Source of the DNA: Arthrobacter sp. SW1
Lineage (GTDB): Bacteria > Actinomycetota > Actinomycetes > Actinomycetales > Micrococcaceae
Direction of reading: 5' to 3'
DNA length: 64,000 bases
Assembly: GCF_001766675.1 (NCBI RefSeq)
Contig: NZ_MJLT01000067.1
Coordinates: forward strand, 109,113 to 173,112
A program made the position numbers and the translations under genes. Below the pieces are notes generated by a model, which was not told where the DNA came from, searched no databases, and saw nothing but the letters and a program-made list of their open reading frames with translations. Positions 1-64,000 of the stretch are shown piece by piece (position 1 is the first letter of the stretch; every line of letters starts with the position of its first letter).

Positions 1-2
1 TT

Positions 3-341
3 GGCGGCGGGTGGAATGTGATGACGGCTTTGGTGGGGCCGGGTGATTTCAACAGTGATGGCCGGGTTGATTTGTTGGCGCGTGATTCGTCGGGTTCGTT
101 GTGGTTGTACCCGGGGAATGGTTTTGGTGGCTGGTTGCCGCGGGTGCGTGTTGGTGGTGGTTGGAATGTGATGACGGCTTTGGTGGGGCCGGGTGATTTC
201 AACAGTGATGGCCGGGTTGATTTGTTGGCGCGTGATTCCTCGGGTTCGTTGTGGTTGTACCCGGGGAATGGTTTTGGTGGCTGGTTGCCGCGGGTGCGTG
301 TTGGCGGCGGGTGGAACACCATGACGGCGCTCGTCTCCTAA
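3..341 (+). CDS. FG-GAP/VCBS repeat protein, C-terminal end (5' truncated by window)
   Basis: The reading frame is open from the window edge to the TAA at 339-341, so only the C-terminus of a larger protein is present. It consists of a 50-residue unit, two full copies plus a partial third, each with a DFNSDGRVDLLARD core. This resembles the calcium-binding D-x-N-x-D-G-x-x-D loop of FG-GAP/VCBS blades, which build beta-propellers in secreted or cell-surface proteins. The protein ends directly on a repeat, without a sortase signal or membrane helix. Codons here (GGT, GTT, TTG) are less GC-biased than in neighbouring genes. The ligand and enzymatic partner, if any, lie outside the window. Confidence 0.75.
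   Translation, partial: GGGWNVMTALVGPGDFNSDGRVDLLARDSSGSLWLYPGNGFGGWLPRVRVGGGWNVMTALVGPGDFNSDGRVDLLARDSSGSLWLYPGNGFGGWLPRVRVGGGWNTMTALVS
21..320 (+). repeat. Near-identical 150-bp tandem repeat, two copies
   Basis: Positions 21-170 and 171-320 are almost identical at the DNA level; I see only isolated differences, such as GT/CT near 89/239. The period is exactly 150 bp (50 codons), and a third, diverging copy begins at 321. Identity at synonymous positions implies recent duplication or gene conversion within the FG-GAP gene. Confidence 0.9.
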
Positions 342-383
342 GGCGCCTGCGTCCTAATCCGTCCGCCCAGCCTGGAGTAAGCC

Positions 384-1070
384 CTAGCGTCCCCAACGCT
401 CCCGGAAGGTCTGCAGCAGCACTTCATAGTCCGGAGCCATTTCCCCGTACTCGGGGTCGCTGAGCCACTGGAGCTGAAGTCCGTCCATCGCGGCGATCAG
501 CAGCCGCGTCATGGCCTCCACCGGGGCGTCCGGGGCGAGGTGGCCGTCGTCGTCCGCTTCCGCGAAAGCTTCACGGAACTTGGCGGCGGCATCCCGGTGG
601 TGGGCCACCAGCCACGAATTCGCCGGGTGCGTGCGGTCCACGGCCTCGCCGGCCATGGTGGTGAAGAGCCGCACGATCCCCGGCTGCCCCTGGTTGTGTC
701 GCACCAAGGCTGCGTTCGCTGCCAGGCGGTCCCAGCCACGGAGTTCCCGGTCCGCGGGGGCGAGGGCCACGGCCTGGTCGATCTGGTCCCGCCGCGCCAT
801 CACGGCGTCCAGCAGCACGTCCTTGGTGGGGAAGTAATGGATGAGGCCGGTCTGGCTGAGCCCGCAGGCCCGCGCAATGGTGCTCATCGAGGTGGCCCGG
901 AACCCGTCTTCGGAGAACACCTGCGCGGCCGTGGCGAGGATTTCCTCCCTGCGGGCGGCACTGTCCGCGCCCTTCGGCCGGCCGCTGCCACGGCGTCGTG
1001 CGGGCTGGGGGTCCTGTGCGGGCTGCGGATCCTGTGCCGGCTGGGACTCCGGTGCGGACGGTGCGCTCAC
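384..1070 (-). CDS. TetR/AcrR family transcriptional regulator
   Basis: This 228-residue protein has an N-terminal TetR helix-turn-helix at about residues 40-85 (REEILATAAQVFSEDGF, then MSTIARACGLSQTGLIHYFP). A helical ligand-binding domain follows. The start is GTG at 1068-1070, preceded by AGGAG at a good distance. The first 25 residues hold a short repeat (AQDPQPAQDPQPA) and are probably disordered. It is the last gene of a minus-strand group with the beta-glucosidase and MFS transporter, so it probably represses that sugar-use operon. The ligand is inferred to be a glycoside or sugar, not shown. Confidence 0.85.
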   Translation of the reverse strand: MSAPSAPESQPAQDPQPAQDPQPARRRGSGRPKGADSAARREEILATAAQVFSEDGFRATSMSTIARACGLSQTGLIHYFPTKDVLLDAVMARRDQIDQAVALAPADRELRGWDRLAANAALVRHNQGQPGIVRLFTTMAGEAVDRTHPANSWLVAHHRDAAAKFREAFAEADDDGHLAPDAPVEAMTRLLIAAMDGLQLQWLSDPEYGEMAPDYEVLLQTFRERWGR

Positions 1071-1128
1071 GAAAAACTCCTGGCTCGGATTGACGCCCGG
1101 GAGGCGGCGGCCGCCTCCCGGGCGTGGG

Positions 1129-3654
1129 TCACTGCAACGATACCCGGGCCCGGATGTCGCCGAGGCCGCGCGCCACGAGCAGTTCGCCCGCCGTCAGCGG
1201 CTGCCAGCCTCCCGCTTCCTCGTCCCAGCGCCGGAAGAGCCGCGGATCGCACGCAACGGTGACGGCCGCCGTCGCACCCGCCTCCACCTCGACTCCCGCG
1301 TAGCCCGCCAGGCGCACGGGCTGGCCCGGCTCCGCAGGGGCGAAGTAGAGCTGCACGGTTTCGCGGGACGCGCGGGCTGAGGTGTTGCGGACCGTGACTT
1401 CCACGGCCGGTGCGCCGGAGGATTCCAGCAGGCGCGCCTCGCCGTATTCCCACGAGCCGTAGCCCAGGCCGTGGCCGAACCAGAACAGCGGCGCGGCGGC
1501 GTTGCCGGCGTACCAGCCGCGGTATCCGATGGCGGTTCCGTCCGTGTAGTCCAGGCCAAGGTCCGCTTCGGGCGTGACGTTCCAGGCCGGGGCGGCGCCG
1601 TCTGCCGCCGGGTAGCTGGTGACCAGGCGTCCGGCGGGTTCGGCAGCGCCGCTGAGGACGTCCGCGACGGCGTGCCCGCCTTCCTGTCCGGGCAGCCCGG
1701 CAACCAGCACGGCGTCCACGTCACCCAGCCACGGCATCAGCACGGGCGTCGCGGCGTTGACGACCACCACCGTGCGCTCCGCCGCCGCGGCGACCCGGCG
1801 TACCATTTCGTCCTGCCGGCCCGGCAGCGCGAGCGTGGCCTTGTCCGCCGCTTCCGTTTCGTCTTCTTCCGTGAGGCCAACCACGACGACGGCGGTCCCG
1901 GCCGCGCGGGCGGCCTCCTCCGCGGCGGCCAGCCGCAGATCGTCGCCGGGGCCTGCGGCCTCCGCCACGAAGGCGACGGCGGTGAACGAGCCGGTGTGGA
2001 GCATGTGGCTTTCCTCTGCGAGGCGGATTTCGGGGCGGGCTGCGAGTTCGGCGGCCCAGTCCACCTGCGCGAGTTCCACCGTCGCTGTGACCTTGGCGCC
2101 GGCCGGCAGCTCAAGCACCTCGGAAACCATCGGCGGCCGCAGCACGGCTTCGCCGGGGTCGAAGCCGCTGTGCCGGACCTCGGCGGTGAAGGCCTGTCCG
2201 GCGGCCTCGATGGTCCAGCGTCCGGCGCCCGAACCGCCCAGGCGCACCCGGCCGGCGTCGTTGGCCAGGACCGTGGTGAAGCGGACCGCGGCGGGCGGCA
2301 CCTCGCGGGCGTCATCGAAACCGACGCTGACGGTGCTGCCCTCCTGGTACTCCTCCTTGATCACTTCGCCGTTGGCGTCGAGGTAGGCCACGCGCAGGCC
2401 GCGCCTGCCGCTGAGCGGGTCCGTGATGAACGACGGCGACGCCGGCTTGGGACGGCGGCGCACGTCCACGCCGTCCACCACGTCCACCCGGCCGCCCATC
2501 GCGGCGGCGAATCCTTCGGCGATGGACACCTGGTAGGGCGGGGTGACCTGGGCCGATCCGCCGCCCATGCAGACGGTGTCGAGCGCGGCGCGCCCGATCA
2601 GGGCGATCCGGCCGGCGGGGTCGCCGGCGGTGGGATCATCAGCCAGCGGCAACACGCCGCCGTCGTTCTTCAACAGCACCATGCCGCGGGCCGCGATCCG
2701 GCGCAGCTGTTCCCGGCGCGAGGGGGCGTCCGGGGCGGGCATGCCGGACTGGAAAGGCGTGGAGTTCCCCAGGGCGCCGGTGCGTTGGGCCAGCAGCAGC
2801 AGCCGGGCCACATGGTCGTTCACGGTTTCCTCGGAAACGTCGCCGCGGCGGACGCCGGCTACGAGCCGCTCACCCCACGGCCCGTCCGGCCCGGGCATCA
2901 CCAGGTCCATGCCGCCGTTGGCGGATTCGACTGTGCGCTTGGTGGCGTACCAGTCGCTCATGATGAGCCCGTCCCAGCCCCAGCCGTCCTTCACGATGCT
3001 GTTCTGGATGTGTCCGTGCTCGGTGGCGGGAACGCCGTTGATGTCGTTGTAGGCGGCCATCATTGACCAGGCGCCTGCGTCCTCCACGGCCATTTCGAAG
3101 GGCAGCAGGTACACCTCGTGCAGCGCGGTGTCCGAGACGCGGGAATCCATGAAGTTGCGCAGGGTTTCGGATTCGTTGGCCACGAGGTGTTTCAGGCAGG
3201 CGGCGGTGCCGCGCGCCTGCAGCCCGCGCACGTACGCGGAAGCGGTGCGGCCCGTGAGGTACGGGTCTTCCGAATAGCCTTCGAACAGGCGGCCGCCCAG
3301 GGCGGAGCGGTGCAGGTTGATGGTGGGGCCGAGGACCACGTGGATGGATTGGCGGTGCGCCTCCTCGGCGAGCATTCCGCCGACCTCTTCGGCGATCGCG
3401 TCGTCCCAGGAGCCGGAGATCAGGGTGGCGTTGGGGAAAAGCGCGACGGCGTCACCTCCGTAGAACTTCAGCCCGCGGACGCCGGTGGGGCCGTCGGAGA
3501 ACGCCAGCGGGGCGAGCCCGATCCCCTCGTTGCCAGGCAGGGTGAAGGCGGTTTCGCCGGTGAGCAGCTCCACCTTTTCCTCCAGGGAGAGCTGCGCGAC
3601 CACCGGGGCGAGTGCGGCGAGCGTGTCCGGCTGGGTGTTTTGAGTGAGGGTCAT
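1129..3654 (-). CDS. GH3 family beta-glucosidase with PA14-type insert
   Basis: This 841-residue glycoside hydrolase of family 3 probably removes glucose or another beta-linked sugar from the non-reducing ends of oligosaccharides. The N-terminal barrel carries the nucleophile motif (GLIMSDWYATK) and the substrate-binding KHLVANESE and MMAAYNDINGVPATEHG segments. A beta-rich insert at about residues 390-560 looks like a PA14 domain, which gates substrate in several GH3 enzymes. A fibronectin-III-like domain forms the C-terminus (VRNTSARASRETVQLYF). There is no signal peptide, so it is probably intracellular and acts on imported oligosaccharides. Its ATG lies one base after the stop of the upstream MFS gene, consistent with an operon. 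Confidence 0.92.
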   Translation of the reverse strand: MTLTQNTQPDTLAALAPVVAQLSLEEKVELLTGETAFTLPGNEGIGLAPLAFSDGPTGVRGLKFYGGDAVALFPNATLISGSWDDAIAEEVGGMLAEEAHRQSIHVVLGPTINLHRSALGGRLFEGYSEDPYLTGRTASAYVRGLQARGTAACLKHLVANESETLRNFMDSRVSDTALHEVYLLPFEMAVEDAGAWSMMAAYNDINGVPATEHGHIQNSIVKDGWGWDGLIMSDWYATKRTVESANGGMDLVMPGPDGPWGERLVAGVRRGDVSEETVNDHVARLLLLAQRTGALGNSTPFQSGMPAPDAPSRREQLRRIAARGMVLLKNDGGVLPLADDPTAGDPAGRIALIGRAALDTVCMGGGSAQVTPPYQVSIAEGFAAAMGGRVDVVDGVDVRRRPKPASPSFITDPLSGRRGLRVAYLDANGEVIKEEYQEGSTVSVGFDDAREVPPAAVRFTTVLANDAGRVRLGGSGAGRWTIEAAGQAFTAEVRHSGFDPGEAVLRPPMVSEVLELPAGAKVTATVELAQVDWAAELAARPEIRLAEESHMLHTGSFTAVAFVAEAAGPGDDLRLAAAEEAARAAGTAVVVVGLTEEDETEAADKATLALPGRQDEMVRRVAAAAERTVVVVNAATPVLMPWLGDVDAVLVAGLPGQEGGHAVADVLSGAAEPAGRLVTSYPAADGAAPAWNVTPEADLGLDYTDGTAIGYRGWYAGNAAAPLFWFGHGLGYGSWEYGEARLLESSGAPAVEVTVRNTSARASRETVQLYFAPAEPGQPVRLAGYAGVEVEAGATAAVTVACDPRLFRRWDEEAGGWQPLTAGELLVARGLGDIRARVSLQ

Positions 3655-3655
3655 G

Positions 3656-4966
3656 TCATTTCACCTTCTTGATGGGCAGCACCACGAACGCGCCGACGAG
3701 GCAGAGCGCAGCCGCGGCGCCGAGCAGGAGCCCGTAGTTGGGCTGGGCGCCGGGGGTGGTGGCGGCGAGCAGGGCTGCGCCAAGGAACGGAGCCAGGGAC
3801 TGCGGCAGGGCGTTGGCCATGTTGAAGACGCCAAGATCCTTCCCGGTGTCCTGCGGATTGGGAAGGACCTGCAGCACCAGGGCCATGTCCACGCTCATGT
3901 AGATGCCGAACGCCACGCCCAGCACGGCTTCCACGGCGTAGAACTGGCCCACCGTGCCCACGTGCATCAGCAGGTAGGTGCCTACCGCGAACAACGCGGT
4001 GGCCACAACCACGGGCAGTTTGCGCCGGCCCGTGCGGTCCGAAATCCAGCCTGCCGCGTAGCCCGCACCCACCAGGGCGATCGTGTAGATGAGCACGCCG
4101 GTGAACACGGTGCCGGCGCCCTCCTTCGCGTCGATGCCCAGGCGGTCCGTGATGAACGGCAGGCGGAAGGAGGTGAACATGAAGGAAGCCAGGATGATGA
4201 GGAAGCGGGACCACCAGGCCAAGGCGAAGTCCGGCTGGCGGAGCGGGTTCACCCAGAACGTCTTGAGCAGTTCGGCCAGGTTGAAGCGCGGCGGGGCGGT
4301 GGTGAGGACGGGATCGGGCAGGATCAGCGCATAGGCCACCATGCCCACCACGCCGATGAGCGCCGGGACCATGAACAGCGCCAGCATGTTGGAGGACAGC
4401 AGCGAGGCGAACCAGGTGGCGCCCAGGATGCCCACGTTCTGCATGATGCCCACCATGGCCGAGACCCGGGCGTACTGCTTCTCCGGCAGCTGGTCTGCGA
4501 GGGTGGCGATGAAGGGGCTGAAAGCTGCGTTGGCGCCGAGCTGCGCCACGAACCAGCCCGCCGTCATGACGCCGGCGTTGGGCGCGGCGCTGATGACCCA
4601 GAGGGAGGCGGCCATGACCAGTACGCCGCCGATGATCCAGGGCCGACGGCGGCCGAAGCGTGAGCGGGTGCGGTCCGAGAGGCGGCCGAACAGGGCGTTG
4701 CCGATCACCGCGGCGAGGGCGCCGGCGCCCAGCACGTTCCCGACAATGCTGGTCAGTTCCGTGGGGCTGGAGCTCAGGGTGCCTGCCTTGAGCGCCATGG
4801 ACACCATGACAGGGCCAAGCAGCGCGACGAACAGGGAGAACTGGGCGAAGGCGAGAGCCGCGATGAACAGCGGGCCTTTGGGTTCGGTGGGCTTTTCGCC
4901 GCAGGCGGTGGTGGGCCGTTTTCCGCCAAAGCGCGGGGCCAGGACATTGTGGTTTCCGATGGACAT
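3656..4966 (-). CDS. MFS transporter, probable sugar or glycoside importer
   Basis: This is a 436-residue membrane protein with about 12 helices. The loop after helix 2 reads GRLSDRTRSRFGRRRP, a form of the MFS signature motif that also occurs in the related GPH sugar-cation symporters. I chose the ATG at 4966 (MSIGNHN), which has GGAG eight bases upstream. An ATG at 5005 would add 13 residues but lacks a ribosome site. It is the first gene of the MFS-GH3-TetR operon, so uptake of a beta-glucoside that the GH3 enzyme then cleaves is the likeliest role. The substrate is not visible from the sequence. Confidence 0.85.
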   Translation of the reverse strand: MSIGNHNVLAPRFGGKRPTTACGEKPTEPKGPLFIAALAFAQFSLFVALLGPVMVSMALKAGTLSSSPTELTSIVGNVLGAGALAAVIGNALFGRLSDRTRSRFGRRRPWIIGGVLVMAASLWVISAAPNAGVMTAGWFVAQLGANAAFSPFIATLADQLPEKQYARVSAMVGIMQNVGILGATWFASLLSSNMLALFMVPALIGVVGMVAYALILPDPVLTTAPPRFNLAELLKTFWVNPLRQPDFALAWWSRFLIILASFMFTSFRLPFITDRLGIDAKEGAGTVFTGVLIYTIALVGAGYAAGWISDRTGRRKLPVVVATALFAVGTYLLMHVGTVGQFYAVEAVLGVAFGIYMSVDMALVLQVLPNPQDTGKDLGVFNMANALPQSLAPFLGAALLAATTPGAQPNYGLLLGAAAALCLVGAFVVLPIKKVK

Positions 4967-5027
4967 CGATGTCACTCCGGGAGGCCGGGCCGGGGCACGC
5001 GCCATCGCTGCCGCCGGACTAATGATT

Positions 5028-5047
5028 AATAGTGAACATAAACTATT
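5028..5047. promoter_or_regulatory. Candidate operator upstream of the MFS-GH3-TetR operon
   Basis: The intergenic DNA before the MFS gene is AT-rich against the surroundings. It contains an inverted repeat AATAGT-N8-ACTATT. This is a plausible site for the TetR regulator encoded at the end of the same operon, lying in the probable promoter region. The link is inferred from position only. Confidence 0.4.
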
Positions 5048-5093
5048 TCAGGAGTGACGTGGATGACAAGAGGGTGCGGCGAAGTTTTTCGGG

Positions 5094-6035
5094 CTACTCG
5101 ATGCCCGCGAACAGCTCGTTCAGCTCATCCGTAAGCTGTTTGCGCACGGCGGGGGAGCCGATTTCCCGGCCGTCGATGTGGTTCACCGGCGCGATCAGCC
5201 GGATGCTGGAAATCAGCCACACGGCGTCGGCGTCGTACAGGTCCTGGGTGACCAGCGGACCGTAACCGAGCTCCCACCCGGCAGCCTTCGCCTTCGCGAA
5301 CAGCGCCCCCTGCGAGGTTCCGGGCAGGATGCCGCTGTCCAGCTGCGGAGTGATCAGCCGTTTGACCGTGCGCTGGGAGCCGCTGCCGTCGTCGACCGTT
5401 TCCACATGCGCCAGCAGCACCGTCGACGTCGGGCCCTCCAGCACGCGGCCGTCGCTGGAGATGAAGATCGCGTCATCGGCGCCCTGCTTGTGCGCGTAGC
5501 GCAGCGCCGCCATGTTCACCGCATAGGACAGCGTCTTGGCCCCGAGCAGCAGCCAGGGAGCGCGCTCGCCCGCTTCGGCGTCGAAGCCGCGGTCCAGCAG
5601 CACGACGTCGATTCCCGTCTCGCGCTGCCGGCGGCCGCCCGCGGGGGACGGCGAAGCCTGGATCCAGCAGGTGGGAGCGGCTGCGCCTTCGACCCCTCGG
5701 GTCACCAGCAGCTTCACCACCACCTCGTCCGACTCCGGCTCCGGAGCCGGGAATTGTTCCCGGTATTCGGTGATGGCGGTGTCGATGGCGCGGCGCCAGG
5801 CGTCCTGCTCCGGGATGGCCAGGTCCAGCGCCCGGGCCGAGGCCTCCAGGCGGTTCAAGTGAGCCTGTACCTTCCGTGCATGGCCGCCGACGGCGAGCAT
5901 GGACTCGAAGACGCCGTCACCGCGCGTGGCACCCAGGTCAGTCGCCATCAGCTGGGGCTGCGTGGCGTCGGCAACGCGGCCGTTCTCGAAGGCAGGATCA
6001 AGGAACACGAGAACCGTGGGAGCGGGAAGCGTCAT
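5094..6035 (-). CDS. pabC: Aminodeoxychorismate lyase (class IV aminotransferase)
   Basis: This 313-residue fold-type IV PLP enzyme is predicted to convert 4-amino-4-deoxychorismate to 4-aminobenzoate and pyruvate for folate synthesis. Visible family features are the ATRGDGVFESM segment near residue 40, the PLP lysine in LLGAKTLSYAVNM, the SSDGRVLEGPTSTVLL strand, and the cofactor phosphate loop ITPQLDSGILPGTSQG. Branched-chain and D-amino acid aminotransferases share this fold. The assignment to PabC rests on overall pattern and on a PabB-type enzyme encoded 5 kb away. It is divergent from cls with a 69-bp gap. Confidence 0.85.
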   Translation of the reverse strand: MTLPAPTVLVFLDPAFENGRVADATQPQLMATDLGATRGDGVFESMLAVGGHARKVQAHLNRLEASARALDLAIPEQDAWRRAIDTAITEYREQFPAPEPESDEVVVKLLVTRGVEGAAAPTCWIQASPSPAGGRRQRETGIDVVLLDRGFDAEAGERAPWLLLGAKTLSYAVNMAALRYAHKQGADDAIFISSDGRVLEGPTSTVLLAHVETVDDGSGSQRTVKRLITPQLDSGILPGTSQGALFAKAKAAGWELGYGPLVTQDLYDADAVWLISSIRLIAPVNHIDGREIGSPAVRKQLTDELNELFAGIE

Positions 6036-6104
6036 GCCACCAGCTTAGTGCGGGGCGCCGGTTACGCTGGACCCAAACAGCAATGGGAACGTGGGGGTTG
6101 TTGA

Positions 6105-7577
6105 GTGCTATTTCCTTTCGAGGTGGGGACCGATTGGACCTGGCCCTTGGCCTTGTGGGCGCTCGCCGAAATCATCCTGCGCATCGTCATGCTGGGCATC
6201 ATCCCCGGAAACCGCCGCCCCACCACCGCCATGGCCTGGCTGCTGGCCGTCTTCCTGGTTCCCTCCATCGGCTTCGTGCTCTTCCTGCTGTTCGGCAACT
6301 TCCGCCTGTCCCGGCGCCGCCGCGAGCAGCAGGCGGAAGTCAACGAAAGGGTGCGTTCCGGCGTCTCGGCGATGGCCGACGTCGTGAGCAAATACTCCGG
6401 GCCCGAATGGGTGAGCTCCGCGGCGGAGCTGAACCGCCGGCTCGGCTCGCTGCCCATGGTGGACGGCAACTCGGTGCAGCTGATCCCGGGCTACCAGGAA
6501 TCCATCGACGCCATGACGGAAGCCATCCGCGGGGCGAGGACGTACGTCAACGCCGAGTTCTACATCATGAGCAGCGACGCCGTCACTGACCCGCTGCTCA
6601 CGGAACTTGAGAAGGCGGCGGAACGGGGAGTCGCCGTCCGGCTCCTGTTCGACCACATCGGCTCGCTGCGCGTGCCCGGATACCGGCGCCTGCTCCGCCG
6701 GCTCAAGGCCAGCAAGATCCAATGGAAGCGCATGCTGCCGCTGTTGCCCATCCACGGCCAGTGGCGCCGCCCGGACCTGCGGAACCACCGCAAGATCCTG
6801 GTGATCGACGGCGACATCGCCTTCACTGGGTCCCAGAACCTGATCGAGCCTTCCTACAACAACCCGCGCCACCGCCGGGCGGGCCGCAAATGGGTGGAGC
6901 TCATGGCCCGGCTGGAAGGGCCGATCGTGGCGACTTTGAACGTCGTGTTCGCCACCGACTGGCTCAGCGAAACGGACGAGTCCCTTGAAGCCCAGCTGCA
7001 ACTGCCGGAGGACCCCCGCCGCGGCCGCGTCACGGCCCAGGTGGTGCCCAGCGGGCCGGGGTTCGTCACCGAGAACAACCTGCGGCTCTTCAACACCCTG
7101 ATCTACTCGGCCCAGCACCGGATTTCGATCTGCAGCCCGTACTTCGTGCCGGATGACTCCTTGCTGTACGCCATCACCACCGCGGCCCAGCGCGGGGTGG
7201 ACGTGGAACTGTTCGTTTCCGAAAAGGGTGACCAGTTCCTGGTCCACCATGCCCAGCGCTCCTACTACGAAGCGCTCCTGGAAGCCGGGGTGCGGATCTA
7301 CCTGTACCGGGCGCCGTACGTGCTGCACGCCAAGCACTTCACCATTGACGACGAGGTGGCGGTGCTGGGTTCGAGCAACATGGACATGCGTTCCTTCTCG
7401 CTCAACATGGAGGTTTCCGTGATGCTCCTGGGTGCTGAAACCGTGGACCTGATGCGCTCCGTGGAGGTGGCCTACCGGGAGGAAAGCTTCGAGCTGACAC
7501 TCGCTGACTGGCTGCACCGGCCCATGCTCGCCAAGTACGTGGACAACGTGGCCAGGCTCACCGCAACCCTGCAATAG
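6105..7577 (+). CDS. cls: Cardiolipin synthase (PLD superfamily)
   Basis: This 490-residue membrane enzyme is predicted to join two phosphatidylglycerols into cardiolipin plus glycerol at the inner membrane face. Two N-terminal membrane helices (about residues 10-65) form the PLDc_N anchor. Two HKD catalytic motifs follow: NHRKILVIDGDIAFTGSQN and HAKHFTIDDEVAVLGSSN. Length and architecture match bacterial ClsA-type enzymes. The start lies in the short divergent region shared with pabC. Confidence 0.93.
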   Translation: MLFPFEVGTDWTWPLALWALAEIILRIVMLGIIPGNRRPTTAMAWLLAVFLVPSIGFVLFLLFGNFRLSRRRREQQAEVNERVRSGVSAMADVVSKYSGPEWVSSAAELNRRLGSLPMVDGNSVQLIPGYQESIDAMTEAIRGARTYVNAEFYIMSSDAVTDPLLTELEKAAERGVAVRLLFDHIGSLRVPGYRRLLRRLKASKIQWKRMLPLLPIHGQWRRPDLRNHRKILVIDGDIAFTGSQNLIEPSYNNPRHRRAGRKWVELMARLEGPIVATLNVVFATDWLSETDESLEAQLQLPEDPRRGRVTAQVVPSGPGFVTENNLRLFNTLIYSAQHRISICSPYFVPDDSLLYAITTAAQRGVDVELFVSEKGDQFLVHHAQRSYYEALLEAGVRIYLYRAPYVLHAKHFTIDDEVAVLGSSNMDMRSFSLNMEVSVMLLGAETVDLMRSVEVAYREESFELTLADWLHRPMLAKYVDNVARLTATLQ

Positions 7578-7686
7578 GCCCTCCCACCTGCGGTGATGGG
7601 GAGTGTTGCCCATGGCGGCATGGTGGGGTCCGTGCAAGGATTTGGACAAGCTCCACTACCAACCGCACTCTTCCCCGGGGGGAAAC

Positions 7687-9264
7687 ATGACTTTCTACGG
7701 CGCAGATGTTGACCAGCTTCGCGCCTTGGCCAAGGCAGCCGACAAAGCGGCCACCTTGCTGAGCACCAAGGCAGCGTCCCTGCAGGGGCAGATCATGGCG
7801 GCCCCGTGGAAAGGCCAGGACGCCGAACGCTTCAAGCAGGACTGGACCGGCAGCCACCGCCCCAGCCTGAACAAGGTGGTGGAGAGCCTGCGGCAGAACT
7901 CCAAGACGCTCATGAAGCATGCCGACGAGCAGGAACAGGCTTCAAACCGTAGCACCGGCAGTACCAGCATGACCTTCCTGGAGAAGATGCAGGAGAAGAT
8001 CGACGCCGTCCGTGACTGGCTGGCGCAGCGCGCCAAGGAAGCGGCGGAGCTCCAGGAGCACCGCAAGGAGCTCACCGAGGGCGCCGAGAAGATGCTCAAG
8101 GCCAGCCCGGAAGAGCAGGCGGAGTGGTGGAAGAGCCTGTCCGAAGAGGACAAGAAGTACCTGCTCAGCAATGAAGAGACCGCCAAGCAGATCATGCAGA
8201 TGGACGGCGGCGTGCCGGACTCCGCGCAGGCTGAAGCCCGCAAGTTCCTGCACGAACAGGCCAAAGGCGACATTCCGGTCTACAAGGAATCCTCCAAGGC
8301 CGGCATCGAGGCCCGGGTGGCCTGGGTGCACGGCGGCGCCGAAGTCGGCACCGAAATCGTGGAGAACGCCGACGGCACGGCCACCATGAAGGTCCACGGC
8401 AACCTGGGCCTGGGCGTCAACGATCCCTCCGGATCAGTCGGCGCAACGCTCAGCGGCGAGGTTTCCCGCGAATACAAGTTCGACAGCATCGAAGAAGCCA
8501 AGGCCGCCCAGGCACAGATGTTCAGGGAGCTCCCGCCGGACAGCCTGGGCGACGTCAAGGACGTGGCGTCCAACCCGCCGGGCTATGTGCTGGACCGGAT
8601 CAATGACGCCGCTGAGGACCACGGAGCAGACGGCCACGTGGACAAAGCCAAGGGCACCTTCTCCCTGGAGGCAAATGGGGAAACGGGCGACGCTTCCTTC
8701 GACGCCCAGCTGGCCCTCTCCTACGAGAAGAACCTGAGCGACGGAACATCCAAGGCCAGCGGCGAAGTCTCGGCGTCCGGCAACCTGGACTTGGACGGCC
8801 AGCGCTTCGAGGCCTCCGGCAAGGGCGGCCTGGAGGTTAACATGAGCAAGGACAACAACATCGACTCCATCTCCTTGTCCATGGAAGGCACCGTCGCAAC
8901 CGGCGCGGTTGACGGCGTGGAAGCGAAGGGCGCAGGCCAGACCGGTTACGAGTCAAGCGTCACCTCCGGGGCACAGGGTACGGTCAAGATTGATATTGAC
9001 TACACTCCGGAGAACAAGGAGATCATCGACAGCTACATCCGGAATGTCGCCCTTGGCAACACCGTTGCCGCCGGGCAGGACGCCGCAAAGCTGTACGACG
9101 CCGGTTCCGCCACCGTCCAGGTGAACAGCGTGGTGACCGCGTCCAACGAGGCCGGCATCGACCTCAAGGCCGGTGAGGTCAAGGTCTCCACCGAGAGCCA
9201 GGTGACCACCAACGTGACCACGTTCCACAAGGTTGCGAACGATACGAAGCTCGAGCGACTCTAG
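7687..9264 (+). CDS. WXG100-type protein with long beta-rich C-terminal region
   Basis: The start at 7687 (MTFYGADVDQL) has a GGGGGGAAAC ribosome site; an upstream ATG at 7603 would add an unlikely leader. The 525-residue product begins with a WXG100-like helical hairpin of about 85 residues with the W-K-G turn at 41-43, typical of ESX/type VII secretion substrates. A charged helical linker (WWKSLSEEDKKYLLSN) resembles the segment after WXG domains in larger actinobacterial substrates. From about residue 200 the protein is a repetitive, Gly/Ser/Asp-rich beta region (GEVSASGNLDLDGQRF, KGGLEVNMSKDN). No toxin motif is recognised and no ESX machinery gene is in the window, so export is inferred. 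Confidence 0.7.
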   Translation: MTFYGADVDQLRALAKAADKAATLLSTKAASLQGQIMAAPWKGQDAERFKQDWTGSHRPSLNKVVESLRQNSKTLMKHADEQEQASNRSTGSTSMTFLEKMQEKIDAVRDWLAQRAKEAAELQEHRKELTEGAEKMLKASPEEQAEWWKSLSEEDKKYLLSNEETAKQIMQMDGGVPDSAQAEARKFLHEQAKGDIPVYKESSKAGIEARVAWVHGGAEVGTEIVENADGTATMKVHGNLGLGVNDPSGSVGATLSGEVSREYKFDSIEEAKAAQAQMFRELPPDSLGDVKDVASNPPGYVLDRINDAAEDHGADGHVDKAKGTFSLEANGETGDASFDAQLALSYEKNLSDGTSKASGEVSASGNLDLDGQRFEASGKGGLEVNMSKDNNIDSISLSMEGTVATGAVDGVEAKGAGQTGYESSVTSGAQGTVKIDIDYTPENKEIIDSYIRNVALGNTVAAGQDAAKLYDAGSATVQVNSVVTASNEAGIDLKAGEVKVSTESQVTTNVTTFHKVANDTKLERL

Positions 9265-9274
9265 GAGCAACCCC

Positions 9275-9721
9275 ATGACTGTGCACATTGAATCCCCGCT
9301 GGGCTTTACCGCCGACTTCCCCGAATTCACCCAGGCCCTGCCTGAATCCACCGCAGGCCCCAACACCGAGCAGTACGGCCTCCTCGGCAACGTCCTGGTG
9401 ACCGTCATCAAGGACGACAACGCCGTCTCTGATGCCCCGCAGGCCACCGGCTGGGCCCACCTCATGTCCGCCTACTACCTGGACGAGCGCGGCGGCACCC
9501 AGCTCGCCGAAGGCGCCCTGGACCTGGAAGGCAAGGACGCGTACGCCGTCATGGTCGGCTTCCAGGACCCGGACGGCACCGCGAAGGTGGCCTCCGCCGT
9601 CGGCGTTCTTGAGAATGGACGCTTTATCGGCGTCCTGGTGGTCTGGCCGGTCACCGACGCCGCGAAGGAACCGCAGGCCGAGCGCCTGAAGGAGATCGTC
9701 GGCGCCATCAGCCTCGGCTGA
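9275..9721 (+). CDS. Hypothetical protein, probable partner of the WXG100-type protein
   Basis: This 148-residue soluble alpha/beta protein has no signal peptide. ATG 9275 has AGGAG eight bases upstream and follows the WXG100 gene stop by 10 bp, so the two are almost surely cotranscribed. The pattern (ESPLGFTADFPEF at the start, GFQDPDGTAKVASAVGV later, amphipathic C-terminal helix) loosely resembles the Mog1/PsbP-like fold of LpqN-type proteins, but I cannot confirm this. A chaperone, immunity or accessory role for the WXG100 product is inferred from linkage only. A strong terminator follows. Confidence 0.65.
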   Translation: MTVHIESPLGFTADFPEFTQALPESTAGPNTEQYGLLGNVLVTVIKDDNAVSDAPQATGWAHLMSAYYLDERGGTQLAEGALDLEGKDAYAVMVGFQDPDGTAKVASAVGVLENGRFIGVLVVWPVTDAAKEPQAERLKEIVGAISLG

Positions 9722-9733
9722 TTCCTCCCGACA

Positions 9734-9780
9734 AACAGCAAAGCACCGGGTCCCGCGAAGGGGCCCGGTGCTTTGCTGTT
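9734..9780. terminator. Bidirectional rho-independent terminator
   Basis: A perfect 17-bp stem (AACAGCAAAGCACCGGG and its complement) encloses a 13-base loop. It lies between the plus-strand WXG100 pair and the minus-strand lipoprotein gene. T-rich ends on both strands suit termination in both directions. Confidence 0.9.
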
Positions 9781-9791
9781 GTAAGGAAGGC

Positions 9792-10232
9792 TTAGAGCTT
9801 GAGCGTGACGCCCTCGGCGCTGCACGCTGCGGAGCTGGACAGGAACGCGTCCTGGATGGCGTCCTTGGATTCCTGGGACGGTGCCTCGCCGAGGGAACGG
9901 TCCAGGGCCAGCAGGCTCAGGGCCGAGAACAGGCCGGAGACTTCCTCCGGGGCCGTGGCCTTTGCCTCATCGGCGCGCAGGTAGATGTCGTCGAAAGCAT
10001 CGGCGTCGTCATTGCCCGTGGCCGCGTATTCGGCGTACAGGGAGTTGAAGAGTTCGCAGGATTCCTTCACTCCGCCGGCGGCCGCGGACGGCGACTCTGC
10101 CGGGCTTGAGGACGGCGTCTCTGCCGGAGTGCTGGGCGCTTCAGTGCTGGGTGCGGGGGTGCCGCCGCCGGGCGAACACGCGGTCAGGCACGCGGCGCCG
10201 GCCAGGGCGATCGTTGCGAGAAGTTTCTTCAT
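9792..10232 (-). CDS. Putative lipoprotein
   Basis: This 146-residue protein has a lipoprotein signal (MKKLLATIALAGAACLTAC, lipobox LTAC). A Pro/Ser/Thr linker and a small helical domain containing a few cysteines follow. ATG 10232 has GGGGAG upstream; a TTG at 10241 is in frame but would sit inside that ribosome site. The mature domain (KESCELFNSLYAEY to SSAACSAEG) is not recognised. It recalls the small lipoprotein encoded at 47626 in size and layout, but I cannot show homology. Confidence 0.75.
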   Translation of the reverse strand: MKKLLATIALAGAACLTACSPGGGTPAPSTEAPSTPAETPSSSPAESPSAAAGGVKESCELFNSLYAEYAATGNDDADAFDDIYLRADEAKATAPEEVSGLFSALSLLALDRSLGEAPSQESKDAIQDAFLSSSAACSAEGVTLKL

Positions 10233-10321
10233 GCTCCCCAACCCTACGTGGATCGGCGGGGCACCGCATGGAATGGGAATGGGGAGTTCTCCCCTCCGCT
10301 TCCCGCGGGGCGGGCCGGAAA

Positions 10322-12436
10322 TCAGTCCTCCGGGAACTCCGCGCCGAGCGTGGACAGCACGCCGAAGGCTTTCGTCCGGATCTCCTCGTACTCGTCCGAA
10401 GGCTCCGAATCAGCGGTGATGGCACCGCCGACGCCGAGCGAAAGCGTGCGTCCGCCGTCGCCGTCGCGGTTCATCACGAGGGTCCGGATCACGACGGCGA
10501 GATCGCTCGCCGCGTTGAGCGAAAAGTAGCCGATGGCCCCGGAATACACGCCGCGCGGGCCGTCCTCCAGCCGGTCCAGGATGTCCATGGTGCTGATCTT
10601 CGGGGCGCCGGTCATGGAGCCCGCCGGGAACGCGGCCGCCACGGCTTCGGCGCGGGGGGCGCCCGGCCGCAGCTGTGCGTCGATGGTGCTGACCATCTGG
10701 TGCACCGTGGCGTAGCTTTCGATTGCGCACAGCCGGCTGACGGTTACCGATCCGGGGACGGCGAAGTGGCTGAGGTCGTTGCGGAGCAGGTCCACGATCA
10801 TGATGTTCTCGGCCCGGTCCTTGAGCGAGGTCTCCAGGTCCTTGCGGAGGTGCCCGTCGATCACGGGGTCGTTGGCGCGGGCCCGGGTGCCCTTGATGGG
10901 CTCGGCCCGCATGGCGCCGTCGGAGGCGATGCGCAGGAAACGTTCGGGGGAGGTGCTGGCGACGGTCAGGGGGCCGAAGCGGAGGTAGCTCGCGAACGGG
11001 GCCGGGTTGCGGCGGCGCAGCGCCAGGTAGCTCTGCCACGGATCCAGTCCCGGGTCCGGGGCGCTGACGGTGGTGGTCAGGCAGATTTCGTAGCTGTTGC
11101 CCTCGGCGATTTCGTGCTGGGATTCCTTGATCTTGCGCAGGTAATCGGAGCGGGTGTCGCGTGCGGTGAACCGCGGCGGGAGGGGAACGGGGAGCGTCTG
11201 CGGGGAGGGCTCGACGGCGGCGGGGGCGTTCCGGTGTCCGGCGTCCGCCGCGTCCAGCACCGCTGAGTCCCGCACAGCTGAGTCCCGCACCGCTGAGTCC
11301 CGCACCGCCGCGCGGGCGCGCTCCAGCCAGGTTCCGGCGTCGGGAGCGTCCAGGGCGAGCAGCCAGACCGCGCTTTCGCGGTGGTCCACCACCACGGCGC
11401 GGCCTGCGAACAACAGGGCGGCGTCCGGGGTGTCCGCGGGGATGTCGTTGCCGCCGCTTTCGCGCTTGAGCTCGTAGCCCAGGTAGCCGAGCCAGCCGAG
11501 CGTGAACTCGCACTCGTAGCCTTCCGGGGCGCGCAGGGCCCGCCGGCCCCAGACGGTGTCCAGCCAGCGGAAGAACGGGCCGGAGACGGTGGCGGTGGCG
11601 CATCCGGCGCTCACCAGGGTGGTGCCGGAGCGGTGCAGCACGGACTGGCCGAAGCTGCCGCCGTCGTCGGCCATGATGCTGAAGCGGCTGCGGGCGGCGG
11701 CCTCAGGAGACGCATCCGTGCGGGCGGTTTCCGCGTTGGAGGAGTCCAGCCAGACCGCGGTGTCAGAGGAACCGTGGAGGGCCTGGAAGAGCGCCTCGGT
11801 TCCCGGGACTGCGTCGATCCGTTCGGACAGCAGCTTCAGCCCGCGGCGGGCGGACAGCTCGGGGGCCAGGACGGAGGCGAGGCCCGGGAGGTAGTTCAAG
11901 GCCTGCATGACGTCATCCGGGGCGTCGCCGTTGGCCTTGTTCAGGACGTGGATGTCCGCGTGGGCCGGGACGTCGTCCGATTCGAGCCATTCCTGTTCCT
12001 GGGCTGCCCAGGTGTCCCAGAACGGTTCGTAGCCACTGCCGTCCCGTTCGATTGCGCGCCGGCGTCGGTCCTCCACGGGAGCTTCCACCCAGATCACGGC
12101 GTCCAGCAGGGGCCTTGCGGCTTCGGCGGCCGCGCCCACGCCCTCGACCACGACGATTTCGGCCGGCAGCGTGGTGTGTGCGGCGCCGTCGTAGTGCTTT
12201 TCCCAGTCCCAGCTGACCCATTCGGCGGCCACGCCCCGGCGCAGCGGAGCCAGGACCGTGGTGACATACCGTTCGATGCCCGCGCTGAGGCCGTTCCAGC
12301 CGGGATAGATGTCCTCGAGGTGGAAGAGCGATACCTTGTGATGCTCGCGCAGCCGTGCCGCCAGTTCGACGGCGAGGGTGGTCTTTCCTGCTCCGGAGCG
12401 GCCATCGACGGCGATGATCACGGGTGCTGGAGTCAT
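10322..12436 (-). CDS. pabB: P-loop kinase-like domain fused to aminodeoxychorismate synthase component I
   Basis: This 704-residue two-domain protein starts at ATG 12436, which overlaps the phosphatase stop (ATGA). Residues 1-190 form a uridine-kinase-like P-loop domain with Walker A in VDGRSGAGKTTL, an acidic FHLEDIYPGWNGL segment and an arginine-rich lid (DRRRRAIERDGSG). From about residue 250 it is a chorismate-binding enzyme with LGWLGYLGYE, PIKGTRARA, LLRNDLSHF and the SMTGAPKISTMDILDRLE active-site helix. That fits PabB, which aminates chorismate for folate synthesis, better than TrpE, especially with pabC nearby. The kinase substrate is unknown. A 15-bp triplet repeat lies in a disordered linker. 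Confidence 0.85.
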   Translation of the reverse strand: MTPAPVIIAVDGRSGAGKTTLAVELAARLREHHKVSLFHLEDIYPGWNGLSAGIERYVTTVLAPLRRGVAAEWVSWDWEKHYDGAAHTTLPAEIVVVEGVGAAAEAARPLLDAVIWVEAPVEDRRRRAIERDGSGYEPFWDTWAAQEQEWLESDDVPAHADIHVLNKANGDAPDDVMQALNYLPGLASVLAPELSARRGLKLLSERIDAVPGTEALFQALHGSSDTAVWLDSSNAETARTDASPEAAARSRFSIMADDGGSFGQSVLHRSGTTLVSAGCATATVSGPFFRWLDTVWGRRALRAPEGYECEFTLGWLGYLGYELKRESGGNDIPADTPDAALLFAGRAVVVDHRESAVWLLALDAPDAGTWLERARAAVRDSAVRDSAVRDSAVLDAADAGHRNAPAAVEPSPQTLPVPLPPRFTARDTRSDYLRKIKESQHEIAEGNSYEICLTTTVSAPDPGLDPWQSYLALRRRNPAPFASYLRFGPLTVASTSPERFLRIASDGAMRAEPIKGTRARANDPVIDGHLRKDLETSLKDRAENIMIVDLLRNDLSHFAVPGSVTVSRLCAIESYATVHQMVSTIDAQLRPGAPRAEAVAAAFPAGSMTGAPKISTMDILDRLEDGPRGVYSGAIGYFSLNAASDLAVVIRTLVMNRDGDGGRTLSLGVGGAITADSEPSDEYEEIRTKAFGVLSTLGAEFPED
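11261..11305 (-). repeat. 15-bp direct repeat, three copies, inside pabB
   Basis: Three tandem copies of a 15-bp unit (CGCTGAGTCCCGCAC, second copy with one change) encode three AVRDS repeats on the minus strand. They fall in a surface linker of the PabB domain, where length variation by slippage would be tolerated. Confidence 0.85.
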
Positions 12437-12990
12437 GGAATAGAGGTTACCTGCTGGGGGTCGCCGTGTTTTCCGGCGAGGGCGGCGCGGGTGAACTCCA
12501 CGATTCCCGGGACGGCGGCGTGGATGAGGTCCCAGGTGGTGTCGAAGTCGCGGTGCCCGCCGTACCACGGGTCATCGATGCCGAGGTCCAGGGTGTTGCT
12601 GCCGGCCACCGCGGGATCGAAGCTGCGCAACATCCTGATCTTCGCCAGGTCTTCCTGGGTTCCCTGCTGGAGTGCGGCGTCCTGCAGCCAGCCGAAGTGG
12701 TCCACGTCCAGCGCAAGGATGAGGTCCCGCTCCCGGAACCACTCCGGCTGCCACGCCCGCGCCACATGGGAAGCGGACACAATGTGGTGCGCTGCCAGCT
12801 TGCGCGCGGCGCGCGGATCGATCGGCCGCCCCACCTCATAGGAGGTGGTCCCGGCGGAGTCCACGCTGACGACGCCGGCCAGCCCCTCGGCGTCGAACGT
12901 TTCCTTCAGCATCAGTTCCGCCATGGGGGAGCGGCAGATATTGCCGGTGCAGACGGTGATGATGCGGTAGGGGCGGGACGCGGAATACAT
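12433..12990 (-). CDS. Low-molecular-weight protein-tyrosine phosphatase
   Basis: This 185-residue enzyme carries the C-x5-R-S phosphate loop near the N-terminus (VCTGNICRSPMAE, Cys14 and Arg20) and the late general-acid segment DDPWYGG. It is predicted to dephosphorylate phosphotyrosine on proteins; homologues act on tyrosine kinases controlling polysaccharide export, or on arginine phosphate. Neither a kinase nor a capsule gene is nearby. Its TGA overlaps the ATG of the kinase/PabB fusion, so translation of the two is coupled. Somewhat longer than the usual 150 residues. Confidence 0.9.
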   Translation of the reverse strand: MYSASRPYRIITVCTGNICRSPMAELMLKETFDAEGLAGVVSVDSAGTTSYEVGRPIDPRAARKLAAHHIVSASHVARAWQPEWFRERDLILALDVDHFGWLQDAALQQGTQEDLAKIRMLRSFDPAVAGSNTLDLGIDDPWYGGHRDFDTTWDLIHAAVPGIVEFTRAALAGKHGDPQQVTSIP

Positions 12991-13080
12991 GCTGCAAGCA
13001 TTGCCGGTGCCGCCGCCTGTTGGCTAGTTGAGGTGTCCTGCGGCCGTCATTTTCGCTCTGCCGCAGCCGCTCGCGCTGCC

Positions 13081-14676
13081 TCACCGTCCGGACAGGTCCC
13101 GACGGCGGTACCCGGCGAGCCCGGCAACCACCAGCCCGGTGGCGATCGCCAGGGTCCACAGCACAGGCGTCCAGTCCGGAGCGGAATCGGTGACATTCGG
13201 GACCACATGGAAGGGGCTGGTGCCCATCAGCCACTCCGGCGCTTCCAGCACCGGCCCGAACATGGTCAGCAGCAGCCAGTACACCAGCAGGAGCCAGGCC
13301 ACCGCCCGAGCCCGCGGCGCCAGGCCCACCAGGAAAAGCGCGACGGCGGCCGCGAGCCACAGTGCCGGGACCTCCGCCAGGCCCTGGGCCACCACCTGTG
13401 CGGTGTCCAGTTCCGAGCCGGCCATCCGGGCGGACGTAGCCAGTGCCGCGGCGCCGGCCGCCATTCCGAGCGCGGGCCCGACGGCGGCCAGCACCACGGT
13501 GGGCGCGGCGTAGGCCAGCCGGGACAGCGGCGCGGAGAGAAGCCATTCGGCCCGGCCCTCGTCCTCCTCGGCGTGGAAACGCAGGACCACCTGGATGCCG
13601 AAAACGCCGCCGATGAACGCCAGCACCAGCAGCAGCACTTCCACGAAGGCGAACAGCAACTGCTCCTCGGTGGCCAGCCGGAACGTGATCATCTGTCGCA
13701 CGAAGGGATTGTCCCGGAACACCGTGGACATGGTGGTGGCCACCAGCCCGTAGACCGAACCCAGCGCGATGAACACGATGCCCCACGTCCAGAACGCGCC
13801 GCCGTTCAGCCGCACCGTCAGGCCCCACGTTCCAAGCCGCCCCCGGGCCGGGCCGCCGCGCGGCGCGATCATGCCCATTCCGAAATCCCGGCGCGACTCC
13901 AGCCAAGCGGCCAGGGCCGTCAGCGCCAAGGCGACCGCCAGCAGGAGCAGCAACGGGCGGAAGTCGTTCTCCGAGGCCGGCCGGATCTGCTCCGCCCAGC
14001 CCATCGGGTTGGTCCACAGCAGCCACTCCGCGTTGTCGAGGGTGTCGCCCAGGCCACGCAGCAGGTAACTGGTCCCCAGCACGGTTGCGGCGAGGGTGTT
14101 TGCGGTGCGGCCGCTGGAGCCAAGCTGCGCCGTCACCGCGGCAACCCCGGCAAATGCCAGGCCCATCCCGCCGAAGGCGCTCCCCAAGGCAAATGCCGGC
14201 CCCGTCGGCGAACCCGCAGCCATCAGCGCGAGCTCCACCAGTGCCGTCACTGCCGCGGACGCCAGCCAGGCCAGCACGACGGCGGACGCCAGCCGGGCAT
14301 GCCGGCCCACCACGCCCGAATCCAGCAGTTCCGCACGTCCGGATTCCTCCGCCGCGCGGGTGTGCCGGGTGACGGCGAAGACAGCCATCAGGGCCGCGAA
14401 GAACATGCCGAACATCTGCACGCGCCACGTGGTGAATCCCGCCGCCGTGCCAAGGTCCCCGGGCTGGCCGAACAACAAGGAAAACGCCGGGTTGGAGCCC
14501 AGGCTGAGCTGCAGCGCCCTCGCTTCAAGCGGCGTGGAAAACACGGAGGCATAGGCCGCGTAACTCATCATGGGGAAGGCCCCGAACACCAGCAGCCACG
14601 GCAGCAGCTTCCAGCGGTCCAGCCGCAGCGCGTGCCGCAATAGGGCCGTGGTCCCGGTGAACGGAGTACCGCTCAT
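13081..14676 (-). CDS. ABC transporter permease (ABC-2 type, multidrug or antibiotic exporter)
   Basis: This 531-residue membrane protein has about 12 predicted helices and a duplicated layout, typical of actinobacterial exporters described as polyketide-antibiotic exporters. The segment LRFHAEEDEGRAEWLLSAPL before the second half is a family hallmark. I chose ATG 14676 (MSGTPFTG); an ATG at 14709 in the same frame is possible, because the region is made of short repeats and neither has a clear ribosome site. It pairs with the ATPase gene just upstream. The substrate is unknown. Confidence 0.82.
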   Translation of the reverse strand: MSGTPFTGTTALLRHALRLDRWKLLPWLLVFGAFPMMSYAAYASVFSTPLEARALQLSLGSNPAFSLLFGQPGDLGTAAGFTTWRVQMFGMFFAALMAVFAVTRHTRAAEESGRAELLDSGVVGRHARLASAVVLAWLASAAVTALVELALMAAGSPTGPAFALGSAFGGMGLAFAGVAAVTAQLGSSGRTANTLAATVLGTSYLLRGLGDTLDNAEWLLWTNPMGWAEQIRPASENDFRPLLLLLAVALALTALAAWLESRRDFGMGMIAPRGGPARGRLGTWGLTVRLNGGAFWTWGIVFIALGSVYGLVATTMSTVFRDNPFVRQMITFRLATEEQLLFAFVEVLLLVLAFIGGVFGIQVVLRFHAEEDEGRAEWLLSAPLSRLAYAAPTVVLAAVGPALGMAAGAAALATSARMAGSELDTAQVVAQGLAEVPALWLAAAVALFLVGLAPRARAVAWLLLVYWLLLTMFGPVLEAPEWLMGTSPFHVVPNVTDSAPDWTPVLWTLAIATGLVVAGLAGYRRRDLSGR

Positions 14677-14702
14677 GGCCGGCCTGTGCTCATGGCTGCC
14701 GG

Positions 14703-14742
14703 GGCTCATGGCTGGCTGCCGCGGCTCATGCCTGGCTGCCGC
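14703..14742. repeat. 20-bp direct repeat at an ABC gene junction
   Basis: Two 20-bp units (14703-14722 and 14723-14742) differ at one base. Related shorter units with the same GCTCATGG core begin at 14671 and 14688. The array covers the ATPase stop and the possible starts of the permease, so each unit supplies an in- or out-of-frame ATG. Confidence 0.75.
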
Positions 14743-15640
14743 GCTCGCCGTAGTGCTGCAGGAACAGGTCTTCCAGGCTCGGCGGGGTGACCGTCAGCGC
14801 GCTCACGCCGAACGCGGCCAGCGTGTTCATCGCCGCCGCCAGGCCGCCGTCGTCGACGCTGAAATGGACCCGGCTGCCCTCGAGCAGCAGGTCCCGGACT
14901 CCGGGCAGTGCCGTAAGGGCGGGCGCCGCGGTGGTGCGGGCCGCGCCGCCGTCGAGGGTTGCGGCCACATTGGTGCGGGCGTGGCTGCGCATCTGTTCGA
15001 GGCTTCCGGTTTCCACCACCTTGCCCTTGCGGATGATGCTGATCCGGTCCGCCAGCGACTCCACTTCGGCCAGGATGTGGCTGGACAGGAGCACGCTGCG
15101 GCCACGGGCCTTTTCGCGGCGGATTTCCCGGCGGAACGTGGCCTCCATGAGGGGATCCAATCCGGAGGTGGGCTCGTCGAGGATGAGCACTTCGGCGTTG
15201 GAGGACAGGGCGGCCACGATCGCCACCTTCTGCCGGTTGCCCTTCGAGTAGGCGTGGCCGCGGATGGTGGGGTCCAGTTCGAAGATGCCCAGGAGCTCTG
15301 CGCGGCGCTGTTCGTCCAGCCCGCCGCGCAGCCTGCCAAGCAGGTCGATCGCTTCGCCGCCGCTCAGCCCGGGCCAGAGGTTTACGTCGCCGGGAACGTA
15401 GGCGATGCGCCGGTGGAGGGTGACGACGTCGCGCCAGGGGTCGCCGTCAAGCACGCGCACGGTTCCGGCGTCCGCCCGCAGCAGCCCGAGAAGGATCCGC
15501 AGCGTGGTGGATTTGCCCGCGCCGTTGGGGCCGAGGAATCCGTGGACTTCGCCCTCGCTGACCTCCAGGTCCAGGCCGTCCAGGGCCACGGACCGCCCGA
15601 AGCATTTTTCCAGGCCCGCGATGCTGATCACAGCAGCCAT
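14726..15640 (-). CDS. ABC transporter ATP-binding protein
   Basis: This 304-residue ATPase powers the adjacent ABC-2 permease. It has Walker A in LGPNGAGKSTT, a Q-loop region, a degenerate signature YSKGNRQKV in place of LSGGQ, Walker B EVLILDEPTSGLDP and the switch histidine in LLSSHILAEVE. The SKGNRQK signature is common in DrrA/CcmA-like exporter ATPases. The C-terminal 80 residues form the usual accessory domain. Cotranscribed with the permease gene downstream. Confidence 0.93.
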   Translation of the reverse strand: MAAVISIAGLEKCFGRSVALDGLDLEVSEGEVHGFLGPNGAGKSTTLRILLGLLRADAGTVRVLDGDPWRDVVTLHRRIAYVPGDVNLWPGLSGGEAIDLLGRLRGGLDEQRRAELLGIFELDPTIRGHAYSKGNRQKVAIVAALSSNAEVLILDEPTSGLDPLMEATFRREIRREKARGRSVLLSSHILAEVESLADRISIIRKGKVVETGSLEQMRSHARTNVAATLDGGAARTTAAPALTALPGVRDLLLEGSRVHFSVDDGGLAAAMNTLAAFGVSALTVTPPSLEDLFLQHYGERGSQA

Positions 15641-15649
15641 GGACCGAGA

Positions 15650-16855
15650 CTACTCCGGGCCGGGCTCCGCTGGAATGGTGTTCTGCGGTGGCGGCTCCGG
15701 TGCCTCCAGACGGGGTTGCGGCAGGCGTGGCAGCGCGGCGGCGGCGACCAGCAGGGCCAGGGCGCCGAGCCCGAACGGCAGGGCTGTGGCGGTGGCGATG
15801 CCTCCCACGAGGAGCGGGCCACCGGCGTCGCCGAGTTCCCTGCCGAGCTCGGCGGATCCCATGGTGCGGCCCATGCGTTCGGGCGGCGTGGTGTCCGCCA
15901 GGTGGGCAAAGCCGAGGGGAGTGGCAATGCCGACGCCGGTGCCAATGGCCGCCGCCGCGATGAAGAGGGTGGCCGGGTGTGGGATGGTTGCGACCAGTGC
16001 GACGCCGGCTGCTGTGATGAGCAGGCCGGTGACCATGCCGCGGTTGTCCTTGATGCGTCCTTCGTCCCGCATCCGCCCGACCCTCGGCTGGGTGAGCAGG
16101 GACGCGATGGCCAGGACACTGACGGTGGCGGTGCCGGCCACGGGGCCGAGCCCGTGCCGGGTGGCCAGGGCAGGAAGGAAACCGATGGCCGCGCCCATGG
16201 CGGCCATCGAGGCTGCGAGCACCGTGGTGGGAACCAGGAAGCGGCGTTCGCTCACCTGGCGGAAGAGGTCGACGACGGTGTAGCGCTGGCGGGGCAGCGG
16301 CGGCAGGTGCGGGACCCGGAACAGGACCCAGAGGGCAGCGGCCACGGCCAAGGCCGAAAGCACGGCGAACAGGAGGGCGAAGCCGCCCGCGAAGATCAGT
16401 CCCGCGCCGATCAGCGGACCGATCACGTAGCCCAGGCTCTTCCACGAGCCGTATTTTCCGAAGTAGCTTCCGGCGTTCTTGCCTGCGGCGAGCCGGGCCA
16501 CCATCGCCGATGCCGCCGGGGAGAAGGCCGACGCCGCCGCGCCTTGGCCAAGGCGGGCGATGCCGAGCATCAGCGGATCGCTGCCCCAGAGGCCCGGAAG
16601 GGACAGGACCGCAAAGGCCAGCAGGCCGCCGACGATCACCGGCTTGCTGCCGATCCTGTCGCTCAAGGCGCCGAAGACGGGCTTCAGGAAAACCTCTGCG
16701 ACGTCGTAGGCCGCGAGCAGCACGCCCAGTCCCAGCAGGGTGAGCCCGATGTTGTCGCTCTGGGCGCCCATGCCGGCGGCGATGCTGTGGGCACCGAAGG
16801 CGGTGACGAAGCCCGCGGCGTACAGCGGCGCCTTGGGGTGCGTTGCTGTGTGCAT
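15650..16855 (-). CDS. MFS transporter, drug-efflux-like
   Basis: This 401-residue transporter has about 12 helices, with the motif-A-type loop FGALSDRIGSKPVI after helix 2 and a second loop reading RVGRMRDEGRI. The layout matches TetA/multidrug antiporters (DHA1). ATG 16855 (MHTATHPKAP) has AGGAAG upstream; a longer frame to 16954 is mostly shadow sequence. It ends nine bases before the ABC ATPase start, so it may lead the same transcript. Substrate unknown. Confidence 0.83.
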   Translation of the reverse strand: MHTATHPKAPLYAAGFVTAFGAHSIAAGMGAQSDNIGLTLLGLGVLLAAYDVAEVFLKPVFGALSDRIGSKPVIVGGLLAFAVLSLPGLWGSDPLMLGIARLGQGAAASAFSPAASAMVARLAAGKNAGSYFGKYGSWKSLGYVIGPLIGAGLIFAGGFALLFAVLSALAVAAALWVLFRVPHLPPLPRQRYTVVDLFRQVSERRFLVPTTVLAASMAAMGAAIGFLPALATRHGLGPVAGTATVSVLAIASLLTQPRVGRMRDEGRIKDNRGMVTGLLITAAGVALVATIPHPATLFIAAAAIGTGVGIATPLGFAHLADTTPPERMGRTMGSAELGRELGDAGGPLLVGGIATATALPFGLGALALLVAAAALPRLPQPRLEAPEPPPQNTIPAEPGPE

Positions 16856-16908
16856 GGCTTCCTGTTCTTCCGGCCGCTCCGTTCGGGGCAGGTGCCTCGG
16901 GCGGCTGG

Positions 16909-17532
16909 CTAGTGGATGACGGCGAGAAGGATGCCGACCAGGACGAAGAGGCAACCGAAGGAGCGGTTGAGGATCTTCTGGCCGTGCTCATTGTGGGTGA
17001 AACGCTGGAACGACCTGGCGGCCAGGGCGAAGAAGAACCACATGACCAGGATGTCGATGACCACCACGGTGACCGCGAGGACCAGGTACTGCTGGAGGAG
17101 CGGCTGGTCCGGGCGGATGAACTGCGGCATGAAGGCCAGGAAGAACACGATGGCCTTGGGATTGAGCAGGTTCACCCAGACCCCGCGCTGGAACATGGAC
17201 AGGGCCGGCTCGTTCCGCCGGGATTCGACCTTCTCCTTGTCCAGGTCCGGCTTGTGCATGAACTGCCGGATGCCCAGATACACGAGGTAGGCCGCGCCTG
17301 CGTAGCGGATGACGTTGAAGATCACCGGCGAGCTGGACACGAGCACGCCCACGCCAAGCGCCACGATCACGATGTGGATGACGAGCGCCAGCTGCTGGCC
17401 GAGGATGCCCCAGATGGAACGGCGGAAGCCCGAATTGAGCGAGTTGCTCATGGTGGAAATGGCGCCCGCGCCCGGGGTGAAACTGATCAGGGTGCCGGCG
17501 CCGACGAGGGCCAGCCAAAGGGAGAACTGCAC
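16909..17532 (-). CDS. LysE/RhtB family amino acid exporter
   Basis: This 207-residue protein has six predicted helices. The N-terminal family motif reads FTPGAGAISTMSNSLNSG, followed by GILGQQ, and the fourth-helix region contains NLLNPKAIVFFLAFMPQF. It is predicted to export amino acids such as homoserine, threonine or lysine analogues by proton antiport. It is a single gene between an MFS transporter and the toxin gene, with only 21 bp to the latter. Confidence 0.9.
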   Translation of the reverse strand: MQFSLWLALVGAGTLISFTPGAGAISTMSNSLNSGFRRSIWGILGQQLALVIHIVIVALGVGVLVSSSPVIFNVIRYAGAAYLVYLGIRQFMHKPDLDKEKVESRRNEPALSMFQRGVWVNLLNPKAIVFFLAFMPQFIRPDQPLLQQYLVLAVTVVVIDILVMWFFFALAARSFQRFTHNEHGQKILNRSFGCLFVLVGILLAVIH

Positions 17533-17553
17533 TGATCAATCTTAGGCCTGCTG

Positions 17554-17952
17554 CTACCAGAGGGTTTCCACGAGCCCGAAGTCGTGGAATTCCTGGTCCG
17601 CCGTGATGATCACCATTGATTCGACGATTGCTTGGGCCGCGATCAGCCGGTCGAAGGGGTCCCGGTGGTCCCAGTCGAGCTGCCCCGCTGCGAAGGCGTG
17701 GTTGCTGCGGATGGGCAGTTCCTCGTCGCACAGCTCTGCGATGTGCCGGGGATAACCGAGCAACAGGCCGTCGAGGCCGGGCAGCCGTCCGAGCCTGTGC
17801 TTGTAGGCCAGTTCGTAGGCCGTGGCCGCGGAGGCTGCCAGATGGTGGTCGAGTGACTGGATGGTGCGCCGTGCCTTGGCCGAGAGCTTCCGGGGTTCCG
17901 TCAGGGCCCAGATCAGTGCATGGGTGTCGAGGAGATAATTGGCGCTTCCCAC
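17554..17952 (-). CDS. PIN-domain toxin (VapC-like ribonuclease)
   Basis: This 132-residue PIN protein is predicted to cut RNA using a metal-binding acidic cluster: Asp9 (YLLDTHALIW), Glu47 (AYELAYKH), Asp98/Asp101 (RDPFDRLIAAQA) and Asp119 (ITADQEF). The DTHALIWAL start is typical for toxins paired with Phd/YefM-type antitoxins. Its start overlaps the antitoxin gene by 40 bp, giving coupled translation. Growth arrest when the antitoxin is lost is the expected phenotype. Confidence 0.9.
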   Translation of the reverse strand: MGSANYLLDTHALIWALTEPRKLSAKARRTIQSLDHHLAASAATAYELAYKHRLGRLPGLDGLLLGYPRHIAELCDEELPIRSNHAFAAGQLDWDHRDPFDRLIAAQAIVESMVIITADQEFHDFGLVETLW

Positions 17953-18164
17953 TGTTCCAGTTCCTCCTCACCCATCGGCTCGAAGAAGTCTTCCGGCAGG
18001 TGCCCCTTGACGAACCCCAGGCGCCGCTTGGACGGCGGTACGACCTTCACCAAGCGGGCAACAGGCTTGCCTGCTTTGGCGATGACGACATCCTCACCGC
18101 GTTCCACGAGGTTCAGAAGCTCGGAGAAACGCGTCTTGGCGTCCTGGACGTTGTACTGTCCCAT
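17913..18164 (-). CDS. Phd/YefM-type antitoxin
   Basis: This 83-residue antitoxin has the Phd/YefM DNA-binding domain (NVQDAKTRFSELLNLVERGEDVVI, then KAGKPVARLVKV) and an acidic C-terminal toxin-neutralising tail. I chose ATG 18164 because the Phd domain begins there. An upstream ATG at 18251 would add 29 low-complexity residues. No Shine-Dalgarno precedes 18164, but a good -10 element ends eight bases upstream, so the mRNA is probably leaderless. It binds the downstream-coded PIN toxin and probably represses its own promoter. Confidence 0.85.
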   Translation of the reverse strand: MGQYNVQDAKTRFSELLNLVERGEDVVIAKAGKPVARLVKVVPPSKRRLGFVKGHLPEDFFEPMGEEELEQWEAPIISSTPMH

Positions 18165-18165
18165 G

Positions 18166-18201
18166 TTGACCAAGTCTAGTTGGTCAAGCTCGGCGGAGTA
18201 A
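18166..18201 (-). promoter_or_regulatory. Antitoxin promoter with overlapping palindromic operator
   Basis: On the minus strand, TTACTC (18196-18201) and TAGACT (18173-18178) are 17 bp apart and end eight bases before the antitoxin ATG. A perfect inverted repeat TTGACCAA-N6-TTGGTCAA (18166-18187) covers the -10 element. This fits a leaderless, autoregulated toxin-antitoxin promoter. Confidence 0.65.
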
Positions 18202-18313
18202 GGCTCCGCCGCGTAGTACGGTGGCGGCTCATCGCCGTAGTAATAGCTCATGAGGCGAGGCTATTCAGGCCGTTCCGAGGGCGGAACCGGGCAATGCCGC
18301 TATGTGGAAAAAG

Positions 18314-19129
18314 CTACGCCCGGGCGATGACCTCGCCGTTCGGGATGAGGAACCAGCCATCGTCCGTGGAACCCCAGCGGTGCCAGCCCGCGGCGATCCT
18401 GGCCAGCTCGGCTTCCTGCGCGAAGCCGTACTCGAGCGCCTGCTCGGCGAAGGCCGAATGCAGCACCCGCTCGCTCCACACCCGCGCCTGCCAGCGGCGC
18501 TGCTGCGCCGTGGCGTACAGCCAGTTGCTGCTGCTGGGCGCGACTTCGGTGAATCCCGCCTGCTGGGCCCATGAGACCAGGCGACGGCCGGCGTCGGGCT
18601 CTGCTCCGTTGCGGCGGGCGATCTTCTGGTACAACTCCATCCAGTCGTCCAGTTCGGGGACCTCGGGGTACCAGCTCATGCCGTGGAAATCGGCGTCGCG
18701 CACGGCCACGATCGCACCCGGCTTGGCCACCCGCCGCATCTCGCGCAGGGCGGCGACCGGATCGGTCAGGTGCTGCAGCACCTGGTGCGCATGCACGAAA
18801 TCGAACGTTTCGTCGTCGAACTCCAGGTCATAGATGTTGCCGGTGCGGAACTCGACGTTCTCCACCCCTCGCTCTGCCGCGAGGGAGGCCGCATGGGCCA
18901 CCACATCGGCGGAGCGGTCCAGGCCGATGACCTGCGCCGGTGCCACCAGCTCCGCGAAATCGCAGGTGATGCTGCCCGGTCCGCAGCCGACGTCGAGCAC
19001 GGACACTCCCGCGCTGAGATGCGGGATCACGAAAGCCGCGGAATTCTCCGCCGTGCGGGACGCATGGGCCCGTACAACGGACTCGTGGTGGCCGTGGGTG
19101 TAGACGTCGTCCGGCTTCTGCTCACTCAT
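18314..19129 (-). CDS. SAM-dependent methyltransferase
   Basis: This 271-residue class I methyltransferase shows motif I (VLDVGCGPGSIT), an acidic end of strand 2 (IGLDRSADVV), and the motif II/III region (FDFVHAHQVLQHLTDP then ALREMRRVAKPGAIVAV), like UbiE/Methyltransf_11 enzymes. The C-terminal third is helical and could bind substrate. The small-molecule acceptor cannot be told from sequence, and neighbours give no clue. Confidence 0.85.
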   Translation of the reverse strand: MSEQKPDDVYTHGHHESVVRAHASRTAENSAAFVIPHLSAGVSVLDVGCGPGSITCDFAELVAPAQVIGLDRSADVVAHAASLAAERGVENVEFRTGNIYDLEFDDETFDFVHAHQVLQHLTDPVAALREMRRVAKPGAIVAVRDADFHGMSWYPEVPELDDWMELYQKIARRNGAEPDAGRRLVSWAQQAGFTEVAPSSSNWLYATAQQRRWQARVWSERVLHSAFAEQALEYGFAQEAELARIAAGWHRWGSTDDGWFLIPNGEVIARA

Positions 19130-19169
19130 AGGGAAACGCTACTCCCGAGGGGCGCCGGGACACGCTGAA

Positions 19170-19841
19170 TCAGGCCGTTTCGTGCGTTCCGGACTTGAGC
19201 GCCGCGAGCCCTGCCACCAGGGCCGCGAGGCCGAGCTCGAACGCCTGGTCCGCGCGGGAGAGCGCCTTTGTGGAACGTTCCCCGGCGCGCAGCGCCTCCG
19301 TGTAGGTGGGAACGTTGCCGGTGTAGTCTCCGGGTTCCATCATGTCCGCCGGGGCCACGGCATCCAGTGCCGAACCGAGGATGAAGTTTTCGAGGGCCAC
19401 CATGGCGCTGACCACCTTTTCTTCCGGCCAGCCAGCGGCCAGGAAGCCCTTGGATACCTCCTCGTACATATCGAGCGTGGGGTGGGCTCCGGTCACCGGA
19501 ACCGTGGCCAGCAGGGAGATGGCGTAGGGGTGCGCGGCGAAGGCGGCGCGGTAGGACCGTGCCCAGATGACGGTGGCCTCATCCCAGGGCAGGGTCTTGA
19601 AGACGCCGTAGTCGATCCCTGCGGTGACGAACTGGCGCATGCCCGCCAGGATGTCGTTCTTGCCGCCTACGTGGTGGTAGAGGGCCGGGGCCTTGACGCC
19701 GAGTTCGGCGGCCAGGGCGGACATGGTGAAATCCACCGGTCCGGTCCGGTTGAGGACCGTAATGGCCGTGGACAGGATGAGCTCCCGGTCCAGCACGTTC
19801 TTGGCCGGACGGCCTGCCCTGCGTTCCGCGGTTTCCGACAT
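19170..19841 (-). CDS. TetR family transcriptional regulator
   Basis: This 223-residue repressor has an N-terminal helix-turn-helix (DFTMSALAAELGVKAPALYHHV, about residues 37-58) and a C-terminal domain like that of the tetracycline repressor. It is divergent from the amidohydrolase with an 88-bp gap that holds an 8+8 inverted repeat, its likely operator. It probably controls the amidohydrolase-permease pair; the effector is unknown. Confidence 0.87.
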   Translation of the reverse strand: MSETAERRAGRPAKNVLDRELILSTAITVLNRTGPVDFTMSALAAELGVKAPALYHHVGGKNDILAGMRQFVTAGIDYGVFKTLPWDEATVIWARSYRAAFAAHPYAISLLATVPVTGAHPTLDMYEEVSKGFLAAGWPEEKVVSAMVALENFILGSALDAVAPADMMEPGDYTGNVPTYTEALRAGERSTKALSRADQAFELGLAALVAGLAALKSGTHETA

Positions 19842-19895
19842 TTTTCCCTTCGCCCCTTGCTTGTTGCCTCAATCACACTCTAGCCTTGATCCAAG

Positions 19896-19916
19896 AAATT
19901 TAATCCCGTTAAATTT
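19896..19916. promoter_or_regulatory. Operator AAATTTAA-N5-TTAAATTT and amidohydrolase promoter
   Basis: A perfect 8+8 bp inverted repeat lies in an otherwise GC-rich genome between the TetR gene and the amidohydrolase. A possible promoter for the amidohydrolase, TTGATC (19886-19891) and TTAAAT (19909-19914) with 17-bp spacing, is covered by it. Binding by the divergent TetR protein is inferred. Confidence 0.6.
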
Positions 19917-19929
19917 ATTTGGAGCCGGC

Positions 19930-21558
19930 ATGAGCTTGACCATCTTCCACGGCGGAACCGTCGCGGCCCCTCCCGGAAAGGGGAACGCCCGCGCCACGGC
20001 GCTCGCCGTCCGCAACGGCGTCATCACCGCCGTGGGCGAAGACGCCCTGGCGCTGCTCGGCGAGGCCGACGAAACGGTAGACCTGGCAGGCGGCTACCTC
20101 TCGCCGTCGTTCGCTGACGGTCACGCACATCCGCTCTACGGCGGGCTGGAAGACCTCGGCCCACAGATCCGCAGCTGCCGCTCCGTGGAGGAGATCGCCG
20201 CCTCGGTGCGGGAATGGGCGGACGCCCATCCGGATGCTGACTGGATCATAGGGGCGAGCTATGACGCTACGATCGCGCCCGGCGGGATGTTCGACGCCGA
20301 ATGGCTGGATGCCGCCGTCGCGGACCGCCCCGTGATGCTGCGCGCCTGGGACTACCACACGGTGTGGGTCAATACGGCGGCCCTGAAGGCCGCCGGGATC
20401 GACCGCGACACGCCTGAACCGGCGCTCGGCCGGATCGTCCGGCGCCCGGACGGCAGCCCGCTCGGCACGCTCCTGGAACCCGGGGCGATCGACCTCGTGG
20501 CGAAGGTGGCTCCCGGATTCACCCTGCAGCAGCACGTGGACGCGCTGGCCGCAGCCACGGAACGGTATGCCGCTGCCGGCGTCACCTGGGTGCAGGACGC
20601 CTGGGTGGAGCTCGATGACCTGCCGGCCTACGAAGCCGCCGCCGCGGGGGGACGCCTCGCCGCGCGCCTCAACCTCGCCTTCCGGGCGGACCCGGCAGGC
20701 TGGCAGCACCAGCCCGAAGCGTTCGACGCCGCACGTGGCCGCGTCCGTGTGCTGGACAGCCCCCTGCTCACCGCGAACACCGTCAAGTTCTTCATCGACG
20801 GCATCATCGAAAGCCATACGGCCTGCATGCTGGCGCCCTACGCCGACGCGCCGGGGGAGAGCGGCCTGCCCAACTGGGAACGTGAAGACCTGCACAACGC
20901 CCTGGCCGCCTTCGACGCCCTCGGCTTCCAGCTGCACCTGCACGCGATCGGCGACGGCGCCGTGCGCATGGCCCTGGACGGGCTCGAGGAAGTCCGCCGC
21001 CGCAACGGAGCCCGGGACCGCCGCCCCGTGATCGCGCACCTGCAGGTGATCGACCCTGCGGACATCCCTCGCTTCGCGGAACTCGGCGTGGTGGCGAACT
21101 TCGAACCCCTGTGGGCCTGCTCGGACGACATCATGCAGCTACTCACCATCCCCCGGCTCGGCTCACCCCGCGCCGAGCTGCAGTACCCCATCGCCACCCT
21201 CGCCGCCGCCGGCGTCACCATCTCCTTCGGCAGCGACTGGCCCGTCACCGGACACCACCCCGTACCGGGACTCGCGACGGCGGTCACCCGCCAGACCCCC
21301 GACCACCTCCCCGAGGGCGGCTGGCTGCCCAACGAAAGGGTCGACGTCGAGACCGCCCTGACGGCGTACACCGCCGGCGTGGCCCACCAGGCCTTCGCCG
21401 AAAAGAGCTGGGGACGCCTGCTGCCCGGCATGAGTGCGGACATGGTGCTGCTCGCCGAAGACCCGGCGGAAATTCCCGCTGAGCGGATTGCCGGCGTCGA
21501 AGTTCTCGGAACTTGGCTGGCCGGGCGCCCCACCTTCCAGCACGAAACCGTGCATTAA
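19930..21558 (+). CDS. Metal-dependent amidohydrolase (YtcJ-like)
   Basis: This 542-residue hydrolase has a composite beta-sandwich plus TIM barrel. Metal ligands are visible in FADGHAHPLYGG (H-x-H), in LHLHAIGDGAV and in the late FGSDWPVTGHHP aspartate. It resembles the YtcJ/AepA group, whose substrates are mostly unknown N-acyl or formamide compounds. ATG 19930 has GGAG nine bases upstream; a longer frame from 19693 crosses the divergent TetR gene and was rejected. The permease gene follows after 84 bp, so the pair may import and hydrolyse an amide. Confidence 0.87.
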   Translation: MSLTIFHGGTVAAPPGKGNARATALAVRNGVITAVGEDALALLGEADETVDLAGGYLSPSFADGHAHPLYGGLEDLGPQIRSCRSVEEIAASVREWADAHPDADWIIGASYDATIAPGGMFDAEWLDAAVADRPVMLRAWDYHTVWVNTAALKAAGIDRDTPEPALGRIVRRPDGSPLGTLLEPGAIDLVAKVAPGFTLQQHVDALAAATERYAAAGVTWVQDAWVELDDLPAYEAAAAGGRLAARLNLAFRADPAGWQHQPEAFDAARGRVRVLDSPLLTANTVKFFIDGIIESHTACMLAPYADAPGESGLPNWEREDLHNALAAFDALGFQLHLHAIGDGAVRMALDGLEEVRRRNGARDRRPVIAHLQVIDPADIPRFAELGVVANFEPLWACSDDIMQLLTIPRLGSPRAELQYPIATLAAAGVTISFGSDWPVTGHHPVPGLATAVTRQTPDHLPEGGWLPNERVDVETALTAYTAGVAHQAFAEKSWGRLLPGMSADMVLLAEDPAEIPAERIAGVEVLGTWLAGRPTFQHETVH

Positions 21559-21642
21559 GCCGCGATCCTTCCCTCCTCCCATTGGGCGCACGCCCATTCC
21601 TCCTCCCCAACCGGGCGAAAGCCCTCCACCCGAAAGACAACG

Positions 21643-23022
21643 ATGTCCGTGAACACTGAAAGCCACGCTTCGCCGCTCGCCGCCGCGACCGGTGCCGCTT
21701 CCGCTGCAAGACCGCCCCACCTGCGCCGCGTCCTGGGCCTGGCCGCCCTGGTGATGTTCGGCCTGAGCTACATGGCCCCGCCCACGGTGTTCACCACCTT
21801 CGGCACGGTCACCCAGATCACGGACGGGCACCTGGCTGCCGCGTATGTGGTGGCCCTGGCCACCATGCTCTTCACGGCCTTCAGCTACGCCAAGCTCTCC
21901 CGCGCCATCCCCGCCGCCGGCAGCGCCTACTCCTACACCCAACAGACATTCGGCGGCCATCTCGGTTTCGTGACCGGCTGGACGCTCATGCTGGACTACC
22001 TGTTCCTGCCGATGATCAACTTCCTGCTGATCGGCCTCTACATGAACGCCGCCTTCCCGGCCATTCCGGGCTGGGTCTTCGCGCTGGCAAGCATCCTGCT
22101 GGTACTGGCCTTCATCGCCGGCGGAGTGAAATTCGTGGGCAAGTCCAGCGGCGTGATCGTGGCGGTGTCCGTGGTCATCATCATCGTGTTCGTGGCCCTG
22201 TCCATCTCCTACCTGTCCGGCAATCCGGCGCCGTCCGTCACGGCTCCGTTCGAGACGGGCTCCGGGGGAGCCGGCCCGATCTTCGCCGGTGCCGCCGTGC
22301 TGGCACTGTCCTTCCTGGGCTTCGACGCCGTGTCCACGTTGTCCGAGGACGCCCGGAACGCCGAGCGCGACATTCCCCGTGCCATCGTCATCACCACGCT
22401 GCTTGGCGGCCTCATCTTCATCGTGGTTGCCTGGGTGGGCGGCCTCATCATCCCGGACTGGCACGAATTCACCGCGCTGGATACGGCCGGTATCGAGCTC
22501 GTGGAGAAGGTAGGCGGTCCTGTGCTGAGCGCCTTTTTCATCGCGATGTTCGTGGCAGGCTGCATCGGCTCCGCCATGACCAGCCAGGTCAGCGTCAGCC
22601 GTATCATCTACGCCATGGGCCGCGACGGTCTCCTGCCCCGCGCCTTCGGCAAACTCCACCCGCGCCGCGGCACCCCGGTCCTGGCCGCCGTCACCGTGTC
22701 CGCCGTGTCCCTGTTGGCCCTGGTGCTCAGCCTGGAAATGGCCGCCACCATGATCAGCTTCGGCGCCCTCTTCGCCTTCTCCATGGTGAACCTGTCAGTA
22801 ATCAAGCACTTCGTGGTGGACCAGAAGCGGCGGACCGGCGCAGACCTGGCCAAGTACCTGATGGTGCCGCTGGTGGGCTTCGCCCTGACCATCTGGCTGT
22901 GGACCTCTTTGGCCCCGGGCTCCTTCCTCGTGGGCCTGTGCTGGATGGCCGCCGGCATCGTGTTCCTGGCCATCCGAACCAAGGGCTTCCGCCAAGCCCC
23001 GCCGAAGCTGACGTTCGGCTAG
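21643..23022 (+). CDS. APC family amino acid/polyamine permease
   Basis: This 459-residue transporter has 12 predicted helices. Helix 1 contains GLSYMAPPTVFTTFG, and the helix 2-3 region SRAIPAAGSAYSYTQQTFG and FLGFDAVSTLSEDARNAERDIP are conserved in APC-family proton symporters. It probably imports an amino acid, amine or the substrate of the upstream amidohydrolase. A strong terminator follows, ending this transcription unit. Confidence 0.9.
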   Translation: MSVNTESHASPLAAATGAASAARPPHLRRVLGLAALVMFGLSYMAPPTVFTTFGTVTQITDGHLAAAYVVALATMLFTAFSYAKLSRAIPAAGSAYSYTQQTFGGHLGFVTGWTLMLDYLFLPMINFLLIGLYMNAAFPAIPGWVFALASILLVLAFIAGGVKFVGKSSGVIVAVSVVIIIVFVALSISYLSGNPAPSVTAPFETGSGGAGPIFAGAAVLALSFLGFDAVSTLSEDARNAERDIPRAIVITTLLGGLIFIVVAWVGGLIIPDWHEFTALDTAGIELVEKVGGPVLSAFFIAMFVAGCIGSAMTSQVSVSRIIYAMGRDGLLPRAFGKLHPRRGTPVLAAVTVSAVSLLALVLSLEMAATMISFGALFAFSMVNLSVIKHFVVDQKRRTGADLAKYLMVPLVGFALTIWLWTSLAPGSFLVGLCWMAAGIVFLAIRTKGFRQAPPKLTFG

Positions 23023-23046
23023 TCGCTGTCGAGTGTCCTTGATGTC

Positions 23047-23090
23047 GAGTGCCCCGCACGGTGTCATGCCGGGCGGGGCACTCTTGTTTA
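23047..23090 (+). terminator. Rho-independent terminator after the permease gene
   Basis: An 11-bp perfect stem (GAGTGCCCCGC with GCGGGGCACTC) with a 15-base loop is followed by TTGTTT. It sits 24 bp after the permease stop. Confidence 0.88.
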
Positions 23091-23149
23091 AGGGTGGCCG
23101 ATTACGGCTTTGATTACGCGCAACGGCTGGCGTCCAGCAGGATTGTCCA

Positions 23150-24463
23150 ATGCAAAACGTTCGCGAGCTGATCCGGCCGAGCAAGGAAGAGTGGGCCTCC
23201 CTGCCCCGGCGCCGGTCCGGTGTGCGCCCGACGCTGATGGCGTGGCTGCTGGGATTGCTGACCGTGGGCGGGGCGTTCGTGGCCGATACGGGATGGGACG
23301 ACGCGGCCCCGTCATGGGAAGAGTCGCTTCACCCAATGTCAGTTCTAGTGACAACGACTCTGGTTGTTGCGTCGATGTTCGCTGTTGGAGGCTGGAGCCT
23401 GGGCCGGAATGCTGTCTACTTTCTCCCCGTCATACTGCTTCCCTGCTCTGTTTTGGCCGTGGGAGGTGCTGCGCCATCTGCCTTTGTCTGGGTGATCGGC
23501 CTAGGGCTGGCGTGTGCGTTGGCTGTGTTGCAACTTCGCCAGGGGTTTGCTCAATTGGAGGAGATCCGAAGACTGGCCCTTCGCTTGAGTGACGGAACCC
23601 GGATCCAGCTCGGTGACAATGCACTGGCTTCTGAACGCCGGGCTTTCAGCTTGGAACGCTGGTCAGTTCTTGGGCTGGTTGCACTGTCAGTCGTGTTCTG
23701 GGTCTGGTTCGCTGTTGAGTGGACAGCGGCGCGGGCGATCGATCGGCCTTCCGAGGGCAGTGTCTATGCTTCCGTTCCACCTGTATTCGGATTGCTTGCA
23801 ACCCTGCTGGCACTTTTGTTTGCCGTTCGCACCCTGTGGCATCGGCGGGTTTGGCAGCAGGCGTGCGCCTTTGTGTGGCTGGTCCCGGACGGGATCGGAC
23901 CGGTCTGGGCCTTCCCGTCCGAATCGTCCTTTGGGGGCCGTCTGAAAAAGTTGGACAGCCAAGAACCCGAGTGCACCTGTCGTGAAGAGGCCGCCCGGCG
24001 GGAGCCGGATGATGACGGCTGGGACGGAGACGCATTACCGGCCAACGATTACTGTCCTGTCCATGGAATCGATGCCTTGAACAGACTGAGCCATGACGAG
24101 TTCCGGAGGCTGGCGCGATCTGAATGGCCGTGGGACAACAACTCGGAGCTGCCCGACGATCCGGCGTTGCCCTACGAAGACTCAGGGGGTCTGCTCGGAT
24201 TTGCGGGTCACGTCTTCGGCGGTATCCAGGTATTCCGGGACGGCTCGAAAATGGATGCTGTCAGCCCGAAGGAAAGGGCTGCCGAACATCGCAAGCCCGA
24301 TGAGGGTGAAATGCAAGGCTGGACAGACCCGGACTCCATCCCACCTTCCGAACAAGGCATCCTCGACACCATCGACCTTGCACCCGTTGGCCTGACGGGA
24401 ACCGCTGTCCGTTACCGCCACGGCCGTGCCTGGCTCCGTACCGAAGAGTCCAAGGAACAGTAG
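23150..24463 (+). CDS. Unrecognised membrane protein with Cys-rich cytosolic tail
   Basis: The product has 437 residues. Four to five hydrophobic helices occur in the first 230 residues (for example MAWLLGLLTVGGAFV and LGLVALSVVFWVWFAV). A hydrophilic C-terminal half follows, with a cysteine/histidine group (ECTCREEAARR, YCPVHGID) that could bind a metal. I recognise no family. Base composition of the gene is visibly less GC-rich than its neighbours, with relaxed codon use, which suggests recent acquisition. AGGA lies about eight bases before ATG 23150. Confidence 0.7.
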   Translation: MQNVRELIRPSKEEWASLPRRRSGVRPTLMAWLLGLLTVGGAFVADTGWDDAAPSWEESLHPMSVLVTTTLVVASMFAVGGWSLGRNAVYFLPVILLPCSVLAVGGAAPSAFVWVIGLGLACALAVLQLRQGFAQLEEIRRLALRLSDGTRIQLGDNALASERRAFSLERWSVLGLVALSVVFWVWFAVEWTAARAIDRPSEGSVYASVPPVFGLLATLLALLFAVRTLWHRRVWQQACAFVWLVPDGIGPVWAFPSESSFGGRLKKLDSQEPECTCREEAARREPDDDGWDGDALPANDYCPVHGIDALNRLSHDEFRRLARSEWPWDNNSELPDDPALPYEDSGGLLGFAGHVFGGIQVFRDGSKMDAVSPKERAAEHRKPDEGEMQGWTDPDSIPPSEQGILDTIDLAPVGLTGTAVRYRHGRAWLRTEESKEQ

Positions 24464-24553
24464 CCCGCACATCCTGCTGGACCAACCGCATCGCCACGCA
24501 AGACCTTCCCGGAACCAGTTCCAAAAAACCCTGCCTCTGGCCACAATTGATCC

Positions 24554-25393
24554 ATGGCCGCAGGGAGGCGGGGTCCGGGCTTTCTGCCGGGTATCACTGG
24601 TACCGGCGCGCTGCGTGACGGCCCCTCGCCAGAGGCTCTCCGCAAACCCTTCTTCATCGCCGCCGTCGTGGTGTTTGCCCTCGCGGTCCTGGCGGAAATC
24701 GGCATGTCGCTCCTGCTCGGCGGGACCGCCGTCGAACCCGTCCAGCCTGGCGAAGCAGCCAAACTGGGCGTCCCGCTCGACGTCTTCCTCAAGACCCAGA
24801 AAGCCGACGCCGATCCGCCCGGAACGGGCATCGCGTTCCTTGCGTTCCTGGACGGTTTGCTGCTGTTCACTGTGGTGATGCTCGGCCTCAGCCTGATGAT
24901 GGAGCTGCGGGTCTACGGCAGGATCCAGGGGATCGTCACCTTGATCGTCACCTTCCTGTGGGTGGTGGGCGCGTTCTTCGCGGCCATGCTGGCGATGGCC
25001 AAGCTGTTCCTGATGTTCGGGTTGTTCGTGGCCACGCCCTTCGGGACCTTGGCCTACCTGGCGCTGTGGGGTAGCTTCCCCACCCGACAGGCCGCCGCGA
25101 TCCTCGGTCTGCTCCTCCTGCTGAAAGCCGTCTTCGCGGTCCTGCTGATCCTGAGCCAACCCAAGTTCCTCAAGGTCACCGGCCTTGTGGTCCTCCTGGT
25201 GGCGTCCGTAGTGATGCAGATCGTGCTCGGCGTGATCCACGGCTTCCTGCCGGGACCGCTGGTATCGATCGGCGACCAGTTCTGGGCCCTCATCACCGTG
25301 ATCGTGGCCCTGGTCTGGGCGTTGGTGATGCTGATCGTTTCGATCCCGGCGATCATCAATGCCCTGCGGGTCAGCGGCGCGGCGGGGGACTGA
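24554..25393 (+). CDS. Unrecognised polytopic membrane protein
   Basis: This 279-residue protein has a hydrophilic N-terminus of about 30 residues and some six to seven predicted helices (IAAVVVFALAVLAEIGMSLLL; LVVLLVASVVMQIVLGVIHG). No transporter or enzyme motif is seen. It is 90 bp from the preceding orphan gene and convergent with alaA, leaving 15 bp between stops. A role cannot be assigned. Confidence 0.72.
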   Translation: MAAGRRGPGFLPGITGTGALRDGPSPEALRKPFFIAAVVVFALAVLAEIGMSLLLGGTAVEPVQPGEAAKLGVPLDVFLKTQKADADPPGTGIAFLAFLDGLLLFTVVMLGLSLMMELRVYGRIQGIVTLIVTFLWVVGAFFAAMLAMAKLFLMFGLFVATPFGTLAYLALWGSFPTRQAAAILGLLLLLKAVFAVLLILSQPKFLKVTGLVVLLVASVVMQIVLGVIHGFLPGPLVSIGDQFWALITVIVALVWALVMLIVSIPAIINALRVSGAAGD

Positions 25394-25408
25394 GGCGGAA
25401 GCTGACCC

Positions 25409-26629
25409 CTAAACCCGCGCCCGGTACGCCGCCAGGAACGTCGAAATCCGGCGCACGGCTTCCTCGATGTCCCGCTCCGCCGGCAGGATCACGAAACGGA
25501 AGTGGTCCGGCGTCGGCCAGTTGAACGCGGTGCCGTGCGAGACCAGGATCTTCTGGTCCTGCAGGAGGTCCAGGACGAACTTCTCGTCGTTCTCGATCGG
25601 GTAGATCTCGGGGTCCAGGCGCGGGAACAGGTACATGGCGCCGGCTGCTGGAACACACGAGACGCCGGGGATCGCGGTCAGCAGCTTGTAGGCGAGGTCG
25701 CGCTGTTCGCGCAGCCGGCCGCCGGGCTTGATGAGCTCCTCGATGCTCTGATACCCGCCCAGGCAGGTCTGGATGGCGTGCTGCGCGGGAACGTTGGCGC
25801 ACAAACGCAGCGACGCCAGCAGTTCCAGGGCTTCGCGGTATTCGGCGGTGGCGGCGTGCGGCCCGGTGATCGCCACCCAGCCGGCACGGTACCCGGGCAT
25901 GCGGTACGCCTTGGACAAGCCGCTGAAGGTGAGCACGCAGACGTCCTCCGCCACGGCCGCGGTATGGATGTGCTTGGCCTTCTCGTAGCGGATCTTCTCG
26001 TAGATCTCGTCCGAGAACAGCACGAGGTCATGCTTGCGGGCCAGGTCCGCGAACTGCTCCAGGATGTGCCGCGGGTAGACGGCGCCGGTGGGGTTGTTCG
26101 GGTTGATGATCACGATGGCCCGGGTGCGGGAGGTGATCTTCGCTTCGACGTCCGCCATGTCCGGCCACCAGTTCTGCTCCTCATCGCAGAGGTAGTGCAC
26201 GGGTGTTCCGCCGGTCAGCGTGACGGCGGCGGTCCACAGCGGGTAGTCCGGCGCGGGCACCAGGACCTCGTCCCCGTTCTCCATGAAGGCCTGCAGGGTC
26301 ATGGAGATGAGTTCGCTGACGCCGTTGCCGATGAAGATGTCCTCGACGCCGATCGTCATCAGGTTCTGTGTCTGGTAGTACTGCGAAATGGCGGTCCGGG
26401 CCGAGAAAATGCCCTTCGAATCGCTGTAGCCCTGGGCACCGCGCAGGTGGTGGATCATGTCCACCACCACGGACTCCGGCGCTTCCAGCCCGAACGGCGC
26501 CGTGTCCCCGAGGTTCATCTTGAGGATCCGGTGCCCTTCCGCTTCCATGGCCTTGGCCGCCTGGAGGAGCGGGCCACGGAGTTCATAGCGGACGTTCTGG
26601 AGTTTGCTGGAGTGCTGCATCGGACGCAT
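25409..26629 (-). CDS. alaA: PLP-dependent aminotransferase, alanine transaminase-like
   Basis: This fold-type I aminotransferase of about 406 residues probably makes alanine from pyruvate and glutamate. Visible features are LKMNLGDTAPFGLEAP, the FIGNGVSELISMTL helix, the substrate loop INPNNPTGAVY, the SDEIYEKI strand, the PLP lysine in FSGLSKAYRMPGYRAGW, and the C-terminal FRFVILP arginine. These match AlaA more than AspC. ATGs at 26644, 26629 and 26620 are all in frame; I took the middle one. It is co-directional with and 49 bp downstream of the CIS operon, which may be chance. Confidence 0.9.
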   Translation of the reverse strand: MRPMQHSSKLQNVRYELRGPLLQAAKAMEAEGHRILKMNLGDTAPFGLEAPESVVVDMIHHLRGAQGYSDSKGIFSARTAISQYYQTQNLMTIGVEDIFIGNGVSELISMTLQAFMENGDEVLVPAPDYPLWTAAVTLTGGTPVHYLCDEEQNWWPDMADVEAKITSRTRAIVIINPNNPTGAVYPRHILEQFADLARKHDLVLFSDEIYEKIRYEKAKHIHTAAVAEDVCVLTFSGLSKAYRMPGYRAGWVAITGPHAATAEYREALELLASLRLCANVPAQHAIQTCLGGYQSIEELIKPGGRLREQRDLAYKLLTAIPGVSCVPAAGAMYLFPRLDPEIYPIENDEKFVLDLLQDQKILVSHGTAFNWPTPDHFRFVILPAERDIEEAVRRISTFLAAYRARV

Positions 26630-26678
26630 GGTTGATCTTTTCATGGCGCCGCCCGCTCTGCCGAGAATTACGCACGCC

Positions 26679-27602
26679 CTACTGGTTCAGCTTGAATTCG
26701 CAGAGCTGGGGCTGGATCTTGCAGACGTTCACCTTCGGATCGACCGGCGAGCTGATATCCCGCAGCTCCGTCTTGACCAGCACCAAGGTGTTGGGCGGCA
26801 CCTTCTCGCCCGCGTCGCGGGTGGCGCCGAGCACCACGCACCTGCTGAGGAGGCCCTGCGAGGAGGTGCACCCGGAACCCTGGCTCACGTCCAGTTGGAT
26901 CTTTGCGGAGGCCGCCCGGGACTTCGCCGTTTCGATCGTCGTCCCCACCAGGACCGGCACAGTGCTCTTCACGGGCACCGCCACCTCCAACGTCACGGTG
27001 GATCCGCGCCCCACGGTCCGGCCGCCGTCGGGCTCCTGTGCAAGAACGGTGCCGGCGGCCTCCGCGCTTTCCTTCTCGGTGACCGCCGTCCCGAAGCCCG
27101 CGTCCTTGAGGATCTGCACCGCCTCGGCCTGCGGTTTGCCCACCACAGGCGGGACGCTCGCGTCCTTGAACATGAACCAGAGCACTCCGCCGACGACGGC
27201 GAGCAGCACCACGCCCCCGATGATCACCCAGAGCCAGGGGAACCCGGGAGTCGGGGCCGGCGTCGCGGGGGGCGGCACCTCGAGCGTCACCACGCGGGAC
27301 TGGTCCGCATAGTTTTCCGGTGCGTCGTCGGCCGAATAGGCGATCAGCTTCACGGGGTAGCTCCCGGGCGCCGCCTTGGTGGTGTCGAAAGTGACGAGGT
27401 ATTGCTCGGTGGCGCCGGCCGCAAGGGTCCGCAGCGGGTCCGGGATGTCCGTGTAGGTTTCGGCAGCGGAGCCACCGGGGAACGCGCCGAGCACCACCCG
27501 GGCGGAGGCCCCGGTGCCGTTGGTGACGGACGCGGTCAACGAGCCCTTGCCGTCCTTCAGCGTCACCGTGGGTGAGCTCAGGGTCATGGTGATGGTGCCC
27601 AT
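26679..27602 (-). CDS. CIS locus: Ig-like/TM/PASTA membrane protein 2
   Basis: This 307-residue protein is the last gene of the CIS operon. Residues 1-110 form a beta-sandwich, Ig/CARDB-like domain (TLSSPTVTLKDGKGSLTASV). Residues 121-145 are one transmembrane helix (FPWLWVIIGGVVLLAVVGG). PASTA-like repeats occupy about 149-208 and 213-278. There is no signal peptide, so the Ig domain is probably cytosolic and the PASTA part outside, where Cys245, Cys255, Cys294 and Cys301 could form disulfides. PASTA repeats bind peptidoglycan or muropeptides in Ser/Thr kinases. ATG 27602 shares one base with the preceding TGA. It is a close paralogue of the neighbouring gene. Confidence 0.85.
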   Translation of the reverse strand: MGTITMTLSSPTVTLKDGKGSLTASVTNGTGASARVVLGAFPGGSAAETYTDIPDPLRTLAAGATEQYLVTFDTTKAAPGSYPVKLIAYSADDAPENYADQSRVVTLEVPPPATPAPTPGFPWLWVIIGGVVLLAVVGGVLWFMFKDASVPPVVGKPQAEAVQILKDAGFGTAVTEKESAEAAGTVLAQEPDGGRTVGRGSTVTLEVAVPVKSTVPVLVGTTIETAKSRAASAKIQLDVSQGSGCTSSQGLLSRCVVLGATRDAGEKVPPNTLVLVKTELRDISSPVDPKVNVCKIQPQLCEFKLNQ

Positions 27603-28480
27603 CAGAGACCTCCTGTTGTGCCCGGGAGGAGTCCGAGCCCGATGATCGGCAGGGTGGCCACCTGCAGCGTCACCTGTGATCCGCGCGGAAGCGGAGTCCC
27701 CACCTCCGGCAGGACGCCTTTCACCATGCCGAAGTCCGCGCCGCCGGGCACCTCCTGCACGGCCACCCTGAAACCGGCCTCCAACAAGGCCTGTTCGGCG
27801 TCTTCGCGGCGCTGGCCGATCACATTGGGCACGGGAATGTCCGCCGCGCGCGCGATTTCCACGCTCACCGTGCTTCCCTTCGCCGCGGTGCCACCGGCCT
27901 CGGGATTCTGGCTGACCACCGTGCCGGGAGCCTCGTTGCTGACCACCTCGGTGGAGCCCATCGAGAACCCGGCGTCGATGAGGATCCGTGCGGCCTCCGC
28001 CTGCTGCTTGCCCCGCACATCCGGCACGTTGCCGCCGCTGCCCTGCAGCAGGAACCACACCACGCCGCCCATCGCCAGGAGCAGCACCACGCCGCCGATG
28101 ATCACCCAAAGCCACGGGAAGCCGCGCTGCGGCGGGGGCGGGGCGGCCGCAGGAACCGTCAGCGTGACCACGTGCGCCTGGTCCGCGTAGTCCTCCGGGG
28201 CGTCGTCCGCGGAGTACGCGATCAGCTTCACGAGATAGCTGCCGGGGGCCGCGCCCGTGGTGTCAAAGGACACCAGATATTGCTCGGTGGCCCCCGGGCC
28301 GAGGGTCCGCAGCGGCTCGTCCACAACCGTGTAGGAAGGAGCGCCGGCCTGTGCGGGGAAAGCCCCGAGCACCACCCGCTCCGGCTCCACGGAACTGTTG
28401 GTCACCGACGCCGTCAGGGAGCCTTTGCCGTCCTTGAGCTCCACGGTGGGGGAGCTGAGGGTAAGGGTGATGCCGGCCAT
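27602..28480 (-). CDS. CIS locus: Ig-like/TM/PASTA membrane protein 1
   Basis: This 292-residue protein shares its first 145 residues very closely with the next gene, so the two arose by duplication. It has an Ig-like domain (1-110), a proline-rich stretch PPPPQRG, a transmembrane helix (121-145), then PASTA repeats at about 151-210 and 214-275 (NVPDVRGKQQAEAARILIDA; VPNVIGQRREDAEQALLEAG). The arginine before the helix and acidic/neutral residues after it favour an inside-to-outside topology. The ATG lies one base after the upstream stop region. No kinase domain is present, unlike the usual PASTA proteins, so anchoring of the CIS to the envelope is my inference. Confidence 0.85.
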   Translation of the reverse strand: MAGITLTLSSPTVELKDGKGSLTASVTNSSVEPERVVLGAFPAQAGAPSYTVVDEPLRTLGPGATEQYLVSFDTTGAAPGSYLVKLIAYSADDAPEDYADQAHVVTLTVPAAAPPPPQRGFPWLWVIIGGVVLLLAMGGVVWFLLQGSGGNVPDVRGKQQAEAARILIDAGFSMGSTEVVSNEAPGTVVSQNPEAGGTAAKGSTVSVEIARAADIPVPNVIGQRREDAEQALLEAGFRVAVQEVPGGADFGMVKGVLPEVGTPLPRGSQVTLQVATLPIIGLGLLPGTTGGL

Positions 28481-28481
28481 G

Positions 28482-28946
28482 TCAGTCCGCCTCCGCCAGG
28501 TTCAAAAGACAGGTTCCAAGAGCTCCGCAGCGGACCCCCAAGGTCCCGCCGCCGGTGCCGAAGGTCAGGTTCACGGTGTCCCCGGCCCCGGCAGTTCGCT
28601 CGCTCCGCGTGCCTTCCACCTCGAGGACCACGACGACGGCGTGTTGCGGCAGCAGCCGCGCCCGCTTGGTGGGCGGTCCGAAGAGTCCGCCGAATTCGCG
28701 GACGGTGAAGGTGCAGCTTCCGGCGACCGTCAACTGGGAACCCGACGCCGAACAGGAGCCGCCCGCGGCGGCGAGGTCCGCCGTCGTGAGTGCGCCGCCC
28801 GCCGCAATCCCGGAAAAGCCGGACTGCCAGTCGGCCGCGGCGTCGTCGTTGCCGCCCCCGAAACCGATTCCGAGGAACAGCACCAGGCCCGCCACGACGG
28901 CACAGGCGATCACCACGATGATCGGCGTGCGGTTCCCGCTATTCAC
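28482..28946 (-). CDS. CIS locus: small single-pass membrane protein with four cysteines
   Basis: This 154-residue protein has one N-terminal helix (about 8-28, PIIVVIACAVVAGLVLFLGI) and an extracytoplasmic beta-rich domain with Cys65, Cys78, Cys140 and Cys146, which could form two disulfides. The family is not recognised. It overlaps the tail protein I-like gene by 8 bp and abuts the PASTA gene, so it belongs to the CIS operon. It may act in the membrane-associated end of the particle; function unknown. Confidence 0.75.
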   Translation of the reverse strand: MNSGNRTPIIVVIACAVVAGLVLFLGIGFGGGNDDAAADWQSGFSGIAAGGALTTADLAAAGGSCSASGSQLTVAGSCTFTVREFGGLFGPPTKRARLLPQHAVVVVLEVEGTRSERTAGAGDTVNLTFGTGGGTLGVRCGALGTCLLNLAEAD

Positions 28947-29472
28947 CTGCCATCACCTCGATCGCGTCCGTGACGTGGGCCGGCTTGATGCCTTTGACGA
29001 TCCGCCGCACCAGCTCCAGCTGTCCCGCAGCCGCGGCCGGGACGCGTACCGTGATGTGGAAGGCCCCGGGCTCGGACACCACCTCGAAACCGGGCACGCC
29101 CGTGGCCAGGTGCAGGAAGCGGGTGAGGCCGTCCGCGGTACCGCGCCGCGCGGACAGGCCCGCGGCACTGGCGATCAGGTCCCGCTGCCGCGCCACCGGG
29201 ATCCCCGCGGAGGCGCTTCCGCTGGCTTCCGGCCCGGGCAGGGTGAGCCAGTCCAGGTCCACCCAGCGGGACAGGAACGGAATGAGCGACGACGGCGAGC
29301 GCCCCGGATCGGGCACGGCAGGGAGGCGGTCCAGGACCTCGCGGACGGGGCGGTGCAGGTCCTCGGCCACGGCGAGCAGGGCCTGCAGGGGCCGGCTGCT
29401 TTCGGCCGCCACCTGGTACACCTCGGGCAGTACGCGCAGGAGGCGGGATTCGCCCAAATCAAACTCAGCCAT
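28939..29472 (-). CDS. CIS baseplate: phage tail protein I-like
   Basis: This 177-residue protein is like P2 tail protein I/Afp12, which joins the baseplate wedge. The recognisable segments are the LLRVLPEVYQ start, SLIPFLSRWVDLDW, and ARRGTADGLTRFLHLATG, a hallmark of the tail domain family found in CIS loci. The C-terminus has a small beta domain (FHITVRVPA) and GIKPAHV, common at the end of these proteins. It overlaps the 3' end of the large baseplate gene by 8 bp and the next membrane-protein gene by 8 bp. Confidence 0.82.
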   Translation of the reverse strand: MAEFDLGESRLLRVLPEVYQVAAESSRPLQALLAVAEDLHRPVREVLDRLPAVPDPGRSPSSLIPFLSRWVDLDWLTLPGPEASGSASAGIPVARQRDLIASAAGLSARRGTADGLTRFLHLATGVPGFEVVSEPGAFHITVRVPAAAAGQLELVRRIVKGIKPAHVTDAIEVMAGE

Positions 29473-32092
29473 GGCCGTGCACCACCTCGATCCGGTGCGC
29501 GCCGGAGCAGAACAGCCAGGTGTCCGGCAGGGTCACCACATCGTCCACCAGCCGCCGCGTGCAGCTCGCCCAGGACGCGGTGTTGTCCGTGCTGCGGTAG
29601 ATCCCTTTGGGCCCGGCCGCCAGCAGGAGTTGCGTGCCGTCGTCGCGCACGGCCCCGGAGACCGCGCGGACCGGCTCGAAGCGGGTGCGGTCCCGCAGGG
29701 GCAGCCCGCAGTTCACGTCCGGGGTGCTCCATTGCGGCGACGCCTGGCCCAGTTGCAGGCGCAGCACGCCGCCGCTCTGCGTGGCGGCGTAGGCGGCGTT
29801 GCCCATCACGTGCACGCCCCAGCAGCTGCCGCCGGACCAGCCCGCGCCGAACTGCTCCCACGCCGATTTCAGGGTGTCCAGGTCGGTGCGGGCCAGTTCG
29901 TCGATCTTCAGCCGCACACAGCCGGTGCCGCTGCCTTCCGGAACGGAACGGCCCAGCCAGAGGTAGCTCGCGCCGCCGTCGTACTGCACGGTCATGCAGC
30001 GGATGTCCTCCCCGGCGGCCTTGACCTGCGTGAAGCTGCCCGCCGCCCCGGCGTCCGGCGAGAGCCACACTCCGGCGGAGGCCTCGGCCGCCACCGCCAC
30101 GCCCGTGCGGCCGCGCACGTCCACCAGCGCGTCCACCGCGTAGAAGCCGCGGTCCGGCTGCGCGGCGTCCACCACGTTCTGCACCGGGATGGCGCCTTCG
30201 CCCAGTGGAAGTTCGTAGAGCCCGCGCTCGCCGGCCAGCAGCAGCACCGGCGCACCCTGCCGGTCCACCCAGCACAGGTCCGCGACGACGAATCCCAGTT
30301 CCGCGGCCCGCCGCCAGGACTCGCCTAGGTCCTCGCTGATGTAGATCCGCGACGACGTGCCCGTCACCGTACTGACAGCCACCATTCCCGGATGCTGCCC
30401 GACGGCGGACCGTCCCGGTGCGGGGGAGCGGAACGGCGCGATGGCCCGCACCGTTTCCGCGGAGGTGTCCGTGTGGAATTCGGCGCACGCCTCCCAGCCG
30501 TCCCCGGCATTGGTAGTGCGGAACAGCAGCCCGTCCTGGGCTACGAACCAGGTGTTGTCCTGCCCCTCGGCCTGCACCAGCCCCATGGCATCGCTGTCCG
30601 GGACCTTGTCCACTTCGAGCCGCACCCGGTCCACGTATTGCACGCCGGGCTCGGCCTCCTCCATTGCCCGGTACAGGTTGGAGACCCGCAGCGGCTTGCC
30701 GAAACCGGAGCCGTAGCTGCCCGCTCCTCCGGGTTCCGGCCCGAACGGGCTGATCCCCTCGGCCAGCCGCGCGGTGATACGGGCTTTGACGGCGTCGGCG
30801 TCCTCGTCCGGGCGCACCACGATCCGCGCATCCACCAGCACCTGCTTGTACAGGCCCCAGCGGACCACGGGTTCGGCGCCCACGGTGGAGCGGCGGCGCA
30901 GGTAGCGTTCGACGTCGTCCCGCACCTCGCCGCGGGCGTGCGCCGCGAGCTCGGCGGCGGTAACGGGCGTTCCTTGTGCGCCGCCGGCGCCCGGCACGAA
31001 CGGCACCAGCACCACCTCCACCTCGCCCGGTTTCGCGAAGGCCCACAGTTCCTTCCGGGTGAAGGCCCGGGCCCGGGCCACCCCGCCGTGCCGCATGGCC
31101 AGCACCTCGTAGTCCCGCACCGTGACGGCGCGGTCCCGGGCCTGGAAATCCTGGGGTGCCCGGCGGAGCGCGTTCTCCAGGGCCTCGCCGTCGCGCCCGC
31201 CCGTGGCCGGCTCCGGGTTGCTGACCCGGACCCCGGGCAGTGGGGTCCGCAGCACGGTCAACTGCCCGGCGCCCACGTTTCCGCGCAGCCCGCCGCCGCC
31301 GCGGTACCAGGCCCGCACTTCGGCGCCGGGACCGGGAACAACAGGATGTTCTGGCGAACTCGCGCCCTCATCCCACCACGCGAACATCACGACGCCGGCG
31401 CTCCGGTCGATCCGCACCGGCACCTCCCCGGGGCGTGCGTCCGCGAAGGCCTCCACCTCGCGGCAGTACCGGAACGGCTTGCCGTCCACCAGCACGGCCT
31501 CGCCGCTGCTGAGCCGGGTTCCAGCCGGCACTTCGATCGCCACCGACAAACCAGCCCCGGACACAATTGGCGCATTCGGCACCACGAAGCTCTGCCCCGG
31601 ACGGCCCGTCCCCGTGCCGATCGGAACGGCGTCGTACAAGGTGACATCGGCGGCCGGAACCAGCACACTGGCTTGGCCGGCAGGCAGCACCGCGGCCGTC
31701 GTCGTCGTGAATACCGGCTGCGGAGTCCCGGGCACGCCGGGCGGACAGCTGACCTGGGTGCCGCGCGGAATCCGGATCTCCGGGGCGGCGCCGCCGCTTG
31801 CTGCACCCGAACTGGCGAGGCGCGTGAATTCCAGCATGGTTTCGGCGCTGGCAGGCGGGTAGAGGCTGGTGCCGAGCAGGTTCAGGTACACGGCGTACAG
31901 CTTCTCCGGCACCCGGTTGAGCCGGTACATCAGGGTGTCCGTGAGGTAGGCGAAGGCTTCCAGGATGGTGATGCCGGGATCGTGCACGGACAGGTCTGTC
32001 CAGTCCGGGGCGATCTGCCGGATGCGCTCGCGGGCGCCGGCCACCAGCTCCGCGAAGCTGCGGTCATCCAGGTTCGGCACGGGAATGCTCAT
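29465..32092 (-). CDS. CIS baseplate J-like protein fused to a beta-propeller
   Basis: This 875-residue protein is encoded between gp25 and tail protein I genes, as Afp11/gpJ should be. Residues 1-500 are baseplate-like: DWTDLSVHDPGITILEAFAY, YLNLLGTSLYPP, IRIPRGTQVSCP and RAVTVRDYEVLAMRHGGVARA. Residues 510-870 hold sortilin/BNR-type blades with Asp-box-like turns (SEDLGESW at 586, TTNAGDGW at 526, STDNTASW at 834), implying a beta-propeller joined to the baseplate. The propeller could bind a ligand, a partner or the envelope, and may stand in for a separate fibre. The start overlaps the gp25 stop by 4 bp. Confidence 0.88.
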   Translation of the reverse strand: MSIPVPNLDDRSFAELVAGARERIRQIAPDWTDLSVHDPGITILEAFAYLTDTLMYRLNRVPEKLYAVYLNLLGTSLYPPASAETMLEFTRLASSGAASGGAAPEIRIPRGTQVSCPPGVPGTPQPVFTTTTAAVLPAGQASVLVPAADVTLYDAVPIGTGTGRPGQSFVVPNAPIVSGAGLSVAIEVPAGTRLSSGEAVLVDGKPFRYCREVEAFADARPGEVPVRIDRSAGVVMFAWWDEGASSPEHPVVPGPGAEVRAWYRGGGGLRGNVGAGQLTVLRTPLPGVRVSNPEPATGGRDGEALENALRRAPQDFQARDRAVTVRDYEVLAMRHGGVARARAFTRKELWAFAKPGEVEVVLVPFVPGAGGAQGTPVTAAELAAHARGEVRDDVERYLRRRSTVGAEPVVRWGLYKQVLVDARIVVRPDEDADAVKARITARLAEGISPFGPEPGGAGSYGSGFGKPLRVSNLYRAMEEAEPGVQYVDRVRLEVDKVPDSDAMGLVQAEGQDNTWFVAQDGLLFRTTNAGDGWEACAEFHTDTSAETVRAIAPFRSPAPGRSAVGQHPGMVAVSTVTGTSSRIYISEDLGESWRRAAELGFVVADLCWVDRQGAPVLLLAGERGLYELPLGEGAIPVQNVVDAAQPDRGFYAVDALVDVRGRTGVAVAAEASAGVWLSPDAGAAGSFTQVKAAGEDIRCMTVQYDGGASYLWLGRSVPEGSGTGCVRLKIDELARTDLDTLKSAWEQFGAGWSGGSCWGVHVMGNAAYAATQSGGVLRLQLGQASPQWSTPDVNCGLPLRDRTRFEPVRAVSGAVRDDGTQLLLAAGPKGIYRSTDNTASWASCTRRLVDDVVTLPDTWLFCSGAHRIEVVHGHG

Positions 32093-32532
32093 GCTGTGCC
32101 TCCTGATCCGGCGGATTCAACCGGCAAGGTGATGGCCAGCTCGTCCTCCTGCTGGGTGGACCGCACCCGGTACCGCAGCCGGACCTCCAGCAGCTCCGGG
32201 CTCGACGGCGAGCGCGAGGCATCCAGGGATAGCACCGTGATCCGCGGCTCCCACTGTTCCACGGCCCGCGCCACGTAGTGGATGGCCAGGCCGGCGGTGG
32301 TGTCGTCCGCGGGCGCGAACGCCAGCCTGAACAGGTGGCAGCCGTACGTGGGCCGGTTGATGCGCTCGCCGGGCCGGGTGCTCAGGAGCAGCAGCAGGGC
32401 CTGCCGCACGGAGGCGGCGTCCGTGACCGTGGCGAGCCTGCCGTCCGGGGTGAGATTAAGGCCGGAAAGCCCGACGGCGGCGTCGAAGTCCGGATGCACG
32501 AAGGCCACCGATTTGTACCTGGGGGCGCTCAT
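32089..32532 (-). CDS. CIS baseplate: GPW/gp25 family protein
   Basis: This 147-residue protein resembles T4 gp25/P2 W, the wedge subunit that starts sheath polymerisation. Visible features are the LNLTPDGRLATVTDAASVRQALLLLL helix region (as two parts) and the RPGERINRPTYGCHLFRL core. An EPR-type turn is present as EPRITVL. ATG 32532 overlaps the upstream stop (ATGA); the longer frame to 32793 has no baseplate-like sequence before MSAPRYK and was rejected. Confidence 0.88.
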   Translation of the reverse strand: MSAPRYKSVAFVHPDFDAAVGLSGLNLTPDGRLATVTDAASVRQALLLLLSTRPGERINRPTYGCHLFRLAFAPADDTTAGLAIHYVARAVEQWEPRITVLSLDASRSPSSPELLEVRLRYRVRSTQQEDELAITLPVESAGSGGTA

Positions 32533-32867
32533 GATCCCGCCTCCACGAATTCCTGGCCCGGCCGGCGGACGGTGTACTTCACGGCGCCGGGCGGGGTGCC
32601 GTCCGTGAACCCTTCCACGGTGTCCAGGCACATCCGTTTGCCGCCGATCCGAATGAACGTCGAATACCCCTTCAGCACCGGGAGCGTCTTCTGGCAGGGC
32701 TTGTAGTTCAACGACACATTGGGGCACATGGAGATGTCCCGGCCCACGGGATCGGCTTCCACCAGCACGGGCGAGCCCGCCACCCGCACCCACTCCTGCG
32801 AGGGGACGTTCTGTACCTTGCCGTCGTGCCCGCAGCGCAGGATGGCTTCCTTAGTCAGAATTTTCAT
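32529..32867 (-). CDS. CIS locus: small Cys-rich protein, candidate spike tip
   Basis: This 112-residue protein begins MKILTKEAILRCGHDG, with Cys12, His14, Cys48, Cys58 and Cys80. It sits between the VgrG-like and gp25 genes, where CIS loci usually keep the PAAR-type tip (Afp10). Short beta strands and Cys/His ligands would suit a metal-bound cap on the spike. I do not see a clear PAAR motif, so this is position plus composition only. Confidence 0.65.
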   Translation of the reverse strand: MKILTKEAILRCGHDGKVQNVPSQEWVRVAGSPVLVEADPVGRDISMCPNVSLNYKPCQKTLPVLKGYSTFIRIGGKRMCLDTVEGFTDGTPPGAVKYTVRRPGQEFVEAGS

Positions 32868-32899
32868 CGTCCAAGACTTTCACCGCCGGCACCCCCACA

Positions 32900-34405
32900 T
32901 CAGGCCTCCTCGAAATCGACGGTCTTGGCACGGATCTTCATGGCCTTGCCCGGCGCTTCGAGCACCAGGTCCGCGGCCGCGGTGATCCGCAGTTTCTCCG
33001 GCCCCAGCTCCACCGTGGAGCCGTGGCCGTCCGTGAAGCTGACGGTGCGGGCTCCGCCGTCGAGCACTATCTGCTGGCCGTCCGCGGAACGGAAGGTGTA
33101 GCGGCTCTCCCGCGCGGTGTTCACCCCGGCGTCCGGAGTGCGCTCCCGGCCGTAGAGGCCGCCCAGCACGATCGCCTGCACCGGGTCCGTGGCCGGCAGC
33201 AGGACCAGCACGGTGTCCTCCGGGGCCGGCGGCAGCACCAGGCCCTTTCCCGGGCCGGCGGCGCCGCCCAGCACCGGAGCCCAGCCGCTTTCCAGCGGCG
33301 GGTAGGCGGGCAAGCGCACACGGACGCGGCCGCGCTCTTCGGGATCGTCGACGTCGGCCACCACCCCCAGGGTGAACACATCCGGCTGCCGCGGCGGCGG
33401 GGTTTCGGGCGGCCGGGTGGTGATGGTGGTTTCGTAGCCACTGCTGTCCAGGCGGTGCGTGGCCGAGGCCACCGTGTACGTTCCTTCCAGCGACGGCGCC
33501 ACGCCCCGCACCCTGACCCGGCCGCCGGCACGCAGGCGCGGATCGCCGTCGGCCACGAACACCGCGCTGACCTGCCCGGCCACGCGCACATCCAGCTCCG
33601 CCTGCGCCAGTCCATCCGCCACGTCGCCGGAGGCGAAGGCTTCATTGCCGCGCAGCAGGTCCCCGCCCGCTCCCACGCTCGCCAGGGCCGGGTCCGCGGA
33701 TACCCCGGCTTTCGCGTCACTGCCCGACGCCGAACCCTCTACCGCTTCCGCGTCGCCCGCGTGCCACCCGGCGGTGTGGGCGCCCAGGTAGGCGGGCTCC
33801 TGGCTGAGCTCGATCTCCGCCGAATGCAGGCTGCTGCCGAGGTCCAGCTCCACGGGCTCGCCCTCGCCGGCCAAGGTGGTGAGGCGCAGGGTATCGCCGT
33901 CCACCACCGGGTACACGCCCACGCGTGCGCACTGCTCCACCAGCAAGGACAGGTCGGAGCGCGCACATTGGTACACCTGCCCCAGCTTGGCCGAACCCCC
34001 GCTCACCTGCAGGCCGGTTCCTTCGCAGAGCGTCCGGGCCAGGCCGGCGAGCTCAACGTCTTCGTGGAGCCGGGTGGACTGGCGTTTCCGGAGCCGGTGC
34101 AGGGCGTCGTAGGCGCGGACCCGGATTTCCTGGGACAGGTCGGCGCCGTAGCTGCGTTCCACCACAGTGACCTCGCCGGTGAAGAGGGGAGTGCGGCGGC
34201 CACCCAGCTCCACGCGGAGGGCGTCTCCGGGTGCGGGGTCGATGCTCCTGCTGTTGGGCCCGGGCCGCCAGTTGATGAGGCACTGGGCAGGGCGGGCCAA
34301 GGTGCTGAGCATCTGGACTGAGACGATCGCAGCGGTGTCTGCCGCGGACAAGCGCCGCCGCCCGAGGGTGACGATCAATTCGGGAAGCCCCTGCAGCTGC
34401 CTCAT
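32900..34405 (-). CDS. CIS spike: VgrG/gpD-gp5-like protein
   Basis: This 501-residue spike/hub protein combines the two domains seen in Afp8 and VgrG. Residues 1-330 are like late control protein D/gp27 (ELGGRRTPLFTGEVTVVERSY, IRVRAYDALHRLRKRQSTR). Residues 345-430 are a gp5 OB-fold (TLGVVADVDDPEERGRVRVRLP, GWAPVL, VLVLLPATDPVQAIVLGGLYG). A short beta-helical tail (VSFTDGHGSTVELGPEKL) would carry the tip protein. An alanine/glycine-rich insert occurs near residue 220. Its GTG/ATG region overlaps the adaptor gene by 4 bp. It is predicted to puncture the target membrane on contraction. Confidence 0.9.
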   Translation of the reverse strand: MRQLQGLPELIVTLGRRRLSAADTAAIVSVQMLSTLARPAQCLINWRPGPNSRSIDPAPGDALRVELGGRRTPLFTGEVTVVERSYGADLSQEIRVRAYDALHRLRKRQSTRLHEDVELAGLARTLCEGTGLQVSGGSAKLGQVYQCARSDLSLLVEQCARVGVYPVVDGDTLRLTTLAGEGEPVELDLGSSLHSAEIELSQEPAYLGAHTAGWHAGDAEAVEGSASGSDAKAGVSADPALASVGAGGDLLRGNEAFASGDVADGLAQAELDVRVAGQVSAVFVADGDPRLRAGGRVRVRGVAPSLEGTYTVASATHRLDSSGYETTITTRPPETPPPRQPDVFTLGVVADVDDPEERGRVRVRLPAYPPLESGWAPVLGGAAGPGKGLVLPPAPEDTVLVLLPATDPVQAIVLGGLYGRERTPDAGVNTARESRYTFRSADGQQIVLDGGARTVSFTDGHGSTVELGPEKLRITAAADLVLEAPGKAMKIRAKTVDFEEA

Positions 34406-35160
34406 GGCGTTTCACCCATCGGCGGTACGGCCAAGGGGCCGGCGAAATGCGCGGGGTCGTCGATGTTGTTGTACTCCAGCAGCAGCTTCCACAGCAGCGG
34501 CGTGCCGAAGGCCTGCAGGCTGAGGCGCCCCAACTCGCCCGGCGGGACTTCCGGAAGCGGCTCACCGCCGTCGGGGGCCAACGCGTCCCGGTCCGTGCCG
34601 CCGTCGCCGGTCACCGGAAGGGTGTCCACGGGCGGGGCCGTCAGGTCCACCGGCGGCAGGCGGCGGGCGAGCTCGTAGTTCTCGCCGCCTTCCTCATCCG
34701 CGGCCTGGCCCACCCGCACGAACACCAGCCGCATCCAGGAACGCAGCGGCGAGCCGTCCGGGGCGAAACGGTCGAAGCGTTCCGCTACCTCAGTGACGAT
34801 CCCCGGCACGTTCCACGCCCTGCCCCAGACGAAGCGGACCGACGGCGGCCGGCGCTGCCGCTCCACCTCCGCCGAATTTTCCGCGAGCGCCCAGATGGGC
34901 CGGGTCATCTGCCGCACGTCCCGGACATTGAGCGACGCCGGCGCGAGGTCGACGTCGAACAGCAGGTCCAGGCGCAGCTCGGTGTGGCCGCCGCCGGTGA
35001 AGAGCAGGGGATCGTCCGCGAGGCCGCTCCCGGTAAGTTTGCCGCCCGCGCTCCGCCGCGGCTCCACCCCCGCGTTGCGCTGCATCACCACCGTCTCCGG
35101 GTTGAGCAGGCAGCCCAGGTGCTCTCCGGTGTCCTCGATCAGGAACGCCACCCGCTCCAT
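34402..35160 (-). CDS. CIS tube/baseplate adaptor (Afp7/LysM-like)
   Basis: This 252-residue protein opens with ERVAFLIEDTGEHLGCLLNPETVVMQRNA as a beta-rich start (read in two parts), then a tube-like fold with TELRLDLLFDVDL and RPPSVRFVWGRAWNVPGIVTEV. The C-terminus (LWKLLLEYNNIDDPAHF) has the signature seen after a degenerate LysM domain in gp53/Afp7 proteins that link the hub to the tube. It sits directly before VgrG, as in other CIS loci. Separated by one base from the preceding stop. Confidence 0.82.
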   Translation of the reverse strand: MERVAFLIEDTGEHLGCLLNPETVVMQRNAGVEPRRSAGGKLTGSGLADDPLLFTGGGHTELRLDLLFDVDLAPASLNVRDVRQMTRPIWALAENSAEVERQRRPPSVRFVWGRAWNVPGIVTEVAERFDRFAPDGSPLRSWMRLVFVRVGQAADEEGGENYELARRLPPVDLTAPPVDTLPVTGDGGTDRDALAPDGGEPLPEVPPGELGRLSLQAFGTPLLWKLLLEYNNIDDPAHFAGPLAVPPMGETP

Positions 35161-35161
35161 G

Positions 35162-36379
35162 TCACACCGCCTGCTGTTCCAGGATCAGCCGAGCGGACCG
35201 GGCCATGGCGTGTTCGAGGTTGTTCGGCCGGGGTTCCCTATGCGGGCGTGGGGCCAGCTCGGGCCATTGGCCGCTGAGGGCGGGCTTCGGGGCGGGGTGT
35301 GTTGTGGTGTCGGTGTTGCTGGGGTGGCCTTGGGGGTGGGGCTGGGATTCCTCTGCGTCCCTGCGTTGTGGGGCCTGCTCTACGTGCTGTGGTGCGGCCA
35401 AAGGACGCAGAGCAGGCCCCGCAACGGGAATGGTTTCGGGTGCGTGGCGTGGGTTGGGGCCTTCGCCTGGCGCAGCTTGGGACGTGGTTCCTTGGCGCGG
35501 TATGCGAAGCCGAAGCGCGGGCACCTCCCCGGCGCTGCGTTGTGAGGCCTGCCCTGCGTTCATTGGACCTTCCGAAGAACGCAGAGCAGGCCCCGCAACG
35601 GGGGTGGCTTCGTTTCGTGGGGTGGTCCCGTTGCCGGCAGGGACCCGTGTGGAGGCAGAGGCCGGGGTGGGAACAGTGACCTGGCCAGGAACAGCGGGAG
35701 GGACAGCGTCAGCCGGGGGAGTTCGGCGGTGACGTGGGTGCAGGTGCAACGCCGGGCGTGGCTCGGCCGGCGTGGCTTGCTCCTGCTGGACCTGGGGTTG
35801 CGGGGCCCGCCCTGCGTCGAATGATGGCGTCATTGGACGGAGGGCGGGCCCCGCAGTTGGGGGCGCCGGAGTGCTGCTGGTCTCATGGGTGGCTTGCATG
35901 AGGGTAGGTCGCGCAGTGTCGGCTTGCGCGGTGTCGGCTTGCACGGCGAAGAGGGCTGCCGTCGTAGGGCTCTTTGCCTGTGCTGACGGGGCCCGATCCC
36001 GTGGGATAGCGGGCCACAGGGCGGCCTTTCGCAGCCTGGGAAGTCCAAAGCGCCCCCTGACGGCGGACACTTCGACGGTTGGCGCATCAGGCGCATCGCG
36101 CTCTTCCGCGACCAGCCCGGCGTCGCGCAACAAGCGCACCCAGTGCTCGGGTGCGCCGTCGAGGTCGAAGGTGCGGACCGGCGTCGGGCCTTCTGTTCCA
36201 GAAGAAACCGTCCTCGAAGGAGAGCCGCCCGCTGATTGGCCAGGAGCGGAGCCCGGCTCGGAAGGGTCGATCCGTCCGGCAAGCGCCCGAAGCCGCCCGG
36301 CCAGGCTCCGCCGCAAACCGCCGGAACGCCGGGAACCCTCAGGCCACCGGGAACCGTCAGGCCACGGGCGCGCGGGCAT
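35162..36379 (-). CDS. CIS locus: 405-residue low-complexity protein with palindrome-derived repeats
   Basis: The protein is rich in Pro, Ala, Gln and Arg and is predicted to be mostly disordered. A short, possibly folded segment lies at about 66-125 (PVRTFDLDGAPEHWVRLLRDAGL), and an amphipathic helix ends the protein (HAMARSARLILEQQAV). Three related segments at about 176-194, 262-281 and 320-339 (AGPALR..., ending QASQR/QAPQR) correspond to palindromic DNA elements. It overlaps the tube gene by 23 bp and abuts the adaptor gene. In eCIS loci this place often has adaptor or unknown genes. It could be a linker or a length/assembly factor; no family recognised. Confidence 0.7.
   Translation of the reverse strand: MPARPWPDGSRWPEGSRRSGGLRRSLAGRLRALAGRIDPSEPGSAPGQSAGGSPSRTVSSGTEGPTPVRTFDLDGAPEHWVRLLRDAGLVAEERDAPDAPTVEVSAVRGRFGLPRLRKAALWPAIPRDRAPSAQAKSPTTAALFAVQADTAQADTARPTLMQATHETSSTPAPPTAGPALRPMTPSFDAGRAPQPQVQQEQATPAEPRPALHLHPRHRRTPPADAVPPAVPGQVTVPTPASASTRVPAGNGTTPRNEATPVAGPALRSSEGPMNAGQASQRSAGEVPALRLRIPRQGTTSQAAPGEGPNPRHAPETIPVAGPALRPLAAPQHVEQAPQRRDAEESQPHPQGHPSNTDTTTHPAPKPALSGQWPELAPRPHREPRPNNLEHAMARSARLILEQQAV
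35364..35426. repeat. 63-bp palindromic element A inside the 405-residue protein gene
   Basis: Eighteen-base arms (CGTTGTGGGGCCTGCTCT and its near-complement, one mismatch) lie at the ends of exactly 63 bp (21 codons). The element is read in frame as AGPALRPLAAPQ...QAPQR on the minus strand. The element shares arm sequence with elements B and C. Confidence 0.85.
35538..35600. repeat. 63-bp palindromic element B
   Basis: It has 24-base arms with 21 matches and a short loop, 63 bp overall. The arms (core GGCCTGC/GCAGGCC, ending GCGTTC/GAACGC) match element A. It is read in frame as AGPALRSSEGPMNAGQASQR. Confidence 0.88.
35796..35858. repeat. 63-bp palindromic element C
   Basis: Its arms share the core TGCGGGGCCCGCCCT-x-CGTC with one internal mismatch, and the loop contains a smaller palindrome around ATTC/GAAT. 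It spans 63 bp like A and B and is read in frame as AGPALRPMTPSFDAGRAPQ. Confidence 0.82.
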
Positions 36380-36848
36380 CGTCGAGTTCCAGGCGGTCGT
36401 AGGCGATGGTCACGGATTCGATGGCCAGGTCCTTGCCGAGAGCGTCGAGGGGCGCGCCGAACCACTCGCACAGCCAGGCGCCCAGCAGGTTCCAGCGGCG
36501 GACTTCCACGGAACCGGCGTCGTTGAGCATGGCGATGGACACATTGCGCCGCTCCACCTGCCCGTTGGCCGCCTTGAAGAGCCATTGGAGCATTTCGGTG
36601 GAATCCGTCAGCCCGTATTTGAGGGTGACGGGCGTGTATTCGACCTGACCGGGGATGACGCGCACCGTGCTGTTTTCGCCGCCCGAGCGGTAGAGGATGC
36701 GGTCGATCTTCATGCCCAGGCCTTCCACCTTGGTGAAGTGCCCCTGCACCACGCCCTGGATGACCAGCTTGAAGTTGTAGGCGCGGTAGGGGTCCACCAC
36801 GTTGCCGGGCTGCGCGGCCGGGGCGGGGGTGCTTGGCTGCATGCTCAT
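36357..36848 (-). CDS. CIS inner tube protein (gp19-like)
   Basis: This 163-residue tube subunit is like Afp1/5 and T4 gp19. It has DPYRAYNFKLVIQG, FTKVEGLGMKIDRILYRSGGEN (split here as VEGLGMKID and YRSGGEN), VTLKYGLTDSTEMLQWLF, and a C-terminal strand pair RRWNLLGAW...LAIESVTIAYDRLEL. These match the family over its whole length. Only one tube gene is present, in contrast to several paralogues in many eCIS. Cotranscribed with the sheath gene one base away. Confidence 0.92.
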   Translation of the reverse strand: MSMQPSTPAPAAQPGNVVDPYRAYNFKLVIQGVVQGHFTKVEGLGMKIDRILYRSGGENSTVRVIPGQVEYTPVTLKYGLTDSTEMLQWLFKAANGQVERRNVSIAMLNDAGSVEVRRWNLLGAWLCEWFGAPLDALGKDLAIESVTIAYDRLELDDARAPVA

Positions 36849-36849
36849 C

Positions 36850-38154
36850 TCAGGCTCCTGCGGTTTCTGTCTCGGTGGCGTCGGCCGACTGCATGAGCTT
36901 GAAGATCACGAACTCGGCCGGCTTCACGGGCGCGATCCCGATCAGCGTGACCACCTGGCCGGCGTCGCGGACCTCCGGCGGGTTGGTTTCCTCGTCGCAC
37001 TTCACGAAGAAGGCCTGTTGCGGGGTAGTGCCCAGCAGAGCGCCGTCCCGCCACACATTGCTCAGGAACGCGCCGATGTCGCGCCGGATCGACTTCCACA
37101 GCGTGTGGTCGTTGGGTTCGAACACCACCCAGCGGGTGCCGTCCGCCACGGATTCCTTGATCATGTTGGTCAACCGGCGCACGTTGATATAGCGGTACTC
37201 GCTGGCTTCGGGCGCCTTGGTCCGCGCGCCCCACACCCGGATCCCTTCGCCTGGGAAGTACCGGATGCAGTTCACGCCGGCCGGGTTGAGGACCTCCTGT
37301 TCGCCGCGGCTCACGCGCCGCACCAGGTCCAAGGCGCCCTGGATGGGTTCGTTGGCCGGCGCCTTGTGCACGCCGCGGCTGCCGTCCACGCGCGCCCACA
37401 CCCCTGCCATATGGCCCGACGGCGGCTGGGTCACCTTCTTGCCGGACACCGGGTCCGTCATCACGATCCACGGGAAGTACAAGGCCGTGTACCCGCCGGG
37501 CGACTGCGGGGCGCCGAGGGCGTCCTCGCCGGTGGCGCGGCTAGCAGCCGGTGCCGGCGACGCCGGGTGCGGGCCGCCGTCGGGCGCGTCACCTGAATCG
37601 CCGGGCGCCTCAGAGCCGCCCTCCCCCTCAGCTTCCTCCGGCTCCGGTTCGTCCGGCACACCGGACGTCGCCGCCCGGGTGAGCGCTCCGACGTCGTCCA
37701 CTTTCTCCACGGTATCCAGGATCGCCATGCGGTCCTGCCGCAGCGGGTGCTCAACGTGGGCCTGCAGGGCGGCGTAGGAATCGGCGTCGGCGTAGCCGGG
37801 GGCGGCCACCATGGAGATGTCGTCGATCGCTTCGAAGAGGGCCAGGCCCGTGGGTTTGCGGGCGGTGCCGGTGAGGCTGCCGCCCGTGCCGATGTTCACC
37901 ACGTAGCAGCGGCCGCCGCCGTTGGCGAAGAAACCGAAGACGGCGTTGGACAGCGGCGTTCCCTGCGTGGCGTTGCCTACGTACTGGTCCACGAACTGGG
38001 TCCAGTTGTCCAGGACGCGTGCCTCATCCAGGTGCGCCAAGGGATCCGGGGCCACGCCCACGAACCCGGCGATGCTGGTGTTGGTCCGCCCGATGGAGCG
38101 GGCACCGCTGGGCACTTCCTGCACATACACTCCAGGCGCCAGGTAGTTCGCCAT
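36850..38154 (-). CDS. CIS contractile sheath protein
   Basis: This 434-residue tail sheath subunit has the N-terminal YLAPGVYVQEVPSGARSI arm, a SIAGFVGVAP strand, VFGFFANGGGRCYVV, and a conserved C-terminal domain (NPAGVNCIRYFPGEGIRVWGAR in parts, YINVRRLTNMIKES, VFEPNDHTLWKSIRRDIGAFL, GIAPVKPAEFVIF). An acidic, Pro/Ala-rich low-complexity insert occupies about residues 166-221, probably a surface loop of the assembled sheath. Only one sheath gene is in the locus. Contraction drives the tube and spike forward. Confidence 0.94.
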   Translation of the reverse strand: MANYLAPGVYVQEVPSGARSIGRTNTSIAGFVGVAPDPLAHLDEARVLDNWTQFVDQYVGNATQGTPLSNAVFGFFANGGGRCYVVNIGTGGSLTGTARKPTGLALFEAIDDISMVAAPGYADADSYAALQAHVEHPLRQDRMAILDTVEKVDDVGALTRAATSGVPDEPEPEEAEGEGGSEAPGDSGDAPDGGPHPASPAPAASRATGEDALGAPQSPGGYTALYFPWIVMTDPVSGKKVTQPPSGHMAGVWARVDGSRGVHKAPANEPIQGALDLVRRVSRGEQEVLNPAGVNCIRYFPGEGIRVWGARTKAPEASEYRYINVRRLTNMIKESVADGTRWVVFEPNDHTLWKSIRRDIGAFLSNVWRDGALLGTTPQQAFFVKCDEETNPPEVRDAGQVVTLIGIAPVKPAEFVIFKLMQSADATETETAGA

Positions 38155-38166
38155 GGTGCGCTCCCT

Positions 38167-38880
38167 TTACTCCCACCGGATGGTGACCGGCAGGCTGCTT
38201 GTGCTTGCTGACATTTCACGTTCCTTGCCGCGGACCGCCACGGCAAAGTGCTGGAGTTCGTCCGCGGAGGCCAGGACCTCGAAGTGGCCGGTGGCGTCGC
38301 TGACGACGGCGGTGACGGACGAATGCGCGCGGATGTAGGCGTTGGGGATGCCTTTGTTGTGAATGTCCACCAGCCGGCCGTGGATCCTGCGCGCCACCAT
38401 GGTTTCGGCGATGAGCGGTTCCAGGACGGGCGGGCCCGATGGTTCTTCGAAGGCCAGGGACACCGGAACACGGACCAGGAAGCCCAGGCCGTCGCGGATG
38501 CTTGCGGTGTATTCGCCGGGTTCGAACTCACCGGTGGAGACGATCGAGTACTGGCTGTGGCGTTCCACGGCCAGCAGCATTTGTTCCATGAGGGCCAGGC
38601 AGTCCCGGCCGCGGGTTTCGACAGCTACTTTGAGTTCAAGGTCCAACAAGGGGCCGTTCCGCCGGGAGCGCCCCACACGGTTCAGTGCGACCGAACGGAC
38701 AGTGACCGCAGCGTCCGGGGGCGCGCCGCCAGGGGAGGGTTCGCCGTCGTCCTCCAAATGAACCCGCGCAGGCGAGACGGCGTCCGACAGTATCCCGAGC
38801 AGCCCGGTCAGCGAAGCTTGCACAACACCCACGGTGACACCCCAGTCCACAAGGTGGTCCAGTACAGCGGATGTGCACAA
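38167..38880 (-). CDS. CIS cap: DUF4255/Pvc16-like protein with C-terminal beta domain
   Basis: This is the first gene of the CIS operon, 237 residues, with a probable TTG start at 38880 preceded by GGGAG. Residues 1-145 resemble the DUF4255/Afp16 N-terminal domain (LTGLLGILSDAVSPARVHL, RRNGPLLDLELKVAVE), which caps tube and sheath. Residues 160-237 look like a carboxypeptidase-regulatory-like beta domain (GRLVDIHNKGIPNAYIRAHSS, SDATGHFEVLASAD). The added domain is unusual for a cap and might attach another protein. Assignment is by pattern and gene order. Confidence 0.78.
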   Translation of the reverse strand: MCTSAVLDHLVDWGVTVGVVQASLTGLLGILSDAVSPARVHLEDDGEPSPGGAPPDAAVTVRSVALNRVGRSRRNGPLLDLELKVAVETRGRDCLALMEQMLLAVERHSQYSIVSTGEFEPGEYTASIRDGLGFLVRVPVSLAFEEPSGPPVLEPLIAETMVARRIHGRLVDIHNKGIPNAYIRAHSSVTAVVSDATGHFEVLASADELQHFAVAVRGKEREMSASTSSLPVTIRWE

Positions 38881-38942
38881 GGGTACTCCCGGGACCGGCC
38901 GTCAGTCACTGGGTTTTGCGGGTATATCCATTCGTTTGAGGA

Positions 38943-39437
38943 TCATTTGGGGGAGCGCAGCCGTTCCACCAGGTCCTTGATGCCGCCCACGGTGCCGAGC
39001 ACCTGGCCGAACATCGCGCCAGCAAGGACGGCCAGGCTGCACATCCCGGCGATGCTGGCCGGAACCCACATGCCCACGATCCTGCCCCGGAAGACCGTGA
39101 ACGCAATGTACGCCAGCAGGATCACGCCGCCTATGACGTCCACCTTGCCCACCACGTTCCTGGCCGCGGAATCCCATTCGAGCCGGAACATCCGGCTGGC
39201 GATCCGCCCCGCAACGATTCCGCCGGCCAGGCACGCCAGCACGGGCAGGATGGCCCACGCGCCCACCACCACCAGCTCCACCGCGACAACCCCCAGCAGC
39301 ACCATGAAGAGCAAGGCGTAGAGCCGCAGCCGGATGCGGATCTTCCGGTCGAGGTGTTTCCTGGCGAGGGCCTTGCGGGCCTGCCGGCCGGTCCGGGCCT
39401 GTGGATCGGGCTGGGCCTGCCGGCCGGGGAGCGTCAT
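38943..39437 (-). CDS. Unrecognised membrane protein
   Basis: This 164-residue protein has a basic N-terminus (ARTGRQARKALARKHLDRK) and four predicted helices (LYALLFMVLLGVVAVELVVVG to SLAVLAGAMFGQVLGTVGGI). No family recognised. ATG 39437 lies 10 bp after the NmrA-like gene stop. An ATG at 39461 with GGAGG three bases before it would add eight residues and overlap that gene by 14 bp, and is a fair alternative. It is 62 bp upstream of the CIS cap gene and co-directional, so readthrough is possible but no link is evident. Confidence 0.68.
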   Translation of the reverse strand: MTLPGRQAQPDPQARTGRQARKALARKHLDRKIRIRLRLYALLFMVLLGVVAVELVVVGAWAILPVLACLAGGIVAGRIASRMFRLEWDSAARNVVGKVDVIGGVILLAYIAFTVFRGRIVGMWVPASIAGMCSLAVLAGAMFGQVLGTVGGIKDLVERLRSPK

Positions 39438-39447
39438 GCGCCCGAGT

Positions 39448-40389
39448 TTAGCTGCGGGCATCCGCCTCCGTCCGCCACCACGCAACGGTTTCGGCGGCGG
39501 CCGCGGCCAGCGGTGTGGGCTCGAGCCCCAGCTTCGCCTGGCTCGCCGATGACTCCATGACGAACGGCCGCTCGAACTGGTAGAGCATCTCGGCGAGCTC
39601 CCGCATGTCCGTGGACACCACACCGATCGCCTTGACCAGCCATCCTGGAACCGCGCCGAGCTTCACGGCGGGCAGCCCCGCGGCGGTGGTGAACGCCGTC
39701 GCGAGCTCCTGCTGGCTGAGCGCCGGGCCGGTGGGGGCGTGCAGCACCGAATTCCACAGCTCCGGGCGCTGTGCGGCGCGGATCATCGCGGCGGCGAGGT
39801 CCGGCACGTAGGTGAAGGAATGCGGCTGGTCGGCCCGCCCGATCACCTGCATTGATTTCCCCTTCAGCAGCACCGGCACCATACGCTCACCGGCGTGCGA
39901 GGTGCGGACCCGCGGGCCGAAGAAATCACCCGCCACCACGCTCACGGTGTCCGCCCGGTGCGCCTTCCGCGCCGCGAGCAGCGCCGTGCGCACGCCCCGC
40001 TTGCCGCCCACCGCCGCGCGCGGGCTGTCTTCCCGCATCACGCTGCCGGGCTCGCTGTACGAGTAGAGGCTTTCGGGGAAGACGACGACGGCGCCCGCCT
40101 CCGCGGCGGCGTCCAGTACAGTGCGCTCGGCGCGGGGGAGTTCGGCCTCCCAGGCCTTCACCGCGTAGGCCGAGCCGTGGATGCAGTGGAAGACTGCCGC
40201 AACCCCGTCGAAGGCTTCGGCCAGCTGCGCGGGATCGGAGGCGTCCGCCGTCCGGCGTTCGATCAGCGGATGTTCCGGGCCGGAGCCCGAGCGGGTGAGC
40301 AGGCGGACCCGGTGGCCCTGTCCGGCGAGCTGGAGGGCGACAGTGGAACCGACGGGTCCGGCTCCGGTGACTGCGAACGTGGTGGTCAT
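39448..40389 (-). CDS. NAD(P)-binding NmrA/epimerase-like reductase
   Basis: This 313-residue protein has an N-terminal Rossmann fold with TFAVTGAGPVGSTVALQLAG and FPESLYSYSEPG in place of the Tyr-x3-Lys site, so it is probably an atypical SDR or a redox sensor. ATG 40389 has AAGGAG seven bases upstream. It is divergent from a TetR regulator gene with two palindromic sites between them, so it is probably that regulator's target. Substrate unknown. Confidence 0.83.
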   Translation of the reverse strand: MTTTFAVTGAGPVGSTVALQLAGQGHRVRLLTRSGSGPEHPLIERRTADASDPAQLAEAFDGVAAVFHCIHGSAYAVKAWEAELPRAERTVLDAAAEAGAVVVFPESLYSYSEPGSVMREDSPRAAVGGKRGVRTALLAARKAHRADTVSVVAGDFFGPRVRTSHAGERMVPVLLKGKSMQVIGRADQPHSFTYVPDLAAAMIRAAQRPELWNSVLHAPTGPALSQQELATAFTTAAGLPAVKLGAVPGWLVKAIGVVSTDMRELAEMLYQFERPFVMESSASQAKLGLEPTPLAAAAAETVAWWRTEADARS

Positions 40390-40422
40390 GGCAAAGGCTC
40401 CTTGGATTTGCTGGAGAATTAT

Positions 40423-40437
40423 GAGAGCAGTGCTCTC
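40423..40437. promoter_or_regulatory. Operator copy 1 (GAGAGCA-N1-TGCTCTC)
   Basis: A perfect 7+7 palindrome lies 33 bp upstream of the NmrA-like ATG. Together with copy 2 it points to repression of that gene by the divergent TetR protein. Confidence 0.7.
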
Positions 40438-40472
40438 TGAAATCAGAATGACCGCCTTCCGGAGTAAAGTCA

Positions 40473-40485
40473 AGAGCAGTGCTCT
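40473..40485. promoter_or_regulatory. Operator copy 2 (AGAGCA-N1-TGCTCT) with half-site beyond
   Basis: It is a 6+6 palindrome sharing the core of copy 1, 50 bp from it centre to centre. A half-site TGCTCTC occurs at 40499-40505, next to the TetR start. The arrangement suits autoregulation and control of both divergent genes. Confidence 0.68.
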
Positions 40486-40525
40486 CTTTTGTTGACGCTG
40501 CTCTCAGATGTGGCATGCTGGGGGA

Positions 40526-41254
40526 ATGCCCGCCGCCAAGCAAGCAACCGCCAAAGCTCCCACGCCGCGCGAGCGCGCCCGCGCCCAAACCATCGCTGAC
40601 ATCGTCCGCCTGGGCCGCGAACACCTCGCCCTCCACGGTGCAGCGGCCCTCTCCCTGCGTGCGGTGGCGCGGGACCTCGGTGTCGTGTCTTCCGCTGTTT
40701 ACCGCTATGTGCAGAGCCGCGACGAACTCCTCACCCTTCTCCTGATTGACGCCTACAACGAGCTCGGCGACGCCGTGGACGCCGCCGTCGACGCCCTGCC
40801 CGAGGACGATTTCGCCGGCCGCTTCCACGCCCTGGGCCGTGCCGTCCGGGCCTGGGCGCTGCGCGAACCCGCCTGCTACGCACTGCTCTTCGGCAGCCCC
40901 GTGCCCGGGTACCAGGCGCCGGGCGAACGGACCACCGTGCCCGGCACTCGGGTGGTGCTCCGCCTGGTCCGCAACTTCGACGCCGCACACCGCGCCGGTG
41001 CGCTGGCCGCCCCGCCGGGACCCGCCGTCGTCGTTCCTCCGGCACTGGCCGCGGACCTTGCCGCGATCCGCTCGGAACTCGGGCTGGAGGTGCCGGACGA
41101 GCTGGTGGCGCGCGGAGTGCTCGTGTGGACGTCCCTGTTCGGGGCGGTCAGTTTCGAGGTGTTCGGGCAGTACGGCGCGGATACTTTCGAAGCCCGCGAG
41201 GAGCTGTTTGCGCACCAGCTGGGGGTGCTGGCCGGGACCGTCGGCCTGGCCTGA
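40526..41254 (+). CDS. TetR/AcrR family regulator
   Basis: This 242-residue regulator has an N-terminal helix-turn-helix (ALSLRAVARDLGVVSSAVYRYV) and a C-terminal domain of the WHG type seen in many actinobacteria. I chose ATG 40526 (MPAAKQA), preceded by a GGGGGA purine run; an ATG at 40508 adds six residues. It probably represses the NmrA-like gene and itself through the palindromes between them. Confidence 0.85.
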   Translation: MPAAKQATAKAPTPRERARAQTIADIVRLGREHLALHGAAALSLRAVARDLGVVSSAVYRYVQSRDELLTLLLIDAYNELGDAVDAAVDALPEDDFAGRFHALGRAVRAWALREPACYALLFGSPVPGYQAPGERTTVPGTRVVLRLVRNFDAAHRAGALAAPPGPAVVVPPALAADLAAIRSELGLEVPDELVARGVLVWTSLFGAVSFEVFGQYGADTFEAREELFAHQLGVLAGTVGLA

Positions 41255-41271
41255 GCCGGTAGGGTGGCTGC

Positions 41272-42072
41272 ATGGTTCGCGGGCTGGCAGACATCGGGGC
41301 GGAAGCCGTGCTGCTCGCCGGAGCCGGGCGCGCCATCCTGCTGCAGATCGCCGATCCCGCCGTGGGCCGCGGCGTCGCCGAACACAGCAACTTCGCCGAG
41401 CGCCCGCTGGACCGCCTCGCCGCCACCATGGGCTATGTGTACGCCGTCATCTATGGCACCGACGAGCAGCTGGCCGCCGTCCGCCGCGCCGTGAACCGCG
41501 CCCACGCGCCGGTCCGCCGCGGACCGGACGCCGCATCGCCCGGCTACAACGCCTTCGATCCCGACGCCCAGCTCTGGGTCGCTGCCACCCTCTACGAGAC
41601 CGCCGTGTCCGTCTACGAGCGGATTTATGGAACGCTCGACGGCGGCGCGGCAGACCGCGTGTACCGCGAGTACGCGCGGATCGGCACCGCCCTGCAGCTT
41701 CCGGAGGAACTCTGGCCGGCGGACCGCGAGGCGTTCGCGGAGTATTGGGACGGGCGCCTGGCGGCGCTGGCGCCTGAGCCGCATGCCTTGCGTGTGGCGC
41801 ACGAGCTGCTGCATCCATCTGCCGGGCCGCTGTGGCTGCGCGCGGTCATGCCGCTGGCCCGGCTCCTGACCGCCGGCCTGCTTCCTGAAACCCTTCGGGA
41901 AGCGTACGGGCTGCCGTGGAGTGCCCGGCGACGGCGGCGCTTCGAGCGTGCTTTCCGCGTGACGGCTGCCGTGTATCCGAGGCTGCCGCGCCGCGTCCGG
42001 CACTGGCCCAAGGAGTACTACCTTGCCCGGATCGATGCTGCCCCGATCCATGCTGCCCGGATCCATGCGTAG
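41272..42072 (+). CDS. Oxygenase MpaB-family (DUF2236) protein
   Basis: This 266-residue protein shows the DUF2236/MpaB pattern: ILLQIADPAVGRGVAEHSNF, RRAVNRAHAPVRR (heme/iron-site histidine region), FDPDAQLWVAATLYETAVS and the late WLRAVMPLARLLTAGLLP. Some family members oxidise rubber or lipids as heme proteins, others are uncharacterised. The C-terminal tail (IDAAPIHAARIHA) is a short repeat that also encodes possible starts of the next gene. It starts 17 bp after the TetR gene. Confidence 0.82.
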   Translation: MVRGLADIGAEAVLLAGAGRAILLQIADPAVGRGVAEHSNFAERPLDRLAATMGYVYAVIYGTDEQLAAVRRAVNRAHAPVRRGPDAASPGYNAFDPDAQLWVAATLYETAVSVYERIYGTLDGGAADRVYREYARIGTALQLPEELWPADREAFAEYWDGRLAALAPEPHALRVAHELLHPSAGPLWLRAVMPLARLLTAGLLPETLREAYGLPWSARRRRRFERAFRVTAAVYPRLPRRVRHWPKEYYLARIDAAPIHAARIHA

Positions 42073-42961
42073 CCTGACCGCCGTCGAGCAGTTCCTTGAT
42101 GAGCGGGCGCACCGCTTCCTGGAACGGGCGCCGGCCGGGGGGCTGCGCTGGAAGCTGGCGGAGTTCCTGGTTTTCGGGCTGAAGCAGGCGTGGGCGTGTA
42201 TCTTCGGTGCCTTGCTGCTGGCCGTGATTTTCGGGGCCCGGCTGTGGTATCCGGACGGCGCGGCGCTGGCCCGGAATGACTTCCTGACGCTTGCCGCCGT
42301 CGTGATCCAGGTAGTCATGGTGGCCACCCGGTTGGAGACCCTCCGCGAGCTCCGGGTGATCGTGCTGTTCCACCTGGTGGGAACGGTGATGGAGCTGTTC
42401 AAGACGGACGTGGGGTCCTGGAGCTACGAAGCCGACGGCGTGCTGCGGGTGGGTGCCGTGCCGCTGTTCAGCGGGTTCATGTACGCCGCCGTGGGGTCCT
42501 ATATGGTGCGGGTCTACCGGCTGTTCGATCTCCGCTTCGCCCGGTATCCGCGGCGCTGGATCACGGCGCTTGTGGCGCTGGGCATCTACGTGAACTTCTT
42601 CTCGCACCACTACATCTTCGATTTCCGCTGGGTGCTGCTCGCTGCCGTGATCCTGGTGTTCGGGCGCTGCGTGATGCACTTCCGGGTGTTCCGGCGCAGC
42701 TTCCGGATGCCGCTGCTGGCGGCGTTCCTGTTGGTGGCGCTGTTTATCTGGATCGCCGAGAACATCGCCACCTGGTCCCACGCCTGGCTCTACCCGAGCC
42801 AACTGAACGGTTGGCACCTGGTGTCGCTGGACAAGCTGCTGTCCTGGTTCCTGCTGATGATCATTTCCGTGGTGCTGGTGGCCTGGGTGTACAAGCCGCT
42901 GCCGCCGGAGGAAGGTTTGACCGGGGCCCGGCTGCCCGCGAAGGCGAAGCGCTCCGACTGA
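42065..42961 (+). CDS. DUF817 family membrane protein
   Basis: This is a membrane protein of 298 residues from ATG 42065 (MRSLTAVEQF), with about eight helices. Its charged segments match DUF817 (FGLKQAWACIFGALLLAVI; RLETLRELRVIVLFHLVGTVMELFKT; SWSYEADGVLRVGAVPLFSGFMYAAVGSY split over the family core). In-frame ATGs at 42023, 42035 and 42050 arise from a short repeat. The start overlaps the DUF2236 stop by 8 bp. Function unknown. Confidence 0.82.
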   Translation: MRSLTAVEQFLDERAHRFLERAPAGGLRWKLAEFLVFGLKQAWACIFGALLLAVIFGARLWYPDGAALARNDFLTLAAVVIQVVMVATRLETLRELRVIVLFHLVGTVMELFKTDVGSWSYEADGVLRVGAVPLFSGFMYAAVGSYMVRVYRLFDLRFARYPRRWITALVALGIYVNFFSHHYIFDFRWVLLAAVILVFGRCVMHFRVFRRSFRMPLLAAFLLVALFIWIAENIATWSHAWLYPSQLNGWHLVSLDKLLSWFLLMIISVVLVAWVYKPLPPEEGLTGARLPAKAKRSD

Positions 42962-43197
42962 AGCGTGCTGGGTCCGGCTTCGCCGCGGGTCCGTGCCCAT
43001 TTCGATGGTTCCCTTCACCAACGATGATGGGTAACAACGTTTCCGAAGCGAATCATCGATTTGGATAGCCCTGCGACGGCGGCGCCTGCGAACCCGCCGC
43101 GCGGCACCCCGGCCGACTGCCGCCGTCGGGCCCGTTCTCCCAAGGCGAAACGCCCCCGGAACCCGCGTCATTCCGCGCTTCCGGGACTCCAAAACCC
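42962..43197. other. Intergenic region upstream of dnaK regulatory sites
   Basis: The gap between the DUF817 gene and dnaK is 377 bp. This part holds no ORF I can support. A loose inverted repeat CGATGAT...ATCATCG occurs near 43023-43059 and may help termination of the upstream gene. The rest is GC-rich without a clear signal. Confidence 0.5.
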
Positions 43198-43224
43198 AAA
43201 GTTGAGCGAACTAGACTCAACTTT
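43198..43224. promoter_or_regulatory. HAIR-type operator 1 for HspR
   Basis: A perfect 9+9 inverted repeat AAAGTTGAG-N9-CTCAACTTT contains TTGAG-N9-CTCAA, the HAIR consensus bound by HspR in Streptomyces and mycobacteria. It is just upstream of the dnaK -35 region. Confidence 0.88.
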
Positions 43225-43227
43225 GGA

Positions 43228-45198
<1,971 letters not shown>

Positions 45199-45200
45199 CC

Positions 45201-45887
45201 ATGCCCCACCACGGCAACGAATCAGAGCACTCGGGTTCGGAGCAGGGCAAGCCGGTCATCCGGGACAACCGCAAGGTTGACCCGGAGACCGGTGCCGCCC
45301 GGCACCCGCAGCAGGACTCCCCGGTGGTCGAGCCTGTCGAGACCGGTCAGCCTGCCTCTCCGGTGGTCGAGCCTGTCGAGACCGAAGGCGATGCGCTGTC
45401 CCAGGCCGAGGAGATCCTCAACGGCGTCGAGGTTCCGGCTGAAGAGTCCGTGGCCACCGGCGCCTCGGCCCAGGCCGAAGCCGCGGAACTGCGCAACGAC
45501 CTCCTCCGCTTGCAGGCCGAGTACGTCAACTACCGCAAGCGCGTTGAGCGCGACCGCGCCGTCGCAGGGGAAATGGCCGTCATCGGCGTCCTGAACTCCC
45601 TGCTACCGGTGCTGGACGACATCGACGCCGCCCGCCAGCACGGCGACCTCGAAGACGGCCCCTTTGCCGCCATCGCCGCCAAGCTGGAGAACGCGCTGAA
45701 GACCTACGGGCTGGAACGGATCGACGCCACCGGCGTGGAGTTCGACCCCACCATCCACGAGGCCCTCATCCAGCAGGCGGGCCAGGACATCGAGGTGGAC
45801 ACCGTCAGCCAGGTCCTGCGCTCGGGATACCGCTCCAAGGAGCGCGTCCTGCGTGCGGCACAGGTCATCGTGTCGGTGCCGGCTTAG
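45201..45887 (+). CDS. grpE: Nucleotide exchange factor GrpE
   Basis: This 228-residue GrpE dimer subunit releases ADP from DnaK. The long helix (AEAAELRNDLLRLQAEYVNYRKR in two parts) and the head domain (VLDDIDAARQHGDLEDGPF, YGLERIDATGVEFDPTIHEAL) are clear. The poorly conserved N-terminal 80 residues hold a 13-residue duplication (SPVVEPVET...) made by a repeat also found in the SNF2 gene at 49.3 kb. It starts two bases after dnaK. Confidence 0.97.
   Translation: MPHHGNESEHSGSEQGKPVIRDNRKVDPETGAARHPQQDSPVVEPVETGQPASPVVEPVETEGDALSQAEEILNGVEVPAEESVATGASAQAEAAELRNDLLRLQAEYVNYRKRVERDRAVAGEMAVIGVLNSLLPVLDDIDAARQHGDLEDGPFAAIAAKLENALKTYGLERIDATGVEFDPTIHEALIQQAGQDIEVDTVSQVLRSGYRSKERVLRAAQVIVSVPA
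45321..45384 (+). repeat. Dispersed GGTGGTCGAGC(C/T)TGTCGAGACC repeat, two copies in grpE
   Basis: Two 25-bp copies, at 45321-45345 and 45360-45384, have a 39-bp period and are read in frame as PVVEPVET. The same motif occurs at 49338-49395 in the SNF2 gene. It lies in the disordered GrpE N-terminus, so insertion was tolerated. Confidence 0.85.
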
Positions 45888-45908
45888 CGTCGTCTCACCA
45901 GGCGCTTC

Positions 45909-45968
45909 GCCGGATATAGGGCGGTGCCCGCTTCGCGGTGCCCTCCACACCGCCGCCCTATATCCGGC
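45909..45968. repeat. Large inverted repeat 1 between grpE and dnaJ
   Basis: Perfect 16-bp arms (GCCGGATATAGGGCGG and its complement) enclose 28 bases, beginning 22 bp after the grpE stop. It could act as a partial terminator or mRNA stabiliser inside the heat-shock operon. Confidence 0.85.
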
Positions 45969-46019
45969 TCCGCGCTCAGCCGGGGGCTCGCCCAAGGTGA
46001 GCCGACCGCGAAGCGCGGA

Positions 46020-46125
46020 GCAGAGCATAGGCCCCGGGAGTGGCATCGGGCCTTCCGAAGCGTGGGCGGCTCAGGTCCGTAAGGACCGAGCCGCCCACGC
46101 GAAGGGGCGGGGGCCTATGCTCTGC
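46020..46125. repeat. Large nested inverted repeat 2 between grpE and dnaJ
   Basis: Outer 16-bp arms (GCAGAGCATAGGCCCC) enclose an inner 12+5-bp stem (CGTGGGCGGCTC, GGTCC) with a GTAA loop at 46061-46099. It ends 38 bp before the dnaJ TTG start. Together with repeat 1 it makes a strongly structured spacer. Confidence 0.85.
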
Positions 46126-46163
46126 GTAGCGCAACAGTAAGCAGCAACAGAAAGGACACACAC

Positions 46164-47123
46164 TTGGCCAGCCAGGACTGGGTTGAGAAGGATTTTTACG
46201 CGATCCTTGGTGTCGCCAAGGACGCGTCCGACGCTGATATCAAGAAGGCGTACCGCAAGCTGGCGCGCCAGTACCACCCGGATACCAATGCCGGTGATGC
46301 TGCCGCGGAGAAGAAGTTCAAGGACATCTCCGAGGCGTACTCGGTGCTGTCCGTTCCCGAGGAGCGCCAGCAGTACGACGCCATCCGTGCCATGGGCGGC
46401 GGCGCACGCTTCGCGCCCGGCGGCCACGGCGGTGCCGGCAACGGCGGCTTCGAGGACCTTTTCGGCGGCCTGTTCGGCGGCGGCCGGCAGCCCGCGGGCG
46501 CCGGTGGCATCCCGCCCGAGTTCGCGGACCTGTTCGGTGGCGGCTTCGGCGGCCCGGCCGGCTTCCAGCGCGCCCCGCAGAAGGGCTCGGACCGCACCGC
46601 CACCACCAGCATTTCCTTCAAGGGCTCCATCCAGGGCACCACGGTGAGCCTGCGCGAAGCCAACGGCAACGTGATCGACGTCAAGATCCCCGCCGGCATC
46701 AAGGACGGCCAGAAAGTCCGGCAGCGCGGCAAGGGCAACCCCGGCCCCGCGGGCAACGGCGACCTCATCATCACGGTCAACGTCAAGCCCCACGATTTCT
46801 TCACCCGCGACGGCGACAACATCCGCGTCCACGTCCCGGTCACCTTCCCGGAGGCCGCGCTGGGCGGCGAGATCGAGGTCCCCACGCTCGACGGCGGCCA
46901 CGTCAAGCTCCGTGTCCCGGCCGGCACCAACTCGGGCCGCACCCTGCGGGTCAAGGGCCGCGGCGTCCACACCGCCAAGGCGACGGGCGACCTCTTGGTG
47001 ACGGTCGACGTCGTCGTTCCCCAGAACCTGCCGAAGGACGCGGAGGAGGCCGTCAAGGCTTTCGCAGAGGCGACGGCGGACGCCAATCCGCGCCAGGACC
47101 TGGCCGCCAAGGCCAGGCTGTAG
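46164..47123 (+). CDS. dnaJ: DnaJ-family co-chaperone without zinc finger (CbpA/DnaJ2-like)
   Basis: This 319-residue J-protein has an N-terminal J domain with the HPD motif ([11 protein letters not shown]), a Gly/Phe-rich segment and two C-terminal beta domains ([25 protein letters not shown]-type region). The CxxCxGxG zinc finger is absent, so it is the type II class usually found with HspR in actinobacteria. Start is TTG with AAAGGA upstream. It stimulates DnaK ATPase and brings it client proteins. Confidence 0.95.
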
Positions 47124-47132
47124 GAGCCAGCC

Positions 47133-47549
47133 ATGGGTATCGACGTCAACCAGCCGATCTTCGTCATTTCCGTGGCGGCGGAGCTGGCTGACATGCACCC
47201 GCAGACGCTGCGCCAGTACGACCGCCTGGGCATCGTCTCGCCCAGCCGCGCGCCCGGAAAGTCGCGCCGTTATTCGCAGCGCGACGTCGACCGCCTGCGC
47301 GAGGTGCAGCGGCTCTCCCAGGAGGGTGTCTCGCTGGAAGGCATCAAGCGCATCATGCAGCTTGAGAACCAGGTGGCTGCGTTGCAGCACCGCGTGGCGG
47401 AGCTGACCGAGGAGCTTGCCCGACGCCGGGATCCCTTGGACGCTCGGATCTTCGCCGCGGGTGCGGCGGGCGACGTCGTGAGCCTGGCCCGCGGGCAGCG
47501 CCCCCGCCCGCGGTCCCAGGCCGTGGTGGTGTGGAGGCCTCGCGACTGA
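47133..47549 (+). CDS. hspR: Heat shock repressor HspR (MerR family)
   Basis: This 138-residue MerR-type regulator has a winged helix (PIFVISVAAELADMHPQTLRQYD in two parts, GKSRRYSQRDVDRL) and a C-terminal coiled coil (LENQVAALQHRVAELTEEL). It is cotranscribed with dnaK-grpE-dnaJ and should bind the two HAIR sites upstream of dnaK, using DnaK as co-repressor as known in Streptomyces. Nine bases separate it from dnaJ. Confidence 0.96.
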   Translation: MGIDVNQPIFVISVAAELADMHPQTLRQYDRLGIVSPSRAPGKSRRYSQRDVDRLREVQRLSQEGVSLEGIKRIMQLENQVAALQHRVAELTEELARRRDPLDARIFAAGAAGDVVSLARGQRPRPRSQAVVVWRPRD

Positions 47550-47625
47550 GGGGCCGTGCGGCCTTCGCTTCGGTTCCTTTCAGGTGGTCTGCGTACAATC
47601 GACTCAAACCGACAACTGAGGGACC

Positions 47626-47964
47626 ATGAAAAAACTCACCACTGTTCTGCTCGCCGCCGGGCTCCTTGCCTCGGCCTCCGCATGCACCGCGCCGAAGCTG
47701 TCCACGCAGGAAACCTGCGAGCGCCTCAACCTTGTTGTGTCCGGCCAAACCGGTTCCGGCAAGCAGTCCATGAACCGCATCGCCAACGCCCTTCGCCCCC
47801 TCGAGGCCGTGTCCTCGGATGAACTGCAGCCGTCGCTTGAAGCGCTCCTCGCGTTCGCTGACGAATCCGCCAAGGAGCACCCGGACGAGGGCAAGCTCCA
47901 GGGCCTCACCGAGGAATACCAGAAGGCCGGCGCCAAGTTCAGCCAGGTCTGCTCGGGCGCGTAA
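47626..47964 (+). CDS. Small putative lipoprotein
   Basis: This 112-residue protein has the signal MKKLTTVLLAAGLLASASAC (lipobox ASAC) and a small helical domain with two further cysteines (ETCERLNLVV; QVCSGA), perhaps a disulfide. Family not recognised. It starts 76 bp after hspR, and may be read from the heat-shock operon or its own promoter. A large hairpin terminator follows. Confidence 0.75.
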   Translation: MKKLTTVLLAAGLLASASACTAPKLSTQETCERLNLVVSGQTGSGKQSMNRIANALRPLEAVSSDELQPSLEALLAFADESAKEHPDEGKLQGLTEEYQKAGAKFSQVCSGA

Positions 47965-47984
47965 CGCCCTTACGTTCTTGAAGA

Positions 47985-48060
47985 GCCGGAAATCCCCGGC
48001 AAACGGAAAATTCCCTGCCAAACACGGCGGGGAATTTTCCGTTTAACGGGGATTTCCGGC
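47985..48060. terminator. Large nested hairpin between convergent genes
   Basis: Outer 13-bp arms (GCCGGAAATCCCC) and inner 15-bp arms (AAACGGAAAATTCCC) form a 76-bp structure between the lipoprotein and SNF2 gene ends. It probably terminates both transcripts, but its size and symmetry also fit a dispersed palindromic element. Confidence 0.8.
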
Positions 48061-48092
48061 GGGGGAGCGCCCCGGGAGCACCCCGGACGCGC

Positions 48093-51000
48093 CTACTCCG
48101 TGAACAGCCCGGCCAGGTCCTCCGCGGACAGCGAGCCGCCGGCCAGGGCGTCGCCCTCCATGACATCGGCGAACAGCTGTGACTTCTTCGCCTTGAGCGC
48201 CATGACCTTTTCTTCGATGGTGTCCTTGGCCACCAGCCGGTACACCATCACGTTGCGCTTCTGGCCGATCCGGTGCGTGCGGTCGACGGCCTGCGCTTCT
48301 GACGCCGGGTTCCACCACGGGTCCAGCAGGAACACGTAGTCCGCCTCGGTGAGGTTCAGGCCGAAGCCGCCCGCCTTGAGCGAAATCAGGAACACCGGTG
48401 CGGCGCCGTTCTTGAACTCGTTCACGACGTCGGCCCGGTTGCGGGTGCTGCCGTCCAGGTAGCAGTACTCCACGCCCTCGGCGTCCAGCCGCTCGCGCAC
48501 CTTGCCGAGGAAGCCCGTGAACTGGCTGAAGATCAGCGTGCGGTGCCCTTCGGCGATGATGTCCTCAAGCTGCTCGAACAGCACGTCCAGCTTCGAGGAG
48601 CGCACCGCGGACAACGACTCATCCACGAGGGACACGTCCAGGCTCAGCTGGCGCAGCAGGGTGAGCGACTGGAAGATGGTGAAGCGGTTCTTGTTGACGT
48701 CGTCGATCAGGCCCAGGATCTTCTGCCGCTCCCGCTGCAGGTGGGTCTGGTACACCTTCTGGTGCCGCGGGTTCAGCACCACCTCCAGTACCTGTTCCTG
48801 CTTGGGCGGCAGGTCCTGGATGACCTGTTCCTTGGTGCGGCGCATCATGAGCGGGCGGACGCGGCGGCGGAGCTTGTCCAGCTGCGCGGAATCGCCGTTC
48901 TTCTCCACGGGCTTCTGGTAGTTCTCGGCGAAGCGCGAAGGGCTGGAGAACAGGCCCGGCGCCACGATCGAGGTCAGCGCCCAGAACTCCATGAGGTTGT
49001 TCTCCAGCGGCGTGCCCGTGATGGCCAGCTTGAACGCCGCCGGCAGCTTCCGCGCGCACTGGTACGCCTTGGACTGGTGGTTCTTCACGAACTGCGCCTC
49101 GTCCAGCATGAGCCCGGCCCATTCGCGGGAGGCATACGCCTCCTGGTCGATCCGGAACAGCGCGTAGGAGGTGATGACGACGTCGGCCTCCGCCATCGCG
49201 TCCGACGGCGACACTCCGCTTTTCGCGAAGGTTTCCGTAATGGTCCGCACGCTCAGCCCGGGGGCGAAGCGCTGTGCCTCCGCGGCCCAGTTGCCCACCA
49301 CGGAGGTGGGCGCGACGACGAGGAACGGGGCGGCGCCGGTGGTCGAGCTTGTTCCGGTGGTCGAGCTTGTCGCGGTGGTCGAGCTTGTCGAGACCGCCGC
49401 TTCCTTCGCCGCGCACATCAATGCGATGGCCTGCACGGTTTTGCCGAGGCCCATGTCGTCGGCCAGCACGCCGCCCAGGCTGTGCTTGTACAGGAAGCTG
49501 AGCCAGTTGAAGCCTTCCAACTGGTACGGACGCAGCTCGGCGTTAAGGGAAGCGGGCAGCGGCAGCCCGGTCACGTCGTGGTCGAGCAGTCCGCCCACCG
49601 ACTCACGCCACGCCGCCGCCTGCTGGTCCACGATCCCCAGCTGCGCGAACTCGTCCCACAGTCCGGCCTGGAAGCGGCTGATCTGCAGGGTGCCGTCCTT
49701 GTGCGGGTGCTCCTGCAGGGCGCGGGCTTCGTCGATCAGGGCGCGCAGCTGGTGCAGTTCGGGCAGGTCCAGGGAGAAGTAGGCGCCGCTGGGCAGAAGC
49801 ATGCGGGTCTGCCCGGCGGCCAGGGCGGAGAACACCGCGGCGAAGGACACCGGCTCGCCTTCGAGCGTGATCACGATGCCGAGGTCGAACCAGTCGCGGT
49901 TGTCCGTGGCCTTGGTGGAAATGGAGACGACGGGGGCTTCGGAGGCCTCGCGGTAGTCCGCGATCTCGCCGCTGGTGTCCACTACGACGTCGGGCAGTTC
50001 CCGCAGCCGGGGCAGCACCTCTTCGGTGAACGCCAGGGTATCCAGGCCGTTCAGTTCCACCGCCGCGGCCAGGCGCGGGGCGCCCCATCCGCCACTGGAG
50101 GATTCGCCGAGCACGGGCACCACGTCCCACGGCCGGCCGAGGCTCTCCAGGATGCGGGCTTCGGCGGCGTCGTCCCGGTAGCCGTGGTCGTCCGGGTGGC
50201 GCCACAGCGGCTGGGCCGTGACGATCGAGCCGGCCGTGTAATGCCACTCCCAGTGCAGCCGCACCCGGTGGTCCGTGCCGTAGTTGGCCAGCAGGGACAG
50301 CGTGGGCACCGCGAGGACCGGCAGCTCCACTTCCTTCGACGTGAGCCGGGCGCTCTGCCGCAGCTTGGGGTAGAACGCGGTGAGGAAGCGGTCCTCGTCC
50401 TGCGCCGGGATTTGCAGCTTTGTTGCCTCGGAGACGAAGTCCAGCAGCTCCTGCGATTCGCCGCCGGCCAGCGGTGCCAGCGTGATGATGTGCTGCGGCG
50501 AGGGCACGCCGGGCAGCTCTTCGCCTCCCGCGCCTGTGAAGAACAGGCCGTGCGCCGGGCGCCCGATCAGCCCCAGGGCCGCCGGATCAACGGCGTCTCC
50601 GCCTACGGTGACGGACGCCGCGAGCTCCAGGCCGCCGTCGTCGTTCTTATCAGTTCCGTTGGGGCGGCTGAGGTCCAGCCCGACGACGGCGGGCTCCGCG
50701 GCGATGCGGACCGGCTCGCTGCCGCCGGAGTGGATGAGCTGGAGGCCGATGTTCTCCGCCTCAGCCAGGAGGTCCCACAGCTTCTTGCCGGAATAGTCGT
50801 TGAGCAGCAGCCACATGTTGGAGCCGAAGTTGCGGTGCTCGCTGCTGGAATGGCCGGCCAGGAGTTCGCGCAGGAGCTCGAGGTGTTCCTCGTTGAATTC
50901 GCGCTTGAAGCCCAGGTAGTTGAGGTTGCTCCAGGAGGCGTCGCCCTTGATCCACTTGCCCTTGGCGCCCATCATCACGGGACGGGCCTTGAGCTGGCGG

Positions 51001-51527
51001 ATGCTGCGGTGTGGATCGCGGCGGCCGGTGTAGGCGAAATGCGGGGCCGGCTCTTCCACTTCGAACTGCAGCGCGAGGGGCAGGCCGCGGCCGCTGTTCT
51101 GCACGGGGCCGCCGCCGGAGATCAGCCGGTCCAGGGCACGTTCCCACTCCGGGCGCTGCAAGGGCACGGTGCTGCGGGAGGTCTGGCCGGGCGCGGGCAT
51201 GCTCAACAGCTGGGCCCGGACGGTGGGGTGGTCCTCGGCCGCGAACAGCAGCGCCGCCACATGCTTGCAGTCCTTGCGGACCGGGCAGCTGCACACGCCC
51301 ACGGTGCAACTCCAGCCGCTGGGCTTGCGGACCAGCTTGGCAGACGTCGAATAGGGCGCGGCCCCGCTGCCCCGGACCTTTCCGAGCATCAGCCCGGTGC
51401 CGGCGTCGAAGGTGATGTTGCTGACGCGGCTGCCCATTGCGTACGCCAGCCCGGCCGCCAGGGAGCGGTCATTGATGGCGGGTGTTTGAATCGCCAGATC
51501 CCAGGAATCGTCTGAGTGGGAAGGCAT
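48093..51527 (-). CDS. SNF2/RapA-family helicase with SWIM zinc finger
   Basis: This 1144-residue ATPase has an N-terminal SWIM zinc finger (Cys79-x-Cys81-x5-Cys87-x-His89), a bacterial SNF2-associated middle region, then the DEAD-like SNF2_N domain ([27 protein letters not shown]) and the helicase C domain ([21 protein letters not shown] in two parts, [22 protein letters not shown]). It probably remodels nucleoprotein or RNA polymerase complexes. A short ST-rich insert at about 711-730 results from a dispersed DNA repeat and lies between motifs I and Ia. It is convergent with the lipoprotein gene. Confidence 0.93.
49338..49395 (-). repeat. Dispersed GGTGGTCGAGCTTGT repeat, three copies in the SNF2 gene
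   Basis: Three copies with an 18-bp period start at 49338, 49356 and 49374; the last extends to GAGACC as in grpE. They are read in frame as [18 protein letters not shown]. This is the same sequence family as in grpE, on the same strand of the window but the opposite coding strand. Confidence 0.88.
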
Positions 51528-51687
51528 TCGTGGAGGCTACTTTCGGATCGGGGCTGTCTATGAATCCTACTGGGGCCCACTGACAGGCACTCAATCTTCG
51601 CCGGACGTTCACCTTGTCCTCGGCTTGTGCGGGGCGGCCCGCGCGTAGCGTGAAAGCGTTCATCCGCTTCAAGCAGTGAGGAATCCC

Positions 51688-52542
51688 ATGACCGGCAATG
51701 AATTTCCTGTTGTTTTGACGAAGGACAGCATCGACGCGACCGCCGCGGATGTTGTGGAAGCAAACGTCACCGTGGTCAACGAGATGTACGAGGCACTGCT
51801 CAACCACGACGAAATCGCGCCCAACGCGCTGCGCAGCTACTACGTGGACTACTACCTCACCCAGGCGCTGTCCGGCGGCTTCGCCCAGTACGTGTTCACG
51901 TCCCCGGAGCGCGAGGACGTCGATGTCCTGGTGCGCGAAGGCCTCGAAGGCATGGGCGCCACGGCCCACCTGGACCTCTTCAACCGCACGGCCGCCGCCT
52001 TCGACGCCCTTTCCGAAGAAGAGGCCGAGGAGTACATGGACGGCGAACTGGACGAGTCCGAAGCTCCGTCCGAGGCCGTCACCGCGCTGGAGGAACTCGA
52101 CGGCGAGTTCGAGGCCCTGCTGGAAACCGAGGACATCATCGAGCTCAACGCCGCCTGGCTGCGCGCGCAGGACGGTGTGCTCTACCTGGACGAGGAGCAG
52201 CTCGAAGCCCACATCGCCTCCCGCGTGGCCCTCATCCCGGACCTCGAAGAGCGCCAGGCCGAGGCCGCCGAAGCCGAACTCCTCGATGCCCCGGAGTTCG
52301 AGCTCATCATCCGCGAACTGTGCGACGTTGCCGGCTACCAACTGGAGAAGATCACCATGGGCGATCCGAACTACATCCACGACGGCGAAAAGACCCTCGC
52401 CTGGCACTTCTCCACCGACCACGGCGACTACATCATGGTCGAAGAGGACGACGAAGCCTTCATGCTCCACCCGGAGACCAAGGAAATCATCGCCGCCGTC
52501 GAGTTCGAAGAGGAAGACGAGCTGGAGGGCGCGGACGTTTAG
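51688..52542 (+). CDS. Acidic DMP19/DUF4375-like protein
   Basis: This 284-residue, strongly acidic protein has a central segment (APNALRSYYVDYYLTQALSGGFAQYVF, LEGMGATAHLDLFNRTAAAFD, each partial) matching the DMP19/DUF4375 pattern, named after a Neisseria DNA-mimic protein. C-terminal Glu/Asp clusters increase the charge. ATG 51688 has GAGGAA upstream; a GTG at 51676 overlaps that site. Whether it mimics DNA here is unknown. It is divergent from the SNF2 gene. Confidence 0.72.
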   Translation: MTGNEFPVVLTKDSIDATAADVVEANVTVVNEMYEALLNHDEIAPNALRSYYVDYYLTQALSGGFAQYVFTSPEREDVDVLVREGLEGMGATAHLDLFNRTAAAFDALSEEEAEEYMDGELDESEAPSEAVTALEELDGEFEALLETEDIIELNAAWLRAQDGVLYLDEEQLEAHIASRVALIPDLEERQAEAAEAELLDAPEFELIIRELCDVAGYQLEKITMGDPNYIHDGEKTLAWHFSTDHGDYIMVEEDDEAFMLHPETKEIIAAVEFEEEDELEGADV

Positions 52543-52565
52543 GGCGTCCTTCCGCTTTCCTTCCC

Positions 52566-52630
52566 GCAACGCGGGGTCACTTACGGCCCATGTTGGCGCT
52601 CAACATGGGCCGTAACTGACCCCGCGTTGC
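52566..52630. terminator. Long nested hairpin after the DMP19-like gene
   Basis: Outer 14-bp arms (GCAACGCGGGGTCA) and inner 15-bp arms (TTACGGCCCATGTTG) are both perfect. It lies between convergent genes and likely terminates both, though the sequence has the look of a dispersed palindromic element. Confidence 0.8.
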
Positions 52631-52655
52631 AGCGGGGAGGCGTTGTGGCAGGAGG

Positions 52656-53246
52656 CTAGGAATTCTCCGCCAGCGCCCGCTCCAGCAGGCCGAGCAGCTC
52701 CTCGTCCACCTCATCCACGGACTTGAGGCGGACCTTGCGGTCGAAGAAGTCGCCCGCGCGGACCTTCACCGCCTCTACACGGCCACCCGGCTCCACCGCC
52801 AGGCGCAGCAACACGTCTACGCTCGTGTTGTTCGCCCGCGTCACCTGGGCGAACTTCCGCTTGGGGCTGTGCAGCGAGACGTAACCCTTGCGCATCTGGA
52901 TCGCGGCGCCGTCGGTGGCTGCGGCCCAGGCGAGCAGCGCGTCAGCGATGGACCGCTGCTCCGGGTGGTCCGTGTACTGGCCGTCGAGCAGCTCGTCGGC
53001 GTCCCGCAACATGAATTCCGGGTAGCCGAACATCTCCCAGGACACTGCGTACTGCGCGTAGCCGGTGATCCCGTGCTCATCGCGCATCCAGTCGCGGAGC
53101 TCGGCATCGTTCTTCAGGCCGGCTTCCCGGCCGCGGGCAGCCCACCAGTGGACATCGTGCCCGGACTTGCGCAGCAGCAGCGCCTGGTTGTTGTCCACCA
53201 TGGACTGCCAGGTGCCGGCGTTCTTCAGTTCAGGTGTTGGGGCCAT
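52656..53246 (-). CDS. DUF4287/DUF5655 domain protein
   Basis: This 196-residue protein starts at ATG 53246 (MAPTPELKNAGTW). The N-terminal half (TWQSMVDNNQALLLRKSGHDVHWWAARG as parts, NDAELRDWMRDEHGITGYAQY) is DUF4287-like and the C-terminal half (AIQMRKGYVSLHSPKRKFAQVT, RVEAVKVRAGDFFDRKVRLKS) DUF5655-like. Such proteins are common in actinobacteria and uncharacterised. The long frame to 53504 has low-complexity shadow sequence upstream and was rejected. Confidence 0.8.
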   Translation of the reverse strand: MAPTPELKNAGTWQSMVDNNQALLLRKSGHDVHWWAARGREAGLKNDAELRDWMRDEHGITGYAQYAVSWEMFGYPEFMLRDADELLDGQYTDHPEQRSIADALLAWAAATDGAAIQMRKGYVSLHSPKRKFAQVTRANNTSVDVLLRLAVEPGGRVEAVKVRAGDFFDRKVRLKSVDEVDEELLGLLERALAENS

Positions 53247-53275
53247 GCCCTGATCGTAGCGCCGGCACCCGGGCT

Positions 53276-53761
53276 TTACTTGATCATCTCGCCGGACGGG
53301 CTCACCAGGTACCAGACGCCGTTGACGCCCTGGCCTTTCACGTCGCCCGGGGCGGTGTCCTTGGCGAAGTAGTACACCGGCATGCCGTTCACCGTGATCT
53401 GCTTCTTGCCGTCCGCGGTGGGGATGGTGCCGATGGTTCCGGTGACGCCGTCCACGGCGGGTGCATCCGACTCCGTGGTCACCGGCGGCCAGGCCGCCAG
53501 GCACTGCCCTTCGCAGGCGCTCTTGCCGGAGTCCTTCACGTCTTTGGTGAAGTAGTAGACGCTCATCCCGTTGGCTGCCACCACGACGTCGCCGGCGGTG
53601 GTGTTGGCCGTCTTCAGTTCCGCCGCCGCCGGGGCGTCGGATGCCGCAGCGCTCGACGACGGCGGCGCGCTGGTGGGGGATGTCCCCGGACTGCCGCCAC
53701 AGGCAGCCAGTGCCGCCGCGAGTGCCAGGGCGCCGAGTCCGCTGAGGATGTGCTTCTTCAT
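53276..53761 (-). CDS. Secreted repeat lipoprotein (COG4315-like)
   Basis: This 161-residue lipoprotein has a signal ending in LAAC (lipobox), a Ser/Ala/Pro linker and two copies of a short repeat (GMSVYYFTKDVKDSGKSAC; GMPVYYFAKDTAPGDVKGQG) with the CEGQCLAAWPP motif, as in the secreted repeat lipoproteins linked to ECF sigma factors. ATG 53761. It is divergent from the sigma factor gene, so it is a candidate target of the regulon. Confidence 0.85.
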   Translation of the reverse strand: MKKHILSGLGALALAAALAACGGSPGTSPTSAPPSSSAAASDAPAAAELKTANTTAGDVVVAANGMSVYYFTKDVKDSGKSACEGQCLAAWPPVTTESDAPAVDGVTGTIGTIPTADGKKQITVNGMPVYYFAKDTAPGDVKGQGVNGVWYLVSPSGEMIK

Positions 53762-53871
53762 GATCCGCTCCTTCGCCGGGCCGGCCGGAATCGGCCGGAC
53801 GCTCGTGCCCATACGACGCCGTCGGGTGAAGAATGGTTCAGATGAACTTTTCCGGGCCCGCCGGCGTCCTT

Positions 53872-53907
53872 CTCAGCGAAGGCACAACGCTCAGCGAAGG
53901 CACAACA
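53872..53907 (+). repeat. 18-bp tandem repeat upstream of the sigma factor gene
   Basis: Two tandem copies of an 18-bp unit (CTCAGCGAAGGCACAAC then G or A) lie 26 bp before the sigma factor ATG, in its leader. It could affect transcription or translation; no protein is known to bind it. Confidence 0.8.
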
Positions 53908-53933
53908 GGAACCGGGAAGCGCAGGAGGCAACG

Positions 53934-54446
53934 ATGCCGCTGGATGGCAACCTCAGCGACGAGGAGGTGGTGGCCGCGATCTACCGCGACCACGGCCCCG
54001 CGCTGCGCCGCTTCGTGCTCGGCTGCACCCGGGACGAAAACCTGGCGGACGACGTCGTGCAGGAAACGGTGCTGCGGGTCTGGCAGCATGCCCCGAACGT
54101 CAGGGGAAGCCTGCGCAGCTACCTGTTCCGCACCGCCCGGAACGTCATCATCGACAACTACCGCAGGTCACGCCGCCGCCCTGAGGAAGGCAACACGGAT
54201 ACGGTGGAGCTGGCCGAAAGCAGCGAGCGGGTGGACGAGCTCCTCAACCGGGTCCTCATGGAGGAAGCCCTGCTCAGGCTCAGCCAGGAGCACCGGGAAG
54301 TCCTGGTGGCCCTGCATTACCAGGGTTTCACGGTCAACGAGGCCGCCCTCCGGCTGAACATCCCCAGTGGCACCGTGAAATCCCGGGCCTTCTACGCCGT
54401 GCGTGCCCTGCGCACCATCCTTGACGAAATGGGGGTGCAACGATGA
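53934..54446 (+). CDS. ECF sigma factor (SigK/SigL-like)
   Basis: This 170-residue ECF sigma factor has region 2 (LADDVVQETVLRVWQHA, LFRTARNVIIDNYR) and region 4 (LSQEHREVLVALHYQGFTVNEAALRLNIPSGTVKSRAF split in two motifs). ATG 53934 has AGGAGG seven bases upstream. It overlaps the anti-sigma gene (ATGA), and neighbours a repeat lipoprotein like those controlled by SigK-type factors. It probably responds to envelope or redox stress. Confidence 0.93.
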   Translation: MPLDGNLSDEEVVAAIYRDHGPALRRFVLGCTRDENLADDVVQETVLRVWQHAPNVRGSLRSYLFRTARNVIIDNYRRSRRRPEEGNTDTVELAESSERVDELLNRVLMEEALLRLSQEHREVLVALHYQGFTVNEAALRLNIPSGTVKSRAFYAVRALRTILDEMGVQR

Positions 54447-55129
54447 ACGAGCACAAGCTCCTGGGCGCCTACCTGCTGGGCGGGCTGGAAGCGGCCGAGG
54501 CCCGCGCCTTCGAAGACCACCTGGCTGTTTGTGCGGCCTGCCGCCGCGAGCTCGCGGAGCTGGAGAGCCTGCCGGCCCTGCTCGACGCCGTTCCCGTCTC
54601 CGCCGCCGTGGCGCTCGCCGCTGCCGGCAAGCCGCGGCCGGAAGACGACGACGGCGGCCGCCGGGCTCCCGCGTCCGGCGCAGCGGCTCCTGCACTCGCC
54701 GAACTTGCCGCCCGACGTCGTACCTCCCGGCGGTGGCGCGCCGCACTGATGGCGGGAGTCGCGGCAGCCTGCCTGGCCGGCGGCCTGCTGGCCGGACCGG
54801 CGGTGGGCGGCCTGCTCAACCCCCCGCCCAAGCCTGACGCCAGCTATTCGCTGCAGGCCGGCAACGGAATGCAGCTGACGGTCGGCCTGGTGAAGAAGAC
54901 GTGGGGTACGCAGCTGGAACTCGAAGGCCGCAGCATGCCGCTCGAGGGCACCCTTTACCTGTGGGTCAAGGACCGCGACGGCGGCGAGGAACTCGCCTGC
55001 GGCTGGACCGCGACGCCCAGCGGACGGGTCAAGGTGACGGGCGCGACGCCGGTCCAGCTCGCCGGGATCTCCGGCGTGGAGCTGCGGGACGGGGCGAAGA
55101 AGACGGTGGCGGCGGTGTCGGTGCCGTGA
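54443..55129 (+). CDS. Anti-sigma factor with zinc-binding HxxxCxxC domain
   Basis: This 228-residue protein has an N-terminal ZAS domain with His26, Cys30 and Cys33 (HLAVCAACRRE), one membrane helix at about 100-122, and an extracytoplasmic RskA-like domain (GNGMQLTVGLVKKTWG; LEGTLYLWVKDRDGG). It probably holds the upstream sigma factor inactive at the membrane until the signal causes cleavage. The coupled start supports the partnership. Confidence 0.9.
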   Translation: MNEHKLLGAYLLGGLEAAEARAFEDHLAVCAACRRELAELESLPALLDAVPVSAAVALAAAGKPRPEDDDGGRRAPASGAAAPALAELAARRRTSRRWRAALMAGVAAACLAGGLLAGPAVGGLLNPPPKPDASYSLQAGNGMQLTVGLVKKTWGTQLELEGRSMPLEGTLYLWVKDRDGGEELACGWTATPSGRVKVTGATPVQLAGISGVELRDGAKKTVAAVSVP

Positions 55130-55139
55130 CGGCATTGAC

Positions 55140-55676
55140 TCATTCCTTCCCCGGGCGTGGCGCCAGGCCGTAGCAGGCGAGCACCGCGACGGCTACCACC
55201 ACGATCCCGCCGATGCCCATCGGCGTCCGGAGCTGCCCGAAGAGTGTTCCGGCCTGCGGGATCACGAAGAGCACCTTGCCGGCGCTGGCCACGGTGTAGG
55301 GCCGCGGGTCCGGGGACTGGTTCGCATCGCCCTGCAGGGTGAGGGCGCGGGCGGCGGCAGGTCCGCTCCCGGGAGCCTCCGTGGCGATGATCCGGTGCGT
55401 CACCAGCCCTTCGCCGTTGGGCCGCGGAACCGTGACCACATCGCCCACCTCAAGTTCCGTGGCCGGGGTGTCCTTGACCAGGATGAGCGAGCCTGTGGGC
55501 ATGAATGGCTCCATCGAGCCGGACACCACGATCTGGGACCGCACACCGAAGGCCAGGGCCAGGACAGTGAGCGTGATGCACGCCGCACCTACAGCCGCGG
55601 CCAGCCACAGGATAACGGAACGGACGGCGGCGAGGACGCGGCGGGTGCCGGTAGGGGCTGCGGTAGTGGCGGTCAT
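55140..55676 (-). CDS. SipW-type (ER-type) signal peptidase I
   Basis: This 178-residue membrane peptidase has Ser in SGSMEPFMPTGS and His in GLVTHRII rather than the Lys of ordinary bacterial type I peptidases, plus the GDANQSPD aspartate. These are marks of the ER/SipW class. Two membrane helices flank it. ATG 55676 overlaps the preceding stop (ATGA). It is the last gene of an operon that encodes several proteins with the cognate leader, so these are its probable substrates. Confidence 0.92.
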   Translation of the reverse strand: MTATTAAPTGTRRVLAAVRSVILWLAAAVGAACITLTVLALAFGVRSQIVVSGSMEPFMPTGSLILVKDTPATELEVGDVVTVPRPNGEGLVTHRIIATEAPGSGPAAARALTLQGDANQSPDPRPYTVASAGKVLFVIPQAGTLFGQLRTPMGIGGIVVVAVAVLACYGLAPRPGKE

Positions 55677-56335
55677 GGTTTTCCTTGGGATTGCGGGGAG
55701 AGTGATTGGCCATGGAGACTCAGGGTGAGACGGCTGGCTGCGGAGTCCTGCTTTCCCTTGCCAGGAGTGTCCGGGAAATGGACGTAGAGGACCAGCCGGG
55801 TGCGCGAGGCGTCTGGGCCGGCCCATGGCTGCCCGTCCGGCAGCGGATCGGCCTGCCGCGCTGCGAGCCGGACCGTGGATTCCGGGATGGCCGCGCCGGG
55901 AACCCCGGATTCGGGGTGCGCCGGGTCGCCGAACAGCGTGGTCTTCTGCCCGCCGCTGATCGCGGCCGCGGAGAACCGCAGCTGTGCAGGGTCCTTTCCG
56001 GCGCCGTTCTTTCCGGCGCCGGCCGCATCGGTTTCGACCTTCGCGCCCAGGAGCGCCCCCGAGGCCCGGCTGTTGTTGAACAGGTTCACGCCCAGTTCGG
56101 CCGTGCTGCCCGGGACAAACCCGGTGGTGTCCGGGAACGTGAATCGGAGCTGGTCTTTTCCGGGCAGGACAGTGCGGCCTTCGGAATCCAGGAGCCCGAG
56201 TTCGAAGCTGCCGGTCGCGGTGGTGCTCAGCCGGGCATGGTCGTCGTAGGCGGCCTGCGTGGCGGCGGCGGTGAACACACCGCTGGCCAGGATCACGACG
56301 GCGGCCGCTCCCACCAGGGTGGACGCCGCCTTCAC
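55673..56335 (-). CDS. Surface protein with SipW-type leader, 1
   Basis: This 220-residue protein starts at GTG 56335 (GTGA overlap with the upstream stop). Its leader VKAASTLVGAAAVVILASG ends in AATQAAYDDHARLS, close to the A-A-F-x-D cleavage region of SipW substrates. The mature part is beta-rich (TATGSFELGLLDSEGR, GVNLFNNSRASG) and not recognised. No catalytic motif. It may be a structural part of a fibre or matrix like TasA/camelysin. Confidence 0.78.
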   Translation of the reverse strand: MKAASTLVGAAAVVILASGVFTAAATQAAYDDHARLSTTATGSFELGLLDSEGRTVLPGKDQLRFTFPDTTGFVPGSTAELGVNLFNNSRASGALLGAKVETDAAGAGKNGAGKDPAQLRFSAAAISGGQKTTLFGDPAHPESGVPGAAIPESTVRLAARQADPLPDGQPWAGPDASRTRLVLYVHFPDTPGKGKQDSAASRLTLSLHGQSLSPQSQGKP

Positions 56336-56991
56336 GCCGTGCCCCGCTTGCGCCGCCCCAGCCAGAGCAGCAGGAGTCCGGCCGTGAGCGCGGCCGCGCC
56401 GCCCAGGATCCCGGCGATCACCCCGGCGCCGGTGTGCGGGAGCCAGCCGCTGCCGGGGGTCCCCGCACTGTCGGTACGGTCCGCGCCGTCCTGGCTTCCG
56501 GCGTCGGGAGTGGCGGAAAACCGCCAGCTGATCTGCCCGGCGGCGTCGCGGTATTCGTTGCCGGCGGCGGCCGGAAGCGCGACGTCGGCCGTGAAGGTGC
56601 GTACCTGGCCCGGCCCGATCACGCCCAGGCTGATGGCCGTGCGGCGGACCGCAGGCCGGGTAGCCGGGACCGTCGCGGGAACGATGACGGTGCTGCCTTC
56701 GCGGAGGGCGAGGGTGGCAGGATGCTTGCCTTCGAAGCCGCTGCCGCGAACGGAATCCAGGGTGACGTAGAGCGCCGCGGCCTTTCCGCTGATGTTGCGG
56801 ACCGTGCTGTGCCAGCTGTTCGAATGGCCGGGAGCGGGCATGGTGACGGTGAAGCTTGCGTTGTCCAGCTCCAGCACCTGCCCGGAGACCGGGGCGGCCT
56901 GGGCGGGTCCGGCCGAAGCAAGGGCCGCTCCGGCGGCCAGGCCTGCCGCGAGCAGGGCGGCGGGAAGGGAATTCATGATGGTGGGTGTCAT
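56332..56991 (-). CDS. LPxTG-type wall-anchored surface protein
   Basis: This 219-residue protein has an ordinary signal peptide (ALLAAGLAAGAALASAGPAQA), a beta-rich domain, and the C-terminal sorting signal LPHTG, a hydrophobic helix (GVIAGILGGAAALTAGLLLL) and a basic tail RRKR. A housekeeping sortase should attach it to peptidoglycan. No sortase gene is in the window. It is encoded in the middle of the SipW operon with ATGA and GTGA overlaps on both sides, and could tether the other products. Confidence 0.88.
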   Translation of the reverse strand: MTPTIMNSLPAALLAAGLAAGAALASAGPAQAAPVSGQVLELDNASFTVTMPAPGHSNSWHSTVRNISGKAAALYVTLDSVRGSGFEGKHPATLALREGSTVIVPATVPATRPAVRRTAISLGVIGPGQVRTFTADVALPAAAGNEYRDAAGQISWRFSATPDAGSQDGADRTDSAGTPGSGWLPHTGAGVIAGILGGAAALTAGLLLLWLGRRKRGTA

Positions 56992-57641
56992 TTCGTGGGA
57001 GTGGCCTCGACGATGTAGTGGCGGCCCGGAACGGTCCGGGCATGGATGACGGTTCCAAGCTGGAGCTTCGCGTTGTAGGCGGCGGCCGGGGCCGTGGGGC
57101 GTAGCCAGACCTTGACCGTGAGCGCGGTTCTCCTGCCGTCGGCCGCGAGTCCGGGAACAGCGGGGCCGGTGCCGTCGGCGAGGGCGTTCACGGCTGCGGC
57201 GCCCAAGGGGATGCCACCGGGAAGCAGGGGCTTGCCGGCGTCGTCGTACACGCCGAACAGCAGCGACTCGAACACTTCGCGGGGCGTCCCGCGGTTGGTG
57301 ATCTCGAGCGACAGCCGGGCTTCTGCGGTCCCCGGAAGGGTCTGCACCCGGACGGTGTAGGCGGCGGTCGGCTTGGCGGGATCGCCCGTGGGTTCGCGGG
57401 AGAGCGTGCTGACCAAGGCGCCGCCGGGGTCGCTTGCGGAGGCCACGATCTTCGGGTTGTCCGGGGTGTTGTGGCGGTCTGATTCCTTGGGTCCCTGGGC
57501 GATGGCCAGCCGGCCGGACAAGGCGGCGCTGCCGCTGGCGTCCTGGCTGAACGCGGCGTCCGTGGTTCCGCCCAGGGCAAGCAGCCCAGCCAACCCGGTG
57601 CCCAGGAGCGCGGCGGCCGCCATCGGGTAGCGACGGATCAC
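56988..57641 (-). CDS. Surface protein with SipW-type leader, 2
   Basis: This 217-residue protein has a leader of about 30 residues ending in TTDAAFSQDASGSAALSG, typical of SipW-dependent proteins. The mature domain (SLEITNRGTPREVFESLLFG, WLRPTAPAAAYNAKLQLGT) is beta-rich and unrecognised. Overlaps both neighbours by four bases. Confidence 0.78.
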   Translation of the reverse strand: MIRRYPMAAAALLGTGLAGLLALGGTTDAAFSQDASGSAALSGRLAIAQGPKESDRHNTPDNPKIVASASDPGGALVSTLSREPTGDPAKPTAAYTVRVQTLPGTAEARLSLEITNRGTPREVFESLLFGVYDDAGKPLLPGGIPLGAAAVNALADGTGPAVPGLAADGRRTALTVKVWLRPTAPAAAYNAKLQLGTVIHARTVPGRHYIVEATPTK

Positions 57642-58279
57642 TTGCTGCTCCCGTCAACGCGGGCCGCGAGCTGTGCGCCCTTTCCCTGCCAGGAGTTGTC
57701 CGCCCACCCGGGAAACGCCACCGTGAGCCGGACCGTGGTGATCCCTCCGGGGGCGAGTTCTTCCAGCCGCAGTCCGGCGAGCAGTTCCCGGGCGCTACCG
57801 GGGACGTCGACGGCGAGCTGCCGGCCGCCGTCGGGCCCGTCACCTTGGGTCACGGTGAAGCGCAGGATGTCGAAAAGACCGGTGCCGGCGGCAGAGGATG
57901 GAGCGGCGTCGAAGAGGCTGAGCTGCACGTCCGAGGCGAGTTCCGGGCTGGCGTTGCGCACGCCGAGGGTGAAGGTCTTGCTGGTGCCGGGGCCGAAGCC
58001 GCTGCTGCTGCCGATTTCGAAGGCCTGCGGGTTGCCCTCGGCCCAGGCGGTGCCGGCGGGGAGCCGGTCTCCTTCGGCGCCGGTGACCATGATGTTGAAG
58101 CCGTTCCGTCCGGGATCCGGGACGAAGCTGGTGTGACCGCGGAGCGCCTCGGCGTACTGGGCGTCGGTGAAGGCAAGCCCGGCGCCGAGGAGCGCGCCCG
58201 CGGCGACCAGCAGGCGGCGGCTGGGAAGCGGCCGGTCCCTCAAAGCAAACCTGGGCCTCATGGAAAGGCGGGCTTTCAT
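57638..58279 (-). CDS. Surface protein with SipW-type leader, 3
   Basis: This 213-residue protein has a leader with the AGALLGAGLAFTDAQYAEA end. The mature part has FNIMVTGAEGDRLPAGTAWAEG and FTLGVRNASPELASDVQLSL, resembling the first gene of the operon and camelysin/TasA-type proteins. ATG 58279 is the first good start; ATG 58261 is also in frame. An 18-bp direct repeat and a hairpin separate it from the preceding gene. Confidence 0.78.
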   Translation of the reverse strand: MKARLSMRPRFALRDRPLPSRRLLVAAGALLGAGLAFTDAQYAEALRGHTSFVPDPGRNGFNIMVTGAEGDRLPAGTAWAEGNPQAFEIGSSSGFGPGTSKTFTLGVRNASPELASDVQLSLFDAAPSSAAGTGLFDILRFTVTQGDGPDGGRQLAVDVPGSARELLAGLRLEELAPGGITTVRLTVAFPGWADNSWQGKGAQLAARVDGSSK

Positions 58280-58296
58280 GTGATGTGGTGTCCTGT

Positions 58297-58332
58297 TCTG
58301 CTGCATTAATTGCCTCTGCTGCATTAATTGCC
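58297..58332. repeat. 18-bp direct repeat before surface protein 3 gene
   Basis: TCTGCTGCATTAATTGCC occurs twice in perfect tandem (58297-58314 and 58315-58332). The ATTAAT cores are unusually AT-rich here and may be regulatory or a product of slippage. Confidence 0.85.
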
Positions 58333-58363
58333 AGGGTGGCGGCCGGAAGCCGGCCGCCACCCT
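58333..58363 (-). terminator. Intra-operon hairpin after the first surface protein gene
   Basis: A perfect 14-bp GC-rich stem (AGGGTGGCGGCCGG) with a three-base loop follows the stop at 58375 by 11 bp. With no strong T-run it may be an attenuator or mRNA end-protector that makes the first gene's product more abundant. Confidence 0.7.
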
Positions 58364-58374
58364 GCTCTCCGGGA

Positions 58375-59073
58375 CTAGTTGACGGAGCTGCCGTCGAAGC
58401 GGGCCTGCAACTTGACCGTGCCGCCGTTGGCCGCGTTGGTGGCTGCCTGGTCGGCGCCGTCCAGCAGGTAGACCTTGGCGACCACCACCTTGCCGGCCTT
58501 CGGATCGAGCTGGTGGAGGTCCGCCGCGGCGGTGTGGCCGTCCTTGATGTCGAGCTTGCTGGCGGTCCAGGCGGCCGGCTCGGCGGAGGCGTCGTCCACC
58601 TCGGCGATGTCCACCCGCAGCAGCCCGGCGTAGGCCTTGTTGCGGGCTTCCTGCTCCGGGGTGGCTGCGGCGCCGGTGACATTCTCGAAGGCGAGCGAGA
58701 GCTTGGAGGAGAACGTGGGCGAATCGTTGCGGACCGGAAGCTTGACGTAGATGGGGGCGCCGCCGGGAACCAGCGAGTCCGCGCCCGCCACCGGTGCCAC
58801 GTCCGCGGCATCCGGGTTGGCCTCGATCCACGTGGCCACCGAGTCGACGGTGTTCTCCTGGCCCGCGGAAACCTGGATGTTGTAGCGGTTGTCCGCTCCG
58901 CCCAACCCGCCGTCCGGGCCGCCGCCGTTGATGTTCAGCAGGCCGAAGTCAGTGAAGGCTGCGCCCGTGGCCAGCGCCGCGACGCCCAGCAGGGCTCCGG
59001 CGGCAACGACGGCCCGTTTGCGGCCGCTCCTGCGATCGCTGGTGCCGGCTGCTGCGTTATCGATGGTGTTCAT
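58375..59073 (-). CDS. Camelysin/TasA-like surface protein with SipW-type leader, 4
   Basis: This 232-residue protein has the clearest SipW leader of the group (AGALLGVAALATGAAFTDFG). The mature domain (YNIQVSAGQENTVDSVATWIEA, VKLPVRNDSPTFSSKLSLAFEN) has the beta-sandwich pattern of camelysin/TasA, which forms fibres in Bacillus matrix. ATG 59073 has AAGAAGAG just upstream; an ATG at 59091 would put that inside the frame. Confidence 0.82.
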   Translation of the reverse strand: MNTIDNAAAGTSDRRSGRKRAVVAAGALLGVAALATGAAFTDFGLLNINGGGPDGGLGGADNRYNIQVSAGQENTVDSVATWIEANPDAADVAPVAGADSLVPGGAPIYVKLPVRNDSPTFSSKLSLAFENVTGAAATPEQEARNKAYAGLLRVDIAEVDDASAEPAAWTASKLDIKDGHTAAADLHQLDPKAGKVVVAKVYLLDGADQAATNAANGGTVKLQARFDGSSVN

Positions 59074-59143
59074 TACTCTTCTTTCACTCATTTCTTGGGT
59101 TGCTCCTGCTCCCGGCGTGCGGGCACAGGGTGTTCGGCGGCGC

Positions 59144-60874
59144 TCAGTTGTCGCCGTCGAGGACCTTGAGGGTGCCGGTGGCGCGGGACCGTACCGGCTG
59201 GCCGAACGGGACCGCCGAGGTGGCTTGGGTGAGGTCGTGGATCCGGTATCCGCTGTAGGCCGCGGGGGCCTGGACGCAGCGGTTGTAGTTGAGCCCGACG
59301 ACGGTTCCGGCGCCCCACGCGTACATGGCGCCGTCCGCTGTGGCGGCCCAGCTGGCGCACTGGGTGGAGGACACCGCGGTGACGTCGGCCGGGAGGCCAG
59401 CCACTTTTTGCGGCAGTGCGACCACCTCGCCGGCGGCCTCGGACGAGCACGGAATCCCGGCGTTCCGGTGGACGCCGATGGCTTGGCAGTAGTTGTTCGA
59501 GCCCCAGCCGTACACCGTGCCGCCCCCGGAACCCGTACCGGCTACCAGCGCCTGAACGGAACTGATGCCGGGGGAGACCCGGTCCACGTTCCGCAGTGCC
59601 ACCACGGGGCGGTAGCGGGAGTCCTTGGCGTTCGGATCCGTGCTGTTGGCCCGGCCCAGGAATCCCGTGCCGTAGCTGTCCGTGGAGGTCTGCCAGGTGT
59701 AGAGGTCACCGTTCTGCAGCAGCATCCGCGGGGCACGGGAACTGAAGCCCAGCTGGCGGACCGGGCAGTCGCCGTCGTCCACCACCGCGTGGGCCGCCGT
59801 CCCGGCGCAGGCTGGCAGCACGGATGCCGACATATGGCTTGCGATGTCCCGCATCCGTGCCGAGCGCAGGGCCGCGGTGGCGGCCGGCGTCGCGCCGATC
59901 AGCTCGGATTCCACGAAGGACCGGCCCTGGGCGTCCTTGTAGAGCTCCGGGTACGCGGCGAACAGGGCCTGGTTGGCGCCCTGGTTCAGGTAGGGGCAGC
60001 GCTGGGTGTTCTGCGCCGTGCCCAGGCCGTCGGAGTGGTCGAAGCCCCAGGTGTAGACCAGACCCGAGGTGGACACCGCACCGGAGGAGTTGTTTCCGCC
60101 CCAGATCGAGTGCCACCGGACCTCGCCGCCGGCGTTAGTCCCGGAAACGCAGTCGCCGGCGGACAAGGTGGCGGCGATGCGGTTCGCCTGCACCGGGAAC
60201 GTTGCCTGCGCGGCGGTGTACCCGGAGACGGGAAGGTTCTCGCCGCCATAGCCCCACACCCACATCCGGCCGTCGGCGTCCAAGGCGTAGAACTGGTTTT
60301 CCGAACGTTCCAGGTTCACGATCCGCGGCATCGGGGTGCCGTCCATGGTGCGCCGGACCGGGCCCGGGGTGTACGTCTGGTTCGCCGACAGCGGGCCCCG
60401 GCCCAACAGGCGGTTGTTTGACCCATAGCTACTGCCCCACGTCCAGACGGTTCCGTCGTCGTCGAGTGCCGCATAGGAGGTGCTCGACAGGTAACTGAAG
60501 TCGTTCGAACTGCCGGCAGCTTTCACGATCCGTACGCCGTCCGGGAACTCCACCTTGTTCGGCGGCGCGGTGGCCGGGGTGTTGCCGCGGCCGGCGCCGT
60601 CACCGCTGTTCCGCAGCCCCGAGACGAACAGCTCGCCGAAGCGGGTCACGAACAATGCCGAGCCGGCGGACTGGTCGTTCGCCACGGGCAGGCTGCGCAG
60701 GGATGGTTCGGTGGCCAGTTCGGCCGCGGCATGGCTCTGGTCCTGGAAGGCCGCGGCGGTGACGCCGGTCCCTGCCAGGAGCGCGATCAGGCCCGCCGCC
60801 GCACCGGCCAGGCACAGCTTCCGGGCAGTGCTCCATGGTCCGGCAAAGAACGGCCGGGTGCTGGTGGTTCCCAC
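59144..60874 (-). CDS. RCC1-like beta-propeller protein with SipW-type leader
   Basis: The 576-residue protein begins with a hydrophobic leader (KLCLAGAAAGLIALLAGTG) ending TAAAFQDQSHA, like the other SipW substrates. RCC1-type blades follow: TVWTWGSSYGSNN, RMWVWGYGGENLP, LVYTWGFDHSDGLG, TVYGWGSNNYCQAIG and AMYAWGAGTVVGLN. GTG 60874 has GGGGG upstream; GTG 60907 is in frame but has no ribosome site. It may bind a ligand or partner at the cell surface. First gene of the SipW operon. Confidence 0.83.
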   Translation of the reverse strand: MGTTSTRPFFAGPWSTARKLCLAGAAAGLIALLAGTGVTAAAFQDQSHAAAELATEPSLRSLPVANDQSAGSALFVTRFGELFVSGLRNSGDGAGRGNTPATAPPNKVEFPDGVRIVKAAGSSNDFSYLSSTSYAALDDDGTVWTWGSSYGSNNRLLGRGPLSANQTYTPGPVRRTMDGTPMPRIVNLERSENQFYALDADGRMWVWGYGGENLPVSGYTAAQATFPVQANRIAATLSAGDCVSGTNAGGEVRWHSIWGGNNSSGAVSTSGLVYTWGFDHSDGLGTAQNTQRCPYLNQGANQALFAAYPELYKDAQGRSFVESELIGATPAATAALRSARMRDIASHMSASVLPACAGTAAHAVVDDGDCPVRQLGFSSRAPRMLLQNGDLYTWQTSTDSYGTGFLGRANSTDPNAKDSRYRPVVALRNVDRVSPGISSVQALVAGTGSGGGTVYGWGSNNYCQAIGVHRNAGIPCSSEAAGEVVALPQKVAGLPADVTAVSSTQCASWAATADGAMYAWGAGTVVGLNYNRCVQAPAAYSGYRIHDLTQATSAVPFGQPVRSRATGTLKVLDGDN

Positions 60875-61115
60875 AATTCCCCCTATCGATTGCTGTAGGC
60901 GCTTCACTGCGGTGCGGTAGCCTGAACCACCGCACCTCCTCTGCGGTCCCGAAAGCGCGGGAGCGCACAGGGATAACAGCTGGAAACATGGATCAAAGCT
61001 AGGAGCGGGAAAGCCGGGCTGAGTGGCCGGTCAGGGTGAACCAGGTGCCCGCCGGGACGATTTGAGTACCCGGACGCGGCGGCGCAGGCGGCACTGTCCG
61101 CGGGATGGAGAAACG

Positions 61116-63620
61116 ATGTTCGTCTACCAGGAGACGGTGGTGGAGGCGGTGCGGTGCCTCCTGACCGGCAAGGACGTCCGCGTCGTCGGCCCCGGCGGAT
61201 CCGGGCGGAGCAGCATCCTGGATGCCGTCGTCTCCGGCCTGGAACAGCTGGGGAACGAGGCGGTGGTGGTGCGCGTGCCGCCGGTCGCCGTCGAACAGCC
61301 GGGTTATGTCCTTTCCCAGCTGCAGCTTGAGCTGGGACTCGCGCCGGGGCGCGGCACCCTGCAGGAAAGGGTCGACGCCGTTGCTGCCGCCCTCCGTGGG
61401 AAGATCCTCGCCTTGGACGACATGCACCACGCGGATGCCCTGTCCCTCCGTGCGCTGGGCACGGCCTTGGGCGCATCAGCGGGCGCAGGAGCCACCCTGT
61501 TGTGCACGGAACTCATGGGCCGGCACCGCGACGAGGAACTGCCGCCGCGTTGGCCCGAGGCCTTGCTCGATGTGCCGCCGCTCGGCGTCGGCCAGGCCAC
61601 CAGGCTGGTGTCCGAAAGCCTCGGCGGCCCGGTGGATCCCGCCGTCGTGGTCCGGATCCTCAGCGAATCCGGTGGGATCGCGCGCTTCCTGCTGGCCATC
61701 GCGCAGAGCGCGCGGGAGCATGGCCGGCTGACCCTGCAGGACGGTGCTTGGCGCATGGTGGGGCCCACCCTGTGGCACAGCGACTTGGTCTCGGTGGTGG
61801 ACGGATACCTTGCGGGCCTCGACGGGGAGGTCCGGGCCGCCGTCGATTTCCTGGCCCGGCCCGGCGGATGCTCCCTGGCCGAAGCCCTGGAGCATTTTCC
61901 TGAAGGTGTGTGGGAGCGTGCCCGGCAGGCCGGGATTGTGTCCCTGAGCGAACTGGGCGGACGCTACGAACTACAGTTGCGCCCGCCGCTGCTGGTCAAG
62001 CGGATCGCCCGGGACCAGCTGACTGTGGCCGAGGCCGCCCGCAGGATCGCCTCCGGGACTCCGGCGCGGGCCGGCGCCTTCAGCGCTTTCCGGAAGCGCG
62101 ACGCAAAGGTCATGGCCCAGCAGTTCATGGAGCACCGGCGCCGGGCTGCGGAGGCAGCCTTCGCCGCGTGGCAGCGGGAGAAAACGCTGCAGAATGCCTG
62201 CCGCTACCTGAAGGGAGCCATCGGGGAACCCTCCGAGGCGGCCCGGGTGCAGGAAGTGTTCGGCACTCCGCAGTCCGGTGAGGCGGATTCACCGGAGGGC
62301 TTCGAATTCACCGTGCGGCACGCGCAGTGGTTGCGATACGTGAAGCACGACGCCGGCGCGGCGGAGGAACTGCTGCGCCGCTTCGCCGGGAAGGCACCGC
62401 ACCGCGCCGCGTCGATCGCCGCTGCCGGTGCGTTCATGGCGGTGCTCGGCGGGGACGGTATCAACGGGTCCGTGCCGGTCGACGCCGATCCGGCGTCCTC
62501 CGAACTGGCAGGCCTGCTCCATGTGGTGCTCAGCCTGCTGCGCGGCGAACTTGGACCGGCGCGGGAGTTCATGGCCAATTCCGGCCGGTACCGCGGCGAG
62601 AGCGCGTTCCTGCTGGCCGCGGCCCTGGAGCCCCTGCTGCTCTTTTTCGACGGCGACGCCACTGCCGCCCTGGACGCCTGCCGGGAAGCACGCGAAGCGG
62701 CGCTCGAACGCTACGACGGCGATACCTTCTTCGTCCTGTCCTTCATCGCCGCGGTCATTTTCCACTACCTGGACAACAGCCCCAGCCGGCGGCAGATGCT
62801 CGAAGAAGCCCTCGCCGTCGGGCGTCCACGGCCCCTGCTCGCCCCGTTGTACGGCGCGGCACTCAACCACGTGGCGATCTCCGCGCACTACCACGCACGC
62901 CTGTCCATCCGGGACAGCCTGCTGCTCGAATCCGGCCAGCTCGCCGCCGAACCAGGGCCTTTCCTGGGCTCGGGAACAGACATCCTGGCCGCGCTCAGCA
63001 AGCATCACGACGACCCCGCGGCGCTGGACGCCGCGATCGCGCGCTCGCTGCGGGCCCGTCGCCGCAAAGGCTACACGCTGACCGCGGTGCACACCGGCCT
63101 GGTGATGCTGAGCCTTTCGGCCGGGCCGCTCGCCGCGGAGGAACTCGGCAGGGCGGCCGAGGGGATGGACATCCCGGCCTTCAACACCGCCATCGGGCTG
63201 GCCGGGAGGCTCTGGAACAGCACGCCGTCGGAGATCCGCATCTGGCTGGAACACCGGGGAACCGGCCAGGACGCGGCGCTGCTTGCCGCACTGGTCGCGG
63301 CGAAGTCGCGGGCAGCCCTGCGGGACGGCGATCCGGAGCTCAGCCGGGAACTCGGGGAACTGGCCGCCGGCCTGGTGGGCGGGGGAAGCGGTGTGGCCCG
63401 CCTGCTTCCCGTCAGCAACCCCGTGCCGTCCCTCACTCCGCGCGAAGTGGAGATTTCCCTTCTGGCCGGCAGCCTGAGCAACCCGGACATCGCCGAACGG
63501 CTCCGGCTGAGCCCGCGCACGGTGGAGAACCACATCGCCAACGCGCTGCGGAAAACCGGCGCATCAGACCGGAGCGAACTCAACGAACTGGTCCGCCGCC
63601 TGGCGCCGCTGGGGATTTAG
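61116..63620 (+). CDS. LAL-type LuxR family regulator
   Basis: This 834-residue regulator has an N-terminal P-loop NTPase (GPGGSGRSS, with Arg in place of the usual Walker A Lys; Walker [12 protein letters not shown]), a helical TPR-like middle, and a C-terminal LuxR HTH ([24 protein letters not shown] split, [14 protein letters not shown]). Start is ATG 61116 with GGAG upstream; an earlier ATG at 61023 is in frame. It is divergent from the RCC1/SipW operon, with 241 bp between starts, and is its likely regulator. Confidence 0.87.
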
Positions 63621-64000
63621 GGGTGGCCGAGGAGGGTTTTGGCTTCCTGGCGGGTGGTGCCGGAGTCCTGGATGCCGTCGGCGATGTGGGCAATATGCTC
63701 CAAGTGCGCGGGGATGTCGCGGCCCTTCTTGCGCATCGCGGTGGCCCAGAGCCGTCCGGCGCGGTAGGAGGAGCGGACCAGGGGCCCGGACATGACGCCG
63801 AGGAAGCCCAAGGCTTCGGCTTCTTCGCCGAGTTCGACGAATTCCTGGGGCTTGACCCAGCGGTCCACGGGCAGGTGCCGCTCGGAGGGGCGCAGGTACT
63901 GGGTGATGGTGATCAGGTCGCAGCCGGCCTCGTGCAGGTCTTTGAGGGCCTCGCTGATTTCCTGGCGGGTTTCGCCCATGCCCAGGATCAGGTTGGACTT
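63617..64000 (-). CDS. lipA: Lipoyl synthase LipA, C-terminal part (truncated by window)
   Basis: The last 127 residues of a radical SAM enzyme that inserts sulfur into octanoyl-protein to form lipoate. The [39 protein letters not shown] (as parts) and [10 protein letters not shown] segments are diagnostic. The N-terminal part with the two iron-sulfur clusters lies beyond the window end. The frame reaches 64000 exactly without an early stop. It is convergent with the LAL gene, their stops sharing bases 63618-63619. Confidence 0.95.

Follow-up and report, generated by a model that had tools for sequence, protein, structure and literature searches.

A compact contractile injection system (CIS) without the usual Afp15 ATPase is encoded in the 64,000-nt stretch of Arthrobacter sp. 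SW1 DNA analysed here (the window). Its gene content points, with slightly better than even confidence, to a lineage that works inside the producer at its own cytoplasmic membrane. At the sequence level this reading is based on a tail of minimal make-up, with a single sheath and a single tube besides adaptor, spike, gp25, J and I, on a beta-propeller added to J, and on a membrane module inherited with them. The compact lineage bears on how Gram-positive bacteria link a phage-tail machine in the cytoplasm to the membrane of the same cell, and it does so with some 14 genes, among them a conserved membrane set that lends itself to testing. One member of this set, a seven-transmembrane (7-TM) protein, is unrecognised by the libraries used and was found only with compact CIS in the samples searched. 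The lineage suggests that a CIS can persist without the Afp15 ATPase. According to the available text of two published surveys, one required at least 10 eCIS core genes (PMC8213781) and the other excluded loci without fibre candidates (PMC12923769), filters which suggest that compact CIS would be missed.

Gene content of the locus

Thirteen tightly packed ORFs run on the minus strand from window position 38880 to 26679 (Table 1). Seven of their 12 junctions overlap by 1-23 bases and the other five are gaps of 1-32 bases, which agrees with the mostly overlapping genes described in the first-pass annotation. The same annotation assigned sheath, tube, adaptor, spike, gp25, J and tail I functions to this gene run, and the set is borne out by Pfam and NCBIfam/TIGRFAM profiles, with sheath, T4 gp19-like tube, CIS_tube, Phage_base_V, gp25, Baseplate_J/TIGR02243 and Tail_P2_I/TIGR02242 all matching above curated cut-offs. 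Compared with the eCIS core set of Geller et al. 2021 (PMC8213781, available text), the locus contains the sheath, gp19 tube, gp25, Baseplate_J and spike. Each compact locus has one tube match. Among solved structures the sheath profile is nearest to the S. coelicolor CIS sheath (8bky/9gtp, E 2e-117), and the C-terminal part of the adaptor has a profile match to the LysM-domain protein of 9gtp (E 1.6e-8).

An AlphaFold2 model of the J protein (mean pLDDT 82, pTM 0.64) gave its best Foldseek match to 9gtp (E 7e-20) and also matched the propellers of GH74 (E 2e-9) and Ycf48 (E 1e-7). The small Cys/His protein has no Pfam or PDB match, and weak profile matches (E 0.005-0.09) connect it to genes in three canonical loci. 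Measured against two relatives, dN/dS is 0.01-0.18 for the first gene and nine core genes (Pro/Ala-rich ORF excluded), and on these values the locus looks unlike a remnant in decay.

Table 1. Genes of the compact CIS in the window, in order from the first gene of the run.
Feature	Position	Strand	Evidence
Conserved first gene; N-terminal part without known family, C-terminal carboxypeptidase-regulatory-like beta-sandwich	38167..38880	-	Pfam PF13620 E 0.0019, under its cut-off
Contractile sheath, sole copy	36850..38154	-	Pfam PF17482 E 4e-18, PF04984 E 2e-17
Inner tube, single copy	36357..36848	-	Pfam PF06841 E 1.5e-34; TIGR02241 E 2e-36
Pro/Ala-rich, fast-evolving ORF, 405 aa, tape-measure position	35162..36379	-	Recurs in relatives at the same place and approximate length
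Tube adaptor, Cis7-like	34402..35160	-	Pfam PF19266 CIS_tube E 4e-15
VgrG-like spike, Cis8-like	32900..34405	-	Pfam PF04717 E 2e-17; NCBIfam VgrG_rel E 2e-30, under its cut-off
Small Cys/His protein, PAAR position, spike-tip candidate	32529..32867	-	Cys, His, Cys, Cys invariant in 15 sequences
gp25-like baseplate protein, Cis9	32089..32532	-	Pfam PF04965 E 6e-24
Baseplate wedge J, Cis11-like, extra C-terminal beta-propeller at about residues 490-875	29465..32092	-	TIGR02243 E 1e-69
Tail-I-like baseplate protein, Cis12 partner	28939..29472	-	Pfam PF09684 E 1e-7; TIGR02242 E 7e-14
Small protein anchored by an N-terminal TM; its domain has conserved cysteines	28482..28946	-	TM 9-27
Ig-like domain, TM, two PASTA repeats	27602..28480	-	PASTA E 2.5e-27; family alignment
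Ig-like domain, TM, two PASTA repeats; paralogue of 27602..28480	26679..27602	-	PASTA E 3e-17; family alignment
7-TM protein, same system, beyond the 13-gene interval with one aminotransferase gene between	24554..25393	+	Co-occurrence with CIS

Distribution and phylogeny

The compact cluster was found in 37 fetched loci from Arthrobacter relatives, Micromonosporaceae, Cellulomonas, a Caulobacter and a Desulfococcus MAG; strains that have it include Paenarthrobacter aurescens TC1 (L059) and Caulobacter sp. BK020 (L080). These loci form one clade in a sheath tree, from which L085 (split gene), the short sequences of L103, L113 and L115, and loci whose available stretch includes no sheath were left out. 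An Afp15-type AAA+ ATPase lies beside at least five of the nine sister loci (L037, L038, L091, L092 and L095); the other four are cut or show no ATPase match in the available stretch. Some genus-mates without compact CIS retain the first gene only, and in the third genus-mate checked for an empty site (G712) both the first gene and the synteny are missing.

A CHAT protease adjoins nine loci, as a caspase-like TPR-CHAT protein in Micromonosporaceae. This placement may open a new connection between CIS and regulated cell death.

The membrane module

The gene run was said to close with three single-pass membrane proteins, and each does have one predicted TM, with PASTA domains in two. The N-anchored protein, in whose alignment three cysteines are nearly invariant, is present in 37/37 compact loci, having been assigned by position and topology in L079, L080 and L082. 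Every compact locus (37/37) also has at least one Ig-TM protein, usually encoded directly after the baseplate genes, with dN/dS of 0.13-0.35. The outer domain of this family varies between PASTA, META, TIG and Big_2. PASTA was rejected as its constant part, as only 14 of the 20 members scanned with Pfam have it; conservation lies in the Ig-TM half.

PASTA domains are extracytoplasmic and indicative of wall binding. The predicted Ig-TM topology follows from this location and from an alignment across the TM with PASTA kinases. Charge bias leaves the topology unsettled, the N side being more positive in 13/20 proteins but not in the two of the window. Outside the compact loci, the Ig-TM profile has only two matches with E <1 among the loci searched, both bitopic Ig proteins: one is encoded next to a Streptomyces-type CIS (L130, 13333-14691, E 1.6e-4) and the other belongs to a CIS locus of Actinokineospora (L091, E 0.0086).

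The 7-TM gene occurs in 37/37 compact loci and 0/27 other J-related loci. Among 295 family genomes it is found in exactly the six that have a compact CIS sheath, and among 396 phylum genomes in three, the window's own and two others which both have the sheath on the same contig. Its dN/dS of 0.08-0.15 is baseplate-like (from two relatives other than those used for the remaining genes). The protein has no sequence match in the libraries used, a Foldseek comparison of its model (mean pLDDT 77) with the PDB gave no fold match (best E 0.27), and no relative was confirmed among 106 pattern matches in viral contigs. The whole module (Ig-TM, N-anchored and 7-TM proteins) is likewise present in all 37 compact loci, whose J is full-length, and in 0/27 others. 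This co-inheritance, together with the 7-TM gene in exactly 6/295 genomes, supports the coupling to membrane or wall proposed in the first-pass annotation. Its more specific suggestion, that the machine is fixed through the PASTA proteins, is one option only, since PASTA is just one of several outer domains and an effector reading also stands. Orthologous loci did not lack these genes: Ig-TM genes are there, mostly with PASTA.

Components not recognised

No AAA+ ATPase had been seen at the locus, and broader searches agree. An Afp15-type ATPase was found in 0/37 compact loci, so it does not reappear in the orthologous loci of relatives. At E 0.001 the window's 4.1-Mb genome contains no match to the Afp15-like winged-helix family PF22977; it has 23 to PF00004, the general AAA family, none of them on the window's contig. 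Of 19 compact-CIS genomes tested, 15 lack PF22977 (4/5 and 11/14 in two batches), and all 11 genomes chosen for canonical CIS have it (5 + 6; one of the 5 under the family cut-off). Four compact-CIS genomes have a PF22977 protein elsewhere in the genome, which might act in trans; the family is not limited to CIS and was found in a control archaeon. A Walker-A pattern matched in nine loci, in sheath, J and other genes, and the two ATPase queries had no match in any of these loci. The single clade, the 0/37 loci and the 15/19 genomes support the view of a CIS class that is reduced or distinct.

The eCIS core domain PF13699 (DUF4157) has no match in the window's genome (G000) or in three other compact-CIS genomes (G113, G122 and G176). 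The lack of recognisable fibre, lysis, capsid or packaging genes also holds for the proteins scanned. No tail fibre (Afp13) was recognised among the proteins of the window's locus, where fast fibre divergence could hide one, and no lysis or capsid family among locus and flanking proteins. Ten locus proteins (nine of the 13 CIS genes plus the 7-TM protein) were compared with PHROGs, of which four match tail families and six match none; nine flanking proteins gave no structural match. A phage or prophage remnant was rejected on the basis of no head, lysis or packaging family in these 19 proteins, purifying selection, and a 7-TM protein not found in viral contigs.

Comparison with known systems

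The sheath and wedge of the S. coelicolor cytoplasmic CIS (CISSc; type IId) are the closest among solved structures, and CISSc also gives the best adaptor match. It too is without a conventional fibre and a typical tape measure, as described in the available text of PMC10066040, and the missing typical tape measure of compact CIS is thus not distinctive. A bitopic membrane protein is coded after the CISSc baseplate genes, and the bitopic S. coelicolor CisA is needed for membrane coupling, its baseplate contact being predicted only (PMC12237407). A remote Ig-TM relative in one Streptomyces-type locus (L130) adds to the likeness. Unlike CISSc, which has two tube genes, compact CIS has one, and it has the J propeller, the conserved 7-TM protein and the N-anchored protein. 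It is also without an Afp15-type ATPase and eCIS core domain, as checked on the compact side only.

The Anabaena thylakoid CIS (tCIS) is intracellular and membrane-coupled, as compact CIS is predicted to be; two proteins make its membrane contact, one an enlarged baseplate component and one with a TM (PMC8894136, available text). In tCIS, however, the same text places the extension on Cis12 and the TM on the fibre-like Cis13, and its sheath and wedge (7b5h) are more distant from compact CIS (E 3e-60 and 1e-4). The canonical CIS that make up the sister clade (L037-L039, Actinokineospora, Saccharothrix) have a related sheath and J N-terminal region and a Pro/Ala-rich ORF between tube and adaptor, but differ in an ATPase beside 5/9, two tube genes in all nine and no membrane module. 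In this clade eCIS_core occurs in L037 and L039, Pvc16 in L037, and the J proteins of L037-L039 are about 650 aa. The T6SS would be alike as a membrane-docked contractile injector if the membrane reading is right. It differs in that the locus gp25 scores below the TssE cut-off (TIGR03357). General family scans named no TssJLM or ClpV among the locus genes.

Proposed mode of action and alternatives

If compact CIS works at the producer's membrane, the tail would assemble in the cytoplasm and dock by way of the inner Ig domain, which would touch the propeller at the wedge periphery. The 7-TM protein would form the membrane platform, and PASTA or an alternative outer domain would hold or sense the cell wall. 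On a signal, a single sheath contraction would push the tube across the producer's own membrane, with the producer being killed, as proposed in Streptomyces, or the machine firing outwards. This reading is supported by the gene identities, the 37/37 versus 0/27 module, the co-occurrence in 6/295 and 3/396 genomes, the PF22977 pattern and the nearest solved sheath and wedge; it is weakened by the Ig-TM relatives in Streptomyces-type CIS, which may be effectors and not anchors. A wider proposal, made tentatively, is that compact CIS could be a further membrane-anchored injector class beside the T6SS and thylakoid CIS. Such a machine would be ATPase-free and single-shot; the 7-TM protein and propeller wedges would keep it on the inner side of the cytoplasmic membrane, and Ig-TM proteins would gate it, their swappable outer domains (PASTA, META, TIG, Big_2) reading different wall signals; the Micromonosporaceae version would be wired to the TPR-CHAT protease as a cell-death device.

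A somewhat doubtful alternative is that the Ig-TM-PASTA proteins are membrane effectors carried in or at the tube and delivered into a membrane, the 7-TM protein being a dock or immunity protein. Its model is S. coelicolor Sco4256-4258, membrane proteins of similar build (conserved N-terminus, one TM and variable C-terminal domain) that have been reported as CIS effectors; in the available text of PMC10066040, the sco4256-4258 mutant has tubes with a largely empty lumen and no longer undergoes CIS-mediated death. The variable outer domains and faster evolution of the Ig-TM proteins fit effectors, as do the profile matches in L130 and L091, although the L130 protein is placed in the Sco4256-4258 family by position and build only. 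Against an effector role, an Ig-TM gene is found in every compact locus, usually in CisA's place right after the baseplate genes, and PASTA in general indicates a wall-binding protein. The PASTA proteins may be either anchors or injected effectors.

Other readings set the membrane genes or the function of the locus aside. An ordinary extracellular CIS or tailocin-like particle, released by lysis after its fibre, ATPase and terminator were lost or diverged, with the membrane genes as bystanders, has core parts homologous to eCIS in its favour, and no export route is known. It is nevertheless improbable given the restriction of the membrane module to compact loci, the exact genome-level co-occurrence, the fibre and lysis families going unrecognised in the window's locus, and the 7-TM relatives going unfound in viral contigs. 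Decay to a CIS without function would fit the genus-mates that keep the first gene alone, but is very improbable in view of the low core dN/dS, the stop-free ORFs in the window and the retention of one clade across several families.

The first gene and the tape-measure slot

Counting duplicates within a genome, 39 out of 43 compact loci have a profile match to the first gene, the remaining four being truncated upstream by contig ends. From its position only, it is a possible cap or terminator. Identity with the Pvc16/Afp16 terminator (DUF4255) is not supported, with no such Pfam match and an hhalign probability of 0.1% against a two-sequence Pvc16 profile.

The first-pass annotation saw no tape measure. 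That stands in so far as the Pro/Ala-rich ORF, which the simple gene caller had not called, matches no family in Pfam, NCBIfam or PHROGs profiles; the slot itself is not empty. A sense ORF occupies the tube-adaptor gap in the window and in 30 other compact loci read, and the reading that a tape measure is simply absent was rejected on this ground. Across species the ORF is 333-505 aa long. For this reading, 33 compact loci have a tube gene and L068, L085 and L090 were left out; L073, whose ORF continues into the adaptor gene, was excluded from the length count, and L080 fails a stricter test, its ORF opening 7 bases inside the gap. With dN/dS of 0.5-0.6, the Pro/Ala-rich protein is a candidate tape measure or cargo, probably lying in the tube lumen as cargo or length determinant. 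Pro/Ala-rich ORFs at the corresponding place are longer in canonical relatives.

The CIS gene cluster and its relatives

The contractile injection system (CIS) of Arthrobacter sp. SW1 is located on one contig (C67) of a 4.1 Mb genome and comprises 13 closely packed ORFs. Pfam and NCBIfam assign sheath, gp19-type tube, CIS_tube adaptor, VgrG-like spike, gp25, Baseplate_J/TIGR02243 (J) and Tail_P2_I/TIGR02242 (I) proteins, one TM segment is predicted in each of the final three ORFs, and two of these contain PASTA domains, which bears out the first-pass annotation of a CIS cluster with three single-pass membrane proteins. Comparison of the first gene with Pvc16 gave no match. A small upstream ORF with 2-3 predicted TM segments was unmatched in the other loci searched. 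The aminotransferase next to the CIS aligns from end to end with PHROG 5879, a family of unknown function (E 2e-91), and 16 of 21 genus genomes, SW1 counted, have a copy that is at least 81% identical.

Coordinates of features in the window and in related loci
Feature	Location	Position	Strand	Remarks
7-TM gene	window	24554-25393	+	behind aminotransferase gene, outside the first-pass interval
Aminotransferase gene	window	25409-26620	-	between CIS and 7-TM gene
CIS cluster	window	38880 to 26679	-	13 ORFs
Small ORF	window	38943-39461	-	upstream of cluster
Ig-TM relative	L130	13333-14691		putative Streptomyces-type locus; profile E 1.6e-4
Ig-TM relative	L091 (Actinokineospora)			profile E 0.0086
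Extra membrane protein	L080 (Caulobacter)	15503-16480	+	between Ig-TM genes and N-anchored gene
Retained first gene	L134	10287-10805		CIS-less genus-mate; adjoins aminotransferase in the two inspected
Retained first gene	L135	10176-10685		as for L134
TPR-CHAT gene	L074, L075, L076, L077, L078, L081, L086, L090, L111	about 0.6-3.5 kb of each locus

Near relatives of SW1 are Arthrobacter cupressi, A. silvisoli and A. celericrescens, whose J proteins are 91-92% identical to its own over the best segment. Scanning a J alignment against 84,980 species genomes gave 64 loci, and the match extends to residue 870 or further in 37 of them, which form the compact set (L086 and L090 share one species record, Catellatospora tritici). 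The hosts are Arthrobacter, Paenarthrobacter, Pseudarthrobacter, Tessaracoccus, Cryobacterium, Catellatospora, Rhizocola, Allorhizocola, Cellulomonas, several actinomycete MAGs, Caulobacter sp. BK020 and a Desulfococcus MAG. In a midpoint-rooted sheath tree of 64 rows, a single branch separates all 33 compact rows, made up of the window plus 32 of the 37 loci, with ultrafast bootstrap/SH-aLRT support of 100/100 in a careful search, and a quick tree agrees. Nine neighbour rows (L037-L039, Actinokineospora and Saccharothrix) group with them at 95/80. Genes of L085 (Arthrobacter sp. Hiyo8), including sheath, adaptor, spike and J, each give two split matches, which suggests sequencing errors or decay.

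Sheath matches were found in 25 of 295 family genomes, six of which have the compact type: SW1, the sole sampled member of its genus to do so, and G098, G105, G113, G122 and G176, whose sheaths are 67-74% identical to that of the window; the remaining family sheaths are more distant. G098 has two CIS on separate contigs, a compact one (C135) and a canonical-type one with ATPase and eCIS core genes (C80), and is a natural place for comparing the two. G717 and G713, two of the three genus-mates examined, have the first gene immediately ahead of the aminotransferase and lack the intervening genes as well as the 7-TM gene. The CIS-less genus-mates G152 and G063 also retain the first gene, with an in-frame stop in the G063 copy. 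Since the first gene has been left behind in several CIS-less genus-mates, the compact CIS appears to have been lost more than once.

Missing parts and the tape-measure position

The reported lack of an Afp15-type ATPase was confirmed and extended, as searches across the 37 compact loci detected none. Genome-wide, the ATPase winged-helix family PF22977 was not found in SW1, G113, G122 or G176, nor in 11 of 14 further compact genomes of unstated completeness; G098 and the other three of those 14 encode a PF22977 protein, always outside the compact locus. The family is present in all 5 + 6 genomes chosen for canonical CIS (the G115 score is below the family cut-off) and in a control archaeon. 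Of the 23 SW1 matches to the general AAA family, none is on C67. The eCIS core domain PF13699 was absent from SW1, G113, G122 and G176 and present in the other six genomes tested. An ATPase adjoins at least five of the nine neighbour loci, and under midpoint rooting the compact lineage likely lost it. The 33 compact loci that extend to the tube give one tube match apiece, and 9 of 10 sister-type loci give two.

The tape-measure position, where the first pass recognised nothing, is occupied. The gap between tube and adaptor is filled by one sense ORF in the window and in all 30 other compact loci read; under a stricter test the sense frame is fully open in 30 of 31 (L080 fails), and 5 of 93 antisense frames are open. 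The ORF is 333-505 aa long (median 415; 30 of 31 loci, L073 excluded), averages about 16% proline and has a dN/dS of 0.5-0.6. Arthrobacter-group members have a basic N-terminal helix-like stretch, a GAPEHW motif, a variable middle and a C-terminal WPEL...RL..EQ motif; the motifs are looser in other groups. Longer Pro/Ala-rich ORFs also lie between tube and adaptor in canonical relatives, at 690-1494 aa in nine loci and 981 aa in L039 (loci with a long ORF are L037-L039, L088, L091, L094, L095, L098, L100, L104 and L130), and the L130 slot holds an open frame of 1048 codons. Because a sense ORF recurs in this slot, in canonical relatives and L130 alike, it is a candidate length determinant or cargo. 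A typical tape measure is lacking in Streptomyces CIS as well (PMC10066040).

The membrane module

All 37 compact loci encode at least one Ig-like-domain/TM (Ig-TM) protein, a small N-terminally TM-anchored protein (assigned from position and topology in L079, L080 and L082, where the search match is a self-match) and a 7-TM protein. No membrane-module gene was found in the searched stretch of any of the 27 other loci; one of these, L087, has the Cys/His protein and probably represents a compact locus truncated at its contig end. The extra 325-aa membrane protein in L080 has no Pfam match.

Searched alone in the 295 family genomes, the 7-TM gene was present in exactly the six with a compact sheath (Fisher p ~1e-12, which overstates independence as the genomes are kin); in G105 the two genes are on different contigs. 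A search running from 7-TM to sheath found the 7-TM gene in 3 of 396 phylum genomes, SW1 and two others, both with a compact sheath on the same contig. Searches with the protein came up empty in Pfam (below E 0.1), in NCBIfam, PHROG and PADLOC (E 0.01), among PDB sequences (E 1) and with Foldseek (E 0.001). Its dN/dS values of 0.08 and 0.15 (against L052 and L053) fall within the 0.05-0.18 obtained for adaptor, spike, gp25, J and I when compared with L063 and L071.

In an alignment of 20 Ig-TM proteins from the window and 17 loci, the N-terminal half is conserved, with an Ig-like domain followed by an FPWW-type stretch and the TM segment, and the outer half differs among members. The outer domain matches PASTA in 14, META in 2 and TIG in 2, and an additional paralogue in L036 matches Big_2. 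The proposed tie between PASTA genes and the CIS holds for the Ig-TM protein, found in every compact locus, and only in part for PASTA itself. PASTA domains are extracytoplasmic, so the Ig domain would be on the inner side, and aligning the proteins with PASTA kinases over the TM segment supports the same orientation. Charge bias gives weak topology support in 13 of the 20 proteins, neither window protein among them.

Anchors or effectors

The leading alternative to anchoring is that the Ig-TM proteins are effectors. Outside the compact loci, only two proteins among the loci searched matched the Ig-TM profile with E <1; each is an Ig protein with a single TM segment and is encoded in a CIS locus. 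One is in L130, whose sheath suggests a Streptomyces-type locus, and we infer from its position and build that it belongs to the Sco4256-4258 family. The S. coelicolor proteins share a similar N-terminus and one TM segment, differ in their C-terminal domains and are reported as effectors, and tubes of the triple mutant are mostly empty (PMC10066040). This likeness underlies the effector reading.

For the anchor role, a possible partner is J. In its AlphaFold2 model (17 sequences; mean pLDDT 82, pTM 0.64) the wedge, for which Foldseek gives S. coelicolor 9gtp as a match (E 7e-20; the overall TM-score is low, 0.23, as domains move), is followed by a C-terminal propeller like GH74 and Ycf48. J proteins of L037-L039 and L130 are about 650 aa and lack the propeller part, whereas compact J has it; myxococcal loci in the J-scan set also have long J proteins. 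In Streptomyces, Cis11, the wedge protein at the periphery, is the predicted contact of the firing protein CisA (PMC12237407); the modelled propeller belongs to the corresponding protein and is a plausible docking face.

Co-inheritance, composition, selection and homology to a cytoplasmic CIS are evident from comparative sequence analysis. In the scheme we propose, the CIS would be assembled in the cytoplasm and dock through the propeller of its wedge together with the Ig domain and the 7-TM protein, the wall-facing domain would gate firing, and a single-shot contraction would drive through the producer's own membrane, resulting in producer death or outward firing. In all nine Micromonosporaceae loci, a gene for a TPR-CHAT (caspase-like) protease precedes the first gene by 84-220 bases in the same orientation (CHAT domain E 2e-41 in L078, the one locus scanned), which fits a role of the CIS in cell death in this family. 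No TPR-CHAT match was found in the 28 other compact loci, four of which are cut upstream.

No open-access paper was found joining contractile injection systems with a CHAT protease, or contractile injection with a PASTA domain, although single loci may stand in published eCIS catalogues or supplements. Further searches gave nothing relevant among the matches listed (best 8 of 69; best 8 of 24). Judged by titles and abstract starts, the open-access literature naming contractile injection and Arthrobacter concerns other matters.
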